Assembly: GCF_037126465.1 (NCBI RefSeq)
Contig: NW_026999326.1
Location: 1,824,001 to 1,888,000, forward strand
From: Ornithodoros turicata
Lineage: Eukaryota > Arthropoda > Arachnida > Ixodida > Argasidae
Length of the DNA: 64,000 nucleotides
Direction: 5' to 3'
Part shown: piece after piece, positions 1 through 64,000 of the stretch
How positions within the stretch are numbered: position 1 is the stretch's first letter
Layout: each line of letters opens with the position of its first letter
Translations under genes and position numbers: made by a program
The notes under the pieces: generated by a model
Told to the model about the DNA's origin: nothing
Database searches by the model: none
The model's input: only the letters and a program-made list of their open reading frames with translations

Positions 1-632
1 TCTAAAGCAGGGCGCCGTCGGTATTAAAATGGGTACTACCCCTTTTGAGACCTTCGGTGGACACCTTTTAAAGAAAAATCTGCCATGGAAACAGGTCACT
101 TGTTCCACTAACTAATTGGTTTCGGTTTACAAATTTTTGTAGCGGCTGGTCGCGGTGAAGCGCAAAAGGACGCTCTTCCACTGTCGTATCCACCAATGAA
201 TTGCGTGTTCTTGAGCTTACTTCGCTATGGGGAGTGCTGAAGAGAAAATGGAAAGCATGTGATATCAAGGCACTATGTGATTAACTGTGTTTCCTCCATG
301 CGATCATAACTGAGAAAGGGCGCATATCAGTCAGATAAGCAGGGTGGGGACTGGCGTAGCCTGTCTGACGCTGTTAGTTTTTCTTCAGCACTCTCCTTTG
401 CGAAGTAAGCTCAAGAACACGTAATTCATTGGTGGATAAGTGAGTGGAAGAGCGTCCTTTTGCGCTTCACCGCCACCAGCCGCGACAAAAATATGTAAAC
501 CGAAACGAATTCATTACTGCAACAAATGACCCGCTTCGGTGGCAGATTTTGCTCTAAAAGCTCTCCACTGAAGGTCCCAAAAGGGGTAGTACCCATTTTA
601 ATGCCGATGGCACCCTGCTTTAGAAGTTATGT
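1..632. repeat. Foldback element with ~250-bp inverted arms
   Basis: The stretch 1-247 is the reverse complement, with scattered mismatches, of about 378-632. For example GAAGCGCAAAAGGACGCTCT near 157 pairs with its complement near 445-468, and the AAGCAGG..GGGTAGTACCC blocks match at the outer ends. A 130-bp unique loop separates the arms. The right arm is followed at about 788-810 by a sequence ending ACACCCTGTAT, a terminus style common in arthropod MITEs, so the element probably continues left beyond the window. Open frames inside are short and look incidental. Confidence 0.75.
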
Positions 633-2699
633 TTTTCACGAAACTCGTTTGGATTTTTATTTAAGTAATGAGCGCCTCCCACACATTCACACGGTGCGCA
701 GCCTGTAGGAGGTATTGCACAAATACTTGTAAAAAAGAAAGTTATTCGATTGGTGCACCCATTCGCGAATTATTTAGCCCGGGGATTTAACTGAGACACC
801 CTGTATATTTACTTTTGTTCATGTGAACGAAAATAAACATACTCCCTTTATACACCCAGGCGACGCACTTATCACCATATTTCACCTGAGGGTGTAGTAC
901 ACCATTGTTACACCCTCAGGAACTTCCAAAACAAAGTTGTAGGGTGTGAAAGAGATGGGATCTTTGTTAATACACCTATTTTACACCTTTAAAGGCGTGA
1001 AACGATTTAGAGTGAAGTATGGACACAGAGGATGTTGTAGCAGGTGACATTTCAAATAAATTTGAAAATTTGAAATTTATGTTGTAGTGTACCGCTGTAT
1101 TTGAATGTACAACATAGTTCTAGGCACAGTAAGCAAGGGGTCCTGGCAACACGAGGGAAATCCACTTGGCAACTTCCGCAGTGGTACAGGCATGAACTGC
1201 TCGACAGGCACCAAAAGTTACTCGTGACGTCTTCAAATATTATTTCAACAACGAAGGCGAAGTAAGCTGGCAGCACAAAATGATATGAACTGGTAACTAA
1301 TTTATTCATATTTCGCTACCAAATCATGCATGGTTATTGCACATGAATATTGCGCACATTATGACATGTGAGGTTGAACATAGTACATGGAAATTTTCAA
1401 ACTGAATAATGTCTCCTTGACCACTTTGCAAGGACAGCTTGTACTTTACAACTGTTAAGACAATTGTGCAAGACACATAGCAGCGTCCCTTTGTGCCCCT
1501 GCAGGGATCCCTCTGAGCATGTTTGCCACTACAGCGCCAAATGTGTCCCATTCGACACTTTTTGGTGTGTTCAGTTTTTCAGCTACTGCACGTAGCAGCT
1601 TATTCTTGTCGTCGTTTCGTTCTAAATTGTCTCCTTTTCTCTTTTCAGTCCTGCTGGAGGTGGTTCTCGATACGGCAGGGCTGCTGGTGTTGGTGCTATT
1701 GCCACTTTCGGTGTCACTTTGATCATCCTACAATTGTGTATGGCAGATTTACAAACAATGTTAATCACTGTGTAAAAATATCATTGAACATGTCAAACAT
1801 ATATAAGTCTATCCGGCTATCTGTTAACCCGAGTTATGACAGACATATCTGTGTACCTGCATTGGTAGTACTGATACATATTTGTTAACCTGTAAATCAA
1901 CAGGCAAGAACAGTAAAGCCCAACGTTGCTGTACATTATATATGTAACAATCAACTACAGATAAGTGATAGCACTTCCCTGACAGCTGAGTTACCAGCAT
2001 GACAAATGTAGGAGAATCTAGTGCATGAAAATAGTATAAACAATAAGCGCATGCTTACGACAGCATCAGCCTCTTCAGGTGTTGACTCAAGAGTCAAGTT
2101 GCAAGTGCTTGGCACCTGCTTGCAGCTTGATGCTAGGAACCTGAGAGACTCAAAGTGTGCCCGCTTCGGACAGTATATTTCATTCGGGCCACACCCAGAT
2201 TTTTTACTAGCCTCTACCTTGCGCACGTCCCGCTGCTACTGAGACCTCAAATTTGTCCATTTCGTCTTTACGACAGCACCTGTTGGCAAAAGTGGTACAC
2301 CATTTAAAACATGCTGTGTATCAAGACATTGTTCAAATTAAAATAAGAGAAAATATTGCTTGGTTGTACTCTGCTCTGTGAGTTAACCATTTAGTCTGTA
2401 CCACCGTACTTCTGATACACATACAGCATGTTCAATCTTGTTATCCCACACAACCACTGATGTCCGGATGACGTCTGAAATGGTCAGAATGTCTTCATAA
2501 ATAGGATGCCCTCTGGATGTCTATTTGCGATGTCCGTTGGGACAATAAGACTATACGTCCAGCAGATATCCTGCTGTCATCCTGTGGCTCATGTCTCGTG
2601 TCAAATCAGAACTTCCGAGTGAAGTCATGTGGGATGGATTCCCTAAGTATGTGGTTGGTGTAATTCTCTTCATACATGCATGCCACTTTAATAAAACAA
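633..2699. other. Anonymous non-coding DNA
   Basis: Apart from one possible exon near 1,649-1,775 I see no convincing gene. The short open frames lack family signatures and the base composition is AT-rich and uniform. Confidence 0.5.
1649..1775 (+). CDS. Possible terminal exon, Gly-rich with a membrane segment
   Basis: A good 3' splice site (pyrimidine tract CTCCTTTTCTCTTTTCAG, with a TTCTAAAT branch-like motif about 20 bp further up) precedes a 41-codon open stretch ending in TAA at 1,773. The predicted peptide starts PAGGGSRYGRAAGVG and continues as a hydrophobic stretch (AIATFGVTLIILQL), which could be a membrane helix. No upstream exon was identified and no family was recognised. It may be a chance acceptor or the last exon of a gene that begins outside the window. 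Confidence 0.2.
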
Positions 2700-2845
2700 T
2701 GTGTCGCCCACGATGCACATGCCCCACCCCTGTCCCCCTCCTTCCTGCTGTCCTCTCTGCATCTGTCCACATCTGAACGCCACTGAAAGCCACAGTGGCT
2801 TCGTGGCGCTAACGCTGAATTAAAAAATAAATAAAAATAAAACAA
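2700..2845 (+). mobile_element. 5'-truncated tRNA-derived SINE, copy 1
   Basis: The sequence matches the 3' half of the SINE at 5,508-5,790 in the opposite orientation: CCTTCCTGCTGTCCTCTCTG, then GCCACAGTGGCTTCGTGGCGC, then GCTGAATTAA and an A-rich (AAATA) tail. The tRNA-like head is missing, as expected for a truncated retroposed copy. It explains the open frames on both strands here. Confidence 0.7.
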
Positions 2846-5205
2846 TGTGCATATTGCCATTATTGCAAAACAGCTTAAATAAATGAAATCGACCGGCAAA
2901 ATAAATTGTATGTGCTACATAATGTCTAGCCCCTATTTGACATACTACAAAAATATTTTAGTGATAAGCAAAGACTCATTTTATTTCTTAATATTGCATG
3001 ATTTTACATACCCGCACATCTCGACCTGTTGGACGATACATACTCTCTGGGACACTGAGATGCTCAAAGACACAGTAAGGTACGAAGCAGGGAGTCTTGC
3101 CTCAATCGGATATCACTAATCAATGACTTTAGGCTGATCATGTGTAGTTCCAAACAGTACAGAACATAAAACCATATGTACAACAGCATATTAAAATGGT
3201 CAATGTCCAGTGCATAATCGTATGGACTGTGGTTGTAGTTTTTTGGCAAATTTCACTGCAAGATTTTTGCGCCAACATATGAGCAGACAAGTCGAAGTTA
3301 CACAGGGATTGAGCAGACTCACTGTTAGCGGATTGTGTAAGGTGAAACAAAATAGATGTCAAGGACGCTTCAGTACAGTTAGAGAGCTTTGATATCAAAT
3401 GACTTCAGTTTTGCACTGCCACTGGGGAGAATTCAAATAATGCAGTCGTTGCCCTGTGTTTGGTGTAGCTGTTTATTTTCTCCAACACACTATTTCTGTG
3501 CGTATAGTGTCAACTGATAAGGCAACCCCGCAATTATCTGCAGGATTTGTTTGACTAAGAATTTTGACTTAAAGGAATACAGATGGCCATCCAAAATATT
3601 TTCAGTTTAAGACATCTGATGAAAGTATATCCGTCAATTAACCTAACAGCTCAAGAGGTTTTTGATGCAAGCTGTGTTTTTTTTTCTAGGTGTACAAACA
3701 CAGTCGCGCTTGTTCACTCTCGACTTGCCCCCCCCCCCTCGGGTGTAGCAAAGGGGAGAAGGACTACCTATGATTGCATAGCGTTTACGCAGTTCCTGCC
3801 TCTTTCTTTTTGTGTTCGAAGGCTTTCTTTGTAGTTGGCACACCTGTTTCCTGAGGCATTAGGAATTGAAAAGGTGACTGCGGTCATGGATGATTTCATT
3901 GTCCCACGGTTGTTTCCCTGTGGGGAATGCTTCTTCAGAGCCCTGAACAGCTGACTAGCAGACCACAAGCACTCAGAATCAATCGGCGAGCGTTGAGTCT
4001 GTATCGTTAACGCCATGTTACGGGCTGGAACTGCTCTCCACCAACGTTGCGCACGGTTTCGTTCTGCCGGCGTACTTTAAAATCATGTTCTGTGATAATT
4101 ATGACCTTGTGGGATGAATCACTTCTCATGGTGCATTCTACTGTCCTACTTCACAGTTTTATAGAAAGAAAACTGGGTGTTAAAAATGACTTTTGTGCTA
4201 CTTCAAGAATCACTACAGCAATGTACAATATATATCCACAGTGTATCGTCATCCACTGGAGACTGGTCACTATTTCAACTTATTGAAGTTTGACTTATAC
4301 GTAGTTCACTGTATATCGGTATGTTATTGCTGCAGGCGATGGACAGATAATTACAGTTGATTGGTGATCAGAGGTGGGACCCATTGTCACAGACTCCGGA
4401 TGTGGCTTCATTCTCCATTGAAGTAAATGTCGCGTTAAGAACATTCCACCATGCCCAGGAACTGTAAATTGTGATATAGAGTAAGTGTATGACAGTATGC
4501 ATCTTCCGTCATGTTGTGCTCTTTAAGCAGAGCCATTCACAGCAAACATGTCAACTTCTAGTGGGCCTGTGCCCTCATCTTGATTTTCTGTACATAGTAA
4601 AAATAGCATGGCAGCATGTACAGCAGGCTCTCGAAAATATTTGGTCTGCATATAGTGCTGTGTTGATGTTAATTAACTTAGTAATTAGATGTTTTATGGG
4701 TAATGTGAGATAGCAGAATTTGAGTGCCATTATTCAAATCCATCGTCCTTATTAAGCACCCTGAGAAGCAACTTTCAATATGCAAATGAACCCAAACTCC
4801 AGCGCAGAAAGAGCGGAAGGTAATCCATATGAGACGGCCACCTGCTTTGTAGTGATAGCGCTGACTGGAGTAGGAGCTAACCTGTTGGCCAGATAGACCG
4901 CTGTCCAACTCTGCTAATGCGAAGGTCGTGTTGTGAATGCACCAGCGCTTGTGCTTTTCAAGGAATTATTGAAACGAATAAGGAATTATAAATAAATATA
5001 GACTTATAAATTTGGTTTGGCCCTCCTGTCTCAGCAATGTGTTTTACATCCCGATTCTCATTTGCATTTTTGCTTTAGTTTCCCAACCCGACGTAAGCAA
5101 GCAGATAAATGTACAGTACCAGCAGATAGCAAAGTGGGTGAGCACCTGGCTGCATTATTCTGTGTAGGAAACTTGCAAGCTGAGAGTAACTTCATTGTGA
5201 GAGAT
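2846..5205. other. Anonymous non-coding DNA
   Basis: No coding region or recognised repeat could be supported. There is a C-run at about 3,729-3,740. The short frames on both strands show no domain signature. Confidence 0.45.
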
Positions 5206-5258
5206 TGCACAATGAACCTCCCCACTCTTCCTCTCTCAAAATAAAGTTGTTGTTGTTG
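5206..5258 (+). repeat. 3' end of a retroposon with (GTT)n tail
   Basis: The block ATGAACCTCCCCACTC..CTCTCAAAATAAAG followed by GTTGTTGTTGTTG recurs almost unchanged at about 41,173-41,220. A shared 3' end containing AATAAA plus a short (GTT)n tail is what a LINE or LINE-mobilised SINE leaves. The rest of the parent element was not recognised. Confidence 0.5.
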
Positions 5259-5507
5259 AAAGTAATTAATTCTAAAGAGAAAGAATAGATGAAGCAGGAT
5301 TTTTGTTGGAATAGCTGTCACTGAGGGTTGCAAAAGGAAGGTGAAAAGGCACAGTTGCAGATAAATATTGTTTGTAACATATGTGTGAGGGTTTATCACA
5401 TGGATGCTCTACTGCGTTGTGAAAAGTGAGTGCAATTATAAATTATCTACAGGATTATCTACCACATCGCAGAATTTGTTTAAAGCACACATGTTTTTTT
5501 CTTAATT

Positions 5508-5790
5508 CCATGTTAGCACCGCGAAGCAACTGTGGCTATGAGCGGCGTACAGACGAGGACCGATGGAGAGAGGACAGCAGGAAGGAGTAGGGGACAGATG
5601 GGGCACTATGCGTCCTATGCCGACCACAGGAGGAACTGTGCCGACATTCATCTGGAAAGTCTTCGGAGAACCCAGGGAAAACCTCAGACAGCACTGCCGG
5701 TGATAGGATTCAAACCCATGTCACCTCCCAGTCTCGGCGTGGAAAGCGGCCACCCTAACCACTATGTTACAGGAGCTGGTGCACACATGT
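5508..5790 (-). mobile_element. tRNA-derived SINE, near full length
   Basis: Read on the minus strand, the element starts with a tRNA-like head. It has an A-box-like TAGTGGTTAGGGTGG (around 5,750) and a B-box GGGTTTGAATCC (around 5,712), spaced as in a Pol III internal promoter. This is followed by a tRNA-unrelated body (CCTGGGTTCTCCGAAGACTT..) and a tail ending GCGGTGCTAACATGGAATTAAG plus A-run. The body is shared with the truncated plus-strand copy at 2,700-2,845. tRNA-derived SINEs of this build (such as Ruka) are described in ticks; assignment to a named family was not possible here. Confidence 0.8.
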
Positions 5791-6690
5791 TTTGTGTATA
5801 TGTCTGTGATGGCAAAAAGCTGCAACATAGCTACATTTTGGCACATAGCTAAAATAGTTCCTACGGTAACTCTCTATGCACATTTTGCCAACTTCAATTT
5901 CTGCAAGCCATTCTCCTTCGAAAGCTGCTCTATTTCCCGAGAGCTGGATCTACCTTTCTGTTGGGCTCAGCTGGAATCACTTGTGAAGCCGCTTGCATTC
6001 CCATTTCAACGGTCCCTCTTCTTCTCCGGCGGATGAAAATCGTCAGTAGCTGAATAGCCGTTTGGATTCACAAATATGTGCCATACTTGACTGCATACTG
6101 GTAACTGCAAACAGCACGAAGGGTATATTCATTGTATTTATTCTGAAATTTGAAGAAGGTAAATATATAGTGCTGCTAAATTAAGGAGAAATAAGTTTTA
6201 ATTCTTACTGACTATAGTCTATGCTCTGTATACTTTGTGCCAGTGATGTGTATGGGGCAGGTCAGCATTTAACGTGTTACGGGAGAACCGGTTGTACGTT
6301 TTGACTGAGTCTCTAATTGATGGTGCACATCTAAAATCATGTGGTCTGTCAATGTCACATCTGTCGAAAAATGTGCACCTTGTGCATCAGAAACCCAACG
6401 AGGAAATATTCAACAATAAGACCATGTACACATTAAACCACTTAATTTAACGATAATCCATACACGGGAACAAATTCCATAGCTTGAGAGGGAATACATA
6501 CTCTTAAAAAGAAAAAAAGAACATAAAAGGGAAAACTTGAGCACAAGGTCACAAAGCTATTTCAACACTGCTCATATCAGGACTATTTCTTTGTGCAGGT
6601 ATAATGTCGATATGAAGTAGCAGGTGGTCCGGTTGGTATACATATTTCGTTGCGTACCGGCGAAAGAAACAAAGACAAAAAGTACCGTAT
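5791..6690. other. Anonymous non-coding DNA
   Basis: No gene, repeat or splice pattern that I could support; short open frames only. Confidence 0.4.
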
Positions 6691-6697
6691 TGCGACA

Positions 6698-7109
6698 TAG
6701 CCTCCTATATACTTCAATGCCTGCCCAGTCGAGGCGGAACGGCCGTTCAGCGCACTATGCGGCGGCGGCGCCACATGCCTGGGGTTGTGATGATCATATC
6801 GCTGCGCTTGCTGGCTCGTGATGTTTGACTTTATACCTCAAACTAAATGAAGAGCATAGAAATTTCCCAGTTTATATCTATAGTGACAGGGTTGCAAGCA
6901 GATGAGGGTATAGGTTGATACCAGACAGACAGAACAAGCTGGCAGGCAGACGACGCTGCAGTCACACGCGAAACCGAAACATCACGCGCCAGAAAACGGA
7001 GCGATATGATCATCGTACCCCGTGTATGTGGCGCCACTACAGTGGACGGCCGGTCCGCGTGGGTTCCGCTTCGACTGGGCAGGCATTGAAGTATATAGGA
7101 GGCTATGAT
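6698..7109. repeat. Foldback element with ~135-bp arms
   Basis: The left arm (about 6,698-6,830) and right arm (about 6,972-7,109) are inverted copies. CATAGCCTCCTATATACTTC at the left outer end is the complement of the right outer end, and GATGATCATATCGCT lies at the inner ends. The loop of about 140 bp is unrelated. This is the structure of a foldback or long-TIR MITE; target duplication was not resolved. Confidence 0.75.
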
Positions 7110-8123
7110 TGTGAGCATCATGCAGTGTACACTGATAAGCAAAGTGCGATGCCCAGCGCCATTGTACTTAGATATGTGATATGACATTCCTGAAATCGCA
7201 CTGCTAGGTATATCTGCACAATGAAATTACACGTTATGGCTGACTAATAACAGGCAACGACGGCTTCGTACTAAACCGCAACACACTTAGCACAAGTAAA
7301 CTGTTCCTTAAGTACAAACAACTTTCGTAAATATTGCACCTAGTACTCCGAGAAAAAAATGCAAAAGCTTCCTGTGCGTACTTTACTGGACTCCCTATTG
7401 CGTTTCGGAAAGCTCCTGTGCCTCTCAGCCTGGTTCCTGTGGTGTTAACGCAAATGATGATATGGTTTGTTGACGATGTACGCATGCTCGCCTGACGAGG
7501 ATGTAAAAGAGGACGAGGAAATAAACGGGGCTTTTTTCGGTACCTGGCACGAGATCGGATGCAGCGTGGTTGACCGCGGCTGTTTGGAACACAGCGGACA
7601 CTACAGTTCCGGACTTTGCTCCGTTTAACCGTTTTATGGTATCGCAGTATGTGCTGCACCAATGTAGTATACACTCCGCAGAAGATTCAAAGAAAGAAAA
7701 ACCTTCATTATCTGGGAAGTACTGCCTGCACTCACGCTGCTACTTTGAATTCCTTTGCTGCTATGCGCTATGCTACACTGCTGATTTCCGCCATCTTGTA
7801 AGCCGATGTCAATTGTGATGAGCTGGCGTCAAGACGGCAAATACTTCCTCTGGTTCCGTGGACTCACTCACGGATGCGGAGCTTTTCGTTTAGTTTAATG
7901 AAAGAAGTGCCCGAAAACCGTTCTTCGTGTCCTGAACATTTTAAAGCATCTGCCACGGATGAGAAACGCGAATATGATGAAAACTGAGCACTTTCACAAC
8001 AACTGACGTGTATGACCATTCCTTTTGTAAAAGGGGACAAAAAATGTGTGCACGCCCATGAAACCATCCATATTTCATGTCCTTCCCAAAGCTGTTTTTG
8101 TGGTGGCATGACACTGTCCCTTT
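7110..8123. other. Anonymous non-coding DNA upstream of the LTR nest
   Basis: No supported gene. A minus-strand open frame of 146 codons at 7,234-7,674 has no recognisable motif and unremarkable codon use; I treat it as incidental. Confidence 0.4.
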
Positions 8124-8128
8124 ATGCT

Positions 8129-8316
8129 TGTCGTGTTATGGCTTATCATGTGTTTAATCACTATCAACGTGTGCTATCTGTTGCCATCGCACGCGGTTAG
8201 CCTTGAACTTGTTTACTTGGGCATGCCATACTTAAGCGGCGTATCACGCAAATAAAGAATTCCTTCCCCTGCTCAAAGCTAGCAGTTACTCAGTCAGACA
8301 CCTGGGAGACACGACA
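8129..8316 (+). repeat. 5' LTR of Gypsy A
   Basis: 188 bp with TG..CA ends. It differs from the 3' LTR at only a few positions (for example GGCTTATC versus GGCCTATC, CACGCAAATAAAGAA versus CACGGAAATAAAGGA). It contains an AATAAA signal near 8,251. The low LTR divergence indicates a fairly recent insertion despite the decayed coding region. Confidence 0.95.
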
Positions 8317-8334
8317 TGGTGTCAGGAGTGGTGT
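8317..8334 (+). promoter_or_regulatory. Primer-binding site of Gypsy A
   Basis: TGGTGTCAGGAGTGG directly follows the 5' LTR, the position and TGG start expected of a tRNA primer-binding site. The cognate tRNA was not assigned. Confidence 0.6.
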
Positions 8335-8345
8335 AGCCCGCGCCT

Positions 8346-9358
8346 ATGTTATCTTCCTTCGGTTCCCAAATGAATACCAACGCCGAAGCCAGCAAGCCAG
8401 TCGTCTTCTCGACGCCCTTCACAGTACGCCAGCCAGAACCCTTCAACTTCGAGTCCACGACCGAGTGGGAAGCCTGGATACAGGAGTATGATGATTACAG
8501 GTTTGCATCAGGCCTCTCCGACCGCAACAGTTAAGCCCAAGTCAGGACGCTCTTGTATGTGATGGGGAGGCAAGCAAGAAAGACCTTCAGCACCTTCGAC
8601 CTTTCCGAAGAAGAAGCGAAAACCAACGATACAGTCAAAAAAAAAAGTTTGACGAGCATTTTTCAAAAATAGACAACATTGTCTACGAAACTGCCCGCTT
8701 CCACCGTCGCTGCCAAGAGCCCGGAGAAACCGTCGACCAATTCATGACTGCGCTGCATACGCTGTCGGAAAGATGCAAGTTTGGCGAAATGAAAACCCGA
8801 ATGATTCGCGACAGGTTTGTTTTGGGACTCAAGGACTGCACCCTGTCTGAAAGCCTACAAATGGATCCTGCGCTAACAGCATCGTCCGCACTCGCCAAGG
8901 CTCGCTTCAGGGAAGGCATACAGAGGCAACAGATGGAACTCCAAGGTGGAGACGGAAGTTTGCAGCAAGGCGACCCTAACATCGACAGTGTGGGGCGCGG
9001 AAAGAAGATCCCGTCTAGATCCCGTCTAGACCAGTCTAGGACGCCGAATCAGAAAAGTGGCCAGCGAAGCCAAAGTGATTCCGAGCACGATGGAACTCCG
9101 TATGCTTGGTGCGGAAGACGGCAACACCCTCGTACTACCTGCGCAGCAAGGACGGTAAAGTGCCATTTTTGCAAGAAAGTTGGACATTTTGCCATAGTCT
9201 GTAGGAAGAAATCTCAGAGTACCCGTAAGTTTCGTCTTTCTACTGTACGCCACGAGGGCGAAACGTACTTTTTGGGAACATTGACCAATAGAATGTCAGC
9301 AAAGTATACCAATGTCGTTATTAATGGAGTGGCAGTGAGCATTCGGGGGCAGAAGTAA
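8346..9358 (+). pseudogene. gag: Gypsy A gag (broken)
   Basis: The frame opens at ATG 8,346, close behind the primer-binding site, and codes about 62 residues (FSTPFTVRQPEPFNFE..) before a stop at 8,532. A capsid-like segment resumes in other frames and is open from 8,744. It ends with a zinc-knuckle region near 9,110-9,210: a damaged first box (CGRRQHPRTTC) and a complete CCHC box, CHFCKKVGHFAIVC. At least two frame changes and a run of A at 8,637-8,646 separate the pieces. The role would be nucleocapsid assembly and RNA packaging; this copy cannot make an intact product. Confidence 0.85.
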
Positions 9359-9765
9359 CTGCTGTTCCCGCTTCGTTTTCGGGTAACCCCAGTGTGCTAG
9401 AACCTAACAAAGAGATATTGAAAGGACCGTCGGGAAAATTCTACAAGTACTAGGCAAATTCACTGCGGACATAATATGGAAGGGCAAAGTGTCCCGCGAA
9501 GTCATATATGTTGTAGAATCGCTCCAGACAACACTGCTAGGATTGCCCGCTCTGGAATCGCTAGGCATCGTAAAATTCGTGGAGCCGATGACCCCTTCCT
9601 CAAAGAAGATGGAAGACCAATTCCCACACCTCTTTCACGGATTAGGTACGCTGGAAGGCGAATACCATATCAGACTTCAAGAAGGCTCAACACCGTTCGC
9701 AATTTATACTGCGAGAAGAATTCCAATTTCTCTTCGGAAAAAAGTGGAGAAAGAGGTCCAAAAGA
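9250..9765 (+). pseudogene. pol: Gypsy A protease and start of RT (fragment)
   Basis: After the zinc knuckle the frame runs into a retropepsin-like region. SGAEVTAVPASFSGNP at about 9,347-9,395 matches the segment following the catalytic Asp, but the Asp codon itself falls at a frame break. A PR-RT linker follows in another frame (open 9,489-9,760; LLGLPALESLGI, then PFAIYTARRIPISL just before the RT palm). It stops abruptly at about 9,765, where minus-strand Gypsy B sequence begins. The RT resumes at about 15,022. Confidence 0.75.
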
Positions 9766-10200
9766 CGAACGTGGGAAGGGCCCGAGTAGATCCATCCCAA
9801 TCTGCTCGAACGGCGCCGACGGCGGTGCGATTGGCTGAAGGTACCCAGAAGGTCGTACCGGCGGCGTTTTGCGTCGTTCGTGTTCCCGGCACGTCCTTAC
9901 GTAGTGGTGTACGGTCTTGGCCAGTTGCACTTTTCCCTTATACGGGCCAGTGTCCGCCTGTATCCCAAATGACCTGATGACGGTTCGTCGTGGCAGGATT
10001 CAAGAATCTCGGTGCGCATGTCCCCAGGCACAACGAGAAGCCACGTAGCGCCTGGTGGTGCGTGGTTTTCTTTGTAGAGAACACCATTACGTAGGGAAAA
10101 ACTTGGGAGTGATCTTCTGAAGATGGGAGGAACATTGTCGGCGCGGCCCTGCAGATAGTCGACGCTTACGACATTATACTGCTTGTAGACATGGTAGACG
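9766..10200 (-). pseudogene. pol: Gypsy B integrase N-terminal fragment
   Basis: The minus strand encodes the zinc-binding region (GHLGYRRT.. then CREHERRK) and the start of the catalytic core at DLLGPFP, whose Asp is the first residue of the DDE triad. The frame then ends at the junction with Gypsy A. A frame change lies near 9,935. The rest of the core and the C-terminal domain are absent. Confidence 0.75.
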
Positions 10201-11327
10201 CGCTCATTAGACCGAGGAAGGCGTCGTCGTCCTCGAGACTGTTGTCCTGCCGCTAGAGTGGTGCTGGGGACAGGCAGTCGGCGTCGTTGTGTCTTCTTCC
10301 TGACTTGTAAGTGACGGTTACGTCATACTCCTGTAATCGAAGGCTCCATCTCGCTAGGCGTCCTGAGGGGTCCCTTAAACCAGCCAACCAGCACAGAGAA
10401 TGGTGGTCTGTTACCACCTTGAACGGCCGTCCGTACAGTTAGGGGCGCAACTTTGTGATGGCCCATATGGGTGCAAGACACTCTTTTTCGGTCGTCGAAT
10501 AGTTCTTCTCTGCCTTGGTTAGCGTTCTGCTTGCGTAAGCGATGACACGTTCGACGCCGTCGTAAAGTTGAACGAGCACGGCTCCTAGACCATCGTTGCT
10601 TGCGTCGGTGTGTATTTCTGTTTCGGCGTTTGGATCGAAGTGGGCATGCACGGGTGTGGTCTGTAGACGCGTCTTCAATTCATCAAACGCCTGTTGCTGG
10701 TCTTCACTCCAGATAAACGTGGATCCGTCCTTCGTTAGGGCATTCAGGGGGGACGCAATTCTTGAAAAGTTCGGATTGAACCGTCGGTAGTAGGCGCAAA
10801 GGCCAAGAGAGCTTCGAACTTCTTTCACGTTAGAAGGAACACGGTAATTTGCGATGGCCGCCGTCTTCTCGGGGTCGGGGCGTACGCCGTCGCTGCTCAC
10901 GAGATGGCCGACAAAATCTGAGTTCCTCGTAACCAAATCGACACTTCTGAGGCTTCAACGTCAGCCCTGCAGTTCTGATAGCCTCGAGGACTTGCTTTAG
11001 CCGTTCAACATGTTCTTCGAATGTTCTTGCGAAGACGACAACATCGTCGAGGTACACCAGGCAGGTTTGCCACTTCAACCCGGCGAGAACTGTATCCATA
11101 ACACGCTGGAACGTCGCTGGTGCTGTGCAAAGGCCGAAAGGCATAACCTTGAATTCGTAAAGTCCATCCGGAGTGACGAAGGCAGTCTTCTCAGGGTCCC
11201 GTTCGTCGACTTCAATTTGCCAGTATCCCGTCTTGAGGTCCACGGAAGAGAAAAATTTTGCGTTTTGAAGGCGATCGAGCGTGTCGTCGATGCGCGGTAA
11301 CGGGTAGACGTCTTTCTTCGTTATCTC
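10201..11327 (-). pseudogene. pol: Gypsy B reverse transcriptase (3' part) and RNase H
   Basis: From the TRIM junction the minus strand continues the RT palm: DVYPLPRIDDTLDRL, FSSVDLKTGYWQI, MPFGLCTAPATFQ, and the catalytic box VYLDDVVVF with both Asp residues. A frame change near 10,930 moves to LGLCAYYRRF and RNase H (HTDASNDGLGAVL, then YSTTEKECLA). A stop at about 10,439 precedes the last RNase H motif ([10 protein letters not shown]) in another frame. It would copy element RNA to cDNA; this copy is broken by the TRIM, a frame change and a stop. Confidence 0.85.
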
Positions 11328-12228
11328 TGTAGCGGACGACGACAACGACGACAACGATAGCCACGCGCGTGGAGCACCGGCTTCAGTTCCACCGGCGCGG
11401 CCATGGAGATAGGCCACCGTCACCGCCTCTCCGTGGCATACCATCATCGCCGGTCGGGGCTCATGTAGAGGAAGACCACCGTCCTCTACATTTGGTGACC
11501 CGGACAAAGAACATCGCGTCCGGAGCAATTCGGCCCTTCACCATCCCAAATTTCTGACCACGCCATCGAGCAGCACTACCTCCGGCACACACGGCCCACC
11601 TTCACTCCTACCGCACTCTTCGCTCTCTCACCTACGCTTCTCCCTTCGCTCAAGTCTTCTCACGCTTCTCACTGCCGGCCGCGACACTCGAGCCTTGCGC
11701 TCACCTGCCGGTTGCGGCAGTCGCGGCAGCCGACGCCTCGGCACACTTAAGCCCGTCTCGGCACCTCACTCACTCCACCTGGGACTATCGAGCTTCGGCT
11801 CCCGTGCCGGTCGCGGCACCCCAGGACCACGACACCGAGCGCCTCACTCTCTCTGCGACGGATCGCTGTTCCCGTCCACACCTACCACAGGGATGACTAC
11901 CTACACACGGATGCTGTTCCCGTCTTCATCCTCTCTGAAGTGCCGCCAACGTGTGCCGTGCCCCTATTCGACCACACGTCACCACGTCGATACGCCTACC
12001 ACGGTCGCCCGTTAACTCAAGCTCTTGCGATGCGTCCGCAACGCATCTGACGGCCGGGGGACCCCTGTAGCGGACGACGACAACGACGACAACGATGGCC
12101 ACGCGCGTGGAGCACCGGCTTCAGTTCCACCGGCGCGGCCATGGAGATAGGCCACCGTCACCGCCTCTCCGTGGCATACCATCATCGCCGGTCGGGGCTC
12201 ATGTAGAGGAAGACCACCGTCCTCTACA
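11328..12228 (+). mobile_element. TRIM (miniature LTR retrotransposon)
   Basis: Two 163-bp LTRs (11,328-11,490 and 12,066-12,228), beginning TGTAGCGGACGACGACAAC and ending CCGTCCTCTACA, flank a 575-bp interior. Exact 5-bp target duplications ATCTC lie at 11,323-11,327 and 12,229-12,233. The first LTR is followed by TTTGGTGACCCGGAC, a primer-binding site, and the second is preceded by a purine-rich GGCCGGGGGACCCC tract, so the element points to the plus strand. The interior has no gag or pol; one 106-codon frame (11,695-12,015) is rich in Ser, Pro and Arg without motifs. It depends on proteins from another element. Confidence 0.93.
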
Positions 12229-12233
12229 ATCTC

Positions 12234-13247
12234 ATTGAGTTTCCTGTAGTCGACGCAGAACCTGAGTGTTCCGTCCTTCTTCTTCACTAGTACCACCGGC
12301 GATGCCCACGGACTGGTCGACGGCTGGATAATGTCATCTCTTAGCATCTCTTCTACTTGCGTTCGGATCGTTTCTCGCTCTTTGCAGGAGACCCGGTACG
12401 GCATGCGGTGAATCGGACGGGCCTTTTCGTCGACGATGATGCGGTGCTTCGCAATGGGCGTTTGTCTTACTTTCGACGATGCAGCGAAGCAGTCACTGAA
12501 ATCGTTGAGCATCTGGAGAAGGGTTTGCTTTTGAGTTGTATTGAGTTGGGGGTTTACGTCGAAATGTTCGGCCTCGTGTTCCGTGATGACCGCGATGCGA
12601 GCAGTGTCCATCAGGCAAACATCCGTGGTGGAGTATTGGTCTACGACGACGGCTATCTTCGTGCCGTTCGCCAGGTGTTGTGGCTCCGGGCGAAAATTTG
12701 TGACCAGGAGTTCGAATATTCCGTTTCTTACGGGCACAATTCCTCTTGCTATCCCAATTCCTCGTTCGAGGAGAAGTTGCGTGTTGCCTTCAGCCAACAA
12801 ACAGCCAGTCGGTGCTCTCTCACACGTAGCGGTCACAAGGACTGACGACAAGGGAGGCAGGTTGACGTGCTGAGTCGTCACAGCGGATACGTCCATGTTT
12901 GCACGATTATCCGGGGTTATTCGTGCCCACCACTTGTCTTCTGCTGTTTCCGGCGTTTTAAAAGAGATAACTCCATTTGTGAAGTCGATGATTGCTTCGT
13001 TTTCGACTAGAAAGTCTATTCCGAGTATTACATCCCGTGGGCAGTTCGGCAAGACGGCAAAGCTGACCACGTACTGGATGTCACGCACTTGTATGACTGC
13101 CGTGCATCGGCCAGTCGGTGTTACGACGTGTCCACCAGCAGTGCCGATGTTAGGCTCATCCCACTTCGTTTGCACCTTGCGAAGCTTCTTAGCCAACCTA
13201 CCACTCATAACAGAGTCGTCGGCTCCGGTATCGATTAACGCAATCAT
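12234..13247 (-). pseudogene. pol: Gypsy B protease and reverse transcriptase (5' part)
   Basis: A long open minus-strand frame starts with the retropepsin active site ALIDTGADDSVMS and continues through VILGIDFLVEN (flap and C-terminal region). A linker leads into the RT fingers: HRMPYRVS, then VVLVKKKDGTLRFCVDYRKL, split at LNEI by the TRIM. Up to that point there is no frame break across about 330 codons, which suggests the TRIM insertion inactivated a recently intact gene. Confidence 0.88.
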
Positions 13248-13384
13248 CTCATGGCCGTCGATGAGTATTTTCAGGTTATTTGTAATTTTTCGAGCGTCGT
13301 GTTGGTGCTGCGTTGCTGTTCGTCGAGTTGGAGGAATTGTAACTTGTCGTCGGTCCGCAGCTTCACCTCCCGGAGCTGCAGTCT

Positions 13385-13801
13385 TCAGTTTTCCCGGTTA
13401 GGGCTGCGCCACACAGGTCGTCTTGCCGGTGACGGTGAACGTGCTCTTCCTGGCGACCTGCTGCGGTGGGGGACGCTCGGGGACAGGTCGCGTCGCGAGC
13501 CAGCAGAAGCATTCTGCTGCTGTAGATAGTCTTCAATTGCGGCGGGGCGACTGCCGCGCTGGGGGCGGGGGGCGTCGGGTGAAAAACCGGGAAGGCCAAG
13601 TCGTCGGTAGGGACATCGGCGATAGACGTGGTTGGCCTCTCCGCAGTGGTAGCAGAGCGGTCTGAAGTCGGGAGTCCGCCAAACGTCCGTTTTGCGAAAG
13701 GGCTGAGAGTGTGGCGGGACTCTCGGGGTAGGTTGGACAGGCCGAGGAGGCATCCAACGGTTTCCGTAGTACGACGGACGAGTAGGTGGCACCTGTCTCA
13801 C
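13385..13801 (-). CDS. gag: Gypsy B nucleocapsid region
   Basis: The minus-strand frame carries one CCHC zinc knuckle (CYHCGEANHVYRRC) followed by a basic, Arg/Ser/Pro-rich tail (RSRSPGRARSPSPARRP). It is read in a different frame from the upstream capsid part (13,868-14,593) and may be joined by frameshifting, or a mutation may separate them. It would bind and package element RNA. Confidence 0.7.
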   Translation of the reverse strand: MRQVPPTRPSYYGNRWMPPRPVQPTPRVPPHSQPFRKTDVWRTPDFRPLCYHCGEANHVYRRCPYRRLGLPGFSPDAPRPQRGSRPAAIEDYLQQQNASAGSRRDLSPSVPHRSRSPGRARSPSPARRPVWRSPNREN

Positions 13802-13867
13802 AGCGGCGGCGTAGGTTGGTCTCGGTACTTCGGCGTCGGGGTTGGCGGTTGACGATGTCTGGATTGC

Positions 13868-14593
13868 CTACTGAACCTCGTCCTTGATGATCGCACCGAT
13901 CGAAGACAAAGGGTCTTGAGCCTTCTCAGGACAGAGGAGAGCTCGTACTTCTTCGCGTACCACCTCTCGAATCAGCTGTCTGAGCGATCCGACGTCGAGG
14001 CCAGCGGTCGTGGAGAAAGCCTCGTAGCCCTGGTGTCGTTCGTTGACGGTAGCGCGAGAGAGCAGGGTCCTCTCAATGCGGACGGCCTCGTCCAGAAAAG
14101 CGTCGGTCGTGGCGGGTGGTTCCCGGGACAGGGCGCGAAAAATTTCTTCTTTTACGCCCCTCATGAGTCGCTGAACCTTCTTCTCCTCGGATGCTTTGGG
14201 GTCAGCTCGCCGGAAGAGCCGCAACACATCTTCGACGAAGCCTGTAACGCTTTCGTTTGGCAGCTGGATCCGTTTCTGGAGCAGATGTTCAGCGCGTTCA
14301 GCTCGTTGTTGAAAAGCGAACGCCTCGCGGAGTTTGCTTTTGAAGACGTCCCAGGACGTGAGCGAAGTCTCCCGGTTCTCGAACCATGTCTTCGCGGTGC
14401 TTTCCAGGGAGAAATAGACGTTGACGAGCTTCTGGTCGTCACTCCAGTTGTTGAACTTGGCGATCCGCTCATACTGGTCGACCCAATCGTCCACGTCGTC
14501 GTAATACTCCCCGCTGAATGTCTTCGGCGACCGTGCAGGGGCTATGGGCGTGGCAACAGGTTGCGCCACTTGGGTACTGCTCTCCGCAGTCAT
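13868..14593 (-). CDS. gag: Gypsy B gag (matrix/capsid part)
   Basis: 241 codons starting MTAESSTQVAQPV at 14,593, about 125 bp downstream of the 5' LTR. The capsid signature is clear: FSGEYYDDVDDWVDQYERIA, then STAKTWFENRE, then LREAFAFQQRAERAEHLLQ and ESVTGFVEDVLRLFRRADP, the retrotransposon gag helix bundle. It ends at IIKDEVQ, just ahead of the nucleocapsid frame. Intact in itself. Confidence 0.88.
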   Translation of the reverse strand: MTAESSTQVAQPVATPIAPARSPKTFSGEYYDDVDDWVDQYERIAKFNNWSDDQKLVNVYFSLESTAKTWFENRETSLTSWDVFKSKLREAFAFQQRAERAEHLLQKRIQLPNESVTGFVEDVLRLFRRADPKASEEKKVQRLMRGVKEEIFRALSREPPATTDAFLDEAVRIERTLLSRATVNERHQGYEAFSTTAGLDVGSLRQLIREVVREEVRALLCPEKAQDPLSSIGAIIKDEVQ

Positions 14594-14718
14594 CTTCTTC
14601 TTGCGTTTAGAGGGTTCGAATGGACCGAATTCTGCAGGCAGACCAAGCTGTCTTCTGCTTTTTCACAGTTGGTCTTCCCGACCGTTGGACAAGGAATGCC
14701 CCGCACCTCCACCAGAAA

Positions 14719-15021
14719 TGTCACGAAGCGAAATGGGTCGGCGAGTCGTCGAATAAACAGCAAACGGTTTATTAAACTACTTGGTAGCAAAAACACAAGA
14801 GTGATAGCTCTCTGAACACAACTAAGTCCAAAGCATGAATGCTCCAGCCTTGAGCGCAAAAGCATTTAAGCGTCGCGCCGAAAAGTCTAGAAACAGCACG
14901 TGCGTTTGCCAAAGAGCAGGCGATGTGTCTGGAAGCTTCTTGCTTCTTCTTCAGCATGCGCCGAGATGAGACGCACCGTTTCGTGCCTGCCCTGGAAGTT
15001 TCGCGATGATGATTCGTGGCA
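14719..15021 (-). repeat. 5' LTR of Gypsy B
   Basis: On the minus strand it starts TGCCACGAATCATC and ends CGCTTCGTGACA, with short imperfect inverted ends. An AATAAA signal lies near 14,755 and the following TTTCTGGTGGAGGTGC is in the primer-binding position. At its outer side, Gypsy A coding sequence resumes directly (ATATGAAAAAGAGCGG). No partner LTR exists in the window. Confidence 0.8.
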
Positions 15022-16545
15022 ATATGAAAAAGAGCGGGTTATCAGAGCGGTAGAAGGCCCAACCTCTTGGCGTGCAGGCATCGTACCGGTTGTTAAACGT
15101 TCCGGAGACGTGAGGATATGCGTGGACCTTACGAGGTTGAACCAAGCAGTCCTGCGAGAACGTTATGTATTGCCCACGGTAGAAGAAACGCTGGGGCAGC
15201 TTCAAAACCCTCGTGTATTTTCTAAACTTGACGCAAATTCTGGCTTTTACCAGATCAAGTTGTCGCCAGCAAGCCAGGAATTAACGACCTTCATCACGCC
15301 TTTTGGCAGATATTGCTTTACGAGAATGCCTTTTGGTATAACCTCAGCGCCCGAGTACTTTCAAACAAAGATATCCGAGATACTTAACGGCGTTCCAGGG
15401 GTAGCGAACATGATGGATGGCATTCCTGTTTATGGGGAGACCGAAGCGGAACATGATTCTAACCTCCAGAAAGTTCTGAGGAGACTGCAAGCGTCGGGCG
15501 CGTCGCTAAATGCCGCAAAGTGCGTGTTCAAAACAAAAGAAATAAATTTCCTGGGCTATCTCCTCAATGAAAATGGAATAAGTCCAGACCCGGACAAAGT
15601 CTTTGCAATCAAAAACCTTCCGCCACCAACGGATGTTTCGGGCGTCAGACGGTTTTTAGGGATGGCAACTTGCATGGCAAGGTTTCTACCTCATCTAGCC
15701 GACAAAACTGCATCGCTGCGAGAGTTGTTGCGAAAGAACACAGAATGGACCTGGGGTCCATCACAACAAGCTGGCTTTAAGGACATTAAAGACGCCATCG
15801 CATCGGCAGAGTGCACCGTTAGGTATAATCCCGCCTACCCAACCATATTGTCAGCGGACTGCTCTTCATACGGAATTGGCGCTGTTCTCATGCAAATTCA
15901 ACCCGATGGCGAAACACGGCCAGTAGCGTTTGCCTCAAGGTCACTAACCCCGACAGAGCAACGTTATGCACAGTTAGAAAAAGAGGCGCTCGCTCTTACA
16001 TGGGCCGCAGAAAGATTTCAGGAGTACCTGTGTGGACTTAAAGTGACATTTGAGACAGATCACCAACCATTGGTTACGCTTTTCTGGATATTCTACCGCC
16101 TGGCATTCAGCGCTTTAGGATGAGACTCATGCGCTTCACCTACGACGTGGTGTACGTGCCCGGCAAAAAGATGGTTACCCCAGACACATTATCCAGAGCG
16201 CCAGCCAGTAATCCCAAGGACGAAAAATATGGCATCGGTACAACAGAAGTAGAAGCCTTCGCTCACGCTGCACTGGATAGCATCTCGTCTAGTGTCCAGC
16301 TAGAAATGGTCAAGAGAGCCCAAGAGTCAGACGGCACATGTCGGCTTTCGAAGCAATGTTGTGAAAACGGTTGGCCACAGAACCACTCTCTTCCGTTCGA
16401 ACTAATGCGGTATTGGCAAGATTGCGCCTTGATTACGTGCTGCAAGGGTGTGCTCCTTAGAGGAACTCGTCTCGTGATACCAAAAGAACTTCAGCTCCAG
16501 ACTTTACGCTTTCTTCACGACGGTCAGCTTGGAACCGTCCGCTGA
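15022..16545 (+). pseudogene. pol: Gypsy A reverse transcriptase and RNase H (broken)
   Basis: The RT of Gypsy A resumes: VIRAVEGPTSWRAGIVPVVK, VRICVDLTRLNQAV, LDANSGFYQIKL, MPFGITSAPEYFQ. The catalytic box reads NMMDGIPVYG, so the second Asp of the usual MDD/LDD motif is replaced by Gly. LGYLLNENGISPDPDK and a complete RNase H (SADCSSYGIGAVL, QLEKEALAL, TDHQPLV) follow. A frame change near 16,110 leads into the connection segment (VYVPGKKMVTPDTLSRAP) and a stop at 16,543. Both the active-site change and the frame change argue for a dead enzyme. Confidence 0.9.
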
Positions 16546-17607
16546 AGAGCCAAAGCGAGAGAGACTGTGTGGTGGCCGGGGCTCAGTAGCCAGCTTGCGG
16601 TAATGATAAGGAAGTGCGCGAAATGTGCTCAGCTGCGTCACCAAAATAGCGAACCGCTTATCGTCTCTCCAACCCCTGAGCATCCATGGCAGAAGTTGGG
16701 CGCCGATTTGTTTGATTTGAACTAACGGACTTACCTACTGATTGTGGACTATCTATCTCGCTTTCCAGAGATAGCTCTTCTGGAGAGGGTGACCGCTAAG
16801 TGCGTCGTGGAACATATGAAAAGCATATTCGCAAGGCATGGGATACCGGACACCTTAATCAGCGATAACGGACCTCAATTCGCAAGTCAAGAATTTGCGA
16901 ACTTTTCCCGTCTTTACGGCTTTACGCACCGAACTTCTAGTCCTCGCTATCCGCAAGCTAACGAAGAAGTAGAAAGAATGGTCCAAACCATCAAAAGGGT
17001 GCTGCAGGAGGCGGATGGCCCCTACTTATCACTGCTTGCATACCGAGACACGCCGGGGCCCATTGGGAAAAGTTCTGCCGAGATACTGATGGGACGAAGG
17101 CTACGATCAAGACTGCCAATACATCCGAGACTGCTTCGACCTCAGAAAGTTAACTTCAAGATGCTTCGCAACAAAGATAAAAGTTACCGTCGGAAACGAG
17201 CGGCGGATTTCGACAAGCGGCACGCAGTAAGAGACCTGCGTTCGCTAAAACCCGGCGAACATGTTTGGGTTAAAGACTCCAAGAAACAGGGAACCGTCCT
17301 CAGAAAGGCCGACGCACATAGGTCGTACATCTTTCGTACCTCCTGGGGAGACATCAAGAGGAACAGAAGAAGCATGGTTGACATCTACTGTCCTGAACTG
17401 GAACCGCCTCGACATGAACCTCCTCCTAACCAACAAGAAGGGAACGACATACAAAGCCCTATGCGAGGAACGTGCGAGCCACCCTACGAAGTGCATGAGG
17501 ACATTAGTAGTGACAGTGATCATCAACTCCAGGAACGGAGAAGTCCAATCGCTGTGACACGGTACGGCAGACACGTATACCGACCGCCACGATACGGGGT
17601 TGAGTAA
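16546..17607 (+). pseudogene. pol: Gypsy A integrase (broken)
   Basis: After the stop the frame continues with ETVWWPGLSSQL and the zinc-binding pair CAKCAQLRHQ. The catalytic core follows: the first Asp in LGADLFDL (then a TAA), TLISDNGPQFAS with the second Asp, and the Glu in NEEVERMVQTIK, so all three DDE positions are visible. The C-terminal part is basic and ends at 17,607 with a stop. About 310 bp of non-coding sequence separates it from the polypurine tract. Confidence 0.88.
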
Positions 17608-17902
17608 TAAGTGAGCGTGGTGCGTGAGCACCGAGACATGCTTGACTTTTTTTTAGTTTGCACAAAGAACTCTTAGTGCTTTTGAAATAATGAAATTGAG
17701 TTAATATTGTGAAATGCAATGAGCGTTTGCAATGCTTTGAAAGTGCAGGTTTGAGTGTGCAAATTTATTTTGTTCTCGCAAACCGTTCGGGAAGTATAAG
17801 AATTTGATGAAGCATTGTAGATGATGTAGTTTAATGAAGTGTTTGATGAAGCATTTGTATGAAGTATATTCCCTGCCTTCTTTAACTCTGGCTTCCTTAC
17901 TT

Positions 17903-17917
17903 TTATTTGAAGGGGGA
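17903..17917 (+). promoter_or_regulatory. Polypurine tract of Gypsy A
   Basis: TTTGAAGGGGGA lies immediately 5' of the 3' LTR, the standard plus-strand primer site for LTR-element cDNA synthesis. Confidence 0.8.
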
Positions 17918-18105
17918 TGTCGTGTTATGGCCTATCATGTGTTTAATCACTATCAACGTGTGCTATCTGTTGCCATCGCACGCGGTTAGCCTTGAACTTG
18001 TTTACTTGGGCATGCCATACTTAAGCGGCGTATCACGGAAATAAAGGATTCCTTCCCCTGCTCAAAGCTGGCAGTTACTCAGTCAGACGCCTGGGAGACA
18101 CGACA
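17918..18105 (+). repeat. 3' LTR of Gypsy A
   Basis: 188 bp, nearly identical to the 5' LTR and followed by the target duplication ATGCT at 18,106-18,110. Confidence 0.95.
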
Positions 18106-18110
18106 ATGCT

Positions 18111-18580
18111 CAGAAACCGCGTAATGTTGAAACTCGTTTCCAACAAATTCTGCACCTATCATATATGCAGAACAGGTACAGTATAAACTTTACAGAGGCG
18201 ATGATGATCATATTCCATGTAAACATCATAGCGGTGTGCACTGAGATATATCCTATGCTTGAATCATCTAAAAATATTCACGCGATTACTGTTTCTCACA
18301 ATGGTTTTGTTTTCTCTCTTCTTCGCTTGAAAGCTTCAAAGGAATCCGGAAGGCGGATCGTTATCGCCGTCCACATCCGCTTTTCTGTTCTTGCACCCTG
18401 CGCTGTGCGTGCTTTGTTGTTGCATGGTTTCTTTGTTTCATGAGTAATCTTCAACATCATCTGCTTTTTGGTACGTCTGCCGTTTTGAGAGTTTACGATT
18501 ATAATCACTGCACTGCACATAGCGGTTTTCTCAATAGTGCTTGCATATTACCCGAAGTAGTGGTTCTACAACGCAGAGCC
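18111..18580. other. Sequence upstream of TNP2-like transposase 1
   Basis: No separate gene recognised. An open frame continues upstream of the likely start at 18,581, but without family similarity. It may hold the 5' untranslated region. Confidence 0.35.
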
Positions 18581-20660
18581 ATGCCTAAAGCGAAGAACAA
18601 GCGCTACATATACCACAAGGCATACAGAGAGTGTAAGGGAGTGATTGCAGGCTATTCTAAAGGGTGTGAACATTCACAAGAACCTTCGACGTCCACAGAG
18701 CTATCGGTTGAGCTAGGTGGATCTTCGAGCAACGAGGATATGCCGGAGCATGACGATTGCTCTTCGCCAGCCTCGCTAGCTCAAGATACCTCGCAGTCAG
18801 TATCTTCTGTAATTGACGAGCCTTGTCAAACCGTTGCCAGTATCGCAGCTACGGATTCCCAGACTTTCAGTACTACACCTGTGGAAGCAATTTCGCAGTT
18901 AGAAGTACCCACGCATTCAATGGAATACACTACGCTACATGACCAAATTAGACGCTGGGCCGCAACGCAAAATGTACCGCAAACAGCTGTCACTGCACTC
19001 CTGAAAATTCTTGGCACACATTCCTGTCATGCCGAGTTCCTTTCCGATGCATGCACACTGTTAAACACTCCCCGCAGTACATCAACTAACGTTTCTGCAC
19101 TATGCCTTGGGAAATACTGCCATTTCGGTATAGCGCCTGGTCTTCAGTCTCTGCTGTGCCGCTTGCGAAAGGTACCTAGAGTCTTGCCTTTAATTATAAA
19201 CGTTGATGGACACCAATAAGCAACAGCTCGAAACTTCAGCTTTGACCCATCCAGTGCTGAGTGAAAGGGCTCTCCTGTAATGGAGTGTTTCTGGTTGGAG
19301 TTTATGCAGGCACAGAGAAGCCAACAGATCCCAACGAGTATTTGCGGCCTTTTGTCAGCGAAGCGAAACAGCTTTGTGCTGATGCGATAAGGATCAATGG
19401 CAAATATCACGATGTAGAAGTTAATCGTATGTAGTTGCATCGTATGTGATGCACCAGCGCGAGCGTTTGTTATGTTGACGAAAGGCCGCAATGCTCGTTC
19501 AGGGTGCCCCAAGTGCACAGTTGAGGGCGGATACAAAACCAACAGAATGCGTTTCCTAAACATGAGTGCACCCCTAAGAACGGACACAACTTTCCGCGAG
19601 CAACACGATATGGAGCACCATAGAGGGACTTCAGTTCTCACTGAACTTAACATTGACTGCATATTTGCGGTGCCTCTTGATTATATGCACTTGATCTGCT
19701 TAGGCGTGATGAAGTATTTGCTAATGTTGTGGACTCGTGGTCACCGCCATGCAGTTGGGCCAGCCGACAGAGGGATGATATCAGAGATAAACGTATCTCT
19801 TGTTAAGCACATGCCATCAGAATTTAGCAGGAAGCCAAGGGCACTGGATGAACTGGATCGCTGGAAGGCGACAGAGTTTATGTTGATACTCTTGTACACT
19901 GGTCCCTGTGTTTTCAAAGGTCACCTGCCTGACGACGTCTACAGCAATTTTGTCACCCATCACTCTGCAATATATATTCTTGCCAGCCCAGAGCTATGCC
20001 AGGTTCATTGCTCGTATGCGGAAACTCAACTGCGATTCTTTGTGAGCCAGTTTGCTGCACTTTACGGTGACCATCAAGTATCATTCAGTGTGCACTGCTG
20101 CATACATTTGGCTAAAGACGTAGAGAAGCACGGCAATCTTGAAAGCTTTAGCGCATTTCCATTTGAAAACAATATGAAATTCTTAACACAACTGCTTCGA
20201 AAACATGAGCTGCCCTTGGAGCAGCTGTATAATCGGTTCGCAGAACAGACCACCTTGTCGCAGGAAAAGTATGTAGAGCAAAACAAGATGTGTCAGCCTC
20301 ACTCTAGCGGTCCAGTTCCCACAGGATGCACAAGCCCACAGTATAAATCTATTAAACACTGTGGATATACTCTGGGTATAAATGAAGGGGATAACTGCTG
20401 CGCAGTGGGAGGTCACATTGTTGTGATATTCAACTTTGCAACTTTGCACTCTACGTAGGAGGTGGTGGTGGTTGGACGAGAGTTCTGCCACAAAGAGGAT
20501 TTGTATGTGCTTCCATTTGAATCATCACGCCTTGGCATCCACATCATTTCCAAGCTCTCTGACCTGAAATGGTGGCGACTAACTGATGTGAAAAAATTGG
20601 TGAAATTGCCTTTTAAGGGCCGTCACGTGGTTGTGATGTGTGCTTTTGGTGAAGGTCCGT
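18581..20660 (+). pseudogene. TNP2-like (EnSpm/CACTA-type) transposase 1, decayed
   Basis: The likely start is ATG 18,581 (MPKAKNKRYIYHKAYREC). An acidic Ser-rich leader is followed by the conserved core. LPLIINVDG at 19,190-19,210 is the tnp2 metal-site block. After a frame change come VGVYAGTEKPTDPNEYLRPF, then CDAPARAFV and a GCPKCTVEG zinc-like motif (about 19,500). FAVPLDYMHLICLGVMKYLL at 19,660-19,720 is the most diagnostic segment. The C-terminal part has SGPVPTGCTSPQYKSI and CCAVGGHIVVI. At least three frame changes plus a TGA in the NVDG..PIQC region show it is dead. It would act in the nucleus to cut and join element ends. A DUF4806-type gene follows on the same strand, seven bases beyond. 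Confidence 0.85.
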
Positions 20661-20666
20661 GCCACA

Positions 20667-20838
20667 ATGTTTGCAATTGCACACTTCCCGACGAACAATG
20701 AAATTGATGTTGTTCCTGCATCTTGGATAACCGGTACAACATGCAAGTGGCCAAAGGTTTCATCGGACAAGGCCAAAAAGTTGGTCATGAAGTCAGCACC
20801 TCCTGAGGAATCATGGGATGTGTACAAAGTCATTGTAC
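20667..20838 (+). pseudogene. DUF4806-type gene, exon 1
   Basis: ATG at 20,667 opens MFAIAHFPTNNEIDVVPASW, the N-terminal signature of these proteins, followed by a KAKKLVMKSAPPEESWDVY segment. The exact splice donor near 20,838 is weak (GTGGAA), so the exon end is approximate. Confidence 0.6.
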
Positions 20839-21094
20839 GTGGAATTTACTGTACCTCAGCTGGACGTCGGTCTGCATGGTAGCTTGTCATGCTTTAGACG
20901 TGCACAGAACATCAACTCAGAAAATCACGTTCTCAAGAAAAGACGGTGTTTAATTGTTTCGCAGCAGTGCATTTTGTCACGGCAAAGGTGATTGCATGTT
21001 CTAGTTTCATTTGGCTTTCCCAATCAATCCTCTGTGGTACAAGCATATGCTGAGCAATGTACTAAGTTTAACATAAGTAGAGTAGACAATCGAG

Positions 21095-21257
21095 CTGGTG
21101 TATACGATTGAACGGAAACATCTTGAGTCTGAGGAGCAACGAAGGGGAGGGAGGGAACCTACACAGGATGGGTCTTGTCCCGTGTCCGTCCTGTGTAGTT
21201 CCCCCCCCCCCCTTCGTTGCTCCTGAGACTCAAGGAGATGTTTCCGTTCAGTGTACC
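21095..21257. repeat. Hairpin-forming inverted repeat, ~75-bp arms
   Basis: About 21,095-21,172 is the inverted copy of about 21,181-21,257 (GAACGGAAACATCT.., GAGCAACGAAGGGG.., CTACACAGGA). It lies in the first intron of the DUF4806-type gene. A C-run at 21,201-21,212 sits in the right arm. It looks like a small foldback element. Confidence 0.75.
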
Positions 21258-21377
21258 AAGTATTTGGAAGGGCTTGTTGAATTCCTGTAGACAATAGCTG
21301 TGCATGTATTCTACATCTGTGAGTCTGGATGGCAAATTTTCTAAACTTTAGTTTTATAAGTTTGCTTTGTTTTTCAG

Positions 21378-21478
21378 CAATGTATCCAGATGCCCGCAGG
21401 AAACTTAATGACCTGCAATACACCTTTGATGTTAACTCTGATTGTGAAGGGGACGGAAGAAAGCGGAACTGGGTAGTA
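21378..21478 (+). pseudogene. DUF4806-type gene, exon 2, left half
   Basis: Acceptor GTTTTTCAG at 21,377 precedes MYPDARRKLNDLQYTF and DVNSDCEGDGRKRNW. The coding frame reaches GTA GTA at 21,478 and is cut there by the giant palindromic element. Its continuation begins at 32,639. Confidence 0.65.
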
Positions 21479-21659
21479 TAGTTTAAGACGGCATAATAAC
21501 CGTACTGTGCAACGACCACGTTTTCTAATCCAAGATGACCGATTCTAATCCAATTCTAAGCCAAAATCCAGCTCTAAGCCAACAGAATCCAGTTCTAAGC
21601 CAACACAATCCACTTGTAACCCAACACAAGACAAATCCAAAGCCATCTGATAGGCCGCA

Positions 21660-22890
21660 TTAGCCCCGCCCACTTCACGTTGATTGGTCAATCGTAGCTC
21701 TGCTCCTTTTTGCTAATTAGTTGGCTTGGCTCCGCCCACTTCACGTTGATTGGCGCACACCGAGCCTACTGATCGTTGATTGGTTGATCGTAGCTCCACC
21801 CCTTTATGCTAATTAGTTGGCTCCGCTCACTTCACGTTCATTGGACCATGCTAAGCCCGCTGATCGTTGATTGGTTCACCATAGCTCAGGCCCTATTATG
21901 TTAATTACTTGACTCCGTCCACTCCAGGCTGATTGGTGCACGCCGACCCCGCTATGCTAATTAACCGGCTCCGCTGATTGGTCCTACTCTCCAGGCGCTC
22001 CGATTGGCGCGACGGCAGCCCCGCTGCAGCTTTATCTCAGATGTTCAAACGTACCTTGTGGCGTGGTCATACGCTGGTAGGCTCCACCTGCTATTGGCCC
22101 GTGCTAACCGCATGCCTCCACCCTGCTCCTCATTGGTTCACAACGTTTCTGCGCATGCTCTGACGGCGCCGAAGAAGGTTCCCTACACATTTATAGAAAC
22201 TATGCGATTGGTTCAGCAGCGTCATAGGGCACGGCTTGGTTCTGCTGTGGCTGGCCCTGATTGGTCCATGCTCGGCGCGCAACTCTTTACTGGCTCCACC
22301 CACTTCACGTTGATTGGTCCATTCTAAGCCTACTGACTTCTAAGCCATTCCACGCTATGCCTACTGATCACTCTACCAGACTTTCTAAACGCTCTAATTG
22401 GCCGCTACCGATTGGCCCTCACTGGCCCGTTCTAAGCCCACTGACACCAGATGGCGCAACTCTTCGCCAGCTCTACCTACTTCATGCCGATTGGTCCATT
22501 CTAAGCCTACTGATTGTCCCTTCACACCGAAGCCTACCGATGTCTGGCCCTGATTGGTCCAGTCTAAGCCTACTGAACAGTGATTGGCTAGCCTGTCGCT
22601 CCTAAACCACAATGCAGCAGCTTCAGACAAGGCACACGCCAATTGTTGATTTCAACCTTTATTTGGTACAACAGCCTCCTCGTCCAGCTGCATCAGAGAG
22701 TTCATTAGTCCTGGTCATCTCTTGCGCTCATTGGTCACTCAGCTCCCTTGATACACACCAACTGCTATCGGTTCATCTAACTGCAAGTGGTCTGCTCATT
22801 GGCCCATCTGACTACAAGCCTCTTATTGGTCACTTATGTCTAGAGCTCGCTAACAGGCTCCAACTGCAATTGGTCACTTCCACTCATCGC
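21660..22890 (+). promoter_or_regulatory. Dense ATTGG (inverted CCAAT) array, left arm
   Basis: I count about 22 ATTGG pentamers in 1.2 kb, nearly all on this strand, where about one is expected by chance. Many sit in a degenerate ~100-bp unit that also holds GGCTCCGCCCACTTCACGTT (GC-box-like) and TATGCTAATTA (octamer-like). The mirror region in the right arm (about 30,530-32,470) shows CCAAT instead. Either these are subterminal protein-binding sites of the element or an enhancer-like array. Confidence 0.6.
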
Positions 22891-25239
22891 TAGACCCAAC
22901 TGCTATTCCCTCTAATCTCTAGATGAGATAATAAAAGTTTAACTGTGGGATATTGAAACTTTTACTATAAGATCGATTTAGCCTGGGGCTGGTAGGCTCC
23001 AACTGCTATCGGCCCATGCCTCCATCCGGCTGCTCACTGGTTCACAATGAAACTTTTTCACATACTGTGCCCTACACATACAAGAGATGGCGCCGCTTGT
23101 GATTACCCTCTTTGCAAAGATGGACAGTTGCGTCGCTCCATTGCATTGGTGACTCATTTCTATCCAAGTGGTTCGTACTTCTAGAGAGCCTGCGTTAGAA
23201 GGCTGAACAGCTTACATGCCGCCGCCTGCCGCTGTTCACATAGCCACAGTTGCTAATGGGAAAAAACGTTTTCAGGGTACACATCTCAAAACACTCTACA
23301 CGAGTAAAGTTGGCTTCACCTGGTTGCATGCGTGCGTTACGTCAAGCCCACCCCTGAGAACAAGCTTAGGATCGTTCAGGATGTGTGTGCTTTGCAGTTC
23401 AACCTAAAAATTGTTTCAATCAAGCAGAATGGCAAATGATGCAATGGAGCGCGTTCATTCTTAAGAACGAACTTTGTGACAGAACCACAAAGAAAAAGCT
23501 TTTCAATGTGTATTAAACAAAGTGCAAAAAAACTCATCGTGATGCTAATCAGGGAAGCCAGCACGCGTTCGAAATAAGCAGGAAGAAGCACATGATCGAG
23601 AAAACATCGATAGTTTATGCTGTGCAGAGAAGCTGGTTTGAGAGTAAAACAACTTGAATGATCAATAAATCCTATAGAGTTTGGTTCCGTTTTTATTTTA
23701 GACAGCTCGCATTCAACACACGAAATTAAATAAATCGAGCAGAATGACAATAGCATAGTGGCGCTATGTGGTGAAGCTCAATACGCACTGACGCTCCAAC
23801 GCTTATTAAACAATGCTATGCACGCATGTACTGAAGCTTAAAAAAAGAAGACTCAACGCAAGCTGAGTATGAAGAAACACAATTTCACATTGCTCCCCTC
23901 AGAATATTCTGTTCAAACAGAGCCAGCGTATATTTCAGGCGACACAGCTCGTACGCGGAGCACAACTGGAAGCACCCTTAGAAATATAAGTTCAGGGCAC
24001 AACGTCGCACTATGAACTTCATGAATGTCTTCTATGAAGTTCATCTCGGAAAAAAAGCGCTCACCTTCGCAGATGGGCACATAGATTCACGAGCAACATG
24101 CATCAATATCTGAAACATGCGGCGCGTGGACAGCTCATAGATTCACGAGCACCATGCAGCAATATCTGAAACATGCGGCGCGTGGACAGCTCACGCGACT
24201 TTAACGAGTTGGTGTTTACTTGCAGCTTTAGACTTCAACATAAGATATTAATTAAATCAAGCACAAAGCACATTTATGCTATGTCGTGACTGTCGCTCTA
24301 ATGCTTATTAAACAAATTGCTCGGTGCCATGCACGCACGTACTCAACTCAAGCTGAGTATGAAGAAACACAATTTCAGATTCCTCTCTCCCCGAACATCC
24401 CGTGCAGTCGCTCCTCCACGTTCCTTCTCAATACTGGAAGCACCAATATTAAGATCATCGCACTATGAATAAGTCCATCTCATTAAAAAAAAATGGCTTA
24501 CCTCATCACACCGGTATTACGCACGTAGATTCTTGTCGCGCGACGCGCTACAGCAGGGTAGAGAAACACGGGCGCGTTGACAGCTCACACGATTTCAGCT
24601 TGCCCGCGCACACCTCACAACATGCGCCGACACACCAAAATGTCGCGCACCTTCCAGGCACCCACATGTCGACCACTTACCGTGCCAGCCGCACGGAAGA
24701 CTTGATAGCCGAAACACAGGCGCGTAACACACCCTTCCTGTTGGGACCATCTCTTTTATATCAATGCTCGCTCGTTTCCGCAAGGTTGCAAGTCCGAGAA
24801 ATTGGGTCACCTTGAAGATGTGTTCGAGCCATCTGTGTAATGTCAAAACGCACTTCCACCCGTCATGGCCAAACTGAGTACTCTCCGGCGGACCCTAGCG
24901 GAAAAAAAATGTTGCGTCAAGGTGATGTATCGAGAAACTGGGTCACCTCGTAAATCATGTTCTCCGAGGCCGCGCGTATTAAAACCAAAAGTAAGCAGTG
25001 ATCACACCACGCTATGCGAAGAAAAAAATATCCCTATGAGCCTCGTCACCACCCGCCCATTTCCGAAACAAGCACCAAAAACAAAGGGTTGGCTTATGCA
25101 GCTTCCAAGAAGCCCCAAATGTCCTTTGCGCGCGCGCATCGGGCCGTTCCTGCGTGATTGTGTAAACAAAATCGCACCACCCTCTGAGGGCGCATTTGAG
25201 TTCCGTTCGTCGGTCGACTCTGGGTCAAGCGCACAACGA

Positions 25240-25600
25240 GGAAAATGAAGAAAGTTCTTATTTTCAATTCATTCGGTGCGCGTAGAAACTGAGAAGTCGT
25301 CTGTTTTCGAAAACCTGGATAAACCCAGTGATGGGAGCATTGTTCCGGAGAACGAAAAGCTGGATGTGTTGGACTTACGCAAGGTCGACAGGCGGACTCC
25401 TGATGGAAAGCGATTCACAGATGAGGAGTTGCAAGAAATGCGTGAATTACCGGATCTGAAACTAGAGAAGAGATGCATGGATGGATCGCCCCGAAATCAT
25501 CGTTACTCACACGAAGTGATGCATCCCACTGAGACCAGCGAAAGTGCGCGCGTCTCATATGTAATCATCAGTAAAATAAAAGTATTTCCTGTTTTTAGGG
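25240..25600 (+). CDS. Small arm-encoded reading frame, left copy
   Basis: An open stretch encodes SSVFENLDKPSDGSIVPENE, LDVLDLRKVDRRTPDGKRFT and DEELQEMRELPDLKLE, followed by an AATAAA at about 25,576. The mirror copy on the minus strand (27,928-27,674) encodes nearly the same peptide; there the frame ends LMDGSAEIIFTHTK-stop, whereas the left copy runs on through a 1-nt insertion. A possible acceptor (GCGCGTAG at about 25,285) suggests it is a last exon. No family was recognised. Confidence 0.45.
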
Positions 25601-26121
25601 GGGAAAATTCTGTGTTGTGTGATGGGGGGAGGGAGAAGCTATATAGATAGGTGATAAGGAGAATGACTATAGAGCACGTACTCATCGACTAAGCGAGTAT
25701 AGTTTGTGGAGAGCGCCACGCTATTTTAAAGCCATTTTATATCATATCCCAAACGTTCTGCGCGATCAAACAGCATTATGGAAAGCAGAAAACCGTTTCA
25801 CGCATCACGGTGCGTGCGCGTTTCAGCGTGCTCAAACAAGTTCTGGCTATTAGTAAAAGAAGTAGTTTTGGGTTTCCAGGTAGGTTCTGCATGGTGTTTC
25901 CAGCGCATCAGGCGATATTCTACAACAACGTAAATTGTTCTGCGCGATCAAACAAGTCCCGCTCCCCTTTATACAAATGACGCGCTTGCCATATCATAAC
26001 TTGTTTCAGCGTGCTCAAACAAACTCTGGCTTTTGTGGTGAGACGTGGGACTCGTATGATGGTGCAGATTTGTAAGAAACACTGATGATATTCAGGGGGA
26101 TTACCCTCCGACATTTGTTTC

Positions 26122-27059
26122 GACATCTTCTTCTTCATTGTTTACGCACATTGAGATCATTCAGAGATTTTTGATGCAACTGAACGTTTATTTGCCGAAA
26201 GTACCATTTCACTCAATTCTTGGAAAGATAACCGACCGCTCGCTTCGTAAATCATAGAACAACAACGTTGATTCCACCGATAGATGGGCACGCATAGCTG
26301 AAGGAGAGCTTGAAAGATATCTACAGGTACAATGTCTTCGTATTCCGACCTCTTTAGGACTTCATTGAGATTACGTGATATTTTGAATAGAATTGAGACT
26401 CCTCGTTCTCGCTCGATTTTGCGAAATGGCGCGTTCACCAGTACGCGATTTGCGGAGCGACGGCAACATCGAGAATTTTTTCTGTTCCGCGGAGGCAGTA
26501 GCAACAACAGGTTTCTCGCAACCGTATGGTTTGGTTCCGCTCGCATATAAATCGTTCAACGAGAAGCCGAGCATAGTGTCACAAAGATACGCTTCCCATC
26601 TCGCTGCTAAAATCAATAAAGATAATGAAAAAATTGTTTGTGGTAAACACGCTATTCACAACACTTTAGCGAGGATGTCTTCTAACGTGCAAACAAAACG
26701 TTCCTTTCCCTCGACGACGGTAATGTGCAAGCTCGTGTGATTCTTTTTCCAGTAGTCACGCACCACGGGGATGGAAAACCCGGCATTTATGATTGTCTCG
26801 TTGATGGGTTCTCCGTTTCTATATCGCTCCAACAGTTCCAACTTGTATCTTACAAACTGTCTCATTTTATGAGTACTCTGCACGGGAATAGCTCTCAAAA
26901 TGTCACTAAAATCACTCTCTTCTCCGCGTCGATTTAAAAAGTTGTGTAGGCATTGTAAATCTCCCAGCATGCGTTTACATACGAACTGATCCATCTCACA
27001 CGACACACCGGGGCTTCGCACTTTCGCGGTAGTCAAGTCGCTGCTCATCACTTTTCTCA
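26122..27059 (-). other. Unique core of the giant palindrome with minus-strand frames
   Basis: This is the only non-duplicated part. On the minus strand a 134-codon frame starts at the arm boundary (27,060, MRKVMSSDLTTAKV) and ends at 26,656, including MDQFVCKRMLGDLQCLHNFL and LELLERYRNGEPINETIINA. Two further overlapping minus-strand frames follow (26,616-26,371 and 26,546-26,157). All three together could be one frame-shifted or spliced gene of about 270-300 residues. I recognise no domain; no DDE, RVE or rolling-circle motif is visible. If the element has an enzyme of its own, this is the only place for it. Confidence 0.4.
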
Positions 27060-27673
27060 TGTCGGAGGATCATCCCTTGAATCTCTTCAGTGTTTCTTAC
27101 AAATCTGCACCATCATACGAGTCCGACGTCTCACCACAAAAGCCAGAGTTGTTTGAGCACGCTGAAACAAGATATGATATGGCACGCGCGTCATGTGTAT
27201 AAAGGGGAGCGGGACTTGTTTGATCGCGCAGAACAATTTACGTTGTTGTAGAATATCGCCTGATGCGCTGGAAACACCATGCAGAACCCGCCTGGGAACC
27301 CAAAACTACTTCGTTTACTCATAGCCAGTACTTGTTTGAACACGCTGAAACGCGCACGCACCGTGATGCGTGAAACGGTTTTCTTCTTTCCATAATGCTG
27401 TTTGATCGCGCAGAGCGTTTGGGATATGATATAAAATGGCTTTAATATAGCGTGGCGCTCTCTACAAACTATACTCGCTTAGTCGATGAGTACGTGCTAT
27501 ATAATCCTTCTCCTTATCACTTATCTATATACCTTCTCCCCCCCCCCCCCATCACACAACACAGAATTTTCCCCCTCAAAAACAGGAAATACTTTTATTT
27601 TACTGATGATTACATATGAGACGCGCGCACTTTCGCTCGTCTCGGTGGGATGCGTCACTTCGTGTGAGTAAAG

Positions 27674-27928
27674 ATGATTTCGGCCGATCCATCCATGAGT
27701 CCCTTGTCCAGTTTCAGATCCGGTAATTCACGCATTTCTTGCAACTCTTCATCTGTGAATCGCTTAAAACGCGTTTATCGCTTTTCATCAGGAGTACGCC
27801 TCCCCGTGTCGACCTTGCGTAAGTCCAACGCGTCCAGCTTTTCGTTCTCCGGAACAATGCTCCCATCACTGGGTTTATCCGACTTTTCGAAAACAGACGA
27901 CTTCTCAGTTTCTACGCACACCGAATGA
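27674..27928 (-). CDS. Small arm-encoded reading frame, right copy
   Basis: Mirror of the 25,240-25,600 frame. The peptide matches over SSVFE, KPSDGSIVPENEKLD, LDLRKVD, RRTPDEKR and RFTDEELQEMRELPDLKLDK, then MDGSAEIIFTHTK before a stop. An extra TAA within a ~15-bp insertion near 27,765-27,785 breaks the frame once. Retention of the same peptide in both diverged arms hints at former coding use, or simply common descent of the arms. Confidence 0.4.
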
Positions 27929-28278
27929 ACTGAAAATTAGAACTTTCCTTATCTTCCTCGTTGTGCGCTTGACCCAGAGTCGACCCACGGACGGAACTCA
28001 AATGCGCCCATGGAGGGTGGTACGATTTTGTTTACACAATCACGCAGGAACGGCCCGATGCGCGCGCGCGAAGGACATTTGGAACTTCTTGGAAACTTCA
28101 TAAGCGAACCCTTTGTTTTTAGTGCTTGTTTCGGCAATGAGCAGGTGGTGACGTGGGCTCATAGGGATATTTTTTTTGTTCGCATAGCGTGGTGTGATCA
28201 CTGCTTACTTTTGGTTTTAATACGCGCGGCCTCGGAAAACATGATTTACGAGGTGACCCAGTTTCTCGGAGAAAGACT

Positions 28279-28470
28279 ACCGTAATTTCACGCGTATTAG
28301 CCGCGGCTTATGCGCGATTTTTTTTTCTCATGGGCGCTGTGCGGCTTATCCACCGGTGCGGCTTATCTGATGACTTTTTTTTGTCAGGTATTTTCGCCAT
28401 ACACTGATTTTAACGAGAGAGTCGACAGTGTCTCTGGAATAGCACTGCCCTGCTGATGCACGAACGCAAC
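28279..28470. mobile_element. Small insertion private to the right arm
   Basis: The left arm reads straight from GTTGCGTCA to CGAGAAACTGGGTC, while the right arm has about 190 extra bases here. They include GTAATTTCACGCGTATTAGC and repeated GCGGCTTAT motifs. It is probably a small retroposon or MITE remnant. Confidence 0.5.
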
Positions 28471-31400
28471 ATGACGCAACATTTTTTTCCGCTAGGGTCC
28501 GCCGCAGAGTACTCAGTTTGGCCATGACGGGTGGAAGTGCGTTTTTGATATAAAACAGATGGCTCGAACACATCTTCAAGGCGACCCAATTTCTCGGACT
28601 TGCAACCTTGCGGAAACGAGCGAGCATTGATATAAAACAGATGGCCCCAACCGGAGGGGTGTGTTACGCGCCTGTGTTTCGGCTATCAAGTTTTCCGTGC
28701 GGCTGGCACGGTAAGTGGTCGACATGCGGGTGAACCAGGAACGTGCGCGGCATTTTGGTGTGTCGGCGCATATTGAGCCTGTGTGCGCGGGCAGGCTGAA
28801 ATCGTGTGAGCTGTCCACGCGCCCGTGTTTCCCTACCCTGCTGTAGCACTTCGCGCGACAAGGATCTACGTGCGTCATACCGGTGTGATGAGGTAAGCCA
28901 ATTTTTTTTTTATGAGATGGACTTGCTCATAGTGCGGCGATCTTAATATTTTTAATATTGGTGTTTCCACTATAGAGAAGGAACGCGGAGGTGCGACTGC
29001 ACGGGATGTTCGGGGAGATAGCAATCTGAAACTGTGTTTCTTCATACTCAGCTTGAGTTGAGTACATGCGTGCATAGCACCAAGCAATTTGTTTAATAAG
29101 CATTGGAGCGTCAGTCACGACATAGCATCACTGTGCTTTGTCCTCGATTTAATTAATATCCTATGTTGAAGTGCACCGTCCAAAACTGCAATATGCGTAA
29201 ACATGAGCTGGTTAAAGCCGCGTGAGCTGTCCACGCGCGGCATGTTTCAGATATTGCTGCATGGTGCTCGTGAATCTATGAGCTGACCACGCGCCGCATG
29301 TTTCAGATATTGCTGCATGGTGCTCGTGAATCTATGTGCCCGTCTGCGAAGGTGAGCGCTTTTTTTCCGAGATGAACTTCATAGAAGACATTCATGAAGA
29401 CCATAGCGCGACGTTGTGCCCTGAACTTATATTTCTAAGGCTGCTTCCAGATGTGCTCTGCGTACGAGCTGTGTCGCGTGCGCTGGCTATGTTTGAACAG
29501 GAGCATTCTGAGGAGAGCAATGTGAAATTGTGTTTCTTCATACTCAGCTTGGGTTGAGTCTTCTTTTTTAAGCTTCAGTACGTGCATGCATAGCATTGTT
29601 TAATAAGCGTTGGAGAGTCAGTGCGTCTTGAGATTCACCACATAGCGCCACTATGCTATTGTCATTCTGCTCGATTTATTTAATTCCGTGTGTTGAATGC
29701 GCGCTGTCTAAAATAAAAACGGACCCAAGCTCTATTGGGTTTCTTGATCATTCAAGTTGTTTTTCTTTCAAACCAGCTTCTCTGCACACCATCAACTATC
29801 GATGTTTTCTCGATCATGTGCTTCTTCCTGCTTATTTCGTGCTGGCTTGCTGGCTTCCCTGATTAGCATCACGATGAGTTTTTTGCATATTGTTTAATAC
29901 ACGTTGATTTTTTTCGTGGTTCTGTCACAAAATTCGTCGTCAAGAATGAACGCGCTCCATTGCATCATTTGCCATTCTGCTTGACTGAAATAATTTTTAG
30001 GTTGAACTGCAAAGCACACACAGCCTAAACGATCCTAAGCTTGATCTCAGGGGTGGGCTTGACCTAACGCACGCATGCAACCAGATGAAGCCAACTTTAC
30101 TCGTGTAGAGTGTGTTTTGAGATGTGTACCCTAAACACGTTTTTTAATTTCCCATTAGCAACTGTGGCTATGTGAACAGCGGGAGGCGGCGGCATGTAAG
30201 CTGTTCAGCCTTTTAACGCTGGCTCTCTAGAAGTATGAACCAGTTGGATAGAAATGAGTCACTAATGCAATGGCGCGACGCAGCTGTCCATCTTTGCAAA
30301 GATGGTAATCACAAGCGGCGCCATCTCTTGTATATGTAAGGACGCCGTCAGAGCATGTGAAAAAGTTTCATTGTGAACCAGTGAACAGCCGGATGGAGGC
30401 ATGGGCCGATAGCAGTTGGAGCCTACCAGCCCCAGGCTAAATCTATCTTATGGTAAAAGTTTATACAGTTAAACTTATATTATTTCATCTAGATATTAGA
30501 GGGAGTAGCAGTTGGGTCTAGCGATGAGTGGAAGTGACCAATTGCAGTTGAAGCCTGTTAGGGAGCTCTAGACATAAGTGACCAATGAGAGGCTTGTAGT
30601 CAGATGGGCCAATGAGCAGACCACTTGCAGTTAGATGAACCGATAGCAGTTGGTGTCTGTCGAGGGAGCTGAGTGACCAATGAGCGCAAGAGATGACCAG
30701 GACTAATGAACTCTCTGATGCAGCTGAACCAACCCACAGCTGGACCAGGAGGCTATTGTACCAAATAAAGGTTGAAATCAACAATTGTCATGTGTCTTGT
30801 CTGAAGCTGCTGCATTGTGGTTTAGGAGCGACAGGCTAGCCAATCACAGTTCAGAAGGCTTAGCGTGGTTCGGCTTAGAAGTCAGTAGGCTTAGAATGGA
30901 CTAATCAGCATAAAGTAGGCAGAGCTGGTGAAGAGTTGCGCTATCTGGTGTCAGTGGGCTTAGAACGGGCCAGTGAGGGCCAGTCGGTAGCAGCCAATTA
31001 GAGCGTTTAGAAAGTCTGGTAGAGTGATCAGTAGGCTTCAAATGGACCAATCAACGCGAAGTGGAGCCAGTAAAGAGTTGCGCCACGAGGTAAGTAGCAT
31101 GGACCAATCAGGGCCAGACACAGCAGAACCAAGCCGTGCCCTATGACGCAGCTGGACCAATAGCATAATTTCTATTAAATGTGTAGGGAACCTTCTTTGG
31201 CGCAGTCAGAGCATGTGCAGAAACGTTATGAACCAATCAGCAGCAGGGTGGAGGCATGCGGTTAGCACGGGCCAATAGCAGTTGGAACCTACCAGCGTAT
31301 GACCCCACTAAACTTATCTTATCGTAAAAGTTCTCTCTCCCACAGTTAAATTTACATCTCATCTAGAGATGAGTGTGAGTGATCAATGAGTGGCTTGCTG

Positions 31401-32638
31401 TACAATGGATCAATAGCAGTGGGTCAGTGACCACTTGCTGTTAGATGCACCAATCGGAGTTGGAGCCTATGAGGGAGCTGTGACCAACTAGAACCAATAA
31501 GGAGCTGGGTGAGCGGCTACTTGCAGTCAGATGGACTAACGAGCAGACCACTTGCAGTTAGATGAACCAATAACAGTTGGAATCTACCGAGGGAGCTGAG
31601 TAAGCAATGAGCGTGAGAGATGACCGGGACCAATGATCTCTCTGATGCAGCTGAACCAACCCACGGCTGGACTAGGAGGCTGTTGTACCAAATAAAGGTT
31701 GAAATCAACAATTGTCGCGTGTCTTGTCTGAAGGTGCTGCCTGGCTTAGGAGCGATAAATTCAGGTTAGCCAATCACCGTTCAGTAGGCTTAGCGTGGAC
31801 CAATCAGGCCCAGCCATCGTTAGGCTTAGAATGGACCAATTGTTGTGAAGGGCCAATCAGCGTGAAGTGGGCGAAACCAGTAAAGAGTTGCGCCATCTGG
31901 TGTCAGTGGGCTTAGAACGGGCCAGCGAGGGCTAATCGGTAGGCTTACATTGGGGACGGCCAATAAGAGCGTCAGGAAAGTCTGGGAGGGTGATCAGTAG
32001 GCATTGGCTTACACGTCTGAATCAGTAGGCTTAGAATGGACCAATCAGCATGAAGTGGGCGGAAAGTTGCACGCCACAAGGTAAGTTTGAACATCTGACA
32101 TAAAGCCGCAGCTTGGCTGCCGTTGGGCCAATCGGAGCGCGTGGAGAGTAGGACCAATCAACGGAGCCGGTTAATTAGCATAGCGGGGGCGGCGTGCACC
32201 AATCAGCCTGAAGTGGGCGGAGTCAAGTAACTAACATAAAAGGGGCAGAGCTATCGTGAACCAATGACCGATCAGCGGGCTTAGCATGGTTCAATGAACG
32301 TGAAGTGAGCGGAGCCAACTAATTAGCATAAAGGGGTGGAGCTACGATCAACCAATCAACGATCAGTAGGCTCGGTGTGCACCAATAACGTGCCAATCAA
32401 TGATGATCAGTGGGGCTTGGCGTGGACCAATCAACGTGAAGTGGGCGGGGCTAACGGCGGCCAATCAGATGGCTTTGGATTTGGCTTGTGTTGGATCACA
32501 AGTGGATTGTGTTTGCTTAGAACTGGATTCTGTTGGCTTAGAGCTGGATTTTGGCTTAGAATTGGATTAGAATAGGCCATCTTGGATTAGAAAAAGTGGT
32601 CGTTGTACAGTACGGTTATTATGCCGTCTTAAACTATA

Positions 32639-32699
32639 CTGCTGAACTGCTTCCCACCAAAACGCTTTATTGAAGACGTCTCTGAGGAGCTCATGCAAG
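32639..32699 (+). pseudogene. DUF4806-type gene, exon 2, right half
   Basis: Directly after the TA duplication the frame continues as LLNCFPPKRFIEDVSEELMQ to a donor CAAG/GTAAAT at 32,699-32,700. The reading frame is the one left open at 21,478. Confidence 0.6.
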
Positions 32700-32915
32700 G
32701 TAAATACATCTTTTTGAATTCAGAATGTTTGTCTTCTTTCTTCATAAATTCACACTTTTGACAGAAACGGACAAGCATTCACACCTTTTATCATCACAAC
32801 ATGTGAACCAGAGCCTTTTGAAGTCACATGAAGCAAGGAAGGGTAATTTTGCAAAGTGTATACTCATTTGCTTAGTTTTGAAAGCTGAGGGGTCAGAAAT
32901 AACCACAATATTTAA

Positions 32916-33394
32916 AGCGACCATGAAGAGATATTTCACAAAAGCATGACCACTTACGTCTGTATTGAAGAATGCATCCTGTGTAATATGTACAAAATCG
33001 TTCAGAGAGCAAAAATAATCTGTATTAACCATGCTGTGAATTGCAGCTGCTACGACACGGCACAGAGGCAATCTGGCCGTGGCGTCAAACACTGGTGATT
33101 TTGCCGATTGGCGAACGGTCATATGCGACCAAATTTGAAAATCTATAAGTGGCTTGCGAACTTTACTATATTATTTTGAGTTGGAGGTAAGATGGCATTT
33201 GACTGACAATTAAGCCTACCGAAAGTTTAATGTGGCTGTTGATCGTCACTACTATTACTGGAGCACTTTTTCCTCTCTGAGCTGCTGCTTCGTCAGAAAA
33301 TGCATCGCCATGTCTTTGGGAGCTGCAGCGTACGGAACGACTCCGACACACTAGTTTCTCTGAAGCTCATTCTAATTAAGCTTTCGTAGTCCCT
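32916..33394. mobile_element. TTAA-flanked MITE (piggyBac-like)
   Basis: TTAA lies at 32,912-32,915 and at 33,395-33,398. The inner ends AGCGACCATGAA and (complement) AGGGACTACGAA form imperfect terminal inverted repeats. At 479 bp with no transposase frame, it fits a non-autonomous piggyBac-type element inside an intron. Confidence 0.55.
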
Positions 33395-33399
33395 TTAAA

Positions 33400-34909
33400 G
33401 TGGCCGCATGTGTATGGGCAAGATGCATGTTCCCTTGTTTCCAGCTGCTGTAATTCAACAGCCTTCTTCCCACTGTGTATTTGTATAGTCAGTGTTACCA
33501 ATGGCACAGTACTGTTACCTGGTATGTCCCAGAAAACGTGACATTGAATTATATGCCATTGTTGAGAGGGCTGTGCCGTCTGGAGTTACGTGGTCAACAG
33601 CATTTGTTTGTACTAGGTTTTTGCCACATCCTGGCATGAATGCATTACATTAAGTTTTGTATCAATTCTTATAAACTGAACTGAAAAAATTCACAAGGTA
33701 TTTTTTTTAATCCCGCCAATATGAAGTGCGTGTCGAGTTTACTAAAGTTCATGGTAATTGACACTGATATTGAAGAGTTACCTCATTGGGAAAAACATAG
33801 CTCAACACCATGCTTTTCGGAGCATTTGTGCGGAGTCTTTGTGTACCTTTGTTTTAAGCCCAATGAAAGGAGGTTGTTATGCTCAGCCCACACAGGCATA
33901 GTACAAAGAGATAAGACAGGGATGGCCTATCGCATTCGGCTTCTGCCGGAATCATGCTTTTCTTCTCTCAGTTTCAAAAATGAAATTTTTTTCTACTATC
34001 CCTTTATGGGCTGGGTTTAGCAGCGTCCTTCCATCGAACTGCACAAGGCTCCCTAAGAAGTCATCGGGCACTATGCTCTGGACGCTCCAAATGCATGATG
34101 TTCATCTTTCTTTTTTTCAGCTGGTATATCTGCTCAATGCCCTTGTTATTCATCATGAATTTGGGTAAATTTGGCATTCGGTTGACCTTTGCTTGGCAAA
34201 TTTTTGAGTTCGGTTCCTAATAATTAGCATGGGTTAGATTACATTTAGCAGGTACTTCACATTGGTTGGGTAAAAAAGTGGGCTTTACTGATCCAACTTT
34301 TGAGGTCTGTTTGTAAAATTTTACATAACAAAACTTAAGTTAGATGAGATTCCCATCAGGTTGTGGCAAAATCCTAGTAAGAACAAATGTCGTTGACCAC
34401 ATGATTCTAGGTGATGTAGCTCTTTATTATGATTCAATGACAAGTTTTCTGGGACATCCTGTATAACTTTTGCACAACACATGATGGCAGCCAAAAAGAA
34501 GAAGTCGAGACAGTTGCCACCAGAATCTGATGATGACATAGACACCATCATGAATGCCATCAAACTTCCCATGCCCTACCCCTGCTGGTGGTTCTCTGGA
34601 TGCAGATCATGGTAAGCATGTGGTGCAGTTTCATTCTGCAGCATAATTTTTTAATGTTCTTACATTGTATTGCAAGCCCGCAGTGGTAATGGAGAGCTGG
34701 GCTACTTGGTTAACAGATATGTCGAAAAATGTTGAGTGAATACACATGCGAATAGGTTGAGACTGGCTTGGTCCTAGTATGAGCCTGTCCGCTGTTGTGC
34801 TCGTGTCACTTACTGTTTTTCACCATATCAGAAGCCCACTGCTGCCAGTTCTTTTTTTTTTTTTTTCATCAGTGGGATTTGTATTCTTCATGGCTTAGCT
34901 TTGTGAACC
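33400..34909. other. Intronic or anonymous sequence with one possible exon
   Basis: A possible exon at about 34,525-34,615 (KKKKSRQLPPESDDDIDTIM in one frame) lies between an AG at 34,496-34,497 or later and a donor ATG/GTAAGC at 34,616. It could belong to the DUF4806-type gene, whose family has a basic-acidic linker here. Nothing else was recognised. Confidence 0.3.
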
Positions 34910-34913
34910 TTAA

Positions 34914-35202
34914 AGGGGTTGAGACAGACAGTATCTCACATGAAAGTAGGTGACTGTTCTTTGTACCAATATGAACATGCATTGGAAGTTCCACAGCGAA
35001 AAGTAATGGAAGTGGTGAAAATGTGCGCCGCGAATACAAACTGATGCAGCTCTGTCAGCACTTTGTTCGGGAGTGTGTTTGGGTTTTTACCTGTCTAAGC
35101 AAAATACATAGAGTATTTTTTTCTTCAGTATTCTGATTCAGACGTGCAGAACGATGCATCGAAAATGTAATGCACCACATCTATGAAAGTGTCCCAACCC
35201 CT
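34914..35202. mobile_element. TTAA-flanked MITE with good inverted ends
   Basis: TTAA at 34,910-34,913 and 35,203-35,206 brackets 289 bp. Its ends AGGGGTTGAGACA and (complement) AGGGGTTGGGACA match at 12 of 13 positions. It is the size and target site of a piggyBac-type MITE, with no coding capacity. Confidence 0.75.
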
Positions 35203-35278
35203 TTAAAGCACATCATGTGTTGCTGCCGAGTCTAGTATCGATGCTAAGTACTAATATTATTTCTCTTGCACATTTTTA

Positions 35279-35565
35279 GGTAGCATGGTGGAATACTGCT
35301 CAAGCTTGCCACCAGATATCCAGTGCCAAAGGCAGGAAAGACAAGCAGCTTCTTCACATTCTTCCTGTAAGCAGAGACCTGCTATGTTTCACCGGTGTTT
35401 GGATGGCATCTGTGGGATGTGGCTAATTTCAGGTGCTTTGAGGCAAATTGTTACAAGCCTTTATTTCACGTTGCAGACCCCGGCAGCCCACGAAGTGGTA
35501 GGTCCTCAACAGTACAACTAGCAGCTGAACGAGCCAACGAGCATGAAGTCATGCCACAGTCAGGT
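35279..35565 (+). pseudogene. Possible DUF4806-type gene exons
   Basis: Two open blocks are bordered by splice-like signals: 35,279 onward (acceptor CACATTTTTAG; MVEYCSSLPPDIQCQRQE) and about 35,479-35,565 (acceptor CACGTTGCAG, donor CAG/GTATGT; DPGSPRSGRSSTVQLAAERA). They lie where the variable linker of the DUF4806-type protein would be. The family gives little sequence to compare, so assignment is tentative. Confidence 0.35.
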
Positions 35566-35837
35566 ATGTCACCTCCAAGGTAATTGCTTAATCCGAAGGG
35601 CATCGCAAGTTTAAGCATATGTTTCATGCATGTGGCTCTAGACCCTGCATTACATATACGCTCTCCTGCACGAAAATTAAGTGTAGAACTAAATTTGGCA
35701 ACGAGAGTGTCTCTGTGCTGCCATTCGTCCTTCCAGTTGTGTGCCTCTGGATTGCAATACTAAAAGTGTAGAAGGGCTATTCATTAGATTTCTGACCACT
35801 TTTGTTTTTGTCAACCACTTTGGCTTCTGCATACACT

Positions 35838-36215
35838 GATTCTGGCCGGTCTTGCTGTGTCCATGGCACGGCGTTTCTGGCCTTCGAAACTCACGATCAC
35901 AATCATCTGATAAGGCGTGAGTTCGGGCCCGCTAGGTACTCACCTGAGGGTCGACATGGCGTGTCGGTGAGCTCGATCATGCCGGATGTTGATGCACTCA
36001 CCAAATAACGCAACACCTGCTCTGTTTTGCAAGTGTGATGTTATCTGGTGAGTGCACTTATATGCGCATGATCGAGCACACCGACACGCCATGTCGACCT
36101 TCGCTTGAGCTCGTAGCAGGGCCCGAACTCACGCATTATCAGATGATTGTGATAGTAAGTTTCGTAGGCCCGAAAGGCCGAGCTATAGCTGTGTCAGCAT
36201 ATCGGAACTGTCAGC
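35838..36215. repeat. Foldback element with ~180-bp arms
   Basis: The left arm (about 35,838-36,015) and right arm (about 36,035-36,215) are inverted copies. They share GGGCCCGAACTCACGC, CAGATGATTGTGAT, GTCGACATGGCGTGTCGGTG and GATCATGC-type blocks around a short loop. It sits in the putative last large intron upstream of the DUF4806 core. Confidence 0.8.
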
Positions 36216-36514
36216 AGTGGGCTGCATGAACACCGTCTTATTGGTGTTGGCCCTTCTTGTTTGCAACGGGTGACTTTACATTGCCTTGACGTTGTGCGTC
36301 TAGCCAACTACCAATTAGAGCAAACCAATTGATGCAAACTAGTGGTAGTACCATAAAAGACAGGAACAGTGGCAACAACTAAGAATAATTATTTGGTGCT
36401 GAACTGACTGGTTGCTGTAACTGTGGAGGTAATTGATGGGATGGAGTGTTCCTTCCCTTGCGTGTAATGTAAATCTGAGCTGTTTCACAATTTTCTTTTC
36501 CTATACTGCACTAG

Positions 36515-36720
36515 ATTTCCAGAAACAAGTTTTGCGGATCCTTCACATCATGCGACTTGCACAATAGGGGCAAGGCGATCTCCTTCATGAAGTGTCTAGG
36601 CAACTTGTGCATTCAGACCTCATTGTTGCTGAAGCCCCTCTAGTATCAACTCGATTTGCATCCTGTGAAGCTCTGGAGGACTTCAACGACTCACTTAATG
36701 AGCAAATGGAGACACGTTTC
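36515..36720 (+). pseudogene. DUF4806-type gene, penultimate exon with nonsense codon
   Basis: After CTGCACTAG the frame reads FQKQVLRILHIMRLAQ, TAG (36,565-36,567), then GQGDLLHEVSRQLVHSDL and LVSTRFASCEALEDFNDSLN. A GTATGT donor starts at 36,721. The helix FQ..LR.L and the LE.FN.SL segment are typical of the start of DUF4806. The in-frame stop indicates decay. Confidence 0.6.
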
Positions 36721-37980
36721 GTATGTAGATCATCTGATGTCAGTGGGTCACAAGGAATATATGTGATATACCTTGACCTTTGCATTGCATCATGCACATG
36801 TCGGGGGCTGGTGACCCTTCGGGACTCTCGCTGGTTGGACAAAGAGAGTCCAAAATATCGAGTGTTGGGGCTGTGCGGCAACCGAAATTTTGAAAGTTAT
36901 TATACATTAACTCACGGGCGCTGTTTCCGTCCGCGAACTTGTCCGAATAATCGAGCATGCCCGAAAAATTAGTCAACGGCTGTTATAACATAGAATAGCA
37001 TAGCATTCTATACGTGTTTAGCTTTCCATTGTAAACCACAGTTCAGCAGTATGCTCTTCCTTGGACCAATTCTGTTAACATTCCCTAGCTGCTCGTTAAT
37101 ACAACAAGGAGTTGTATCCGAGCTGCCTGTAAATGCTGTAGTCGTGCACCATTCGTAGCTCTTAAAATGTGTTCAATTCCCAACATTTTGCATGATGCAA
37201 TAATGCATGAAATGCTTATGTTCTGTGTACACAGTTTGAAAATACTACTTTGCATTGCATAGTTTCTTTCCAACTCTATAATCCTACGAGCATTGTGGTA
37301 CTAGTGAATCATTTATATCAGGCATTTTTGCTACTTATGCAGAAACTGCAAAAACTATTAGTGTACATAATTATCATTAATAATTATAATATTATATACA
37401 TAATTCTTAATACATGAGCTTATCTCACAAGCCAGAAGATTGTGAGAAATAATTTTTCCGCACTTGGGGAGTAAAAAGAGAAGAAATAAGAATATGCTGT
37501 AAAATGATGCAGATTCCAGGTAGAAACCTTCCTTCATGCTAAATTTTGGCGGAAATTCAACGAACAGTCATGGTTTGATACGAAATATGATATAGTTGTG
37601 TTCGCTGTAAAACAAGCCAGTGTGCATCTTTTCAGTTCCACGTTTTCCAGTTCAATATCGGTAGGTTTCAGCGAATACAATTTTCTTGGTAAACTCAAGT
37701 TTCACCCTAAAGAGGCAACCTTCATTTTTGGGTGCAAATTTAGGGAATAATCAGGTGAACCCTAAACCTTCAGGCTCTACTCATGGTGAATAGAATATAT
37801 TGTTTGTTTGTTTTGATTTATTTGTATCGTGCCTACCAATGGCTGACAACAGCCTACTGGGCAGTGCACTATAAAAATATCATATGCAATTGAATTCATA
37901 AGAAATGAAGAACGTACAACCAGCTGAAAGAGCAGCTGAATATCAATTCAGGATTAAAGAAAATAACAATCGGGAAATAG
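36721..37980. other. Intron of the DUF4806-type gene; AT-rich DNA
   Basis: No gene supported. Two 98- and 126-codon antiparallel frames around 36,585-36,970 partly overlap the exon and look incidental. A homopolymer-like GTTTGTTTGTTTT at about 37,802 is probably the tail of the minus-strand LINE fragment that follows. Confidence 0.4.
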
Positions 37981-38270
37981 TCAGTTGCAAAATAGACGAT
38001 GGGCAGAACATTTGTATTGATGAAGATTCATGGAAATAGCAATGTCGAGATGGTTAAAGCCATTAAAGAGAAACTGGATACGAAACGTAGGGATCATTTC
38101 CTCATTAACTGGTGGGTAGAATAATACGAGCTTTCTACTAAGACGAATAGTACAGTAAAAATGTGGATTAGATAATAGGTGAGAGCAGTTAGTACGGCTA
38201 TGGTCCAGCTTATACAAGAACAACAGATCATTCATAAGACGTCTCCTGCTCAACAAAGGCAAACCTAAAT
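37800..38270 (-). mobile_element. 3' fragment of a non-LTR retrotransposon
   Basis: Minus-strand frame 38,270-37,981 encodes RRRLMNDLLFLYKLDHSR, then LLSNPHFYC and LFYPPVNEEM, then FNGFNHLDI. This is the layout that closes the reverse transcriptase ORF of many LINEs (RR..DL.FL.KL, LL..I.F, P..R...N). The stop at 37,981 is followed by an A/C-rich tail (AAACAAACAAAC on the minus strand). Strongly 5' truncated. Confidence 0.55.
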
Positions 38271-38274
38271 ATAT

Positions 38275-38667
38275 ATGAAAGATGTAGGGCCTGACTTCTT
38301 GGAGGCATACCAGACTACGCCCGATATTTACCCCCGAATCAAATTTGCAAGAACAGGGTTTTACCTGATATTTGACCAAAAACTGCTGGACCAGGGGGAT
38401 CTGAAGTCATCACAGCCAACACAGAACTTTAGAAACCTTTGTTATTTCATAAATATGCACATACAAATGTTCAAACCAGAGACCCTGCTGCGTCTTACAT
38501 GCATGGACTCTGTCTACTGGTATTATGCTGACACAACCAAGGACTTATGCCTGGTTGGATCCGATTCAACAAGAATTGGGCTGAATCAGGTTCAGTTAAG
38601 CCCAGTTACAGCCGAATTATTGAAGCAAAATATTACCCAATATTTACTACATTTTGCTGAAAAATAA
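38275..38667 (+). CDS. Unidentified open frame, 130 codons
   Basis: Encodes KDVGPDFLEAYQTTPDIYPR .. GFYLIFDQKLLDQ .. LLRLTCMDSVYWYYADTTKD .. LKQNITQYLLHFAEK. The composition looks protein-like (aromatic- and leucine-rich, few low-complexity runs). No family was recognised and no splice sites are clear. It lies in the last intron of the DUF4806-type gene, next to the LINE fragment, and may belong to another element. Confidence 0.25.
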   Translation: MKDVGPDFLEAYQTTPDIYPRIKFARTGFYLIFDQKLLDQGDLKSSQPTQNFRNLCYFINMHIQMFKPETLLRLTCMDSVYWYYADTTKDLCLVGSDSTRIGLNQVQLSPVTAELLKQNITQYLLHFAEK

Positions 38668-38830
38668 AACCCGAAAAAAATCAGGCACTAAATATATGCA
38701 GAAAATGTAGACCGCAAGGACACAGTCTTTCGCATAGGACACGTAAAGTCTCAGTTTTGTGTTGTGTTAAGTCAGTAATAATCTTTTTTGTGTTGGTGTG
38801 GTGAGCTTTTGAAACATTTACTACTTTCAA

Positions 38831-38990
38831 GTTGAAGAGCTTGCTCAGCTTGGGGGCAGCGAAGTGAGGCAATCAACCAGAAAGATATTTGAGTATCTCC
38901 TGACAGACTACGTTGCAGCTGAATTCAGCTGGTTAGATCAGAAGGGCAAGCGGAAATTTGGACAGCTGAAACTTCCACAGCTTATCATCC
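38831..38990 (+). pseudogene. DUF4806-type gene, core exon
   Basis: VEELAQLGGSEVRQSTRKIF, EYLLTDYVAAEFSWLDQKGK and RKFGQLKLPQLII give the conserved DUF4806 core: LGG, a helix with LLT..A, and W..KGKR.F..L.L..LI. A strong donor GTGAGT follows at 38,991. The upstream acceptor is unclear (TTTCAAG, one base out of phase), which may reflect decay. Confidence 0.7.
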
Positions 38991-38999
38991 GTGAGTATT

Positions 39000-40435
39000 A
39001 CTCCATGGAGTATATGCAACATAAGGAATACCAGTGGTTTTAGAAAAGTTAGGCCCGGTTAGGTCTTGGAACCCAGATCAGGGTTGCTTAAACTGAAGTG
39101 AATTCTGTTTTGCAAACGTTAGTTGATGTGATGAATGTTTCACTGACAATCAGTACCTTTAGTGAAGCAGTATTAACTGTTAAATTAAAGTTAAGGGTTC
39201 CTTTGATCCTTGTTCAAATCAGATTGTAGAACAGCAAAAAATACGGGTTTGGGTTCGCGTTACTTGGATTTTGTTGCTGTTGAGTTCACGTTCCGCTGTA
39301 CGAAAAATCGAATACTGATCGATGCTGCTGATGTCTGCCTTGACGTTTTTAGTGGCCATGTACTCCGTTTAGCGGGAGAAATGGATGATCACCTGTAAAC
39401 AACGTCCACACTCATGAAGCGGTCTAGTCCTGCTGCTGTCTGTTCTCAAAATGGCTTTTTTTTCTTTTCGCATGCACAATGCAAAAAAGATATACTTAAA
39501 GGAAGCCAAATAAGACGGGCGTCATTTTGAGGTACTGGTGCGGCACACTGCTTTCACAGTGTCAGTTGATCTGAAACTGTCCAGAAGCATGCTGAAAATA
39601 AGTCTGCCAGCCTTGCTGTGTCAGATTTCATAGTAGTGTAGGGCTTGCAACATACTTGTCTGTAATCGAGAGTTTGCGGTTTATCTGGCTTGGAATCTCC
39701 AGGCATAGCAAGATTGTTTCTTTCGACTAATATACACTTACTGGGAAGCATGCCGTACGTGTCTATTAGTCAGAAGAATTTTTCTTGCACCACCTGTAGG
39801 TTTCAGACAGGATAAACCACAAGCTGTCGATTCCAGACAAGCAACGTCATATGCTGTACCAGGGTGATTTCACACCGAACCAGGCAGGGTGGACCAATCA
39901 ACCTCTCCAATTTTTTTCTTTCAGACATATATTAAAGCCTTGTCCCTTGGAGGCATATTGGGGCTGAAAGTAGTTGAAAATAATTGGTGGTTATTTTTAA
40001 TGAATCGTCATTCAGGCATTTCTACCATTGCGCTTCCTACAAAGTTTAACAACGCGTATCTTCATAACTATGCGATATATCCAACTGAATTTTTTCCACG
40101 TATTGTCAGGTGAGGGCAGCTTTGTACACTCTCACACAGAAACCTGATAGTAAGGGTCAAAAATCGTCAAATTTTTTACCCCTATTTTAAGCGGTGTTCG
40201 ATGTCGCTTATTCTATGCTAACAGGGAGAAGGTGTGCACGAGGTTTGCGAAGCGTGAGTGCTTGTGTGCCTTGACGCGTTGATGAATGTCTGTCCCAACT
40301 GGTGTTCTCCGAAGTCGATCAAACTAGAGGAGTAGTTTTTCGGTTGCATTTAGCTGGAGGGGGAGGGTTTTAGCTTCCAGATAAGTCTCAGCGTTATTTG
40401 CTCCTCGTGGTAAGCCAAGAGCAGTTCTGAGGCCG
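39000..40435. other. Anonymous DNA downstream of the DUF4806-type gene
   Basis: No supported gene. A 74-codon open block after an acceptor-like TTTCTTTCAG at 39,923 (YIKALSLGGILGLKVVENNW) is possible but unidentified. Confidence 0.35.
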
Positions 40436-40439
40436 CCTC

Positions 40440-41560
40440 TGTTTATGCGCTCAATCTCCTGCTTCTCGTAGGTTATGTCAGGCGGCAGTGGTGCAGTTAC
40501 TCCGCCATCTAGTGCCGTAGTTCCCGTTTCCGGCTCCTCCTCGTAGGTTGTGTTCGGTGGCAGTTTTACAGTTACTCCGCCCTCCAGTATAGTATTTCCC
40601 GAGTCGTGCTGCTCTTCGTTGTCGGCTTGTGAAGGGTACTCTGGCTCATCGTAACAGGTATTCGTAGTTGGAGGGGACGGTGGGCGCCCTCCTCCTCGTA
40701 GCTCATTTCTTCGCAGTGCACGTGCATTTTCCCTTCGGTGCCATACTAGGTGGTTTTCTAGACCTCTCGTAAATGGGAATGTGTCTGTTCTACGACGAGG
40801 GAAGGCCTACGACGCCACTGCAACGCGCCGAAAAAAGTCAATATTTCTACGTTGTCCAAGGCCTACGACGTTCACATTATATTTCCCGCTCCATGACCAT
40901 TTGGAATGCTGTGAGGAAGCGTGTTTGTCAGCGTGCCGATCGACCACCTGGGCCTTCCAAAGAAGCTCACTAACGAGGCATCTTGAACGAGACCACAGCA
41001 TCCGGATCGGCACGTTAAGGTACATCTGCGCGGACTGTAATGAACTTCTGAACTCAAGACCTACATCGCAAAAGGGCAGCCACGCCAGCCATTCCTCGAA
41101 TCCACCCCCACGACGAACACATGACCACAAATTCAATGAATGCAACGGCACATTCCCATCTAGCGTCTCTGGCGATGAACCTCCCCACTCTCCATCTCAA
41201 AATAAAGTTGTTGTTGTTAGGAGAGGTCTAGAAAACCACCTAGTATGGCATCGAAGGGAAAATGCCCGTGCACTGCGAAGAAATGAGCTACGAAGAGAAG
41301 AGCGCGCACGGTCCCCTCGAACTACGGATACGTGTCATGATGAGCCGGAGTACCCTTCACAAGCCGACAACGAAGAGCAGCACGACCGAGAAATACGACA
41401 CTGGAGGACAGATTTACTGTACCACTGCCACCGAACACAACCTGCGAGGAGGAACGGGACCCGGGAACTACAGCAGTAGAAGGTGGAGTAACTTCACCAC
41501 TGTCACCGGACACAACCTACGAGGAGGAGCCGCACCCTAACCATCCGGCTGGAGCAGGCA
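40440..41560. repeat. Inverted duplication around an R2-like N-terminal segment
   Basis: 40,440-40,770 is the inverted copy of 41,218-41,560. Shared blocks include TAGAAAACCACCTAGTATGG, CATTTTCCCTTCG, GCAGTGCACG, TACCCTTCACAAGCC and CAACGAAGAGCAGCACGA. The outer halves carry the same R2-like coding sequence in opposite directions. The centre holds the zinc-finger part of the ORF and, at 41,173-41,220, the (GTT)n-tailed retroposon end. Confidence 0.75.
40781..41480 (+). pseudogene. R2-like copy 1, N-terminal zinc-finger region
   Basis: SSLTRHLERDHSIRIG (HX4H end of a finger), YICADCNELLNSRP (CX2C start) and GLENHLVWHRREN (finger 3 end) parallel the three-finger head of copy 2 (47,040-47,320). 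The region would give DNA-target specificity. The retroposon end at 41,173-41,220 interrupts it. Confidence 0.7.
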
Positions 41561-41959
41561 CACTCGACGAAAGCGGTAACACACAATCACCAATATCCGA
41601 AGACCAGCGAGGAAATGACTCACACGGAGCCCAAAAAGAACGGGAGCCAGCCCTACATAATTAAAAATGAGCTTCACCGCATAGCACGCTCCTAGCCAAC
41701 CAACTACTCGAATGATATCGCCATGTGCCCTGATTTGTTTAAAACGGTAGGCGTACGCCTTTTTTTGGGACACTTATGCTGTTCATAATTGTCACAAATT
41801 GTATGCACAGAAACAGTGGGCAACGCACCTACCACCCTACCCCTACATGCATTCGCGGAAGAAGCTTTTGTTCTACAGTCCGCCCCAAAAAAACGATGAC
41901 AACTGGGACCTCTTCGAGGATCTAGTCGCAAGGGCAGTCACCGCAGTGATAACATCAGC

Positions 41960-42677
41960 AAACATTCCACAGCCTGATGCCACGCCAAACAACAAACCCC
42001 GAGGACCCACCTGCAATCCAGCGGCTTTACCGACGGAACAGAAGACAAGTGCTGCGCCTAATCATAAACAGCACTAGTTCCCAGTGCCGAATACCCCCGC
42101 AAGACGCATACATGTTCTATAGAGACCTATGGGACTGGAAGGAGGCAGACACTGAGATCCTGCAGCAACACCCAGCCACTGACAATGAGTTACAAATGCA
42201 CCCGTTCACTCCGGAGGAAGTCCTTGCGAAAGCTCGCAAATGTGAAAACATTGCTCCTGGAGACGACCGCTTGACATACTACATCTAGCTGAGAGCTGAC
42301 CCAGAATGCAGGTTCCTGGTAGCGATATTCAACACCTGTCCACAATACAGAAAAGTCCCTGCCACGTGGAAGACATCCCGAACGATTGTGATCCACAAGA
42401 AATGCTACGAACACGACCTCAACAAGTCGCGTCCCATCTCTCTAATGCGGACGATAAACAAACTCTACACGGGCTGCATAGCAAATCGACTCAGGAAATG
42501 GATACTTGACAAGAATGTAATGATCCTCTGTCAAAAAGTGTTCTTACCATATGACGGTGTGTTCGAGCACAACTTCGTCCTCAAGACACGCCTCGACGCA
42601 GCGCGCACCGGGAACAAGGACATCTGCCATGCGCTATTAGACCTTAGCAACGCATTCGGATCGGTACCTCATTAAGC
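41960..42677 (+). pseudogene. R2-like copy 1, reverse transcriptase N-terminal half
   Basis: NPEDPPAIQRLYRRNRRQVL at about 42,000, then PFTPEEVLAKARKCENIAPG (RT domain 0/1), WKTSRTIVIHKK, RPISLMRTINKLYTGCIANR, VFLPYDGVFEHNFVL and LLDLSNAFGSVPH (RT domain with first catalytic Asp in LDL). Two stops and frame changes are present (42,288, 42,507) and a TAA follows VPH. The insertion at 42,690 then splits the palm. Confidence 0.85.
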
Positions 42678-42689
42678 GATAATCCCCCA

Positions 42690-43885
42690 AGCAGCATACC
42701 AATATTGGTCCAATATTGGACGCATATGAGCTGCCAAGATTGCCAATATGGGCTGCCAATATGGGTCCAATATTGTGTCACATATTGGTCCAATATGTGC
42801 TGCCCATATTGGCAAGCCCATTTTGCGTCAATATGGCCAATATTTCTGTCATAACGTAAACGGGGAGTCTGCGTAATAATACAGCATTATCTGGCTTAAT
42901 TTCCACCACTGATATTACTTCTCTCTTCTTTTTGCTTTTTCATTTCTGCAGATCTCATTCGTCCACGTTGCGTACAGGTGCAAAAAAGAAAAGAAAAAGA
43001 AAACACTGCATCGCCCCAACAACGAAGAACTGGTGCTACGCCCGTCTTGCTGAAGGGCACACATTGTCGCACGGAACTACCAATGCAAAATGTCCCTCAG
43101 AGGCCTTTGTTGGGACCCCAATAGTCTATGCACCAAAAATTTCCAACCCACTCCGAGAGTACAAAGGAGCGAAACACTTTCGTGACGGTGACGGACATAC
43201 GCCAGAGCAATTCACTCCTCGTTGCAGCAACTTGAAGGCACCAAACTTTACAGAAGAGCCATTCCTTCCTATCAAACATTGTTTTTATTTCACCTAGCGC
43301 AATTCCGTTATCATTACAGGAACCAGCGATATTTTAGCTCGTATGAAACGTCCGATCGGACTGTCGAGCACGCGCATTAGTTGTAGGTCGCGGGATTTCG
43401 CTCGACGGCGATACGACGTTCTCTTTGCTCGACCGATTGGCATTGGACCGAAGCAAGGTGGCGGCTGCTTCCATAACGTGGAAAGTTGAGTTGTCGATTT
43501 CTAGTGAACGTTACAATGGGATTGCCACGTATGTTGATTGTTTCGAATAATATGTATCATCTGCTGGAACTTGTTGGATGTATACGTACTGAATTGGGCA
43601 TTTCACACGCTTCAACGTCCAATGTTGCCGTGCTGCTTGGGGATTTGTGCAACACGGGTACGTACCATTTCTGTATTTCCAGTCAATATGGGGTGTACAC
43701 GGGCAATTTGGGGCCCATATTGCCAACATTTTCCTGATACTGGCTCAAACTGGGCAATATGGCGTCCATATTGCCCAGTTTCAGCCAATATGAGGGGAAT
43801 CTTGGCGAATCGGGCCCCATATTGGACCCGTATCGCCAATGACCAGCCAATATGGGCCGAATATTGTGTGCAACTTGGGCCATGC
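42690..43885. mobile_element. Insertion rich in CCAATATTGG motifs
   Basis: Splits the R2-like RT. Both ends carry clusters of CC(A/T)6GG-type motifs (CCAATATTGG, GCCAATATGGG, CCCATATTGG), at 42,698-42,850 and 43,680-43,865. The tips CCCAAGCAGCATACCAATAT and, on the other strand, CCCAAGTTGCACACAATATT form an imperfect terminal inverted repeat. The interior has an acceptor-like TTTTTCATTTCTGCAG at 42,952 and a Lys-rich open stretch, but no transposase. This is a non-autonomous DNA element of a type I cannot name. Confidence 0.65.
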
Positions 43886-44963
43886 AGCAAAGCGCAGTGG
43901 AGCAGGCAGCATATTCACCTCTACAGCGGCAACAGGACTGTCATATCCACAGGAGGGAGCCAAACAGACCCAATCCCTCTTAAGGCTGAAATTCGGCAAG
44001 GCTGCCCCTTGAGTGGTCTCCTGTTTAACCTCGTGGTAGACGTCATCGTAACAGCCGTACAAGAAGACAACTCCACGCACAACGTCCTGGCATACGCTAA
44101 CAACCGGGCACCGATGGCAGAAGACCCGGACGCACTCCAAATACCCATCGACAGGATCTCAAGCATGGCCAAAAGACTGGGGCCGAAAGCTGAACGCGAG
44201 AAAATGCCGCAGTTTCCATCTGTCTGGACAGCAACCAGTTGGTCTGCGGAACACGGCGTTTTCCGTAAACAGCGCGTCATTTTCAAAGCCATCGTGGAGT
44301 TTGAGGTGATGAAGTACCTTGGACGGCCGGTTGGCTTGAAAGTTCTGCAGGACGGCGAATACCTCAAGGCCACAAAGGAAGCAGCCACTAAGATCCTAAG
44401 CTCAACAGTGGCTCCCTGGAAGCGCATCGACGCAATCCGCACCTTCATCTGTCCTGCACTAAACTTTGCCATGCGATGCGGGACGATTGACCAGACGCAA
44501 TGGTCCAGATTCGACGACCACCTCAGACCACTCCTGAAGACGACATTATATCTTCCCCAATCGGCAGCCACAATCAACATGTACGGGAGCAGAACATCAA
44601 GCGCCTGCGGAATTCCGATCGCAGCAGAACTCAGCAACCTCTGTCGCATTGATAACGCCTATAAGCTCCTCACTTCTCGGGACCCAACGGTGGCCGATCT
44701 CGCGAGCAATGAACTCCGTGAAACGACTTCGTCGCTCAGTAGGACCAGACGACATCGAGGCCTTCGTAAATGGCGTAAACGAAGGCGAGTTTCGCGAAGC
44801 AAGCAACCACCTAGGAAGCGTGTGGACTGAGGCAAGAAAAGCATCAGGACAGCATGCAGTGAAATGTGAGCTGAGTGGAGAAGCTGGACCCGCAGTCACC
44901 CGTGCGGACACGTCCCTAACCAAGAAACACCGCATAAGGCTGATGTCACGCTTCCGAGCTTAG
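43886..44963 (+). pseudogene. R2-like copy 1, reverse transcriptase C-terminal half
   Basis: Resumes with AEIRQGCPLSGLLFNLVVDV (RT motif B), then LAYANNRAPMA where the catalytic FADD is expected: both Asp are Asn. YLGRPVG, PWKRIDAIRTFICPALNFAM and RPLLKTTLYLPQSA (thumb) follow, then CGIPIAAELSNLCRIDNAYK. A frame change near 44,700 leads to GSVWTEARKASGQHAV. The catalytic site is destroyed. Confidence 0.88.
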
Positions 44964-45162
44964 CTCTTAGACGAAAGAGATACCAGCTCCAACGTCTGCG
45001 CTACCAGGGTAAAGCCATGGAACACGTCGCATTAGACCGTGCAAGCTTCCACTTTATAACGACTGCAGCTACACTACGTTCGCAGACTGGCGGTTTATCC
45101 ACAAAGCGCGCCTAAACCTCCTCCCACTCAACGGAGCCTTGGAGTCATGCGCACGATAAACG

Positions 45163-45555
45163 TTGCAGGCGATGTGGCCACGACTGAGAGACACTACCCC
45201 ACGTCATGGCTCACTGCATGCGCATGAGCACGCTCTACACCGCCAGGCACAACAAACTCGTCGAGAGGGTAAAGCAAGCAGCCAAGGGACGCTTCACTGT
45301 CATCAGGGAAAACCAGAACAAAGGCGACACAGGCCTTCGTCCAGACATCGTCCTTGCAAGAGGAGAGGAAGCACTAATCATAGACGTGACCATCCCCTTT
45401 GAAAACAGACGGGAAGCCTTCACCAAAGCATGAGAAGCTAAGGTACAAAAGTACCAACCCGTAAGCAACCACGTACTGAGACGATTCCAAACGGTACACT
45501 TGGACGCGGTGATTGTCGGATCCCTGGGAAGCGGGGACCCGGAAAACGACAAAAC
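45163..45555 (+). pseudogene. R2-like copy 1, RLE endonuclease region
   Basis: MAHCMRMSTLYTARHNKLVE leads to GLRPDIVLARGEEALIIDVT and PFENRREAF, the PD..(D/E) core of the restriction-like endonuclease of R2-type elements. KVQKYQPVSNHVL and AVIVGSLGSGDPEN follow after a stop at 45,431. It would nick the target DNA for primed reverse transcription. Confidence 0.82.
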
Positions 45556-46110
45556 GGCATGGTTTTCGAGACACCGAATAAAAACTACTCCTCTGAAGAC
45601 ATCCGGTTTCGTTTTTCTCCCTCGCATACTCCTCTCCCCAAGGATCCTCTATGTACGTCAGCCGTCACGTGAGCATGACGTCCCCAAAGGACAAAGTGGA
45701 GCGGAGGGCTGCACCGTTTCTGGGAATGCAGATAGTTTTTTTTTTTTTTTTCTATGAGTGTACTGAACAGAAGGCTGCGTCGTGATACCTGTGTTTACAT
45801 TGACGCTACTCCGCATTTTCCTCTGCATCACGTGTGATTGTTACTCAAAGTCATCATAATGAGCAAATGCTAGCACGCTAGAACCAACTATCGCGCAGGC
45901 ATGCGCAAGTCGCGTGCGGCATTGCTCTTATGTACGTCACGCGAGAGGTCGCTGCGGTCTTTACTCAGGACCAACTTCGGCATAGAAAAAACTGGATTAT
46001 AAATTGTGCGATACGATTTCTTCTGAAATATTTTGCACGGTTGTTGTCAGAAGTATTAGAAATCATAATGCGGTGTTTCCCAGACCTATGTTTTCGACTG
46101 GACTGTCACT
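45550..46110. mobile_element. Truncated MITE copy, inverted relative to 50,416-51,056
   Basis: Matches about 50,416-50,995 in reverse complement (ATGTACGTCAGCCGTCACGT, GACGCAGCCTTCTGTTCAGT, CGATTTCTTCTGAAATATTT blocks). It keeps one end: GGACTGTCACT followed by TTAA at 46,111-46,114. The other end is fused to the RLE region of R2-like copy 1. Confidence 0.8.
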
Positions 46111-46356
46111 TTAAAGAAGATGAAGCCGCTCGCCGTGAGTGAAATCATCGCTGCGTTGTGTGACAATATACGTCCACCTCGTAACTGGGAAAGAAGGGCC
46201 TTAAATACCTTTTAATGCTTCCCATGACCTCTGCACCTTGCAGCAATTACCGCTAAGAATTGTCTTTACTTGTATTACTAGAATTTATTATTAATATTAA
46301 TTCTACATTATTATTATCTATTACTATTGCTCTAAGAAATATCTTTAGCATTATTA

Positions 46357-46510
46357 AATACTCTGTTCTGATCAGCTTAATATCTTATACGAGATATCTT
46401 ATCTTTCGACTCGCGATATTAATCTTATTTTCGGCCCGAGACAGTGTGTCTGAAGCTCGCCTCGGCACTGTCAAGGGTTGCCCCGGTATTGCACTACCTC
46501 CAGGTGCAGC
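46357..46510 (+). pseudogene. U2 snRNA pseudogene, positions ~33 to 3' end
   Basis: AATACTCTGTTCTGATCAGC and TTAATATCTTATACGAGATA correspond to the U2 branch-site region and stem-loop II (canonical ..ATCTGTTCTTATCAG and TTAATATCTGATACG). A diverged middle follows, then CGGTATTGCACTACCTCCAGG matching the 3' stem-loop (GGTATTGCAGTACCTCCAGG). The first ~33 nt of U2 are missing, replaced by AT-rich sequence. This is the downstream part of a U2 gene cut near the point where the element at 46,880 also enters U2. Confidence 0.72.
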
Positions 46511-46851
46511 CGACCCGTCTCAAATAAAAGAAAATAATTCGGAAACTGCACCAATAAGCAGCGAAGCGAAAGGGAGCCCAAACTGGCGACGTGCCATGCG
46601 CGGACGTAGAAGGCGAGACTGCGACAGAAGCGAAAGGGGGAGACATGCAGTCTATATCCCTTCTCGGTCTTTTGGAGGATACAAGGGAGAAAGAAACACG
46701 AGTTCCGTCCACTAACGTGCGCATTTCATGCAGTCCGACTATCATTCTAGTGCTTCTTACACGCACCACATCATGTCGAATTTGGCGACGTGAGACACGC
46801 GAAGGCAGGTACCGCGACCGTGACCAGAGAGAGAGATGGACGTGCAATATC
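46511..46851 (+). promoter_or_regulatory. U2 gene spacer/promoter copy 1
   Basis: About 340 bp between a U2 3' end and the next U2 5' end. It shares with 49,888-50,165 the blocks AATAATTCGGAAACTGCACC, AATAAGCAGCGAAGCGAAAG, ACACGAGTTCCGTCCACTAA and GCACCACATCATGTCGAATT. As the conserved sequence just upstream of U2 it should contain the snRNA proximal sequence element, but I could not delimit it. Confidence 0.55.
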
Positions 46852-46879
46852 TTCGCTTCTCGGCCTTTTGGCTAAGATC
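46852..46879 (+). pseudogene. U2 snRNA 5' fragment, positions 1-28
   Basis: TTCTCGGCCTTTTGGCTAAG, preceded by CGC and followed by ATC, is the near-invariant U2 5' end. It stops after ..AAGATC, where R2-like copy 2 begins (GGAATACAAAGC). Confidence 0.85.
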
Positions 46880-46946
46880 GGAATACAAAGCTGTACAAGC
46901 AAAAGCAAAGTACAAGAGATGTTGACAAGAGCTGCGAATCACTCGG

Positions 46947-48559
46947 ATGGCAGCCCGTAGTCCTGGAGACAGCGTTCAGCAGCGACATCCGCAATGCTCT
47001 GGTGGCTGCCTGACGGTATGGTTTCCTGTTCCGGACGACTTCACCTGCCCCGAGGATGACTGCTCTACTGCCTTTCGCACAGGAGTATAGACGTCTCAGC
47101 GGCGCTCCTTGGAACGGCACCTGGAGCTAGCCCACAAGGCAAGTATTACGAGCACGGTATACCGGTGCCGCATATGCAACCGCACGTTGGGGCCGAGGCC
47201 ACTCTACCACCAGTGCCTTCAAGATCACGACGCTCCTAATGAGGCCTCACGACAGTTCCCGCACTTGTGTACAACGTGTGACCGCTCATTCCCCTCAAGG
47301 AAAGGACTCTCGAATCATATGCTCTGGCACCAAAAGGAAGAGGAGAAAGGCGGACGAGCAACAACAACAAGAACATGTGAGTCAGCTGGCAATGCTCAAC
47401 CCCCACAGGGGAGCAACGCCCCTTTCCGTCATGACCCACGCAGTCCAGTCAGCCCAGCTGCCGCCCGTCAGAGCATGACTGTATTTTCAACTACCGATAG
47501 GTCTTCTTCAGGTCATGAACTGATATATTCGCAAGGAGCTGTTCCAACATCGTCGTGCCTTGACCATACGTCACCGCAAGAAGATGCAACGTGCCCCACG
47601 GGAAATAGACTGAGGACACCGGAAAGCGCCGCCGTGTTTTCCGCCCCGTCGTCATGCATTCCGCCGTCATCCGGCGCGGGTGCGGAGTACCAGGAGCCTG
47701 CTCTATCCCGAGAGCAAGTAGGCCTACCTGACCATATGGGGGGCATGACCCGGAGAGAACACCAGCGAGCGCGGAACGGGCTCAAACCGGTTCGGCGAAC
47801 GTGGACGGCGATCCAGTGGAGCCCGCCGAGACCATAAACGGCGCACTTCAGGCGAACCCATTCAGTTCCCTGGCCCCTACGCTGACTGAGGAACCAAGGC
47901 CTGTGCTGACTCCACGTGACAACGTAGCAGCGTACGAGATACGCAACAGCCAAGATGGAATGCTGCCTTCGCACATCGTGACGACCCTAGTGATCGGCAA
48001 CGATGACAACGATCTACCAGAAGAACAATCAACCACGGAAGTAGAGGGCCTTACCACGGGGACAAATAATCATGGTGAAGGTACAGGCCCTTTACAGCTC
48101 CTGCGGGACCTGGCAGCTGAGGTCCGCCAAATTATGAACGGAGTACGAACAGAAGAATCGTGGGAGAGGTTTGAACGCCTCCTTGAAGATGCGACTGCGT
48201 CTGTGGCAGAATATGTAAAATTACCACCTCTGCGGGAAGCAGATGAAGGAACCAGCAGGACCATTAACCCGGAGGACCCGAAGGCAATTCAACGCTTATA
48301 CAGAAGGAACCGCCGGCAGGCGGTGCGTCTAATCGTACAGGGAGCACATACGCGTTACTCCATCGAAGCAGCCGAGGTGGAACGACACTTTTCAGGAGTA
48401 TGGAGCGCGAGCTCTACGCCGGACCTTGCGGCCTGCCGACGGCCTAGGGCTGAAAAGCAAGTAGACCTCAGCCCGTTCTCGCCGGAAGAGGTGCCTAGGA
48501 AAGCTGCACGTTGTGAGAACACTGCGCCGGGCTCCGATCGTCTTACATACCGTCATTGA
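46947..48559 (+). pseudogene. R2-like copy 2, N-terminal zinc fingers and RT entry
   Basis: ATG 46,947 opens MAARSPGDSVQQRH. Finger 1 is CPEDDCSTAF..RRSLERHLELAH with a TAG at 47,088 between its halves; finger 2 starts YRCRICNRTL; finger 3 is CTTCDRSFPSRKGLSNHMLW followed by H. A low-complexity linker leads, after a frame change near 47,810, to PEDPKAIQRLYRRNRRQAVR and PFSPEEVPRKAARCENTAPG, then a stop at 48,557. The reverse transcriptase catalytic core is missing. Confidence 0.82.
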
Positions 48560-48599
48560 CTCGCAGCCGACCCGCAGTGCACATTTCTCGCTGCAGTAT

Positions 48600-48643
48600 T
48601 CCATCTGTGTATGATGTGGAATGCCACATCATACACAGATGGA
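48600..48643. repeat. Perfect 20-bp hairpin at the RT deletion junction
   Basis: TCCATCTGTGTATGATGTGG (48,600-48,619) and its exact complement (48,624-48,643) flank a 4-nt loop AATG. The left side follows element sequence before the deleted RT core and the right side begins the sequence after it, so the inverted copy sits exactly at the deletion. Confidence 0.9.
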
Positions 48644-48644
48644 T

Positions 48645-49868
48645 ACATGCTGTGTATGCCAGTTGGGATGCATGCAGCCATCTTCAACGTCAATGGAAAC
48701 GCCATTCCTCCGCTGAGGGACTTTGAAAAAATTGCGTACCTCGGTAAGCCGGTGGGGTTTTCGCTGCTCAACGGCGATTCAGAAGTGCACAACACGATAT
48801 ACCTAGTGCAAAAGCTGCTGTCCTCGATGCTGGCTCCATGGCAGCGACTGGATGCCATACGAACATTTTTGTACCCAGCATTAAATTTTGCCATGAGAAC
48901 AGGCATCATCGCCAAGACGCAGTGGGAAAAACTCGACGCGCTGCTACGACCACTCATTAAGCGCACTCTATACCTCCCTAAAAATGCATCAAATGAATAC
49001 ATTTATGGCAGCGCAAAGAAAGGAGCGTGTGGAGTCCCCATCGCTGCTGAGCTCAGCGATATCTGCCATGTTGACAATGCATATAAGTTACTAACTTCGA
49101 GGGATGAGGGATTGTCCCGACTGTCGATGGAAGATCTCATTGACATTGTGGGGGATCACTTACGGCGCCCAGTGAATACAGCCGACGCCGAGGCATACCT
49201 GAATGGGGACACCGAGGGAGACTTAAGAGCAGTATCCACCCAGCTACGGAGTGTCTGGACGGAGGCGAGAAAAGCGTCCAGACGGCTGAACATCACCTGG
49301 ACCTTGGTGGAGAGCGACCCATGCATAGGCCGGCGGAGTACTACTATTACGCCTCGAACGCGTACAAAACTACTAGCTAGCATACGGGCCCAGCTCAACT
49401 CTGAGAGGGATTGCCGCCTGCAGTCCCTACCAAGCCAGGGAAAGGTGATGACCTGCATTGCAGCAGACCGGGCGAGTAGCCACTTCATCAGGACTGGTGC
49501 TTACACGCGCTTTGCGCACTGGCGGTTTGTACATCGGGCGAGGTTGAATTTACTCACGGTGAATGGAGCCAGGCAGTGGGCCCCAGCCAACGATAACAGA
49601 TGCAGGCGCGGCAACCATCCTGCATAGACGTTGCCACATGTCGTGAACCATTGCATGGTGCACAGCAGGGCCATGACAAAGAGGCACAACAGAGTTGTAG
49701 ACAGACTAAAGAAGGCTGCTCTGACCTGGTTCACTATAATAGAGGAAAATCAAGACACCGGAGGGCTTGGTCTGAGTCCTGACTTGATCCTGGCAAGAGG
49801 GGAGGAAGCCATCATCCTGGATGTAACCTGCCCTATCGAGAATCAGCCCGAGGTCTTGCCAGGCCTTG
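48645..49868 (+). pseudogene. R2-like copy 2, RT thumb and RLE remnant
   Basis: Open from 48,611 to 49,627: YLGKPVGFSLL, PWQRLDAIRTFLYPALNFAM, RTLYLPKNASN, CGVPIAAELSDICHVDNAYK, VWTEARKASRRL and FAHWRFVHRARLNLL, colinear with copy 1. After a frame change the RLE reads GLGLSPDLILARGEEAIILD and VTCPIENQPEVLPG, then runs into U2 3' sequence at 49,869. Copy 1 has about 50 more residues here, so the RLE C-terminus is lost. Confidence 0.85.
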
Positions 49869-49887
49869 ACTACCTCCAGGTGCAGCC
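49869..49887 (+). pseudogene. U2 snRNA 3' fragment
   Basis: ACTACCTCCAGGTGCAGCC matches the end of the U2 3' stem-loop and is identical to 46,493-46,511 except at the last base or two. It directly follows R2-like copy 2. Confidence 0.7.
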
Positions 49888-50165
49888 CACCCGTCTCAAA
49901 TCAAAAAAAAAATAATTCGGAAACTGCACCAATAAGCAGCGAAGCGAAAGGGAGACGTGCAGTCTATATCTCTTCTCGGTCTGCAAGACGGATACAAGGG
50001 ATAAAGAAACACGAGTTCCGTCCACTAACATGCGCATTTCATGCAGTCCGATGATCATTCTAGTGCTTCTTACGCGCACCACATCATGTCGAATTTGCCG
50101 ACGTGACACCCCCGGAGGCAGATGCCGCGACTGCGACGGAAGTGAAAGATGGGCGTGGAATATTT
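49888..50165 (+). promoter_or_regulatory. U2 gene spacer/promoter copy 2
   Basis: Direct repeat of 46,511-46,851, lacking ~65 bp present in that copy (GCCCAAACTGGCG..). It ends at the U2 start at 50,166, the sequence just upstream being GGAATATTT. Confidence 0.55.
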
Positions 50166-50195
50166 ATCGCTTCTCGGCCTCTTGGCTAAGATCAA
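50166..50195 (+). pseudogene. U2 snRNA 5' fragment, positions 1-30
   Basis: ATCGCTTCTCGGCCTCTTGG then CTAAGATCAA: one substitution (CTCTTGG for CTTTTGG) from canonical U2. Similarity stops at 50,195, within two bases of the break at 46,879, and unrelated sequence follows. This suggests another insertion at the same U2 position. Confidence 0.82.
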
Positions 50196-50411
50196 AGCGT
50201 GATAGAGGTGACACCAGTACTGCCGGTGTGTACCGCCCTTTTCAGGGCGATTGCGGTGCCACCCTTGAGGTTTGCACAGAGAATTTTACCTGCCAGGCGT
50301 GGAGAATGAGGTGTAATGTTGCTCACGGCAAGCCTCCCGTAGACGCTGTAACACTATTCTCAAGGTGCAAGCAAAAAATCAAATGGGCCCCACGAAGAGA
50401 ACAAAAAGGAC
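50196..50411 (+). other. Sequence joined to the second U2 5' fragment
   Basis: About 215 bp that are neither U2 nor the 5' end of R2-like copy 2. An open frame continues through it (CTENFTCQAWRMRCNVAHGK). It may be the 5' end of a different U2-targeted element, cut off by the MITE at 50,416. Confidence 0.35.
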
Positions 50412-50415
50412 TTAA

Positions 50416-51056
50416 AGTGACAGTCCGGTCGAAAACATAGGTCTGGGAAACATCACCTTGTGATTTCTAATACTCCTCACAACAACTGTGCAAAATATTT
50501 CAGAAGAAATTGTATCGCACGATTTATAATCGATTTTTTTCTATGCCGCAGTTGGTCCTCAGTAAAGGCCGCAGCGAGCTCTCGCGTGACGTGCATAAGA
50601 GCAATGCCGCACGTGACTTGCGGAAGCCCGTTTGCGCGATAGTTGATTGTTGCGTGCTAGCATTTGTCCATTATGATGTTTTTGAGTAGTAATCACGCGT
50701 TGTGTAGACTAAAATGCACAGTAGCGTCAATGTAAAGACAGGTATCACGACGCAGCCTTCTGTTCAGTACACTCATACACAAAAACACCTCTCTGCATTC
50801 CCAGCAACGGCGCAGTCCTCCGCTCCACTTTGTCCATTGGGGACGTCATGCTCACGTGACGGCTGACGTACATAGAGGATCCTTGGGGCAAGGAGTATGC
50901 GAGGGAGAAAAACGAAACCGGATGTCTTCAGAGGAGTATTTTTTTATTCGATATCTCGAAAACCACGCCATTTTCTGAGCTGAAACTTTCGACACAGCAT
51001 CTAAGCCTCCGTGGCAGTTGGCAAAAATCAACTTCCGGTTTTCCCGGACTGTCCCT
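50416..51056. mobile_element. TTAA-flanked MITE, complete
   Basis: TTAA at 50,412-50,415 and 51,057-51,060. The inner ends AGTGACAGTCCGG and (complement) AGGGACAGTCCGG match at 12 of 13 positions. At 641 bp it has no transposase frame. A truncated inverted copy lies at 45,550-46,110, so the pair brackets the U2/R2-like block. Confidence 0.85.
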
Positions 51057-51060
51057 TTAA

Positions 51061-52165
51061 ACGCTCTGAATTTGGAAACAAATGGATGGCACCTGCTGCA
51101 CTGTTTGAGTTGCACGAAAATCGAATTATTATGAAACTCCAACTACAAAAATCTAACCCCCTCGTGTCCTTTTCCCCCTACATTTCTTTTTAAATTTTTG
51201 CTCAATTACTCACGTATCTTTTACCCTGAATGCTAATGTTGTTCGGGTTTGGACATGAGAGTGGTGTTATTGCTGCTGTCCAGTTTACAGACATTATTTT
51301 ATTACGTGGTTTTTAACTCTTAACTAGTTATATTGAGTCCCTTTTAACCTCCCCTTTATTTCTACCATTCTCATCTTCATACCATAAATTTTATCTTAAC
51401 TGAGCCCCTAAACTTTTAATCTTTTCACCTTTACTTACTTTTATGCAATTTACCTCATCGCTATCACCTGTCATCAATCACCCTTCAGGAATTCACCACT
51501 CATTACACCATAATCATCACTCACTGCTGACATTATGCAGAGAGTAGCGATATTGTATAAAGGAAAAAGAAAACAATATAAAAGCAGGTCGAAAAACAAG
51601 AAAACTAGTGAACTAAACGTCATAACCACTCCAGTATGAATGGCGCGTGTATGCAGGAACGAACGAGTGGCCCCTACTGCGGCGTAAAGCACGCAAGCCA
51701 GCACATGAGTAAGGTGACTGAAAAGCCACCGTGAATGCACCTCAGGCAATGTTTTGACGCCCCTGTAGTAGTACTAAAGAGTGGCCCCTGTCGGAGAGTC
51801 AATCTCATAAGGCAGTAAATGTGAGCTTCTTTTATTCTTTTTAAATTTTTCTGGCGTGAAAAAGTGGCAGCTGCGGAGGCGTAACGCTTAGCAAGCCAGT
51901 GAGTGAGTGGCGACTGTCGCGGCGTAAGGTACACAAACAGCCAGCAAATGAGACTTTCATACCCTTTTTAGTCCCCTTATCTTATTTTTCCCAGGGGCTG
52001 TAACAAAACAAATTGTCATGAACGAATCAGAGAAAGAATGAGGTGTGCATGGAAAATGTGGCTCTGCCCATTTTGTGACTGTGCGTATGAACGACATACA
52101 TGTAGGCTGAGTGTATGACGATCACTAAAGTTTCTCTTGAATTTACTTACAGGAACGAAAGCACA
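51061..52165. other. Anonymous DNA with degenerate short repeats
   Basis: Units resembling GAGTGGC..CTGCGGCGTAA.GCACGCAAGCCAGC recur loosely at about 51,660, 51,850 and 51,905. No gene supported. Confidence 0.35.
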
Positions 52166-52169
52166 GACC

Positions 52170-52640
52170 TGTGGGCCAACGTCACCCCCCCCCCCCCATT
52201 AATGATGAGTGTGGGCTTATGAGCTCTATTGCTCTAACGCCCGAAAAACACCTGAAATGGCGGCGAATACGGTGCCAGCCGAGGACGAGGCCCGCTTGCG
52301 GGTTCGGTTTCATCGTCCCTCGTTGCAAAGCAGCCACTCTCGCAGGTGGTGCTAAGTAGGTGGCTCGCCACCTACCTCCCCTTTCAGGGCGTTGTACACT
52401 AGCTGAAGAAGGGCCCTCTTCTGGGCGTGGTCCATGGCCCCCTTCTGAAGCAGCCTGACCCAGTGCTGGACACCCTGTTATCATGGTCCCGATGCCCATG
52501 CCTCGGGAGAAGCGCCTCACGACCACCGCTCACCGTGAAGCGGCCGACCTCTCGCCGTAGATCCCGGCTCCTTCTGCTGCCCAGGAGTACCCTGACGAAG
52601 AGGGCACCACATCGACAGCCATGAGAACCAGGCGCCGCAC
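52170..52640 (-). pseudogene. Unclassified minus-strand coding remnant
   Basis: Read on the minus strand, 52,480-52,360 encodes QHWVRLLQKGAMDHAQKRAL then LQLVYNALKGEVGGEPPT and a stop. This looks like a real C-terminus because of its regular helical composition. The frame is not continuous upstream. A C-run at 52,185-52,197 follows. The family is not recognised; it is probably a mobile-element protein. Confidence 0.3.
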
Positions 52641-53352
52641 CACCGCCTCCGACTGCTCAGTGGACATCATGGCCATCAGCCCCACCGACGGTCCACATCA
52701 TGCTCTCTCCCTGGACCTTACTCGGACCCCCCCCCCCCCCGATCATCTACAGTCACCGCAGCCTTGTGGCCTCTACACTACGGGGAGGTGCTTGCCTCTA
52801 TGTCCTCCATGAGGACACCATCATCTAGGAACCTGGCGTGGCACAGGCGAGAAGAAGTCAAAACAATGAAGAGCGCGCAGCAGAACTTCCGAGGCCAACT
52901 TGCGCGAAAACGAGATCGAAGCTTTCCGGGAAAACGACGCTCTCCCTAACACCTCAAGGACCGAATCTGCCATGGAAGATGCCATTGAGGTTCCGCAACC
53001 GAAACCCCCCTCCCCCACCCGACACGATAACCCGAGTCGACCACAAGACGAGCCAGATGGTGTGCCACAACCTCCTTCGGTCGCTCCAGATCAGCCAAAC
53101 CAGTCAGCAGTGGCGAACAACACATCACAGCATCAAAGAACTCCATCCATTGCACAGGTTTTGCCCATCCGCGTGAAATGTACATCGCTAACCTGGACGC
53201 ATATCTTCAGTCAACGACGCCGACGAAAACACGGAAGTAGCGAAGTAGAAGCCCCAGCGGAAGTAGAAGCCCCCCTACTGGAAAAAAAAACATACAACTG
53301 TCCGTTTGGCAGTTGTACGGTAGAACTGAACGACCTCTTATGGACACCATAG
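52640..53352 (+). pseudogene. Unclassified element N-terminal region with zinc-finger start
   Basis: Pro-rich frames (PQPKPPSPTRHDNPSRPQDE) lead to a basic stretch (SQRRRRKHGSSEVEAP) and YNCPFGSCTVELND, the first half of a C2H2-type finger (CX4C) like those opening R2-like ORFs. The frame stops at 53,352, where a hairpin-rich insertion begins. It may be the truncated head of another RLE-type LINE. Confidence 0.35.
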
Positions 53353-53390
53353 GATGCATTGCCTTGTGTGGAGTCCATACATGTAAGGCC

Positions 53391-53434
53391 TCCTATGGAC
53401 TCCGTAGATGTTTTCATCTACGGAGTCCATAGGA
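53391..53434. repeat. Perfect 20-bp hairpin with TTTT loop
   Basis: TCCTATGGACTCCGTAGATG and its exact complement flank TTTT. Similar shorter motifs (ATGGACACCATAGGA, GGAGTCCATAC, GGACTCCGTGG) surround it at 53,340-53,460. It is probably the core of a small MITE inserted in the frame ending at 53,352. Confidence 0.85.
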
Positions 53435-53459
53435 TGGCCACACACGGACTCCGTGGCCA

Positions 53460-54069
53460 TGTGGCTTTGTACGGAGCCTGTTACCATTTTGAATAGCTAT
53501 GTAACGTATATGCATAGTGTTTCCGATCTGAGAGCAAGACAGGCAATAGATGTCAACATAATCACAGAGAAATTCTTTACGTTTTCTTTAAGAAATGTGC
53601 TAAGTAGCTATTTACAGAGTGGATACGTTCACTGAGGCTACTGCCTTTCCTGCATGCTTTTTTCTTCGCATACACCTCAAAGCAACCTGTAATGTACAAA
53701 ACAAAACATAAGCTTCTTTTTTGTTTTTCACTACAACAAAAGTTCACTGAGAAATCTTCTAAGTTGTGCACTCTATTTAAATGGATGAATTACTTAAATC
53801 CCTGAAACATATTTTGTATTCAACAGGAGTGAGAGAGTACAGACTAACTGCTACATGATGATAACAAGAAAAATCGTTACAATTGTAACAAGAAACAAGT
53901 TTGTGTTGAGCAACATCTTTATCTAGATCTTGACATAATATGGAGTTCAACAACATGGACAACAAGAAACGAGGAAGACGCACAGGGGCCCTGCAACATG
54001 GAGAAGCAGAAATCAGGAAGACATACAGGGATCCAGGGCGCTGTCTTTCAGGTTTCTTCTTGTCCAGTA
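53460..54069. other. Anonymous AT-rich DNA
   Basis: Nothing recognised beyond short open frames. Confidence 0.4.
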
Positions 54070-54809
54070 TACAAGGTGAATACCAATGAAAAGGTGACCG
54101 AATCTGTCTCCGCAGCCACTGCAGCACTATCTATGAATTGGTGGACGCATTACAAAATGACATATAACTATTCGCAGTAATAACATTGTCGTTGCCAGCA
54201 TGTTTAGATAAAATATCAATTTGGGCCTGTTGGTCGCACATGATAAAACAGCTAATGCCAGTGCTAAAAACACAAAGAACATAACAGGACGGACGCACTG
54301 CACTTTCATCAAACATTTCTTGAAACTGCAGTGCGTCCTTTTTATCGGTACGATATTTTATCACCATGTTTGCTTTACGCATTGTGACGAGAAATGTGAG
54401 CGTACCATCAGCGACATTTTCGAAATCCTGCGATGGAACAAAATGCCAAAATTAAATTTTGTTTCAACTTGGGGAAAATTCCCTATAAACTAAACTAAAC
54501 ATAAACTATAAACAGTCTGAATCATATGAAACATTTAAGTGCGAGTTTTCCTCAAATTAAAACAAAATTTAATGCTGGCATGTTGTTCCCTCGCCGGATT
54601 TCGACAATGACACGGATGGTACGCTCACATTTCATGTCAAAACGCATGAAGTAAACGCACTGGGGCCACAATAAATTGTTGCGCCGAATAGCTAAACGGT
54701 GTCACTACATAATGATTGACATAATGGTTGACACTGATTCAGAGATAGCGCTGTGGTAGCTGTGGAGACAGATTCAGTCACTGTTTCAATGGGAGGGACA
54801 CACCTTGTA
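54070..54809. repeat. Foldback element with long imperfect arms
   Basis: Ends TACAAGGTG and CACCTTGTA. The outer arms share GAATCTGTCTCC.CAGC and GC.CTATCT. The inner arms share GTTTGCTTTACGC-like, AAATGTGAGCGTACCATC and CGAAATCC blocks (54,360-54,435 versus 54,590-54,665). The centre is near 54,495. It lies at the 3' side of the BEN-domain gene. Confidence 0.7.
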
Positions 54810-55113
54810 CGTTGAGATGAAAGAATACCAGTGAGCCCAAATTTGTTCTTCAATTTATCTACAGCAACGTTTCTTTTTTTTTTTTTTTGAATGGTCCAAA
54901 CATTTTGCACTGAATGTGCTGCACAACATAGGTTGCACAATTGACACTCTTTTGTAAGTGCAAATGAGTAACTCACCAGTTGGCTCCTGACAATGCAGGA
55001 AGCACCGAAAAGCAAGTTCCTCAAGGCACCATTAGGGGTTCAAGAGTTATTGAAGTAGGCATTTTCATGAAGCACTCTGTATAGCAACAAGTAGTTGTGT
55101 GTTCATCACTTAC

Positions 55114-58100
55114 TCTTGATTGCAGCAAGTTTCTGAGGGGACAGTGCACGTTTTCCTGTTGTGCCTTGTTTAAGAAATCGCTGGCATGGCCTGCCAGTTA
55201 CTTCAGTTCTACTTAGTTCTTCAGGCGTCCAAAGGGCACGACCCACTTCGCTACAAAAATGGAATCTGACGAGGCCCATGACGAGGGCCAGTTTTTCCCT
55301 GGGAATACATGCCTCTGCTCCCAACGTTACCTGAGGCATAAAAAGGAGATTAACACACACAATTAAACACAATTAGCAGTGCAGTATAACCTTCCGACGT
55401 TGCACCTTCCCCATTAATAAGCTGTGCTTTATAAAAGAAAAAGGGGGCATTGCAAAGTTGTTGCTTATGTATAAGACTTAAAGGGACTACATATGACATT
55501 CAGAAAGGTCTATTTTCGAGCCTCAATTTTTATTTTGGTTTAATTCTTTCGATACAAATGTTTTCCCCTACCCTGTGAGATTCATATCGTCAAGAATCTA
55601 CTGTACCACCAAGTGTAACACGATGTGCGCTTACCTGAGATTCGGCTGAGGTGGAGGTCCCTGCAACGTCCCTGCTGCTTGTAGTGCAGACTGCAACTCC
55701 CCATGAAGGCTAGGCACAGCTGCCTCTGTCTCTTGGACCTACAAATGTAATACAAATGAGCTGCTGTCAGTAATGAATCTGATTCTTAGCATAAAACAAG
55801 GCAGTAACCTCTAGCAGTTGTCATGAAACACAATGCCCTTGGTCACATTAAATCAGTTACTTGACGCAGTTTGTCTGAATAAAATATGAACCTGGATGAA
55901 GTATTCCTCAACTACGTACTACTACTCAACTCTCATAAAGTAATGATGACTAACATTACAAAAATTTCTGTTCGCTTAGTTAATTAGACAAAATTATGTC
56001 ACTAAAATTATTGAAACGTTATTCAAATACATGTGTGAGCTAACTACAATTTTGTATCTCTGGTTTCGATTCATGGTCATTCGGCGTTGGTGTGACACTT
56101 GATAGAATACGGATAAACAATAAAATATGCCATCAAAATCTTGTAGGCAGCCACTACAAACACTGCATATATTGAGACAAACACATGCTTTGGAAAGTAA
56201 ACATGCGGACTGCTGACAAAGAAAAACAAGAAAAACACAATTTAAGACCGGCCTCAAGCAAACCTGTCTCTGAGCCGAGGAGGTGCTTGCAGTCAGGTCG
56301 TTGCCTACTGTGGTGTTTAACTGAGCAATATTCTGGAAGTTTGGCACATCTTCCAGCACATCATCAACCTGCCAGTAAAATAACAAAAATAACATAAATG
56401 TAACAGGTGTCTACACTTTAAATGCACAAAAGGGGTGCTAAAACAGGGCCGCAAACTGTAGCAAGACAATGACAACATGCTTTACGGATAAATTCAAAAC
56501 CCAATACGTCAAAAAACTGATGTGGGATGTTACAGCTCTTGTTGAGCTCATTTTGTGAAGCCACTCTGTCACTAATGCTACACTGAATCGAGAAGCCTGG
56601 TCTTTGTAGTTTACTATAGGTGGGCCTTAGCTGTCCGTGCAAGCTCAGCCTGACCAAAATTATTTCTCATGCTAACTTCTATTGGGAACACCGTGAGCAA
56701 AGTCATTACAGATTATAAAGAGCAATGATTCCTCTTCCAATCTTTGGGCAGTATTGTACTGCATAGGAATATCTGGGGTAGGCAGCGGTTGCTCGTGTTC
56801 CTGAAATGTGGCATTCGTTACTCACCCCCTTTCATACTTCCAGTGCTCTTTTCTTTCAACATCATTGTGTATGAAGTAAAACTCAAACAAAATGACTCAA
56901 ATACTCAACTAAAAGCATATCCTGTCCAAGCGGGTCGTCACCACGAACACATCGTAACGCCGTCTGCAGATTTTCGAAGGCTCCTGGTTGTGCCACACTG
57001 TCTGCAGGGGCACTGTGGGGGTGCACATACAGTGCTCGTGTGACTTGAAAACAGCGTCTAGGTAATAAAGGTAATCAGTGGCACGTTATTTAATATGCTT
57101 ATTGCTTGTGATGTTGCACAATGCACTGTACAGTGCATTCTCAGGCCTTTCATGGATGGGGTAAAAACCAACTGTTCTCAGGAATGTGCTTATATCAAAT
57201 ACATACATACACGAAATACATAGTGCACGCCAAGCAGAAAAATGTTGGGTGATGTGTGCTGGCAGGAAGAAACTAAGCCGTTGCAAAGTGTAACAGCTTG
57301 GCTAACCGGCCACATGGTAGCACAGCAAAATAACAGGTCTGCGGGAGAGGTTTGTAGGATACAACAGTGTAGACGGACACTAAATATGCATGTTGGGCTA
57401 AATGGCACTGCTGTTAGGTGTTAGCTATTAGGTATTAGCAGCATGGACAACACGAGTCAAGAGGGTGAGACTAAAGCCTCTAGATCAAGACTATTTGTGC
57501 TCAGTACAAGTTTCCCTCCTCTTATGCACTGAATGAAAGGCACTGAATGAGCCCAAAATAACCTTAAGATGCCATATTTATTTAATTAGTGAACACGTGA
57601 AAACCGACCTCTCTCTCATCGGCCTTTGGATGAAGGCTCGAAGATAGTTATCAAAATAGGGTTACATTGACAGCATCTGCTTCTTAATTGTTCAGCTAAA
57701 GATTGTACAATAAGCTATACCTATCTTGTCAAGTAAAGTCCCTTGCAGGCGGTGGCACAAGTTTCTTTCACAGTTCAGTTGGGCTTTCATTTCCTGAAGC
57801 TCCTTGCGAAGCCTCCCATTTTCTTCTTGTGCTATTCCGAGCAGCCTCTTAGGAACCAATTCCTCACTTCCGCCCTGTTTGAAGATGTCCCTCAGATTCT
57901 TGTTGTGAGTAGTGCGAGAGTTTGCACGCTTCTCCCTCACACAGAGTGCTTGAGATGTCTGTAAAAAAACACACAAAAACTTAACTTATCTGCATAATGC
58001 CTGATACATGATCCCAGAAAACCCGTTTTCCAATTAACGTACCTGAGTAGATTCCTCGTCAAACATGTCATCAAAAATAGTCGGTATGTGTTTCCTCTGG

Positions 58101-58119
58101 CGTAGCTCCTCCTTGGTTT
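55114..58119 (-). CDS. BEN-domain protein gene (partial, multi-exon)
   Basis: Minus-strand exons with canonical sites: 58,119-58,043 (KEELRQRKHIPTIFDDMFDE); about 57,960-57,715 (TSQALCVREKRANSRTTHN, then a coiled coil LGIAQEENGRLRKELQEMKA); 56,368-56,264 (VDDVLEDVPNFQNIAQLN); 55,738-55,635 (VQETEAAVPSLHGELQSAL); 55,330-55,114. The last holds the BEN domain: IPREKLALVMG, GRALWTPEELSRTEVTGRPC and KRALSPQKLAAIK. BEN domains bind DNA or protein in chromatin factors and occur in transposon-linked arthropod genes. The start exon and final exon are not found; a decayed candidate last exon is near 54,975-55,020. It is divergent from the TNP2-like gene at 58,926. Confidence 0.72.
57120..57139. repeat. 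Perfect 20-bp palindrome
   Basis: AATGCACTGTACAGTGCATT is self-complementary with no loop. It lies in an intron of the BEN-domain gene. Function unknown. Confidence 0.9.
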
Positions 58120-58925
58120 CTGTATGAATGCAGTGCACGGAAAATAAGATCATATCTGTATACACAAGCAGCACTTGTCATATTGGAGCGGCTGTGATTT
58201 TCGCCCCTGCCGTGCGTGATGTATAATCGTCCTCTCCTGAGCGGTGTAAAACAGAATAGCGGGTGGTGTCCGTCTTGTCATTAGCAAAAAACGAAACGCA
58301 TGTGTCACGAATATTCACTCATCTCTCAAAAGAATGACACGGGCACTGTAGTACCCCTGTAAAACGCCATCGGTCCAGAAGACTTCTTTTGGAGTGGCCC
58401 CAATGTCGTCTATGTTATTCGGCTTAATTTTTTTTTATCTTGGAAGTGGGCAGAATACCATACATCGCATTTAGGACAAAACAATGCACAACACGGCACA
58501 CAAATTGGGAAATGAAAAAAGGGAAAACGAATCAACCCGGATATTGTAAATGAAGGAAGAAACGGATAACGAAGCAGCAGCAAAACAGGGAAACACACGC
58601 CACGGACCGCGCTGTCCGCTCACTCACTTAAAACATGAGACGGCAATACTCGACGGTACGTAAAAAACGGGAGAAGAATGGTTCTTCTCTTGTTTCTGGT
58701 TGACAATACGTAATGTTTTCAATGCTGGTCTTTTATTTTATTAAAAAAATGGTTTATTGCGTCGCATATTCCTAGTCGTTTGGACGTTGCATTTTGTTCC
58801 TGTTTGCATTCGTGTCGGCCACAGGGTTTTTGTCACCCAACATGGCTGTCTCCATTTGTTTACGTTATCTGACGTGGTTTGAACGTTTTCGAACGGTGCG
58901 CTTTTTATGAATAGAACTCAGACAG
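58120..58925. promoter_or_regulatory. Intergenic region between the divergent BEN and TNP2-like genes
   Basis: About 800 bp separate the most upstream BEN exon found from the TNP2-like start. If the missing first BEN exon lies here, the region holds a two-way promoter. No clear TATA box or initiator was chosen. Confidence 0.3.
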
Positions 58926-58929
58926 ATGT

Positions 58930-61900
58930 GTGATGGAAATAGGCGGAAGACACAGGGGTCTCAAAAGGCTGTACATGTACGAGGGCAGACGACTGACAGT
59001 TCCACGATCAACGCTGGCCTACAGGGCCAAACAAAGCCCTGCATCATTGAACGCTACAGAGCGATGTGCAGCAGATGCCATAAATGCGACCCATACCGCA
59101 GATGTAGCGCGAACAGTGGGTCAGCTACCAAGGCCGAGCACAGACGACACACATACAGATCAGCTTTCGGCTCGCACGGCGTGCTACCATCCCCACGAAG
59201 ATTCCACTCCGCCCCTGGATGTGCAACCGGTAAACGACTTGGATTCATGGGGCAGCGAATACACAGAATTCAGACACCAGTCCAGAACACCGTAACATCG
59301 CTGAAACAGTGCCATGTGAAGAGCAGGAGGACTTGTTTGCTTTTGAAGACAACAGTCCAGAACACCACGGGCTCCTTAACAGCGCTGAAGCAGAAGTAAG
59401 TGAAGAGCAGGAGGCTTTGCCTGCCTTTGAAGAAGCAGAATTGTTGGCTGGTTGCTTTCAGCAGTTTGGTGACGAAACTTTGCCTCATTCTACAGTGAAA
59501 ATATCGGATGCAATAGCACTAATTATGTCACTTGCTGTTGGACACAGTCTGACATGGACAAGTGTGGAGGACTTGCTAAGGCTACTAAACCACCTTTTTG
59601 GCTCAGATGTGCTGCGAAGAAGCAAGTACATGCTTAGGAAACTGTGGTCGCGAAAAGATAATATGTGAAGCACTACTATTACTGTGAAGACTGCAAGGCT
59701 CTCCTCATGGAAGATGAACATTTCACATGTGCCACCTGTGGTGTATCCAGGGAGATATCGCTCCTCAGGAGCTCTGGAACGTTCTTCAGCATCACGAACT
59801 TCCACCAACAGCTCAAGTTTGTAATATCAAAAAATAAAGACTCCCTCTATGAAAACCTCAGCAAGATAGAGCGTGCAGGAACTTTGGGCAATATAACTGA
59901 CATCACAACTGCTGGACTCTGTCAGAAGTTAAAAAGGGAAGGTGTAATGCTGCCACACGACATAACCTTCACTTTCAATACCGACATAAGTCCTGTCTGG
60001 AACTCGTCAAAAACATCGGTTTGGCCGATACAGTTTATAATCAATGACCTTCCACCTGCCATACGATTCAAGAATTTTGTTTTAGCGGTACTATGGTTTG
60101 GGAAGTCCCATCCCAATATGACATTGTTTTTGATGAAGTTTGTAGAGGAAGTTAGGAACACACCGCCAGTTGCTTGGCAGCATGCCTTGCATATGATCTC
60201 CTCACGTGCTTTTTGCCTCTGCTGCTGTGTTGACACACCAGCAGGTGCCCTTGTGCAAAATCACATCTCCTTCAACGGCTTTTTTCCATGCACGTGGTGC
60301 CTGGTGTGTGGGGAGCACATAAAAGGTAAATATTTTAGCATTTTATTTGTAAAAGTGCATGTTTACAAACAAGCATACGAGGTGTGACTATTAAATAATG
60401 AGGCTCCGCATTTTGTAGCCTTCGTGCATTCCCGAGCAGTAAGTGCATACGCATTAAGGGATCCTACAGCTTCCAGTAAAGAATTTGTGTCTAGCGTCAC
60501 ATAGATAACGGAGGGAAGTATGATGGAATAGCTCTTATTTTAGGATGATACTGCAATAAACACGTACATCCTAATCAACCCACATCCTAGTAAATATTGC
60601 AGGTATTTGGGGAATGCTCACGTATTTGTACTTGTCATTGCTAACTGAAAGTCCTGTGTATGCATTATCAGTTCCTTATTCTTCGCGGTCTACTTTTGCA
60701 GGAAGTATGAGATTCATCTCGGCCTCGCCAGATGCAGAACGCACGCATGCATCGGTCCAGAGTGACATGGCTCTTGCAGTTGATGGGGACGGGTGTAAAG
60801 GGGCCGTCACCATTGTTGAACCTGCCACACTTCGACCTCGTGTGGGGCCAAACAGTGGATTACATGCACTTTGTGTTGCTGGGGGTCACCAAACAAATCA
60901 CCGAGTCTTTCCTGACTTCATGTAAGTATTCCGCTGATGCACTGTCAAGTAAGAGGGTTTCGCCATTTATCATCTAATTGCAGTACTGATGCCTTTACTC
61001 TGTGCAGGCACCTCATCGACACTTGCAGCTGTAAACCGCCGCCTAGAGGGAGGTTGCCACGGTCCTTGAATGAGAGGGCCTACTGGAAAGCGAGCGAGTG
61101 GCGCCACTGGCTGCTTTTCTACAGTCTGCCGTCTATGCTGGGTCTCTTGCCAGCAGATGTGTGGAAGCACTTCAGCAAGCTTGCTGAAGCAGTGTACGTC
61201 CTCCTCTCCATGGAGCTGACACCAAGTCTGCTTCGTCACGCTGGTACAGTAGAACTTTTTTCAGGAAATTCCGCTTTAGAGAAAACCTGGTTATTGGAAA
61301 AGCAATCATTGGTGCTGACTGGATGACCACACTATCTATGACTTAATATTCAGCTGTAGTAAACAACCACGTCTCACAATACCGGTACCCTAGTAACACA
61401 ATTTGTTGCCAGAACATCTTAACAATGTTTTCTTGAAGCATTGCAACAATGTGGCTCATGTACTTCTGGAAATATTTTATAGTAACTTTGCTGGAAAATG
61501 TTTCCACGACATTGTGACAGCACTTAAGTGCGAGAAATGTCGATGCCATATTTTATTTGTGTTGAGGAAATATGACTGCAATGGAGCATCATTTACCATA
61601 AGAAATTGTGAGAGTACATTAGCCATCTTTTTGCATTGAGGTAACATTTTCACAGCGGCCTTGCAACATTGTTCTATACTAGGGTATGTTCATATGCTAA
61701 GATGATTAACGGTCCTTGAAGGTGACTGAGGAATGTTCAAACACTGTTCCTAAGCCATGGGATTTCAGAAACATTGTAGTGCCACGTTGCATAAACATCA
61801 TAAAACGTACAGTAACGTTCGCCCACTTTTGATATACAATATTATAATGATGTTAACGAATGTAGCTAAACATTGCTCCACGTGTGACAACATGTGCAAT

Positions 61901-62300
61901 ATTGCAAAGTTTACTCCTGACCGCTCTGTCACCCCTCTCCTGCATTGTTCATTACTTAGCATTTCTCTTCTATTTTCAGATGATCTGCTGAGGTCCTTTG
62001 TGTCACGAGCAAAGCACCTCTATGGATGCACGGCCATGACCTACAACATGCACCAACTCCTTCATTTGACCAGGACAGCAGAGCGCTTGGGACCTCTTTG
62101 GGCGCACTCTGCTTTTGTTTTTGAGGGCAGCAATGGCTCACTGCTAAAAACAATAACCTAAAGGTGCACCTCTCCAAGTGATAAAGAGAGTGGTCATGAG
62201 AGTGGTCATGAGAGAGTGTCACAGGAACTTGACATGGTGTTCTCAAATGTGTTCCTAGAAGACAACGTCAAAAACTTTTTGAATTTTACCAGATTCAAAG
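58930..62300 (+). pseudogene. TNP2-like (EnSpm/CACTA-type) transposase 2, spliced and frameshifted
   Basis: Start MMEIGGRHRGLKRLYMYEGR at 58,930. An acidic repeat follows (an ~80-bp unit duplicated at 59,278-59,440), then AIALIMSLAVGHSLTWTSVE, a zinc-like CEDCK..CATCG (about 59,680-59,740) and FNTDISPVWNSSKTSVWPIQ. HISFNGFFPCTWCLVCGEHI follows. Introns fit canonical sites: 60,330-60,701, 60,922-61,007 and 61,244-61,979. LLNLPHFDLVWGQTVDYMHF and VLLGVTKQITESFL carry the hallmark DYMH. SLNERAYWKASEWRHWLLFY and MTYNMHQLLHLTRTAERLGP with LWAHSAFVFE close the core. Frame changes at about 59,660, 60,795 and 62,160 show decay. It lacks a clear INVDG block, unlike copy 1. Confidence 0.83.
61388..61684. 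mobile_element. TA-flanked MITE in a TNP2-like intron
   Basis: TA at 61,386-61,387 and 61,685-61,686 flanks 297 bp whose ends CCCTAGTAACACAA and (complement) CCCTAGTATAGAACAA form inverted repeats. Tc1/mariner-type target site; no transposase. It lies in intron 61,244-61,979. Confidence 0.65.
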
Positions 62301-62506
62301 GGTGCTCAAAATGGCAGTGGGTGATAGTGACAATTATTTCCTTCTCTTCCTTCATTAGTTCCATTCAAATAGTTCCTTCAGAAAGACCAGCAGCACACTT
62401 TCCTCGTCACATAAAGGAGGCGTCTCTCTCTCCACTGGCAACCCTAGAGCAGAGGTGGGCACCTTCAGGAGGGCGTGCGAGGGTGAGGGTTTCCTTACCC
62501 TCACCT

Positions 62507-62715
62507 CACAATATTTGAGGTGAGGTGAGGTGAGGGCCAATTTTTCTGGTGATGTTTGAGGTAAGGTGAGGTGAGGAAAATTTTCAAAAAATTTTTGACG
62601 TGAGGTGACGTGAGGAAAATCTTCAAAAGAAATTTTGAGGTGAGGTGAGGAAATTTTCAATTATTTTAGGTGAGGTGAGGAAAACTATGGGAAATTTTTT
62701 TGAGGTGAGGCGAGG
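62507..62715 (+). repeat. GAGGTGAGG minisatellite, left array
   Basis: Units of about 35-45 bp: TTGAGGTGAGGTGAGGAAAA then TTTTCAAAAAATTTT-like A/T spacer, repeated about five times with variation. Purine-rich on this strand. Confidence 0.85.
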
Positions 62716-63242
62716 AAAAATTTATGAACGCAAACTTTATGAAAACTATTATTTATGAAAATATTTCCTTCTTTTCGCAGCTTCTGTCTCTCATCTGGGC
62801 GAGGACTGCCCTCCTCTCTCGCCGCTGATCTGACGCCCGACTTTGCGCGCCGTTCGCATACCCGCAATTGAACCTCAATTTCCGTGCAACTTGTATCGGT
62901 ATAACAATCGTTCCACGAAGCGTTTTCTGTGATTGACTAGGCGAACTCCTCCAGCAAGAAGAAAAAAAAAGAGAGAAAGTCACATTGACAAAGCAATTTA
63001 ATGAGTTCAAGTTCGAAAATGTATTTCAATGGCAAATTGATGAAACTATTTGTATTTGGTAACAAACTAAATGTCCGGAAGAAAGTTGTTTACCCCAGAT
63101 TTTTCCGTTAAGCCGCTTTTTATGATGGTCAAATGACACGTTTCGTGCCGTACCCTGTATGCACTCACGCTTGAGATATATGCATTTACATTGGTAGTCA
63201 CTCAAAGCCAACGCGCATCGAATACACAATTAGCTTTAAAAA

Positions 63243-63460
63243 ATTGAGGTGAGGTGATGTGAGGAACATTTAGAAAAAATTTGAGGTGAGGTGAGGAAAA
63301 TTTCGAAAAACATTTTTGAGGTGAGGTGAGGTAAGGAAAAATTTTCAATTGAAAATTGAGGTGAGTGAGGTGAGAAAAAATTGTAAGAAAAATTTTGAGG
63401 TGAGGTGAGGAAAGTTTTTCTCCCAGAAAATTGAAGTGAGGGCGAGGCTAGTGAGGACAA
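63243..63460 (+). repeat. GAGGTGAGG minisatellite, right array
   Basis: Five to six further units of the same repeat, same strand, separated from the left array by about 530 bp of unrelated sequence. Confidence 0.85.
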
Positions 63461-63481
63461 ATGCACACCTCTGCCCTAGAG

Positions 63482-64000
63482 GCAATTGGAATGGACCACG
63501 AAATTTGGCCAGCACTCTTCATCAACTTTCCTTCAGATGATAAATCATACGTCTGTGAACTGCCAAATGTTATTGAACGAGACTAGGTCATATCAGTGAT
63601 GACATTTTCTGTATATATATTCATGAGTACCAACACTGAAAAAAAGGAAGCTTTTGTTTTAAAATGTAGCAATTGCTCACACTTCATTGTGTGACCTTGC
63701 GCTCACTGCACTTTATTTGTCGGTGTATGTTGCAATTGTTTGTGTTCTAGTTTTATACAATTGTGTTGCTGCACTTGTTTCTAACACGTAAATTTTGACC
63801 CAGTCTTCAAATAAATCGGGAGTCTTCAGTTGTTGCACACTGTATGCAGCACTCTGCTGCCAGCATACTCCCTGCCAATAGTGGTTCCAGGAGATATTGT
63901 TCATTCTTTAAATTTGAATAAGCAAAAGGGAATATACCTTTTTGTGTCACTCATGTAGTAATGAAAGTTGTAATGATGGGCAATAATCTGGGAGAAGAAC
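63482..64000 (+). other. Region downstream of the hAT element
   Basis: A short open stretch just after the target duplication (IGMDHEIWPALFINFPSDDK) could be the continuation of a coding exon that the hAT element split, but the family is unclear. The rest is AT-rich and anonymous. Confidence 0.3.

What the first reader, a model, noticed from the sequence alone, without database searches (positions are those of the whole stretch)
21479..32636. 11-kb palindromic element with arms of about 4.6 and 5.6 kb and a single 0.94-kb unique core
Seen: tips TAGTTTAAGACGGCATAATA and complement at 21,479 and 32,636, order of all sub-blocks mirrored, and a TA on each side. Removing element plus one TA leaves the interrupted exon open across the join. 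Arms differ by substitutions and by two indels that account for the length difference. Known TIR elements rarely have arms making up over 90% of their length. The only candidate gene space is a core I cannot assign to any transposase family. This could be an undescribed class of long-TIR DNA element, or a non-autonomous derivative that grew by inverted duplication.
Basis: partly seen in the sequence, partly recalled or inferred. Interest (0 to 1): 0.88.

Follow-up and report, generated by a model that had tools for sequence, protein, structure and literature searches.

The report
Giant palindromic satellites of Polinton transposons
The 11-kb mirror-image insert is an old, decayed copy of a family of almost perfect giant DNA palindromes in a soft-tick genome that lack the genes to move themselves and appear to hitch-hike on virus-like Polinton transposons carrying the same ends; the way their two halves stay alike points to a hairpin stage in replication that can be tested.

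Summary
The palindrome is real, but its ends and target-site duplication were misread. The element is 21,472-32,643 (11,172 bp), flanked by a 6-bp duplication GAACTG, not TA. Arms are 4.64 and 5.59 kb, about 6% apart; core 0.94 kb. Tips follow 5'-AGTAGTATAG, the (AGT)2 Polinton/Maverick end. The same genome (by one protein match, Ornithodoros turicata) holds decayed and young Polintons with such TIRs and pPolB, integrase and other Polinton genes; the window copy shows none. Its young relatives are near-perfect palindromes: an 11.85-kb copy on C9 has identical arms around a ~100-bp loop. Perfect 6-bp TSDs flank 12 of 12 palindromes and 11 of 11 Polinton-sized pairs examined. Among 45 tip pairs, integrase lies in 0 of 13 with a facing ORF1 pair and 23 of 28 without ORF1. 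The core is a remnant of the inner arm ends with two small ORFs of unknown function. In two of three older copies tested, and in young ones, arms resemble each other most within an element; the window's own arms are unresolved. I read it as a non-autonomous Polinton satellite replicating through a hairpin; the hairpin step is inferred.

The parts
21466..21471 (+). left copy of 6-bp target-site duplication GAACTG
   Evidence: perfect 6-bp duplications also in 11 of 11 other palindromes and 11 of 11 Polinton-size pairs examined there
32644..32649 (+). right copy of 6-bp target-site duplication GAACTG
21472..32643 (.). whole palindromic element, 11,172 bp, tips GGTAGTATAGTTTAAGACGG / rc AGCAGTATAGTTTAAGACGG (family tip AGTAGTATAG)
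21472..26114 (+). left arm, 4,643 bp; lacks ~0.77 kb at 22,065 that the right arm and both arms of the 13.7-kb relative keep
27059..32643 (-). right arm, 5,585 bp, inverted copy of the left arm, 6.1% substitutions apart
21472..22056 (+). left Polinton terminal inverted repeat, shared with gene-bearing Polintons C79, C1 19.6 kb, C2 19.7 kb, C2 7.1 kb (74.7-88.1% over ~590-630 bp)
32079..32643 (-). right Polinton terminal inverted repeat
24788..25714 (+). inner arm stretch related to a Polinton interval between the protease gene and the ORF ahead of pPolB (C79 element 5,262-6,433, 67-74% DNA); mirrored at 27,457-28,279
26115..27058 (.). core, 944 bp: remnant of the inner arm ends; no central hairpin loop and only one ORF1
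26656..27069 (-). ORF1, 137 codons stop to stop (134 from its first Met), function unknown; 150 scored matches in the genome, 28 facing pairs
26157..26555 (-). open frame whose middle (64 residues) is 48% identical to ORF2 of the C9 palindrome; ORF2b remnant
21379..21471 (+). 5' part of the interrupted host exon
   Evidence: in-frame join with 32,650-32,700
32650..32700 (+). 3' part of the interrupted host exon

Best explanation
The element is an old, decayed copy of a family of giant palindromic, non-autonomous Polinton (Maverick) satellites in a soft tick. Shown: it has Polinton ends and a Polinton-type 6-bp TSD, shares its TIR with gene-bearing Polintons of the same genome, and carries no detectable Polinton gene; young relatives are almost perfect palindromes whose arms were (nearly) identical when inserted. 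Inferred: the integrase, protein-primed polymerase and perhaps capsid of resident Polintons act on its ends in trans. Inferred: each strand of the linear palindrome folds into a ~5.9-kb hairpin with one protein-primed Polinton end and one looped end; polymerase entering at the Polinton end copies through the loop and regenerates the two-ended palindrome. Repair of the paired arms in the hairpin, or copying of one arm from the other, makes them alike before integration, after which they drift apart. The palindrome most likely began as a snap-back inverted duplication of one end of a Polinton. The window copy later lost the loop, one ORF1 and ~0.8 kb of one arm.
For: (1) TSD: 12 of 12 palindromes (window, C9 and ten others named from their tips and facing ORF1 pair; two of the 13 such pairs were not looked at) and 11 of 11 Polinton-size pairs have a perfect 6-bp TSD. 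Of six older tip pairs 4 are perfect and 2 have 5 of 6, read by eye. (2) The (AGT)2//(ACT)2 end motif with 6-bp TSD is given for vertebrate Mavericks in PMC8097293 (passages). (3) Polinton genes in TIR-sharing elements: DNA_pol_B_2 above its cut-off in one copy and just below in another, rve and Peptidase_C5 below theirs but with E 8e-6 and 1e-3; the ORFs are shared in the same order by tblastn, the 7.1-kb copy lacking three of them. None of eight Polinton proteins matched the window element or the 13.7-kb relative, or the 9.6-kb centre of the C9 palindrome. (4) Of 45 tip pairs among the 100 listed of 179 tips, integrase lies in 23 of 28 without a scored ORF1, 0 of 13 with a facing ORF1 pair, 1 of 4 with a single ORF1. 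(5) C9 copy: 11,854 bp; terminal ~1.1 kb of both arms identical, inner 9.6 kb 99.4% self-complementary with the mismatches in the loop. (6) ORF1 matches within 4 kb of each other: 28 facing pairs, 0 in any other arrangement, among 150 scored. (7) Arms cluster by element: 13.7-kb copy 96/94, 57-kb copy 100/100, C9 identical; holding the left arms of window, 13.7 kb and 57 kb as one clade costs 138 lnL units, p-AU 1.5e-89, a nominal value because the group was named after the smaller tree. In six young centres, 0-5 substitutions per ~1,150 bp within an element against 6-14 between. (8) TIR tree: the C9 palindrome's TIR groups with two young Polinton TIRs (100/100) and the window TIRs lie among older Polintons with moderate support, though C9 and window arm interiors differ by only 8.5-8.7%.
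Against: No extrachromosomal form, hairpin or terminal protein was observed; every replication step is inference. The window's own arms do not form a clade in the tree (17% of bootstrap trees; p-AU 0.21 does not reject one), so it alone does not prove identical arms at insertion. A third tip group, four palindrome-type ends (98/99), has no Polinton partner among the 26 TIRs sampled, so ends match a resident Polinton in only some groups. Apart from short repeats, 22,065-24,788 matches no gene-bearing Polinton found here, so which Polinton end was duplicated is unknown. 5 of 28 tip pairs without ORF1 also lack a scored integrase, and one 10.8-kb pair holds both ORF1 and integrase; only the best 150 matches of each protein were scored. 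Full palindromy was read only in C9 and in the centres of five others. ORF1 shows mild constraint (dN/dS 0.42-0.59) and no excess conservation over the rest of the arm when gaps are ignored, so it may not be a gene. The folded centre (z -8.5) includes arm stem on both sides and is stable by construction, so it says little about the loop. Older copies share an asymmetric core yet spread, so fully symmetric arms are not required.
Confidence: 0.7

Rival explanations
1. The palindrome arises anew again and again: one Polinton-like end is inverted-duplicated in each lineage, so arms are identical at birth and no homogenisation or hairpin cycle is needed.
For: Older and younger palindromes differ in their centre (young: ORF1-ORF2 in both arms around a loop; 13.7-kb and 57-kb copies: armL-ORF2-ORF2b-ORF1 reversed-armR), as separate births would give.
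Against: Window, 13.7-kb and 57-kb copies share the same arm/core junction (26,098-26,114 in window terms) and so probably one birth, yet the arms of the 13.7-kb and of the 57-kb copy are nearest to each other within the element and a left-arm clade is rejected (nominal p).
Confidence: 0.2
2. Arms are kept alike by gene conversion between the two arms in the chromosome after insertion, as in Y-chromosome palindromes.
For: Long inverted repeats can convert each other (general knowledge); arms within two of three older elements are more alike than between elements.
Against: Old copies have drifted (window 6.1%, 13.7 kb 3.2%, 57 kb 2.8%), with differences along the whole arm rather than in a few blocks (compared with C9), while the youngest copy is identical throughout. 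Blocks of identity within old pairs were not tested for.
Confidence: 0.12
3. A separate class of autonomous element whose own transposase lies in the core.
For: ORF1 is open without stops in 124 of 150 scored matches (hand count; the best-scoring ones, so biased upwards).
Against: 137 aa is small for a transposase (general knowledge). No Pfam match at E 1 for ORF1 or ORF2b, no database homologue (5 candidates, none at E 0.01), no PDB match better than E 0.42, a low-confidence fold (pLDDT 46). Ends, TIR and TSD are those of resident Polintons.
Confidence: 0.04
4. Assembly artefact: fold-back reads or unresolved adapters made the palindromes.
For: Perfect palindromes are a known long-read artefact (general knowledge).
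Against: Each palindrome checked has different flanks with the same 6-bp duplication on both sides, 12 of 12; in C9 the symmetry ends at the element tips; old copies have diverged arms.
Confidence: 0.02
5. A Tc1/mariner-like long-TIR element with TA duplication, as the finding implies.
Against: Paired copies place the end 7 bases further out with 6-bp duplications; no Tc1/mariner domain in the ten window ORFs scanned.
Confidence: 0.01

Closest known systems
Polinton/Maverick elements
   Same: 6-bp TSD, (AGT)2 ends, TIR sequence shared with gene-bearing Polintons of the same genome, similar total size (13 palindromes 11.27-13.45 kb; 19 of 23 integrase-bearing tip pairs 13.1-14.3 kb)
   Different: No Polinton gene found; inverted arms make up over 90% of the length, where vertebrate Maverick TIRs are 46-1,447 bp (PMC8097293, passages) and those of the four gene-bearing copies here ~0.43-0.79 kb
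Snap-back / palindromic defective genomes of protein-primed linear DNA (adenovirus symmetric deletions; yeast hairpin plasmid, Kikuchi et al. 1985)
   Same: Inverted duplication of one end of a protein-primed linear genome, hairpin able to rebuild a two-ended palindrome; needs a helper (recalled)
   Different: Recalled analogues, not tested; the Kikuchi title and a general sentence on hairpin plasmids were seen only as cited in PMC4443254 (passages), and the paper itself is not held. Ours are chromosomal insertions in an animal, spread over evolutionary time
Foldback / Galileo long-TIR elements
   Same: Very long, internally repetitive inverted repeats (PMC3573991, abstract start in the listing)
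   Different: Galileo is classed in the P superfamily; our TSD, ends and TIR are Polinton's
MITEs and other non-autonomous DNA elements
   Same: No own transposase, presumably moved in trans by a resident autonomous family with the same ends
   Different: MITEs are usually a few hundred bp (general knowledge); these stay near the helper's full length
Virophage/transpoviron-type satellites
   Same: A second replicon that would use the replication, and possibly packaging, machinery of a virus-like helper
   Different: No particle or transmission evidence; only listings and abstract starts seen

Membership tests
Polinton/Maverick | 6-bp target-site duplication | tested here: met
   window GAACTG/GAACTG; 12 of 12 palindromes examined perfect
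Polinton/Maverick | (AGT)2//(ACT)2 or (AG)3//(CT)3 termini | tested here: met
   11 of 11 other palindromes begin AGTAGTATAG; the window copy has one substitution at each end (GGTAGTATAG, AGCAGTATAG)
Polinton/Maverick | TIR shared with gene-bearing Polintons | tested here: met
   a third palindrome tip group has no sampled Polinton partner
Polinton/Maverick | protein-primed DNA polymerase B, RVE integrase, ATPase, protease, capsid genes | tested here: not met
   tblastn of 8 Polinton proteins at E 1e-4 finds none in the window element, at E 0.01 none in the C9 palindrome centre L050; integrase in 0 of 13 palindrome pairs. So it is not an autonomous Polinton, only a derivative
Polinton/Maverick | TIR length 46-1,447 bp (vertebrate set) | tested here: not met
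   arms 4.64 and 5.59 kb; range from PMC8097293
Non-autonomous Polinton satellite (this report) | mobilised in trans by Polinton proteins | not testable with these tools
   indirect only: shared ends, TSD and, in two tip groups, TIR kinship
Hairpin-replicating palindrome | arms near-identical at insertion | tested here: met
   C9 arms identical; within 0-5 against between 6-14 substitutions in six young centres; arms sister in two of three older copies; unresolved for the window copy itself
Hairpin-replicating palindrome | hairpin-ended extrachromosomal molecule with terminal protein | not testable with these tools
   needs DNA from tick cells
Tc1/mariner or other TA-duplicating element | TA duplication | tested here: not met
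Foldback/Galileo (P superfamily) | P-type transposase and its ends | tested here: not met
   ends are Polinton's; no Pfam transposase in the ten window ORFs scanned

The most novel reading that the evidence does not exclude
A satellite replicon of Polintons with a hairpin life form: a ~5.9-kb linear DNA with one protein-primed Polinton end and one folded hairpin end reminiscent of parvovirus termini, whose head-to-head dimer (11-13 kb, kept near the 13-14 kb of its helper, as packaging in a Polinton capsid would require) is the integrating form. Its ends are replaced over time to match an active Polinton family, and ORF1/ORF2 may act on the helper or the hairpin. It would be the natural counterpart, in animals, of palindromic defective adenovirus genomes, and indirect evidence that Polintons do replicate by protein priming and may form virions.
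Probability: 0.2. Interest if true: 0.88.

Novelty: new variant of a known kind. Interest (0 to 1): 0.66.

Why it matters
Polintons are thought to replicate by protein priming and perhaps to form virions; particles have not been observed according to the abstract of PMC8097293 (listing), and to my knowledge the replication has not been shown directly either. A family of giant palindromes that uses their ends and keeps both arms alike gives a natural test: a hairpin or palindromic replication form should exist next to Polinton DNA in tick cells. The arms also work as a molecular clock for each insertion, like LTRs. The kinship of TIRs between palindromes and resident Polintons suggests that a helper and its parasite exchange ends.

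Tried and rejected
TA target-site duplication: rejected by paired copies. Core as a transposase gene: no support (in one search two other window frames had weak Pfam hits, best E 0.054, far below cut-off; the fold of ORF1 alone has pLDDT 46 and was not used for fold searches). Long-arm pair on C6 with an 11-kb gap as a possible gene-bearing master: the 10 kb of its middle that was read holds no Polinton protein. The 57-kb copy as an autonomous giant: its extra DNA carries LTR-retrotransposon ORFs and one arm is split around it. ORF1 as a strongly selected gene: only mild constraint (in one search the window row was out of frame and its values were dropped, redone). Centre fold as evidence for a special loop: dropped, because the folded stretch includes arm stem. 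More arm pairs for the tree: not obtained. Empty site or paralogue of the exon: no answer. Papers: searches showed no description of palindromic Polinton derivatives; only listings were seen apart from passages of PMC2836005, PMC8097293, PMC4443254 and PMC1864894; most subscription papers are not held.


Full report
OBSERVATION. The window element is a real large palindrome. BLASTN of the element against itself gives three colinear inverted blocks covering 21,479-26,114 and 27,059-32,636; the unpaired core is 944 bp. Arms differ by 6.1% substitutions over eight aligned segments and by indels, the chief ones at 22,065 (left arm lacks ~0.77 kb present in both arms of a relative) and at 28,279-28,472. 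At E 1e-3 no part of the element matches the rest of the window.

ENDS AND TARGET SITE. A 20-base tip occurs 12 times in the own genome, and a 29-base version with up to 3 mismatches 24 times, against 0 for the reversed control. For the window it is GAACTG on both sides, and removing the element plus one copy leaves an open exon. A younger tip type (AGTAGTATAGACATAGACTG...) occurs 179 times with up to 2 mismatches, control 0; 100 places were listed. Eleven palindromes and eleven Polinton-sized pairs of this type, chosen from the 45 pairs in that list, all have perfect 6-bp duplications. (AGT)2//(ACT)2 ends with 6-bp duplications are a published signature of vertebrate Mavericks (PMC8097293, passages).

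THE HELPER. Elements with the window's tip type include four decayed gene-bearing Polintons (C79 21.8 kb, C1 19.6 kb, C2 19.7 kb, C2 7.1 kb). The 19.7-kb copy has matches to rve integrase and adenovirus-type protease (both below Pfam's cut-off, E 8e-6 and 1e-3), DNA_pol_B_2 above it, and ATPase- and capsid-like ORFs (these two named from resemblance and gene order, not from a Pfam hit), with a Ty3-type retrotransposon inserted. The same proteins match the others in the same order; the 7.1-kb copy lacks the protease, the main capsid-like ORF and the ORF ahead of pPolB. The younger tip type has Polintons with an uninterrupted pPolB-bearing ORF of 1,146 and 1,196 aa in the two copies looked at. 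The integrase is open over 351 codons in many of 150 scored matches of 4,456 candidates and lies in 23 of 28 tip pairs without a scored ORF1. The pPolB ORF is 91% identical to an Ornithodoros turicata protein, so the host is probably that soft tick or a close relative.

THE PALINDROME FAMILY. The arm interior gives 99 matches in the 40 scored of 951 candidates, many in facing inverted pairs, others single or broken. The window ORF1 gives 150 scored matches of 2,983 candidates; 28 facing pairs and no other arrangement lie within 4 kb, 2,187 bp being the commonest spacing. The C9 copy is 11,854 bp from tip to tip; its terminal ~1.1 kb is identical in both arms and the inner 9.6 kb is 99.4% self-complementary, the mismatches lying in a GC-rich centre of ~100 bp. 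Five other young centres are 97.8-98.6% self-palindromic. In the C9 copy each arm carries ORF1 (137 codons) and, after one TGA in the same frame, ORF2 (101 codons); ORF2 is broken or shortened in two of the five other centres. The 13.7-kb and 57-kb copies form an older type in which the palindrome stops at 26,098-26,114 (window terms) and the core holds ORF2, an ORF2 paralogue and one ORF1 in opposite orientation; the window shares the junction, has lost ORF2 and has the paralogue turned round. No Polinton gene was found in the window, the 13.7-kb copy or the C9 centre, and no scored integrase in the 13 ORF1-pair elements.

ARMS. A tree of 3,061 columns pairs the two arms of the 13.7-kb copy (96/94) and of the 57-kb copy (100/100); the C9 arms are identical. 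Left and right can be told apart by the shared asymmetric core, so arms that had evolved apart since the palindrome arose should group left with left; that costs 138 log-likelihood units (p-AU 1.5e-89, nominal: I had seen the smaller tree before naming the group). The window's own arms are unresolved (17% of bootstraps; p-AU 0.21), which fits a nearly star-like old radiation. In six young centres arms differ by 0-5 substitutions within and 6-14 between elements. So arms were nearly identical at insertion in the copies where it can be told, and drift afterwards. The TIR tree puts the C9 palindrome's TIR with two young Polintons (100/100) and the window TIRs inside the older Polintons with moderate support (89/84 for the window pair, 83-93 bootstrap for the forks around it), while the interiors of C9 and window arms are only 8.5-8.7% apart: ends seem to have been exchanged with helpers. 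Against this, four palindrome-type ends (57-kb right, C8, C9:1.5 Mb, C25; 98/99) have no Polinton among the 26 TIRs sampled, and three of those four are called palindromes from arm matches without both arms having been read.

MECHANISM. Shown: ends, TSD, shared TIR, absence of genes, arm likeness at insertion. Inferred: Polinton integrase and protein-primed polymerase act in trans; a displaced strand folds into a long hairpin whose arms are matched by repair or copying; reading through the loop restores the palindrome; origin by a snap-back event on one Polinton end. The centre folds well as DNA (-68.6 kcal/mol, shuffles -41.8), but the stretch includes arm stem, so this is expected of any palindrome. 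Yeast hairpin plasmids and adenovirus palindromic defectives are recalled parallels; only a citation and one general sentence were seen. The palindromes' lengths (11.27-13.45 kb in 13 pairs) lie mostly below the helpers' (median 13.95 kb of 23), which would fit packaging but does not show it.

WHAT REMAINS OPEN. Function of ORF1/ORF2 (dN/dS of ORF1 0.42-0.59; no family; no homologue of ORF1); the source of the interior 22,065-24,788; extrachromosomal forms; empty sites; occurrence in other ticks.

Noticed in passing
window 45,551-50,974: Second long inverted-repeat element: arms of ~565 bp, 88.6% alike, 4.3 kb apart; ends and TSD not worked out.
   Followed up: no
window 40,459-41,529: Inverted repeat with ~314-bp arms (87%) and a 0.44-kb middle, perhaps a smaller non-autonomous DNA element.
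   Followed up: no
window 1-624: Inverted pair of 247 nt, 88% complementary, 130 nt apart, starting at the window edge.
   Followed up: no
window 21,112-21,247: Short hairpin-like stretch with mirrored ends, seen by eye, just upstream of the interrupted exon.
   Followed up: no
G000 tip pairs of 13.1-14.3 kb, e.g. L058, L059: The tick genome holds many young Polintons with open integrase frames, open pPolB frames in the two looked at, and perfect TSDs in 11 of 11 pairs, a sign of recent activity.
   Followed up: partly
L009, L010, L051, L058, L059: TIRs of the window and C9 palindromes are nearest to those of different Polinton groups although their interiors are close: possible end exchange between helper and satellite.
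   Followed up: partly
L050 and L053-L057 centres: By eye the central loop occurs in both orientations relative to the plus strand, with small length differences at its base; it contains nested small palindromes, reminiscent of parvovirus terminal hairpins (recalled).
   Followed up: partly
G000 C25:4,435,347-4,454,375: Several arm and ORF1 matches in a mixed-orientation cluster, perhaps a compound or nested palindrome.
   Followed up: no
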